From positions 1-16,551 of the forward strand of contig JAFXRA010000269.1 of the NCBI GenBank assembly GCA_017526725.1: a stretch of DNA of 16,551 nucleotides, in the 5' to 3' direction. The notes under the pieces are model-generated. The model saw only the letters and a list, made by a program, of their open reading frames with translations, was not told the origin of the DNA and did no database searches. Shown here one piece after another: positions 1 through 16,551 of the stretch. Source of the stretch: Candidatus Rifleibacteriota bacterium. GTDB taxonomy: Bacteria; Riflebacteria; Ozemobacteria; Ozemobacterales; Ozemobacteraceae. Numbering within the stretch: the stretch's first letter is position 1; every line of letters begins with the position of its first letter. A program made the translations under genes and the position numbers.

Positions 1-5
1 AATTT

Positions 6-123
6 TCCTGGTGGTTACAGTCTGGAGGAAACACCTGATCCCATTCCGAACTCAGCAGTTAAGCTCTAAGACGCTAATGGTACTGCGGGGGCAGCTCCGT
101 GGGAGAGTCAGTCGCCGCCAGGT
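6..123 (+). rRNA. rrf: 5S ribosomal RNA
   Basis: This is the RNA component of the large ribosomal subunit. The ends pair as helix I: CCTGGTGG at 7-14 with CCGCCAGG at 115-122, 8 bp with one G-U pair. Between them are the conserved 5S signatures: GAAACACCTGATCCCATTCC around 28-47, then CGAACTCAG, the TAAG of loop B/helix III, and TGGGAGAGT near 100-108. The length of about 117 nt is normal for bacteria. A strong terminator follows 5 nt downstream, so this is probably the last gene of an rRNA operon whose 16S and 23S lie left of the window. A 115-residue open frame overlapping it is not a gene. Confidence 0.96.
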
Positions 124-127
124 CTAT

Positions 128-158
128 AAAGCCCCGAACGAAAAACGTTCGGGGCTTT
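128..158 (+). terminator. Rho-independent terminator of the 5S/rRNA operon
   Basis: A perfect 13-bp stem (128-140 with 146-158) with GC-rich core GCCCCGAACG and an AAAAA loop ends in a TTTT run. It lies directly behind the 5S rRNA. Confidence 0.95.
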
Positions 159-190
159 TCCATTTTAGGCTTTTTTTAAAACCTCCACTT

Positions 191-218
191 GGCTCTTCAA
201 TCTTCTATCTTGTATCTA
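191..218. repeat. Degenerate 7-bp tandem repeat (4 units)
   Basis: Four consecutive heptads end in CTT or CTA; the first two are GGCTCTT and CAATCTT. On the minus strand they read as AAGANNN-type units. They lie between the 5S terminator and the next promoter. The same 7-nt periodicity with AGAGNNN or AGGGNNN units recurs in other gene gaps of this window (near 3339, 12521, 12743, 12847 and 16443). This is one of the weaker arrays. Confidence 0.5.
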
Positions 219-244
219 AACAAAAAATAAACCTTTCAACTCCC

Positions 245-273
245 TTGACAGTTGTTCTTACTATTCTTATAAT
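245..273 (+). promoter_or_regulatory. Perfect-consensus sigma70 promoter
   Basis: TTGACA at 245-250 and TATAAT at 268-273 are separated by exactly 17 bp, an unmodified consensus housekeeping promoter. It points at the glycine-zipper gene starting at 336. With transcription starting about 7 bp past the -10, the leader would be roughly 55 nt. This implies strong constitutive transcription unless a repressor or RNA-level control operates. Confidence 0.9.
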
Positions 274-335
274 TAGCATAGGGTTGTACCGTTCGACCAT
301 AATTTCTATAAGCTTTATAAGAGCGGAGGCACATC

Positions 336-1985
336 ATGCTTACCACGAAACAACTTAAAAGAATGTCTGTCATTACTTTAGTGGCATTCGTTTTCTCTAT
401 GCTTGCAGGTTTCACAACTACTGCAAATGCTGCATTGCTTAGTCTTCCGACTAATAGCAATTCTGCTACAACTGTTACTGTTAGCAATGACTTGGCTGCA
501 TTAAATACTGTTTTGCCAGAATTAAATTCTTTAAACAGCACTTTAAGAACAGCTGAATCTACCGCTAGAACTCTTGAAAATGTTGCTACACCTATTTACA
601 ATCGGGTTGTTCCAACAAATATGGATACAATGAGCATTGCAGAACGCTGCAAAGCAATCATTAACAATGCTAAGAATGTTTTGAGCGATACTCTTAAAAC
701 TTCTACTGCCAATGCCAATGAAAAAAGAGCTCAGGGTGCTTATATTGCAGACCTTCAGAGCGATGAAAAGATTGCTCTTGGTATTCAGGAACTTGGCAAA
801 CAGGCTGCTAAGCTTGATAATGTCGGAAATAATTCTGCTGCAATTCAGAAGATTAAAGCTATTCTTACCTCTACTAAACAGACTTTGAGCAAAGTTGTTG
901 TTAATGTTAGAGAAAAGATTTTCAAAGTTGGCCAAAAAGTTGGTTTGATTAGTGAAGATAAAGTCTTTGAAAATGGTAAGGTAGTTGATAAATCTGAAGC
1001 CTCTGGTTCTAAAGAAAATGTAGAAATTTCTGGTGCTGGTTATGCTAAGACCTCTGGAACAAAAGTTTCTTTTGCTGATAAACTTAGTTCTGGCTTAAAA
1101 GAAGGCGTTGCTAATGCAAAGACTTCTTTGAAAAACTCTTTCTCAGTTAAGAATATAGCTATTACTACTGCAGTTACAGTAGGAACAAGCCTTGCTGTTG
1201 ATGCTATTAATGGTGAAACTCCATCTTTGAAGAAGGCTGTTAAACAGGTTGCTTCTTTGGAATTTGCCGGTAATGTTGTAGGTTCTGCATTGGGTGCTGC
1301 TGGCGGTCAGGTTGTCGGCACTCTTGCTAAGACTTTTATACCTGGTATTGCAGGTCAGCTTATTGGTTCTGTAATTCCTGTAATGTTTTCTTCAGCCGGT
1401 GGTCAGCTTACTTCAAATGTTATTACTGGTCTTAAGAATGGTGAATTCTCTATCAGTAAAGCTTTCAAACAGATTGACAAAGCTGATTTAATTGGTTCTT
1501 CTATTGGTTCAACTATTGGTATGACTCTTGGTTCTATGATTCCTGTTCCTGTTGTCGGCACTATACTTGGTGGTATTGTAGGCGGCTTCGTAGGCAGCAA
1601 GGTTGCTAAATTTGTCAGCGGTCTCTTCGGTAAAAATAAAAACAAAAACTCTACTGTTGCAAGTGGTAATGTTACTGCTGTTACAAGTGGAATCAGCGGA
1701 ACTGCCGGTACTTCAAGTTCAGAAGTTGTTGTAGCTTGTTCTCCTCAAATATCTGCTTCTGGTGATGCTATTTCTTCATCAGCATCTGGTGTTAGCGGAA
1801 AAGTTACAGTTAAAGATCCTGCTATTGCTAAACGAATTCAGGAAATCGAAGACGAATACTATAAGAATTACCTTGAATATAATCGCTTACTTGAAGCAAA
1901 TGATATTGAAGGAGCTAAGGTAATATTCCAGAACCTTAAGAAATGTTCTGATGAAGTAGCAGCTTTAAGAAGAGCCTTAAAGTAA
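336..1985 (+). CDS. Secreted glycine-zipper protein, function unknown
   Basis: The product has 549 residues. The ATG follows GGAGG (324-328) at good spacing. Residues 1-32 form a Sec signal peptide: basic start, hydrophobic core, ANA before the cut at about 32/33. The mature N-terminus (about 50-200) is alanine/serine-rich and probably helical. Two hydrophobic glycine-zipper blocks follow, about 306-354 and 383-432, with many GxxxG spacings (for example GGIVGGFVGSK at 412-422). After a Ser/Thr/Gly linker, the last 50 residues (497-549) form a charged amphipathic helix. Glycine zippers of this type occur in membrane-inserting or pore-like envelope proteins and some toxins; that role is inference. 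It is monocistronic: its own consensus promoter and a strong terminator 11 nt after the stop. I do not recognise a named family. Its highly expressed, rRNA-adjacent setting suggests an abundant envelope protein. Confidence 0.88.
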   Translation: MLTTKQLKRMSVITLVAFVFSMLAGFTTTANAALLSLPTNSNSATTVTVSNDLAALNTVLPELNSLNSTLRTAESTARTLENVATPIYNRVVPTNMDTMSIAERCKAIINNAKNVLSDTLKTSTANANEKRAQGAYIADLQSDEKIALGIQELGKQAAKLDNVGNNSAAIQKIKAILTSTKQTLSKVVVNVREKIFKVGQKVGLISEDKVFENGKVVDKSEASGSKENVEISGAGYAKTSGTKVSFADKLSSGLKEGVANAKTSLKNSFSVKNIAITTAVTVGTSLAVDAINGETPSLKKAVKQVASLEFAGNVVGSALGAAGGQVVGTLAKTFIPGIAGQLIGSVIPVMFSSAGGQLTSNVITGLKNGEFSISKAFKQIDKADLIGSSIGSTIGMTLGSMIPVPVVGTILGGIVGGFVGSKVAKFVSGLFGKNKNKNSTVASGNVTAVTSGISGTAGTSSSEVVVACSPQISASGDAISSSASGVSGKVTVKDPAIAKRIQEIEDEYYKNYLEYNRLLEANDIEGAKVIFQNLKKCSDEVAALRRALK

Positions 1986-1996
1986 AATAATCTGAT

Positions 1997-2034
1997 AAAA
2001 AAAAAGACCAGCTTATAAAGCTGGTCTTTTTTTT
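1997..2034 (+). terminator. Rho-independent terminator
   Basis: GACCAGCTT (2006-2014), loop ATA, and AAGCTGGTC (2018-2026) form a perfect 9-bp stem. It is preceded by an A-run and followed by eight T residues, so it could work in either direction. It ends the glycine-zipper transcript. Confidence 0.94.
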
Positions 2035-2035
2035 A

Positions 2036-2064
2036 TTGACTATAAAGCAATTGCATAGTAATAT
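2036..2064 (+). promoter_or_regulatory. Candidate sigma70 promoter of the purD-like gene
   Basis: TTGACT at 2036-2041 (5 of 6 consensus) and TAATAT at 2059-2064 (4 of 6) have 17-bp spacing, immediately behind the T-run of the preceding terminator. Its position inside the open frame upstream of the chosen TTG start argues that the upstream codons are not translated. Confidence 0.6.
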
Positions 2065-2092
2065 TGCACAAACTAATAAAAGAGGCTTAAAG

Positions 2093-3340
2093 TTGAATAT
2101 ACTTGTCCTTGGCTCAGGTGCTCGTGAACATTCTTTTGTTCATGCATTAGCTAAATCTCCAACAGTACATAAAATTTTTGCTTGCCCTGGCAATGTGGGT
2201 ATGTCTGATACTACTATCTGCAAGCGAATTCCTTCCAGGTCTAATACAGAACTAGTATCTTATTGTAAAGATAAGATAGATTTGGCTGTTGTTGGCTCTT
2301 CTAAATTTGTAGAAGAAGGAACTGTTGATGCCTTGGTTCTTGCAGGTATACCTGTTATTGGTCCTGCTGAAGATGCTGGAAGAATTGAAACAAGTAAAGC
2401 TTTTGCCTCTCGCTTTATGGCGCGACACAATATTCCATCGCCAGCTACAAGTATAATTGTAAATTTGTTTGAAGCTGAACAGGCTTTATTTAAAAATCCA
2501 GATTTAAGAGTAGTTAAATGTGATGGTTTCTCTAGAGGAAGCGGTGTTTCAGTCTGCAATTCTTTAGAAGAAACTCAGGAAGAAATAAAGAAAATTCTTG
2601 AAAAACAAGGTGCTCCTGTAATATTGCAAGAAAAGCTTGAAGGAATTGAATGCTCCTATACTCTTTTGACAGACGGACATCAATGGATTTCTTTTAGTTC
2701 ATGTCGCGATTACAAAAGAATTCTGGAAGATGACCAAGGAGCTACTACCGGTGGTATGGGTGCTGTAAGTCCGTCACCAGATCTGACTCCTGAATTGGAA
2801 AAACAGATTATTGATACAATTGTTCAGCCAGTAGTTGACGGTATGAAAGAAGATAATCTGCTTTATAAAGGTTTTCTTTCCATTCAGCTTATGCTGACAA
2901 AAGATGGCCCGAAAGTTTTGGAATTTAATGCTAGACTTGGTGATCCTGAAACTCAAAGTATTTTAACTCGTTTCAGAGGTGATTTAGCCGGTATCTTAAA
3001 AGACTGTGCAATGGGTTGTCTAACCAATATCGGTTCTGAAGTTGCTTTTGGTAAACATTCTTCTGTCTCTGTGGTTATTGCTAGGGAAAACTATCCGGAA
3101 GATGAAAGTACAGAACCTGTTGTTGCAGGAACTGAAAATGTTCAGGATTCTGTTATTTTTTATTCAAGCTGTAGAAAAGCTGAAAATAGAGAAGGCTATT
3201 ATTTTAAGAGCGGCCGTTTAATCAGTGTTACAGCAGTTGCAGAAACCTTGGAAGAAGCTAGAAAACTTTGCTACGATGACATAGACCGCTTACAGTTAAA
3301 AGGTGTAAGATACCGCAAAGATATTGGGCTTAAGAAATAG
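2093..3340 (+). CDS. purD: Divergent phosphoribosylamine-glycine ligase (GARS) family ATP-grasp enzyme
   Basis: The family joins phosphoribosylamine and glycine with ATP to give GAR, step 2 of purine synthesis, in the cytoplasm. I place the start at TTG 2093: AGAGG at 2081-2085 is well spaced and the resulting N-terminus NILVLGSGAREHS matches PurD. The product is then about 415 residues (E. coli 429). Matching landmarks are PGNVG, SKAFASRFMARHNIP, TTGGMGAVSPSP, GFLSIQLM, EFNARLGDPETQ and the C-terminal YRKDIGLK. It departs from the family at usually invariant sites: the GPEAPL-type substrate loop reads GSSKFV, the KADGLAAGKGV nucleotide loop reads KCDGFSRGSGV (Lys to Ser), and GNGGREHA reads GSGAREHS. 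No other purine genes lie in the window. It is probably a ligase of this fold. GAR synthesis itself is likely, but a paralogue with another acceptor is possible. Confidence 0.85.
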   Translation: MNILVLGSGAREHSFVHALAKSPTVHKIFACPGNVGMSDTTICKRIPSRSNTELVSYCKDKIDLAVVGSSKFVEEGTVDALVLAGIPVIGPAEDAGRIETSKAFASRFMARHNIPSPATSIIVNLFEAEQALFKNPDLRVVKCDGFSRGSGVSVCNSLEETQEEIKKILEKQGAPVILQEKLEGIECSYTLLTDGHQWISFSSCRDYKRILEDDQGATTGGMGAVSPSPDLTPELEKQIIDTIVQPVVDGMKEDNLLYKGFLSIQLMLTKDGPKVLEFNARLGDPETQSILTRFRGDLAGILKDCAMGCLTNIGSEVAFGKHSSVSVVIARENYPEDESTEPVVAGTENVQDSVIFYSSCRKAENREGYYFKSGRLISVTAVAETLEEARKLCYDDIDRLQLKGVRYRKDIGLKK

Positions 3341-3359
3341 AGCACAGAGCGTAGAGCAA
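3339..3359 (+). repeat. Three AGAGCNN heptads
   Basis: Three exact-phase heptads, the first two AGAGCAC and AGAGCGT, begin inside the purD stop codon. A fourth, degenerate unit AGAGAAG lies at 3384-3390, touching the palindromic element that follows. Same family as the arrays near 12847 and 16443. Confidence 0.65.
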
Positions 3360-3387
3360 AGTGTTAAGAACCCACGTAAACGAGAGA

Positions 3388-3466
3388 AGTCAACTCATTT
3401 GTCATAAAAAGGATAGCGTATGGGCTTTAGCCCTGAAAGCTATACGTTTATGACAATGGGTTGACT
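3388..3466 (-). repeat. 79-bp palindromic intergenic element, complete copy A
   Basis: This is a long imperfect inverted repeat. Outer arms AGTCAAC/GTTGACT pair; then CATT/AATG, an 8-bp GTCATAAA/TTTATGAC helix and ATAGC/GCTAT follow, with a small GGGC-TTTA-GCCC hairpin at the apex. It matches the reverse complement of 16287-16365 at 73 of 77 core positions. Strand is given relative to the copy at 16287. Two of the four differences are a compensatory A-T to T-A swap in the outer stem, indicating that the folded form is conserved. It lies between the convergent purD and pilB operon ends, where it could stabilise 3' ends or act as a terminator, though it has no T-run. Confidence 0.85.
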
Positions 3467-3575
3467 ACAATATGTTGTGTTGATTACCGCGCCTATAGCT
3501 CTCCCTTTACAGGACAAGCAATGACGATTTGAAATACTGATTAATAGCTAAAAAAGTTTGCGTTTGCCCTGCAAT

Positions 3576-3752
3576 CTAATCTCGTTTAAAAAAGAAGATT
3601 ATTTCCCCGATAAGTCCGAAAATAATACCTGCTATTGGTATCCAGAGCGGGAAAGAAAAAGTGCGGTCAATATGTTGAATCAGCACAATTTCTTTCGGGC
3701 GTTCTGCTTTATTAGTTCTAAGTTTTAATTCTTCTGGCTTATTCTGGTTCAT
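3576..3752 (-). CDS. Small one-helix membrane protein, translationally coupled to pilB
   Basis: A 58-residue product too short for usual calling. Its ATG (3752-3750) overlaps the pilB stop TGA as ATGA, the classic coupling arrangement, and it ends with TAG at 3578-3576. Residues 1-33 are highly charged (MNQNKPEELK, then KAERPKE). Residues 34-55 form one hydrophobic helix beginning FPLWIPIAGIIFGLIGEI, and the tail is KRD, suggesting a membrane protein with its charged N-terminus in the cytoplasm. A glutamate sits in the helix. I do not recognise a family. Being last in the pilB operon it may be a small accessory of the pilus or secretion machinery, but that is inference from position only. It has no strong independent ribosome binding site, consistent with coupling. 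Confidence 0.72.
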   Translation of the reverse strand: MNQNKPEELKLRTNKAERPKEIVLIQHIDRTFSFPLWIPIAGIIFGLIGEIIFFFKRD

Positions 3753-6700
3753 AGCATTTCTGCTCTAACATCTAAGAGTCTATTATGTGCGGCAGCTAAC
3801 TGCTGTATCTTTTCGACTATATCTAACAGACCTTTTGAACGCAAGCCAGGAATGAGAGAATCGATGAATACCAGCTTAACTTTGGGGTGAGATGGATCAG
3901 AATAGCCTGTTCCTCTGTCATCACCTAATAGCCAGTAAATGAGCTTGTCGCAGTAGGGTACCCAATTAGAAAAATCGCTTAAATCAGAATGTGCGTTTAA
4001 ACGAGGTATCAAAATCTGGGGTACATATTCAACCTGATTAGAAGCGTTAATATAAATGCGTTCGTTTTCAGGAACTATTGGTGCTATTTTCAAATTTGGC
4101 AGAGTGACTTTGAATCTGGCTTTGCCGAATTGATTTATAGCTATTTTTTCAGCGAATACTTCCCATTTTGTTTCTATTTCTTGAATTTCACGAGAGTAAT
4201 TGAATAGAATCTTCTGGAAGGCTTCGTTGGTCTTCAGTTCAGGCATTAAGTTTTCCAATGCCTTGAAGGGAGAATGATCAAATAAAGAGCCGAGCATCTG
4301 CCCCAGGCCGTTGCTGATAAAATGCCGTCTGGTTAAATGGGTAACAGCTTTTTCATTTGTTAGATGAAGCTTTTCTGTAATCAGCCACTGAGTTGCATCT
4401 TTAGCTATTTCTAATGCATTAGGCAGTTTCCAGATTTCGTTCTGTTCATTGAATTGCCAAGGCTTGAACTGGTCTTTATAAGCATTGTCTATTACCTGAT
4501 ACAGATTCTGGTTGAATAAGTCTAAAAGCTTAGACAGGCCATTCATATGGAATTCTCTTATAGAAATCCGTTTTGGTATGTCTTCATAAGGAATGCCCAA
4601 GCGTTCTTCTATTAGCCATTTTGTAGCGTCAGCAGCTATTTCTAGTTTATTTTCCTGGAACCATATTAGCTGTTCTTCTTCTGTGAATTGCCATTGTTTG
4701 AATATTCCAGGGTAAACCTGATCAACGATTCTGAAGCAGGAACCATCAAATTTATTTAATAATGCTTCTAGGCCATTGTCGATAAAAGTTTGTCTGGTCA
4801 GCATTGTTGGGAGGTCGCCTCTGCTGCACTGCAGTTTTTCGCTCATGAGCCAGGTTAAAGCTTCTCTTGCGCAAGCTTGTAAGTCTTTGCTGTTTAACCA
4901 GCTTTCAACTTCTCCAAACTGCCATGCTTTGAATTTGCCAGGCATAGCTAATTCAATAAGTTTGAATCTGCTTCTTTCAGCCCATTCATAAACCTGACCA
5001 AGATTGTTTGTATATATAAAGCCTTCATCAAATTCTCTAGGCAAATCATCAGGTTTGTTCAGTCTGTTTTTGATTTTTTCTAAGGCTTTTATTACTGCTT
5101 GTGAAACCCAGACTGGAGCCATTTTTTCATCGGCCAGAATAAAAGCTGGTATTTCGCCTTCCTGTGCATTTATCAAATCTATTATTTCGCCTACATCTGA
5201 TTCGTTGAAATCAGAGGCTTTGCTACCGAAATGTGTTTCAAAGGATTCCGGAGTTCTGTCTAATTCTTTTGCCTGCATCAGTTCTTTAATCTGAATAACT
5301 GGCAAATGCAGTTTATCTGCTAATTTTTCATCTGTTAGGAATAGGAAATCTTTTTCTATTGCAGATATGATAGTTTTTGTAACAGGGTCATTCAAGTCAA
5401 GAACAGGTGCTTGAGTTTGAACAGCGGTATTTTGTTGAGGAACGCTAGATACTTGAGGTATCTGACCATCTCTTTGAACCATAGCTTGAGGGGGCATCTG
5501 AACCGGAAGAATGAAATTGTTGACGCTGCTGGCATTTCCAAGCCCTGAAAGACCAGGAATACTAATAGTCTTTTCTTCTTCATCAGAAGGAGTTACGTAA
5601 ATTACTTCTTCTAAGGTTGATTCACCCTTCATTGCCAGTTCAAGAGCACTTTCTCTAAGAGTTCTCATTCCTTCAAGTCTGGCAACACGTTTAATTGCGT
5701 TTTCGGTTCCACCTTCCATAATGACGTTCTTTATTGAATTTGTTACAACCATTACTTCATAAACGCCTAAACGACCATGAATACCTGTTTTATTACATTC
5801 TTTACACCCAGTGCCTTTATAGAATTTGTTTCCGATAAGTTTTGCCGGTGACATACCCAATCTTTGAATTATATTGGGAGAAGGTTTGTATTCTACGGAA
5901 CAGTATGGGCAGTTCTTGTGAAGAAGTTTCTGAGATATGACAACTCTAACTGCTGCAGTAACGAGATAGGCAGGAACACCCATATTGATAAGTCTGTTTA
6001 TTGTTGCAGGTGCGTTGTTTGTATGAATTGTAGAAAGAACTTTATGACCTGTTAATGATGCTCTGAAAGCGATGTCTGCTGTTTCTAAGTCACGAATTTC
6101 GCCTACGAGAATAACATCAGGGTCTTGACGCAATGCTGTTCTTAAACCTGTTGCAAAATCTAATCCGATTTTGTCGTTAATCTGAACTTGGGTAATACCC
6201 GAAATTCTGTATTCTATAGGATTTTCAATGGTGAAAATGTTGATTTCACTATTGTTGAAATATTTGAGCATACCGAACAGAGTTGTGGTTTTACCTGCAC
6301 CGGTAGGTCCTGTAACAAGAATAAGACCGTAAGGTTCGTCTAATGCTGATTTTAATCTGTTTAAATCATCTTGGAAGAACCCTATGTTATCTAAGTCGAA
6401 TTTGCTTTCTCTTTGAAGCAGACGCAAAACAGCTTTTTCCCCTAAGAGACTTGGAACGGTGCTTACACGAAAGTCTACTTCATTATCCTGCATCTTAACT
6501 TTCAAACGGCCGTCTTGAGGAAGTCTGCGTTCAGCAATATCAAGATGTGAAAGAATCTTGATTCTGCTGATTAATGGGGCTAAAAGGCTTTTGGGACCAG
6601 TCATAGCATCGTGAAGGATACCATCTATTCTAAATCTTACTAGAAGCATTTCTTCACGTGGTTCAACGTGAATATCTGAAGCTCTTTTTAGAATAGCTTG

Positions 6701-7273
6701 TTTGAAAACTGCATCAAGAAATCTGACAACAGCGCCCTGTTCAGAAGTTTTCTTTTCTATATCCAAGCCATCTTTCTTTATGTCTTCTTCTTGAGATTTT
6801 ATGGTTTCGTCGCCGCTAGAAGAGAAACCTTCCCAAGAGTAAAGCTGTCGAATAGCTAGATCAATCTGGCTTTTAGAGGCAATATAAACTTCAAGTTTGC
6901 ATTGGGTTAGAAAAGCAATCATGTCGGTTGCCATGATATCGAATGGGTCGGCCATGACAACAGTCAGCTTATTCCCTTCCTTTTTGTAAGGAATCATCTT
7001 ATATTGCTTGGCATTATATTCTGGAATAAGTGAGAGAAGTTTAGCGTCTATTTTAATGTTAGTTAAGTCAACTACTGTTGAACCGAGCATTTCTGCCCAG
7101 ACATCCAGTATCTGCTTTTCAGTTAGGAAGCCTAGGCGGATAATTATGTCTTCAAGCTTTTCAAGTGTTTGAGATTGTATATTTTTAGCCTTTTCAAGCT
7201 GTTCATTTGTGATTAGATTTTTCTGAAGAAGCATGGTTTCTACAGAAATCTTATTATTTACGGGACTAGGCAT
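3749..7273 (-). CDS. pilB: PilB/GspE-type secretion ATPase with long C-terminal repeat extension
   Basis: A hexameric cytoplasmic ATPase that drives type IV pilus extension or type II secretion. Residues 1 to about 150 form the GspE N-terminal (MshEN-like) domain. The ATPase core is about 175-560: Walker A GPTGAGKTTT (322-331), Walker B ILVGEIRD (388-395), His box STIHTNN (415-420), and zinc tetracysteine C455, C458, C490, C493. Relatives end near 560-580 residues; this one has 1174. A Pro/Gln-rich linker (about 570-625) leads to roughly four degenerate 65-75 residue repeats (about 727-784, 798-863, 877-941, 954-1011) with (A)TxWLxxEkL, F...NGL..LL and YP..FK.WQF signatures, then a unique C-terminal domain. 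ATG follows GGAGGA 6 nt upstream. It sits 18 nt after the BsuPI gene in the kam operon. No other pilus gene is visible here. ATPase assignment is certain; pilus versus secretion is not. Confidence 0.93.
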   Translation of the reverse strand: MPSPVNNKISVETMLLQKNLITNEQLEKAKNIQSQTLEKLEDIIIRLGFLTEKQILDVWAEMLGSTVVDLTNIKIDAKLLSLIPEYNAKQYKMIPYKKEGNKLTVVMADPFDIMATDMIAFLTQCKLEVYIASKSQIDLAIRQLYSWEGFSSSGDETIKSQEEDIKKDGLDIEKKTSEQGAVVRFLDAVFKQAILKRASDIHVEPREEMLLVRFRIDGILHDAMTGPKSLLAPLISRIKILSHLDIAERRLPQDGRLKVKMQDNEVDFRVSTVPSLLGEKAVLRLLQRESKFDLDNIGFFQDDLNRLKSALDEPYGLILVTGPTGAGKTTTLFGMLKYFNNSEINIFTIENPIEYRISGITQVQINDKIGLDFATGLRTALRQDPDVILVGEIRDLETADIAFRASLTGHKVLSTIHTNNAPATINRLINMGVPAYLVTAAVRVVISQKLLHKNCPYCSVEYKPSPNIIQRLGMSPAKLIGNKFYKGTGCKECNKTGIHGRLGVYEVMVVTNSIKNVIMEGGTENAIKRVARLEGMRTLRESALELAMKGESTLEEVIYVTPSDEEEKTISIPGLSGLGNASSVNNFILPVQMPPQAMVQRDGQIPQVSSVPQQNTAVQTQAPVLDLNDPVTKTIISAIEKDFLFLTDEKLADKLHLPVIQIKELMQAKELDRTPESFETHFGSKASDFNESDVGEIIDLINAQEGEIPAFILADEKMAPVWVSQAVIKALEKIKNRLNKPDDLPREFDEGFIYTNNLGQVYEWAERSRFKLIELAMPGKFKAWQFGEVESWLNSKDLQACAREALTWLMSEKLQCSRGDLPTMLTRQTFIDNGLEALLNKFDGSCFRIVDQVYPGIFKQWQFTEEEQLIWFQENKLEIAADATKWLIEERLGIPYEDIPKRISIREFHMNGLSKLLDLFNQNLYQVIDNAYKDQFKPWQFNEQNEIWKLPNALEIAKDATQWLITEKLHLTNEKAVTHLTRRHFISNGLGQMLGSLFDHSPFKALENLMPELKTNEAFQKILFNYSREIQEIETKWEVFAEKIAINQFGKARFKVTLPNLKIAPIVPENERIYINASNQVEYVPQILIPRLNAHSDLSDFSNWVPYCDKLIYWLLGDDRGTGYSDPSHPKVKLVFIDSLIPGLRSKGLLDIVEKIQQLAAAHNRLLDVRAEML

Positions 7274-7291
7274 ATATTCCTCCGGTCAGAT

Positions 7292-8101
7292 TTACTCAAC
7301 TTCTATTCGATAAGAACGACGTTCTAATGCTACGGTTTTGTTTAAAGAACTGGGATATGCATATATATCAAATTCTACATGCCCGATTCTTCTCGGCAAA
7401 AAAGTGATTGTAATTGTTTCTGGGTTAATCTTTCTACTTGTTGCTCTAATTCTGTTATCGTTGTACTTGTAAAAGATTTCCCAAACAAGTTCATATTCAT
7501 TGGCAAATCTAGGTAATTCTAATTCGAAAGCCTGATTTAGTTTTGTAAATATAATTTCTTGCTTTATTACAGATGGCGGTCCTAATCTAAACTTTACTTC
7601 ATTTGAAACAAGAGTTTTGGGATAACAGGTGGCTAAGCCAACACATTTATAAATTCCCTGTGGAAGGGGGGCACCAAATTTATTTACACTCACCCAACTG
7701 AGTTGCTCGCTTTTCGATTCACCAGGAGCAAGCGGAATACTGTGGGGAGATTTCTTCCAGGTAAAGCCGTTAGACCATCTGAAAATCTGGCTGGCTCCGC
7801 TGTAAATAACCATATCAAACTGTCTGCCTGAAGAATATTCAACATTTATCGGATATTTGTTTTTATTGGTTAGCATAATAGTAAAGGTCGCTATTGAACC
7901 AGCAGCAAATTCATAAGATTCTGGATAAATACTTACTTCAAGACCTTTTATGTATGGAAAACGGTAATCAGATCTATTTACATTAGAATATTTGCTTTTT
8001 ACATAGAAAAAATGTGAATCTTCAGAGGCGGCTTCTGATTTGTATGAAGCAAAGAAAATTGATACTAATATAATAATAGAAACTAAGTATTTGAGTTTCA
8101 T
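7292..8101 (-). CDS. Secreted BsuPI-domain protein
   Basis: The product has 269 residues. An N-terminal signal peptide (MKLKYLVSIIILVSIFFAS..., cut near 24-25) sends it out of the cytoplasm; there is no lipobox cysteine. Residues about 53-174 match the BsuPI fold, the immunoglobulin-like domain first named for the Bacillus intracellular proteinase inhibitor: FTIMLTNKNKYPINVEYSSG, QFDMVIY, FRWSNG, LAPGESKSEQLSW and LPQGIYKC. The last 95 residues look like a second beta-rich domain I do not recognise. A secreted BsuPI protein is more likely a structural or binding module than a protease inhibitor. SD AAAGG stands 6 nt before the ATG. It lies 9 nt after the methyltransferase frame and 18 nt before pilB, so a link to pilus or secretion function is plausible but inferred. 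Confidence 0.82.
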   Translation of the reverse strand: MKLKYLVSIIILVSIFFASYKSEAASEDSHFFYVKSKYSNVNRSDYRFPYIKGLEVSIYPESYEFAAGSIATFTIMLTNKNKYPINVEYSSGRQFDMVIYSGASQIFRWSNGFTWKKSPHSIPLAPGESKSEQLSWVSVNKFGAPLPQGIYKCVGLATCYPKTLVSNEVKFRLGPPSVIKQEIIFTKLNQAFELELPRFANEYELVWEIFYKYNDNRIRATSRKINPETITITFLPRRIGHVEFDIYAYPSSLNKTVALERRSYRIEVE

Positions 8102-8110
8102 TTATAACCT

Positions 8111-8689
8111 TTATTTTTTACACCAGTAAACTATTGCAGGTGGAAAATTAGTCCACACAACGGGACTGAGATGGAATTCTGAAAAATACATTTTCAGCTT
8201 TTTACGAATTTTACAAGCTCCAGGCAGATAAAAACCATGCAGATAGGTAAATGTAGTAAATACTCCTCCTTCTGCTAAGGCATCTACTGTGGGTTTTAGT
8301 ATTTCATCCTGAAGTTTGTCAGGAAAAATAGCCCATGGAAGTCCGCTAACTATTGCATCTGCGTGGTCTTTCCCATGTTTTTTCAGTTGTTAATTAATAT
8401 TTGCAGCAGAATCTTTTATTATTTCTACTCCTGGAAGTAGTTCACTGCAAATTTTATGTAATTTATCATCAATTTCGAAACTAAAGAACATAGTTTTTTT
8501 CTTGTCTATGCGATTTGCAATATATTGAGTAAAAACTCCAGTTCCAGCACCATATTCTACAATTGTTTCCACATGATTTAAGTCAACTGGTGCCACCATT
8601 TGAACAGCAAGCTTCTCGGTGCTGGGAGCTATAGCTCCTACATAGCTCGGGTGTTTGATGCATTGAGAAATAAATTCTAGCGTTTTCAT
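8111..8689 (-). pseudogene. SAM-dependent methyltransferase (PmtA/phospholipid N-methyltransferase-like) with in-frame stop
   Basis: The frame opens at 8689 and gives 99 residues to a TAA at 8392-8390. It then continues in the same frame for 92 more sense codons, starting QLKKHGKDHADAIVSGLPW, to a TAA at 8113-8111. The joined 191 residues fit a class I methyltransferase of the phospholipid/rRNA-dimethylase-like type: N-terminal FISQCIKHPSYVGAIAPST, motif I VEYGAGTGVFT (about 43-53), acidic FSFEID (about 69-74), and motif IV-like SGLPW (about 115-119), which lies beyond the stop. The 99-residue product alone lacks the catalytic half. One G-to-T or C-to-T type change (GAA or CAA to TAA) explains it, and there is no frameshift. 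It sits 6 nt after kamE and 9 nt before the BsuPI gene. A sequencing error or stop readthrough are alternatives. Confidence 0.8.
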
Positions 8690-8695
8690 TATTAA

Positions 8696-9484
8696 TTACT
8701 TCATTTTCCTTTTAACAAATTCATCGATAAAGAATGATGCAACGTCTTCTGAATACTTTCCTGGGCCAAAACCGGCATCATAACCGAGTTCTTTGGCTAA
8801 ATCATTTGTAATTCTAGGACCTCCGGCAATAAGAATAACTTTATCTCTAAGATTTGCGGCTTCAAGTTGTTCTACTAATTCTACCATATTTGTAATATGT
8901 ATGTCTTTTTGGGTTACTGTTTGGGAAACAAGCAAAACGTCCGCTTTTAATTCGACTGCTTTCTTTATGAAGTCTTCATTTGCAACCTGACTACCAAGGT
9001 TATAGGCATCTATCATCTGATATCGTTCAAGACCATAGTGACCAGCATAACCTTTCATGTTCATGATTGCGTCGATTCCAACTGTGTGAGCGTCAGTACC
9101 AGTGCTTGCTCCTATAACAATAAGCTTGCGGCCGATTCTTTCTTTAATAAAATCATCTACTGCATGCATGTCTAAAACTTCTGACTCTATTGTACTTACT
9201 TTTATTGTTGTTATATCAATTGTATGAGTAAGGTTACCATAAGCAATATAAAAGGTGAAATTTTTGTCTAATGCCTGATGGAAACAAACTTGAACATCAT
9301 CAAGACCCATTTTGGCAGCTAGCTGTCTAGCAGCTTCTAATGAACGGTCATCGTCTGGAACAGGAAGCGTAAAGCTGACCTGAGTTTTCCCGTCATTCAT
9401 GGTATCGCCGTAGGGTTTGAGTTTTGTTAAATCAAGCTTCTGGTTAAAATCTTTTACTTTTGTAGAATATAATCCGCTGCTCAT
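8696..9484 (-). CDS. kamE: Lysine 5,6-aminomutase, beta (cobalamin-binding) subunit
   Basis: With KamD it moves the terminal amino group of D-lysine or L-beta-lysine from C6 to C5, a radical reaction using adenosylcobalamin and PLP in anaerobic lysine fermentation. At 262 residues it has normal length. The base-off B12 motif DxHxxG is DAHTVG, with the cobalt-ligating histidine at His133. The PLP Schiff-base lysine falls at Lys144 (NMKG); both residue numbers agree with those described for the clostridial enzyme. GASTGT precedes them, and the Rossmann-like domain continues with LLVSQTVTQKD. The N-terminal about 100 residues form the dimerisation domain. The ATG overlaps the kamD stop as ATGA, so the subunits are translationally coupled. 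Confidence 0.96.
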   Translation of the reverse strand: MSSGLYSTKVKDFNQKLDLTKLKPYGDTMNDGKTQVSFTLPVPDDDRSLEAARQLAAKMGLDDVQVCFHQALDKNFTFYIAYGNLTHTIDITTIKVSTIESEVLDMHAVDDFIKERIGRKLIVIGASTGTDAHTVGIDAIMNMKGYAGHYGLERYQMIDAYNLGSQVANEDFIKKAVELKADVLLVSQTVTQKDIHITNMVELVEQLEAANLRDKVILIAGGPRITNDLAKELGYDAGFGPGKYSEDVASFFIDEFVKRKMK

Positions 9485-11040
9485 TCTCTTTCTCCCTTCA
9501 GCATTAATTCAATAAAGGGGTTATAGTAGTCTTTATGTTTTTCTGTAACGCCGTTTAAGCCTTTTCCGCCATTAATTGGGCGTTTAACGCCAGCAAACTT
9601 GCCTTGTTCAAGAGTTTTGAACAAACCCTCTGTCTTAATTTCTGCAAGCATATTGCAGGCCTTTGTTAGAACTTCATGAGCTCTCTTGCTCATTATACCA
9701 TCTTTCTTAAATTCTAATTCACTACCCAAATCAGCCATGGTGTTGAAAATATAGCTGGCATTTTCTATTGAAAGAGCACGGTCTGACATCAATGGCGTAT
9801 GAATTGCTTCTGTCAGCATTCCCAATAGATGAAGTTTCTGGCCGGTCAAAATGGTTACCATGTTGAACAGTGCGTCTTGAACATGGCCTCTGAAAATATT
9901 TCCGGTCATGAATTTTGTTGGCGGCATATATTTTAATGGTGCTTTGGGGAAGATTTCTCTAGCCATCTGAGCTTGAGCAAGTTCAAATAAGAAGCCGTTC
10001 TTTAAACTTGGGTCTATTTCAAATGCATGACTTAAGCCCATTTGTTCTTCTGGAATACCAGATACCAGAGCAAATTGTTCGTTTATAAATTGAGAAGCCA
10101 ATACTGTGTGAGCTTCTTCAACAGCATCTGAAGTTGTGAGATAGTTATCTTCGCCTGTATTTATGATTACACCAGCAAAACCATTGATGATTCTGGAAAA
10201 ATACTGGTCGATAAGGGTTCTTTGCATGTTGATATCACGGAAAAGAATACCATACAAAGCATCGTTAAGCATTACATCAAGACGTTCTAATGCGCCCATT
10301 GCTGCAATTTCCGGCATGCAAAGACCGGAACAGTAATTGCACAGTCTGATATATCTGCCAAGTTCTTCGGAAACTTCATCCAATGCTTTTCTCATTAATC
10401 TGAAGTTTTCCTGAGTAGCATAGGTGCCGCCGAAACCTTCTGTTGTTGCGCCATAAGGAACATAGTCTAAAAGACTCTGGCCTGTTGTTCGGATTACGGC
10501 AATAATATCTGCACCTTGCTTAGCAGCGGCTTTTGCCTGTGTAATATCTTCATAGATATTTCCTGTAGCAACAATTACATAAAGGTAGGGGCCTTTTTTA
10601 TCGCCAAATTTTTCTAAGAATTTGTTTCTGTTTCGTCTGTTATTTCTTATTCTTTCGATTGTTTGAAGAGCTATTTCATCAATTTTAGCCTTGATTTCAA
10701 ACATGTCGGCCATTTTCAGCTTGGTAATATCAAATTCTTTTTTAGATACAGCTTCGGCTATTTCTTGAGGAGTTTTACCTGTTTGAATAATAGCGTTGCC
10801 TAAATATACAGATAAACCTAATGATAAACCATTTGCAGCTTTTAAGCTGTCTACTATGACATTAGGCAAAGGTACGCCATTTGCATCTACTCCATCTATT
10901 CCAAGAAGTCTTGCACAGGTTCTTTCAATAGTAACACTGGTGTGTTTTTCTATAAAACGTTGAGTGTCGGCAGCTATCTCTCTCGCATACTGCCTAGCTT
11001 TTTCAACTAAGCTGAAATCTAAATTAAGTTTGCTATTCAT
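9481..11040 (-). CDS. kamD: Lysine 5,6-aminomutase, alpha subunit
   Basis: The large TIM-barrel subunit of the B12/PLP aminomutase formed with KamE. I take ATG at 11040-11038 (519 residues) over the adjacent upstream TTG because GAGGA stands 7 nt before the ATG and only 4 nt before the TTG. The whole length matches KamD: VEKARQYAREIAADTQ at the N-terminus, ERTCARLLGIDGVDANGVPLPN, LCNYCSGLCMPEIAAMGALE in the middle, and NIFRGHVQDALFNMVTILTG towards the C-terminus. It is the first gene of the operon, preceded by an extended -10 promoter. The other lysine-fermentation genes (kamA, kdd, kce, kal) usually linked to it are absent from this window, so its substrate may be D-lysine or beta-lysine made elsewhere. 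D-ornithine aminomutase is unlikely because there the subunit organisation differs. Confidence 0.96.
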   Translation of the reverse strand: MNSKLNLDFSLVEKARQYAREIAADTQRFIEKHTSVTIERTCARLLGIDGVDANGVPLPNVIVDSLKAANGLSLGLSVYLGNAIIQTGKTPQEIAEAVSKKEFDITKLKMADMFEIKAKIDEIALQTIERIRNNRRNRNKFLEKFGDKKGPYLYVIVATGNIYEDITQAKAAAKQGADIIAVIRTTGQSLLDYVPYGATTEGFGGTYATQENFRLMRKALDEVSEELGRYIRLCNYCSGLCMPEIAAMGALERLDVMLNDALYGILFRDINMQRTLIDQYFSRIINGFAGVIINTGEDNYLTTSDAVEEAHTVLASQFINEQFALVSGIPEEQMGLSHAFEIDPSLKNGFLFELAQAQMAREIFPKAPLKYMPPTKFMTGNIFRGHVQDALFNMVTILTGQKLHLLGMLTEAIHTPLMSDRALSIENASYIFNTMADLGSELEFKKDGIMSKRAHEVLTKACNMLAEIKTEGLFKTLEQGKFAGVKRPINGGKGLNGVTEKHKDYYNPFIELMLKGERE

Positions 11041-11080
11041 CAATCATTCCTCAAAAAGAATAATAAATTATCAGTGTACC

Positions 11081-11089
11081 ATTATACCA
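11081..11089 (-). promoter_or_regulatory. Extended -10 promoter of the kamDE-pilB operon
   Basis: On the minus strand this reads TGGTATAAT: a perfect TATAAT preceded by TGn, about 40 nt before the kamD ATG. I see no good -35 at 16-18 bp, as is common for extended -10 promoters. No other clear promoter is visible before downstream genes, whose spacings are -4 to 18 nt. Confidence 0.65.
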
Positions 11090-11136
11090 CCAATTCTAAG
11101 AATTCATAGTTTTTTCTAGTCAGTTTAACTTTATTA

Positions 11137-11164
11137 TTTACTAGAAATTTATTTGTGCTACAAT
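11137..11164 (+). promoter_or_regulatory. Extended -10 promoter of the solute-binding protein gene
   Basis: TTTACT at 11137-11142, a 16-bp spacer, and TACAAT at 11159-11164 preceded by TGC (TGn) fit sigma70 with an extended -10. It faces away from the kam promoter in the same 148-bp divergent gap. Confidence 0.55.
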
Positions 11165-11188
11165 AATAGCTGTCGTTGGAAGGTTTTT

Positions 11189-12496
11189 ATGAAAAATATA
11201 ATTGTTTATATAATAATATTTATTGTTTTGATAGCAGGAATAGCTACAGGGCAGATTGGTTTTCTAAGTTCTAAGGCAGATGACGGCAAGGGTTCTGTTT
11301 ACTATTTGAATTTTAAACCAGAGCAGGACCAGGCTTGGCAGGAATTGGCAAAATATTATACTCAGAAGACAGGCGTTCCTGTGACTGTTGTTACTGCGGC
11401 ATCTGGTCAGTATATGACTACCTTGGCGGCCGAACTGAGCAAAATAGATGCGCCGACTCTTTTCCAGATTCAGGGACCTTCAACCCTCAACGGCAAAGAA
11501 GATTTCTGTTATGATTTGGCTGTTTCTGATATTTATAAGGAACTTACAGATGAAGCTTATACTTTGAAATCCAATAAGGGAAAGATTTGCGGAATTGCCT
11601 ACACTATAGAGTCTTACGGTTTAATTGCAAATTTAAAGCTTTTAAAGAAAGCTGGTTATAGTAAAAGTGACATCAATTCTTTTGCTGATTTAAAGAAGAT
11701 TGCAGAAGATATTACTGCACGAAAGAATGAACTTGGCTTTGCTGCTTTCTGTTCATCGGGTATGGATAATTCCTCTAACTGGCGCTTTACTACACATCTT
11801 GCCAATATGCCTCTATATTTTGAATATAAAGATAAGAATCTTTCTATTGAAGAAAAGCTTGATGGCAAGTATTTGAACAACTACAAAGCTGTTTGGAATT
11901 TATATATCAACAATGGCACCTGCGAACCTAAAGAAATTTCTGCAAAAACTGCTGATGATGCAAGAAATGAATTCTTAGCAGAAAAGGGTGTTTTTTATCA
12001 GAACGGTTCTTGGGAATTTGCAAACCTTGTTTCAGATAAGGCTTTTAAAGCTGAAGACATAGCTATGCTACCGATTTTTATCGGCGCAGGAGAAGAAGCA
12101 AAACAGGGGTTGTGTACAGGGACGGAAAATTTCTGGTGCGTAAACCAGAAATCTTCGAAATCAGATATAAAAGCAACTCTGGATTTCATCAACTGGTGCG
12201 TTACTTCTGAAGAAGGAACAAAGGCTATGGCTGAAAAAATGGGTTTTGTTATTCCGTTTAAGAAGGCTTTAAAATCTGAAAATGCTTTTGTAATCCAGAA
12301 TGACAATTATTCAAAAGAAGGCAAAACGCCGGTTGCCTGGTCTTTTACTACTATTCCATCGCAGGAATGGAAGAATATGCTAAACACCACCTTGACTCAG
12401 TATGCGGCTGACCAGAGTGAAGAAAACTGGAAGCAGGTTTCAAAGGCTTTCATCGATAACTGGGAGCACGAATACAAGCTCGCAAATGGAATATGA
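11189..12496 (+). CDS. Extracellular solute-binding protein of a sugar-type ABC transporter
   Basis: The family captures a carbohydrate outside the inner membrane and hands it to a permease. The start is ATG 11189, after GGAAGG (11178-11183) and at the natural beginning of the signal sequence (MKNIIVYIIIFIVLIAG); the 12 upstream codons overlap the promoter and are discarded, leaving 435 residues. After the signal the domain begins GSVYYLNFKPEQDQAWQELAKYY, the usual first strand of family 1 binding proteins; GIAYTIESYGLIANLKLLKKAGY is the typical hinge-region motif and FINWCVTSEEG is near the end. There is no lipobox cysteine, so it is either free in the periplasm or kept by an uncleaved anchor. 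A terminator follows 1 nt after the stop, and no permease or ATPase gene is next to it, so it is an orphan binding protein. Confidence 0.9.
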   Translation: MKNIIVYIIIFIVLIAGIATGQIGFLSSKADDGKGSVYYLNFKPEQDQAWQELAKYYTQKTGVPVTVVTAASGQYMTTLAAELSKIDAPTLFQIQGPSTLNGKEDFCYDLAVSDIYKELTDEAYTLKSNKGKICGIAYTIESYGLIANLKLLKKAGYSKSDINSFADLKKIAEDITARKNELGFAAFCSSGMDNSSNWRFTTHLANMPLYFEYKDKNLSIEEKLDGKYLNNYKAVWNLYINNGTCEPKEISAKTADDARNEFLAEKGVFYQNGSWEFANLVSDKAFKAEDIAMLPIFIGAGEEAKQGLCTGTENFWCVNQKSSKSDIKATLDFINWCVTSEEGTKAMAEKMGFVIPFKKALKSENAFVIQNDNYSKEGKTPVAWSFTTIPSQEWKNMLNTTLTQYAADQSEENWKQVSKAFIDNWEHEYKLANGI

Positions 12497-12497
12497 G

Positions 12498-12520
12498 TGA
12501 AAAAGGCTTTGCCTTTTTCA
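12498..12520 (+). terminator. Terminator-like hairpin after the solute-binding protein gene
   Basis: TGAAAAAGGC, loop TTT, and GCCTTTTTCA form a perfect 10-bp stem starting 2 nt after the stop codon. The T-run is inside the 3' arm rather than behind it, so efficiency is uncertain. Confidence 0.7.
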
Positions 12521-12548
12521 AGGGATTAGGGAATAGGGAGTAGGTCTT
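12521..12548 (+). repeat. AGGGNNT heptad array (4 units)
   Basis: Three exact-phase AGGGNNT units (the first two AGGGATT and AGGGAAT) and a degenerate fourth beginning AGGT start at the foot of the preceding hairpin. They belong to the same 7-nt periodic family as the other gaps. Confidence 0.6.
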
Positions 12549-12584
12549 TAAAGCTAAGCTTTGCTTAATAGTTAAGACTTTTAC

Positions 12585-12702
12585 GGACAGCAGCTTGCTC
12601 AACCTTATTCTCCTCCGCGGTCTCTGAAGATTTCTACCTTCGGATAATTTTTGTGGGAACGAGCCTTGTGCGGAGAATAGAAGGTTTCGCGTCTAGCTGT
12701 CC
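12585..12702. repeat. Second palindromic intergenic element (118 bp)
   Basis: Outer arms GGACAGC (12585-12591) and GCTGTCC (12696-12702) pair. Inside, AACCTTATTCTCCTCCGC (12601-12618) pairs imperfectly with the complementary strand of 12670-12686, GCGGAGAATAGAAGGTT. Its left arm (12586-12626) recurs at 16395-16435 with 39 of 41 identities, so it is a dispersed repeat. Its right end abuts, to the base, the half copy of the 79-bp element that follows. Confidence 0.7.
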
Positions 12703-12743
12703 TAAAGCCCATACGCTATACTTTTTATGACAAATGTGTAGAC
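12702..12743 (+). repeat. 79-bp palindromic element, right-half copy B
   Basis: All 42 bases are identical to 16323-16364, the right half of the complete copy, starting in the apical hairpin and ending with GTAGAC. The left arm is missing and is replaced by the end of the 118-bp palindrome. Confidence 0.85.
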
Positions 12744-12762
12744 TTCTCTTATCTTATGCTCT
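12743..12762 (-). repeat. AGAGNNN heptads beside half element
   Basis: On the minus strand two heptads (AGAGCAT and AGAGAAG) flank one 6-nt unit, immediately adjoining the half palindrome. Degenerate; supported mainly by similarity to the neighbouring arrays. Confidence 0.4.
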
Positions 12763-12788
12763 AAAAAATAGTTAATTAGTTTAATCTG

Positions 12789-12797
12789 TGTTATATT
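12789..12797 (+). promoter_or_regulatory. Possible extended -10 promoter of the lipoprotein gene
   Basis: TGT followed by TATATT, about 105 nt upstream of the start. No convincing -35 at proper spacing. The leader would contain the heptad array at 12847. Confidence 0.35.
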
Positions 12798-12846
12798 AAA
12801 AACTCTAGAGAATACTTAAAAGCTTGTTATAGCAGAATCTAAAACA

Positions 12847-12882
12847 ATTCCCTATGCTCTTTTGCTCTATGCTCTAATCTCT
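12847..12882 (-). repeat. AGAGCAT-type heptad array (5 units)
   Basis: On the minus strand five units, including AGAGCAT twice, run in register apart from one extra A. The array ends about 5 nt before the ribosome binding site of the lipoprotein gene, so it would be in the mRNA leader. The remaining parts of this 405-bp gap hold the terminator, the palindromes and other heptads listed separately. Confidence 0.65.
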
Positions 12883-12901
12883 TACCGAAGAGGTACAGAA
12901 A

Positions 12902-15892
12902 ATGAATAAAAGTATATGGTTAGTAATATTAGCAGGCTTTGTTGCCCTGCTGATTGGTTGTCACGCTGGTGGAAACGCACCTTTCGTTAATGTTCCTAGC
13001 GAATCCGATATTGTAAGCTTCGAACGTGAAGTAGATAAAAACGGTAGGTTCGACGATATTACCTTCCCGTCAGGTGCGGTAATTAAATGCACTCAGGATG
13101 ACACATTGAAAAAAGGCACTAAAATCAATGCCACCGAACAGAAAATACCTGATGGAAACCCTGCTTATATATATAATATAACGGCTAAATTAATCACTAA
13201 CGACGCTCTTAATACATCAGTTTCAGTAAATACCCTCGAAAAACCAATTTCGGTAACTCTTCCCAATAATAGCACCACAGGCACCTGCTACATAGGCACA
13301 AGAGCAAGCGATTCAGACCCATGGCGCTACAGCCTTGTTACAGACAGCTTGGCGGATATAAGATTTGCAAGACTTCAAGCCAGCACTCCGAGTCAATGCA
13401 ATTTTAACCTTTACAGGCTTGACATAAATTTTGCAATTTTTGTTTTAAATAATCAGAGCAAAGAAGAAGCTGAAGTCGATTCGGTGGAAATCACACCAAC
13501 AGAAGATGTTGAATATAAAGATGAAAAATACATTTCAGACCTTAATATAAAAGTTAAAGTCAGCGGTGAAAAGCTTGACGGTATTAAGACCGATAATTTA
13601 AAAGCAAGAATCGTATACAGAAGCGACAGTCTTAATCCAGAACAGCTCAAGGCGAACGGAAGCATTGTAAAACAGACCGATTCAGACGATAACGCTGTCA
13701 GCGGAACTTACGAACATACTTTTGAAGTTTCTAACATAAACATTGAATCGCAGATGAGCGGTGAAGCTGTTGTAAGCTTTGTGCTCAACCTTGCCGGCGT
13801 AAACTTGCAGGCATTTCCGACTACTTTTTTGGTTGAATTCTATTCAGACGGCAAAGCCGAAAATACTCTGCCCTTTATCTATACTCAGGCTTTCAGCTTT
13901 GAAACCAAAGAACAGCGGCCTGAACCAGAACCATTGGTAACTTATACAATTACTTACGACTTAGACGGCGGTGAACCTACAGGAAACAACCCATCTGAAT
14001 ACACAGTGGAAAGCGAATTTACTCTTAGCAACCCAACAAAAACAGGTTACACCTTCCTTGGCTGGACTGGCACCGACTTAGATAAAGCTACAACTCAAGT
14101 GACTATTGACAAAGGCTCAACAGGTGAAAGAACTTATACAGCTCACTTCGTTGAAAATTACAACATTATCTACGATTTGGCTGATGGCAGTCTTCCTCAA
14201 GGAACCACCAACCCAGCAACCTATTCTGTGATTTCTGATGACATTACTTTGAATAACCCAACCCAAGAAGGCTATACTTTCAAAGGCTGGAGCGGAACAG
14301 GCTTGACTGGTGACAACAATATGACGGTTAGCGTACCTCAGGGTTCTATAGGTGATAAAAACTTTAAAGCTAATTACACTCCGACTAATTACGGCATTAT
14401 CTACCAAAATATCGATGGTGCTACTTTTGCAACAGCAAACCCAACTAACTACACTGTAGAAACAGATACTATTACTCTGAACAACCCAACCAAGGAAGGC
14501 TACACCTTCACAGGTTGGAGCGGTACAGACCTTACTGGCGATACTAACAAAGAAGTTAATATTGTCAAAGGCTCAACAGGTGAAAGAACTTACACCGCCA
14601 ACTTCACACCAATTGACTACGAAATTTCATACCTAAACGTTGACGGTGCCACCTTTGCAACAGTAAACCCGTCTACTTACAATATAGAAACCGAAACCTT
14701 CACTCTTAATAACCCTACCAAGGATGATTACACTTTCGCAGGTTGGAGCGGTACCGACCTTACTGGCGATACAAATAAAGAAGTTAAGATTACCAAAGGC
14801 TCAACAGGTGAAAGAACTTATACGGCTCACTTCGTTGAAAATTACAACATTACCTACGATTTGGCTGATGGCAGTCTTCCTCAAGGAACCACTAACCCAG
14901 CAACCTATTCTGTGCTTTCTGATACAATAACACTTAACAACCCCACTAGAAAGAACTACGTCTTTCTTGGCTGGACAGGCACAGGAATTGAAGAAGGAAC
15001 AGCTTCCGAGACGGTTAAGATTTATCAGGGAACAACAGGTGCAAGAAGCTATGTCGCAAGCTGGACTCTTGCTGACGTTCTTGTATTCAATCTTGATGAT
15101 TCAAATACTGTAACATTAGAAATGCGTAAATGTCCTGCTGGTACATTCATTATGGGCAGTCCAAATAATGAATTGGGACGGTCTCTTCCTTATGCGGATT
15201 ATGATGAAACTCAACATTCTGTTACAATCTCTAAGGACTTTTGGATGGGCACCTACGAAGTGACACAGGCTCAATACAGAGCAATTATGGGAGATAATCC
15301 ATCTTTTAACACTTCTGATTCTGAAACAGTATTACCTGTTGAACGTATATTGTGGATTGATTTAATGACCCCTTCCACAGGCTTTATGGATATTATCAAT
15401 GAAAAACTGAAAAACCAATTGCCAGAAGGATACAAGTTTGACCTTCCTACCGATGCTCAGTGGGAATATGCCTGCCGTGCCGGAACAGAAACTTCCTTAA
15501 ATAATGGCACATCTATAGTGAATACTGGTAGCGAAGTAGAAGATACCTATCTAAATGCAGTCGGATGGTATTATTATAATTGGGGTAATGAAAACCAAAA
15601 AAGTCATTCTATTGGAAAATTGGCTCCAAATTCATTTGGTCTCTATGATATGCACGGAAATGTGTCTGAATGGGTCAAGGATTGGTATGGTGATTCCTAC
15701 TATCAATATTGTATAGATAATAATATTACCATAGACCCTCAGGGTCCTGAAACAGGTTCTTCGCGTGTCACTCGAGGTGGTGATTTAAGTTACAATCCAG
15801 CTTATTGCCGTTCGGCTGCACGTAACCCTTTGTCTCCTGATGGTTATAGAAGTAAATGTAATGGCTTCCGCTTGGCTTTGGTGAAGGAATGA
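12902..15892 (+). CDS. Lipoprotein with five InlB-type B-repeats and C-terminal FGE/SUMF1 domain
   Basis: The product has 996 residues. AAGAGGT (12888-12894) stands 7 nt before the ATG. The signal peptide ends in lipobox LLIGC (Cys20), so it is lipid-anchored. Residues 21-340 are a beta-rich region I do not recognise, ending in a PEPEP linker. Five roughly 72-residue B-repeats (Listeria/Bacteroides type) lie at about 347-417, 420-492, 497-568, 573-645 and 648-721, each with NPT..gYtF.GWsGT and GSTGERTYTA-like segments. Residues 738-994 form a formylglycine-generating-enzyme-type domain: MRKCPAGTFIMGSP, YEVTQAQYRAIMG, LPTDAQWEYACRAGT, YDMHGNVSEWVKDWYG, RVTRGGD and GFRLAL. Of the two catalytic cysteines in true FGE only the CRSAAR one (Cys969) is kept; the earlier position is not Cys, so sulfatase activation is doubtful. 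It is likely a surface-displayed binding or enzymatic lipoprotein, with the repeats as a stalk. Confidence 0.92.
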   Translation: MNKSIWLVILAGFVALLIGCHAGGNAPFVNVPSESDIVSFEREVDKNGRFDDITFPSGAVIKCTQDDTLKKGTKINATEQKIPDGNPAYIYNITAKLITNDALNTSVSVNTLEKPISVTLPNNSTTGTCYIGTRASDSDPWRYSLVTDSLADIRFARLQASTPSQCNFNLYRLDINFAIFVLNNQSKEEAEVDSVEITPTEDVEYKDEKYISDLNIKVKVSGEKLDGIKTDNLKARIVYRSDSLNPEQLKANGSIVKQTDSDDNAVSGTYEHTFEVSNINIESQMSGEAVVSFVLNLAGVNLQAFPTTFLVEFYSDGKAENTLPFIYTQAFSFETKEQRPEPEPLVTYTITYDLDGGEPTGNNPSEYTVESEFTLSNPTKTGYTFLGWTGTDLDKATTQVTIDKGSTGERTYTAHFVENYNIIYDLADGSLPQGTTNPATYSVISDDITLNNPTQEGYTFKGWSGTGLTGDNNMTVSVPQGSIGDKNFKANYTPTNYGIIYQNIDGATFATANPTNYTVETDTITLNNPTKEGYTFTGWSGTDLTGDTNKEVNIVKGSTGERTYTANFTPIDYEISYLNVDGATFATVNPSTYNIETETFTLNNPTKDDYTFAGWSGTDLTGDTNKEVKITKGSTGERTYTAHFVENYNITYDLADGSLPQGTTNPATYSVLSDTITLNNPTRKNYVFLGWTGTGIEEGTASETVKIYQGTTGARSYVASWTLADVLVFNLDDSNTVTLEMRKCPAGTFIMGSPNNELGRSLPYADYDETQHSVTISKDFWMGTYEVTQAQYRAIMGDNPSFNTSDSETVLPVERILWIDLMTPSTGFMDIINEKLKNQLPEGYKFDLPTDAQWEYACRAGTETSLNNGTSIVNTGSEVEDTYLNAVGWYYYNWGNENQKSHSIGKLAPNSFGLYDMHGNVSEWVKDWYGDSYYQYCIDNNITIDPQGPETGSSRVTRGGDLSYNPAYCRSAARNPLSPDGYRSKCNGFRLALVKE
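14111..14230 (+). repeat. 120-bp direct repeat inside lipoprotein gene, copy 1
   Basis: Matches 14795-14914 at 117 of 120 positions without gaps. It spans the end of B-repeat 1 and the beginning of B-repeat 2. The spacing of 684 bp equals 228 codons, about three repeat units. Confidence 0.93.
14795..14914 (+). repeat. 120-bp direct repeat inside lipoprotein gene, copy 2
   Basis: Partner of 14111-14230 with three single-base differences. It spans the end of B-repeat 4 and the start of B-repeat 5. The intervening repeats are much less alike at DNA level, which points to recent duplication or gene conversion rather than uniform amplification. Confidence 0.93.
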
Positions 15893-15896
15893 GCCT

Positions 15897-15995
15897 CTGC
15901 TGGCTACGCCAGCAGCCCCCTACGACTCGCTAGACATCCTGTCGCTCGCTTGCACTCCCAACCTCCTGTTGGTCGCAGTCTTTTGCTTCGCAAAA
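15897..15995. other. GC-rich block of small stem-loops
   Basis: Directly behind the lipoprotein stop: CTGCTGGC-TAC-GCCAGCAG (perfect 8-bp stem, 15897-15915), CCAAC-CTCCT-GTTGG (15958-15972) and TTTTGC-TTC-GCAAAA (15981-15995). The block between the first and last is clearly more GC-rich than its surroundings. The first could end lipoprotein transcription but has no T-run. Confidence 0.6.
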
Positions 15996-16044
15996 TACCA
16001 GAAATCAGTATTTTACTACCATCTATGATGTTAGGAGGTTTCTG

Positions 16045-16221
16045 ATGGGAAATTTTGATATTGATGAAATTCATGAAATAAGAAAAGAACATTCTGAAAA
16101 AATTAAAAATATGAGTTTTAAACAAATTCAGGAAGAGTTAGATAGTTCGTTAGAAAGTATTATGAAAGAATATAAATCTCTTTGTGAAGAAAAGAATATA
16201 AATAATCTCAAAATAGCTTAG
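16045..16221 (+). CDS. Small charged protein of unknown function (58 residues)
   Basis: ATG follows a near-ideal Shine-Dalgarno, GGAGG at 16034-16038 with 6 nt spacing. The product starts MGNFDIDEIHEIRKEHSEKI, is rich in Glu, Lys, Ile and Ser and predicted almost wholly helical, with no membrane segment or signal peptide. It ends ...NNLKIA with TAG at 16219-16221. The composition is AT-rich like real genes here and unlike the GC-rich hairpin block just upstream. Size and character resemble small antitoxins, but no toxin gene follows or precedes it here, so this is only a suggestion. I do not recognise the family. Confidence 0.6.
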   Translation: MGNFDIDEIHEIRKEHSEKIKNMSFKQIQEELDSSLESIMKEYKSLCEEKNINNLKIA

Positions 16222-16286
16222 TGTATTGAAAATCTTCCCCTAATGCGAAGCATTGCGTAGACTAGGAATCTATACACATTTTTGTT

Positions 16287-16365
16287 AGTCTACCCATTGT
16301 CATAAACGTATAGCTTTCAGGGCTAAAGCCCATACGCTATACTTTTTATGACAAATGTGTAGACT
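16287..16365 (+). repeat. 79-bp palindromic intergenic element, complete copy C
   Basis: Outer arms AGTCTAC (16287-16293) and GTAGACT (16359-16365) pair. The inner helix GTCATAAA-type pairing and the GGGC/GCCC apical hairpin (16320-16331 region) are as in copy A, in opposite orientation. An additional GTAGACT at 16257-16263 could pair alternatively with 16287-16293. Confidence 0.87.
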
Positions 16366-16394
16366 TCCATTATCTCTCATTTCCTTTAAAAGCT

Positions 16395-16435
16395 GACAGT
16401 TGCTTGCTCAACCTTATTCTCCTCCGCGGTCTCTG
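16395..16435 (+). repeat. Left arm of the second palindromic element, truncated copy
   Basis: Identical over 34 bp (16402-16435) to 12593-12626, and 39 of 41 identical from 16395. The complementary right arm is absent; a short TCTCT/AGAGA pairing and heptads follow instead. Confidence 0.8.
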
Positions 16436-16442
16436 TATTGAG

Positions 16443-16477
16443 AGAGATAAGAGAGAAGAGCTTAGAGATAAGGGGAA
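16443..16477 (+). repeat. AGAGNNN heptad array (5 units)
   Basis: Five consecutive heptads in perfect register: four begin AGAG (AGAGATA occurs twice) and the fifth begins AGGG. Beyond it, to the window end, I see no further feature. Confidence 0.7.
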
Positions 16478-16551
16478 TGTTTTAGCAAAAGCAAATAACT
16501 GATATAACCGTCTATTACAAGCAATCAATAATTGAGTGCAATTTTTTAAGC

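Follow-up and report, generated by a model that had tools for sequence, protein, structure and literature searches.

A 79-bp palindrome as the probable hairpin core of small MITE-like elements in one clade of rumen Riflebacteria

We analysed a stretch of 16,551 nucleotides from a Candidatus Rifleibacteriota bacterium (the window), in which a 79-bp palindrome occurs twice in full. The palindrome is a small non-coding mobile DNA module, present in dozens to more than 100 copies per genome in one clade of rumen Riflebacteria. We consider it probable that it forms the hairpin core of several small, non-autonomous, MITE-like transposons of this clade and that the paired changes in its stem arose mainly by template switching. 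According to this explanation, a DDE-type transposase supplied in trans would recognise the terminal repeats and move the unit, recombination between copies would swap cores between shells, and truncation would leave bare palindromes. The stem changes would come mainly from replication template switching, in which one arm is recopied from the other, and the changed copies would then be amplified. The unusual parts are a core common to unrelated ends, two cores in one set of ends, and the better conservation of the core.

Copies in the window and in related genomes

Copy 1 lies at 3388..3466 on the plus strand (AGTCAAC...GTTGACT) and copy 2 at 16287..16365 on the minus strand (AGTCTAC...GTAGACT); the latter is near the family consensus. 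Both are imperfect palindromes, and a repeat search of the window paired the two places with each other as inverted arms, 95% complementary. When the 77-nt cores were compared in the same orientation, 73 of 77 positions were identical, and the differences fell at positions 4, 7, 24 and 74. Positions 4 and 74 pair with each other, as A-T in copy 1 and as T-A in copy 2. The sequence-only reading had reported the coordinates of both copies, the identity of their cores and the swap at pair 4, and all of these were confirmed in the sequence. Its description of a compensatory change is correct for pair 4, but it mentioned neither the half copy at 12702-12744 nor position 24, where a T to G change in copy 1 breaks a pair and leaves one uncompensated change between the two copies. 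Both copies fold stably on both strands (z from -6.6 to -9.2; 0 of 200 shuffles were as stable in each of the four folds).

The half copy, copy 3 (12702..12744, minus strand), is truncated at the hairpin tip. There it adjoins E2, a different dispersed repeat of about 117-125 bp, which takes up 12584..12702 (plus strand) where the other half would be. Genome G002 has a full palindrome at the orthologous site, and genome G004 has the half-copy arrangement of the window. Half-copy breakpoints lie mostly near the hairpin tip; allowing for the fragment lengths that can be detected, we regard their clustering there as weak evidence. A fragment of E2 is also found at 16395..16435 (plus strand), at a distance of 31 nt from copy 2 that recurs in other palindrome-E2 composites. 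Beside copy 1, the right arm and end of a B-type element (described below) occupy 3530..3570 (plus strand). Positions 3551-3570 match the B terminal repeat exactly on the minus strand, and the arm next to them resembles the one in the B element at locus L002. We found no left B end near copy 1, and therefore the B-type element there looks like a remnant.

The window contains several other features. A 5S rRNA gene lies at its start (7-123). Positions 3749-7273 encode a 1174-aa Type II/IV secretion ATPase, with Pfam matches within residues 64-558 and approximately 600 aa without a match. Overlapping genes for two subunits of D-lysine/D-ornithine aminomutase were assigned by Pfam at 8696-11043. 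The 996-aa protein encoded at 12902-15892 has five Listeria-Bacteroides repeats and a C-terminal sulfatase-modifying-factor domain, and its gene contains internal DNA repeats of 228 bp.

At least 101 contig stretches contain an exact 23-nt piece of the core. Those listed belong to four assemblies, of which three bear the title Candidatus Riflebacteria and the fourth is uncultured bacterium RUG334 (G004); there were 0 occurrences in viral contigs. A covariance model search of 39 genomes of the phylum of G002, these four among them, detected the palindrome in 4, with at least 112, 109, 87 and 30 matches, which are lower bounds since 121 candidates were scored per genome. The further genomic copies expected from the sequence alone are therefore present, and nearly all of them are intergenic. 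Most copies were collected by the exact 23-nt pattern, so that positions 34-56 are over-conserved in the alignments; 16 of the 129 full copies do not contain the pattern.

Across 800 kb of long stretches we counted 17 copies (8, 3 and 6 copies in 400, 220 and 180 kb, respectively), a biased density, as these stretches come from contigs already known to carry matches. Open reading frames of at least 90 aa make up 91.6% of 40 long stretches and were overlapped by 3 of 91 judged copies. The reading frames used for gene context are heuristic, and the counts leave out 38 of the 129 full copies, which had no neighbouring reading frame on one side. Convergent gene pairs surround 26 of 88 copies, compared with 18% of the background intergenic length (31/219 by count), and divergent pairs surround 16 of 88, compared with 26% of that length. 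Between co-directional genes, 30 copies are oriented opposite to transcription and 16 along it. The lean of the copies to convergent intergenic regions is moderate. In the open-access papers searched we found no account of palindromes in Riflebacteria. Among the matches listed there was also no account of insertion sequences or MITEs of Riflebacteria, and none that names both transposable elements and Riflebacteria.

Ends, cores and mobility of the elements

The A-type unit has a consensus of 180 bp, which folds end to end and carries 17-bp terminal inverted repeats (GAGGCTGTGCTAAAACT/AGTTTTAGCACAGCCTC). In loci fetched mostly for the palindrome, A end pairs were found 170-185 bp apart in 25 cases. 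A wider scan gave 42 A-end pairs, some of them overlapping, and exact 5- or 6-bp direct repeats flanked 11 of these (7 around the palindrome and 4 around another core), where approximately 0.05 would be expected with equal base frequencies. Examples of the duplications are TCGCA, TGTAT, TATAA, CGAAAG, CGCCAG and ATAACG. Among the palindrome-bearing pairs exact duplications occur at 7 of 31, not at most of them. In L012, L090, L095 and L188 the A-type elements have TCGCA as their insertion site, in surroundings that resemble ...TCGCAATGACG and may themselves belong to a further dispersed repeat.

Across the four genomes we counted 76 exact matches to the A-end pattern and 0 to its reversed control. 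These 76 ends were chosen regardless of the palindrome: 38 enclose the palindrome, 22 enclose an unrelated CCCCCTTTCGTAAAGGGGG hairpin core, 11 have other content (several of them include palindrome fragments) and 5 run into a contig end. The A-ended elements with the CCCCCTTTCGTAAAGGGGG core are about 147 bp long. We observed elements of 147-148 bp with a CCCCCTTTCGTAAAGGGGG-like core at L188, L197, L198 and L204-L207, some with duplications of up to 6 bp. The flanks of 122 palindrome copies were long enough to classify. A complete A flank stands on each side in 20 of them, one of which matches a B end as well, and in 25 neither side has a recognised flank.

Among the loci examined, B-type ends (AGGGCAAACGCAAACTTTTT) enclose the palindrome in six elements (161-224 bp) and other hairpins in four (113-318 bp). 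The B element in L104, with the palindrome, has a flanking direct repeat matching at 11 of 12 positions, and that in L091, without it, one matching at 10 of 12. The other five palindrome-bearing B elements have flanks that match at 2 to 8 of 12 positions and no good duplication. Two B-ended elements of 314-318 bp without the palindrome (L091:3369-3682 and L168:1769-2086) contain a row of approximately six short hairpins (e.g. CCTAGGGCGTTGTAAACGCCCTAGG, GCGTCTGGAAGACGC), the stems of which differ by paired changes between the two copies.

The E2 repeat has the ends GCGGACAG/CTGTCCGC in most copies among the matches listed. When E2 lies 5' of the palindrome it is 31 nt away in 5 of 6 cases, one of which is copy 2 of the window; in the 7 cases 3' of the palindrome it is 10-66 nt away. 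The relative orientation of E2 and the palindrome is opposite in 13 of 13. At L105:17423-17841 three tandem-like E2 copies have a shared spacer. Altogether, one core is common to unrelated ends, and one set of ends carries two unrelated cores.

A palindrome with its own mobility, inserted repeatedly into different MITEs and bare sites, would also explain why one core recurs in A, B and E2 contexts as well as without any flanks, and why it looks younger than the A arms. We consider this quite unlikely. Direct repeats at the palindrome's own borders were no more frequent in 124 copies than in re-paired flanks; the best repeat within 3 nt of the borders was 4 in seven copies and 5 in one. Since there is no such excess, the moving unit appears to be a larger element. 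The A-type elements and two B-type elements (L002 and L042) have approximately 10 bp to the left and 17 bp to the right of the palindrome in common, and therefore the exchanged unit appears to be larger than the palindrome itself. Among the comparisons made, no bare palindrome had a clean empty site.

Such a site was found for an A-type element. The element in L043, which has lost its right end, is absent at the orthologous sites in L057 and L029, from two other species. At copy 1 of the window, L035, L006 and L100 the palindrome is missing from the partner, but the difference extends over the entire intergenic region. Synteny between the window and RUG334 (85-90% nucleotide identity) spans 70-14149 and is broken at 3343-3589, the place of copy 1, where the intergenic region is unalignable. 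Other sites are occupied across species: the intergenic region of L084/L147 carries the palindrome in both G002 and G004, in the same orientation and with different flanks, and the window site at 12702 is occupied in G004 and G002 too. The A-type unit thus shows the features of a MITE, namely a length below 500 bp with terminal inverted repeats, target-site duplication, and sites with and without the element. The sequence-only reading had proposed a mobile MITE-like unit, and the terminal inverted repeats, the 5-6 bp duplications and the orthologous site without the element bear it out. The filing as a MITE rests on structure (ends, duplications and one clean polymorphic site) and not on a parent element.

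Searches of the four draft genomes with PF01609, PF13751, NF033559 and PF05598 found no transposase with A or B ends; because the genomes are drafts, this absence of an autonomous element is weak evidence. Across 9 of the 16 listed open reading frames of the window there was no Pfam transposase family, in agreement with the statement of the sequence-only reading that the window has no transposase gene. Two elements were considered as helpers and rejected, as their ends are neither A nor B: an IS4-like element with ends CCCAATGTCATTAAGTTAAG (L115, with a relative at G001:C1) and an element with ends TAGTGTYTGCTCAATA (L210). Two NF033559 matches below the cut-off (L208 and L209) correspond to the same two IS4-like places.

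The sequence-only reading had also suggested a REP-like unit. On this view a RAYT (Y1) transposase would recognise the hairpin directly and move a REP/REPIN-type repeat. This would agree with an extragenic palindrome in up to about 110 copies, with Y1 family genes in 3 of the 4 genomes and with the lack of duplications at the palindrome's own borders. However, the two Y1 proteins scored, of three, match IS200/IS605 above the cut-off and REP_Tyr_transpos below it or not at all, and the draft with most palindrome matches (G002) has no Y1 match. The short loci of the Y1 genes do not contain the palindrome, except for one copy about 1 kb from the Y1 fragment in L104, and no linked RAYT gene was seen in these short loci of the draft genomes. 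Further, the unit is 79 bp long and lacks the unpaired GTAG/CGTC tag at one end; GTAG is confined to the paired foot. The A-type copies have terminal repeats with 5-6 bp duplications, and Y1 transposition is not known to produce such duplications. We therefore found no support for a Y1 transposase with the same ends and regard the RAYT explanation as very improbable.

The core and the shell differ in conservation. In pairwise comparisons of 25 A-type elements, most of which come from loci located by means of the palindrome, the outer arms of the palindrome were 92-93% identical, the inner arms of the element 71-72% and the ends 78-80%. In 24 elements found via an exact end (a set that includes L196, a badly aligning composite) the palindrome was nearer to the consensus than the inner arms in 19 (0.937 vs 0.879; sign p = 0.007); the mean for the ends was 0.926, with one end conserved by construction. 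The core has a different history from the shell, either through exchange or conversion among copies or through selection. A core better conserved than its shell is the reverse of ordinary MITEs and possibly a sign of selection; we prefer exchange, because cores and shells have visibly recombined. One may also imagine that the transposon-like shells (A, B and E2) swap hairpin cassettes and that the hairpin, homogenised by template switching and conversion, would be the selfish unit and the ends disposable, which we find doubtful.

Paired changes in the stem

We aligned 41 diverse copies from the 129 full copies; 40 of them were picked for diversity, which raised the variation. In this alignment 92.6% of cells pair, and both-side changes occur in 33 cells at 10 of 30 pairs, compared with 13.4 in shuffles (0 of 500 shuffles reached the observed value). 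The covariation is concentrated in the outer stem. It is real in the further copies, and so the test that the sequence-only reading had set for refutation, absent copies or variation without kept pairing, did not refute it.

Among the 129 full copies, 101 of them distinct, pair 2 is T-A in 52 and C-G in 29. An A left flank goes with C-G in 26 copies and with T-A in 8, and a gagagataagagaa left flank with T-A in 29 and with C-G in 3. The split follows the element lineage; therefore the change at pair 2 reflects few events. Double changes comprised 51 Watson-Crick, 2 wobble and 6 bad combinations, giving a paired total of 53. Single-side changes comprised 37 G-T, 32 A-C and 71 other, of which the A-C and the other changes, 103 in all, break the pair. 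DNA-level processes predict equal G-T and A-C, and RNA selection would favour G-T on one strand.

Some changes are linked along one arm. In the 5' arm, repair of the A.G mismatch at pair 7 goes with repair of the bulge at 10-12, both of them irregularities of the consensus: 8 copies have both repairs, 4 and 5 have a single one and 96 have neither (Fisher 1e-6; 113 copies in the 5'-arm table, with 14 of 129 unparsed). Because the C7/short-bulge copies could stem from a single amplified copy, this p value overstates independence. No linked repair was detected in the 3' arm (p = 0.6). Both arms of L028-4790 have been rewritten and now match over about 19 bp. In three copies a block of three pairs has changed as a unit, and other copies show partial states of it. 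Compensatory changes made by template switching have been reported for RNA genes (PMC8794818). Judged from the sequences, the stem changes look more like arm-to-arm copying than like a working RNA. We favour correction by template switching because changes are linked or symmetrise whole arms, because G-T and A-C are about equal, and because pair 2 follows the lineage. The sequence-only reading had held that selection or a mechanism keeps the folded form. A mechanism fits better; selection is a weak inference, as only copy 1 of the window, 1 of 101 distinct full copies, has A-T at pair 4, and 30 of the 53 paired changes are Watson-Crick changes at pair 2.

Selection would act on the hairpin if it were a functional RNA or DNA element (an mRNA 3'-end stabiliser, a bidirectional terminator or a protein-binding hairpin) that was spread by MITE shells. 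The better conservation of the core, the covariation above all 500 shuffles, the excess at convergent sites and the retention of one intergenic site between diverged flanks in G002 and G004 (L084/L147) would fit such a role, as would the conserved mismatches and the nearly invariant apical part, although part of the apical conservation stems from searching with the 23-nt pattern. On the other hand, there is no clear excess of G-T over A-C (37 vs 32), pair-breaking single-side changes outnumber paired ones (103 vs 53), the copies between co-directional genes are not aligned with transcription, and the element is absent from one orthologous site in two species. We found 0 intrinsic terminators (GC-rich stem followed by a T run) at the two full copies of the window, which gives no support to the RNA hairpin at 3' ends suggested from the sequence; the lean to convergent regions is the moderate one given above. 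In the promoter scan nothing was found at the palindrome, and two promoter-like matches fell outside it. At gathering score the Rfam scan of the window matched only 5S rRNA and no family for the palindrome. We consider a functional element under selection unlikely.

Comparison with known systems

Hundreds of copies with compensatory stem changes and no evidence of RNA function are a warning for covariation-based RNA discovery. The palindrome family is also a place to measure template-switch correction in bacteria, and short mobile elements with recombining ends and cores could explain the origin of new MITE families.

The palindrome resembles the template-switch hairpins described in PMC8794818 in its multi-base paired changes and in the symmetrisation of arms in one step. 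These are reported there for RNA genes, whereas here we have a dispersed mobile palindrome with no sign of an RNA role.

Prokaryotic MITEs such as QMITE1 and QMITE2 of Coxiella and Chunjie of Geobacter are described in PMC10969869. Like these, the Riflebacteria elements are shorter than 500 bp and intergenic, with terminal inverted repeats, target duplications in younger copies, strong secondary structure, REP-like truncated copies and tens of copies. The termini of QMITE1 are relatively better conserved according to PMC10969869, whereas in the Riflebacteria elements it is the core. Also unlike these MITEs, one core occurs here in shells with unrelated termini, one shell has two unrelated cores, and the parent IS was not found.

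The REPs and REPINs (PMC3733652, PMC3116915) are likewise high-copy extragenic palindromes, often located between convergent or co-directional genes. They are 20-40 bp long and carry an unpaired GTAG/CGTC tag, whereas the palindrome is 79 bp long and has no such tag. Unlike REPs and REPINs, the palindrome showed no RAYT association, and its host elements have transposon-like ends and duplications.

The BIMEs of enterobacteria are mosaic repeats of palindromic units and other motifs in fixed combinations. The Riflebacteria elements are mosaic units like BIMEs, but they are bounded by transposon-like ends with target duplications.
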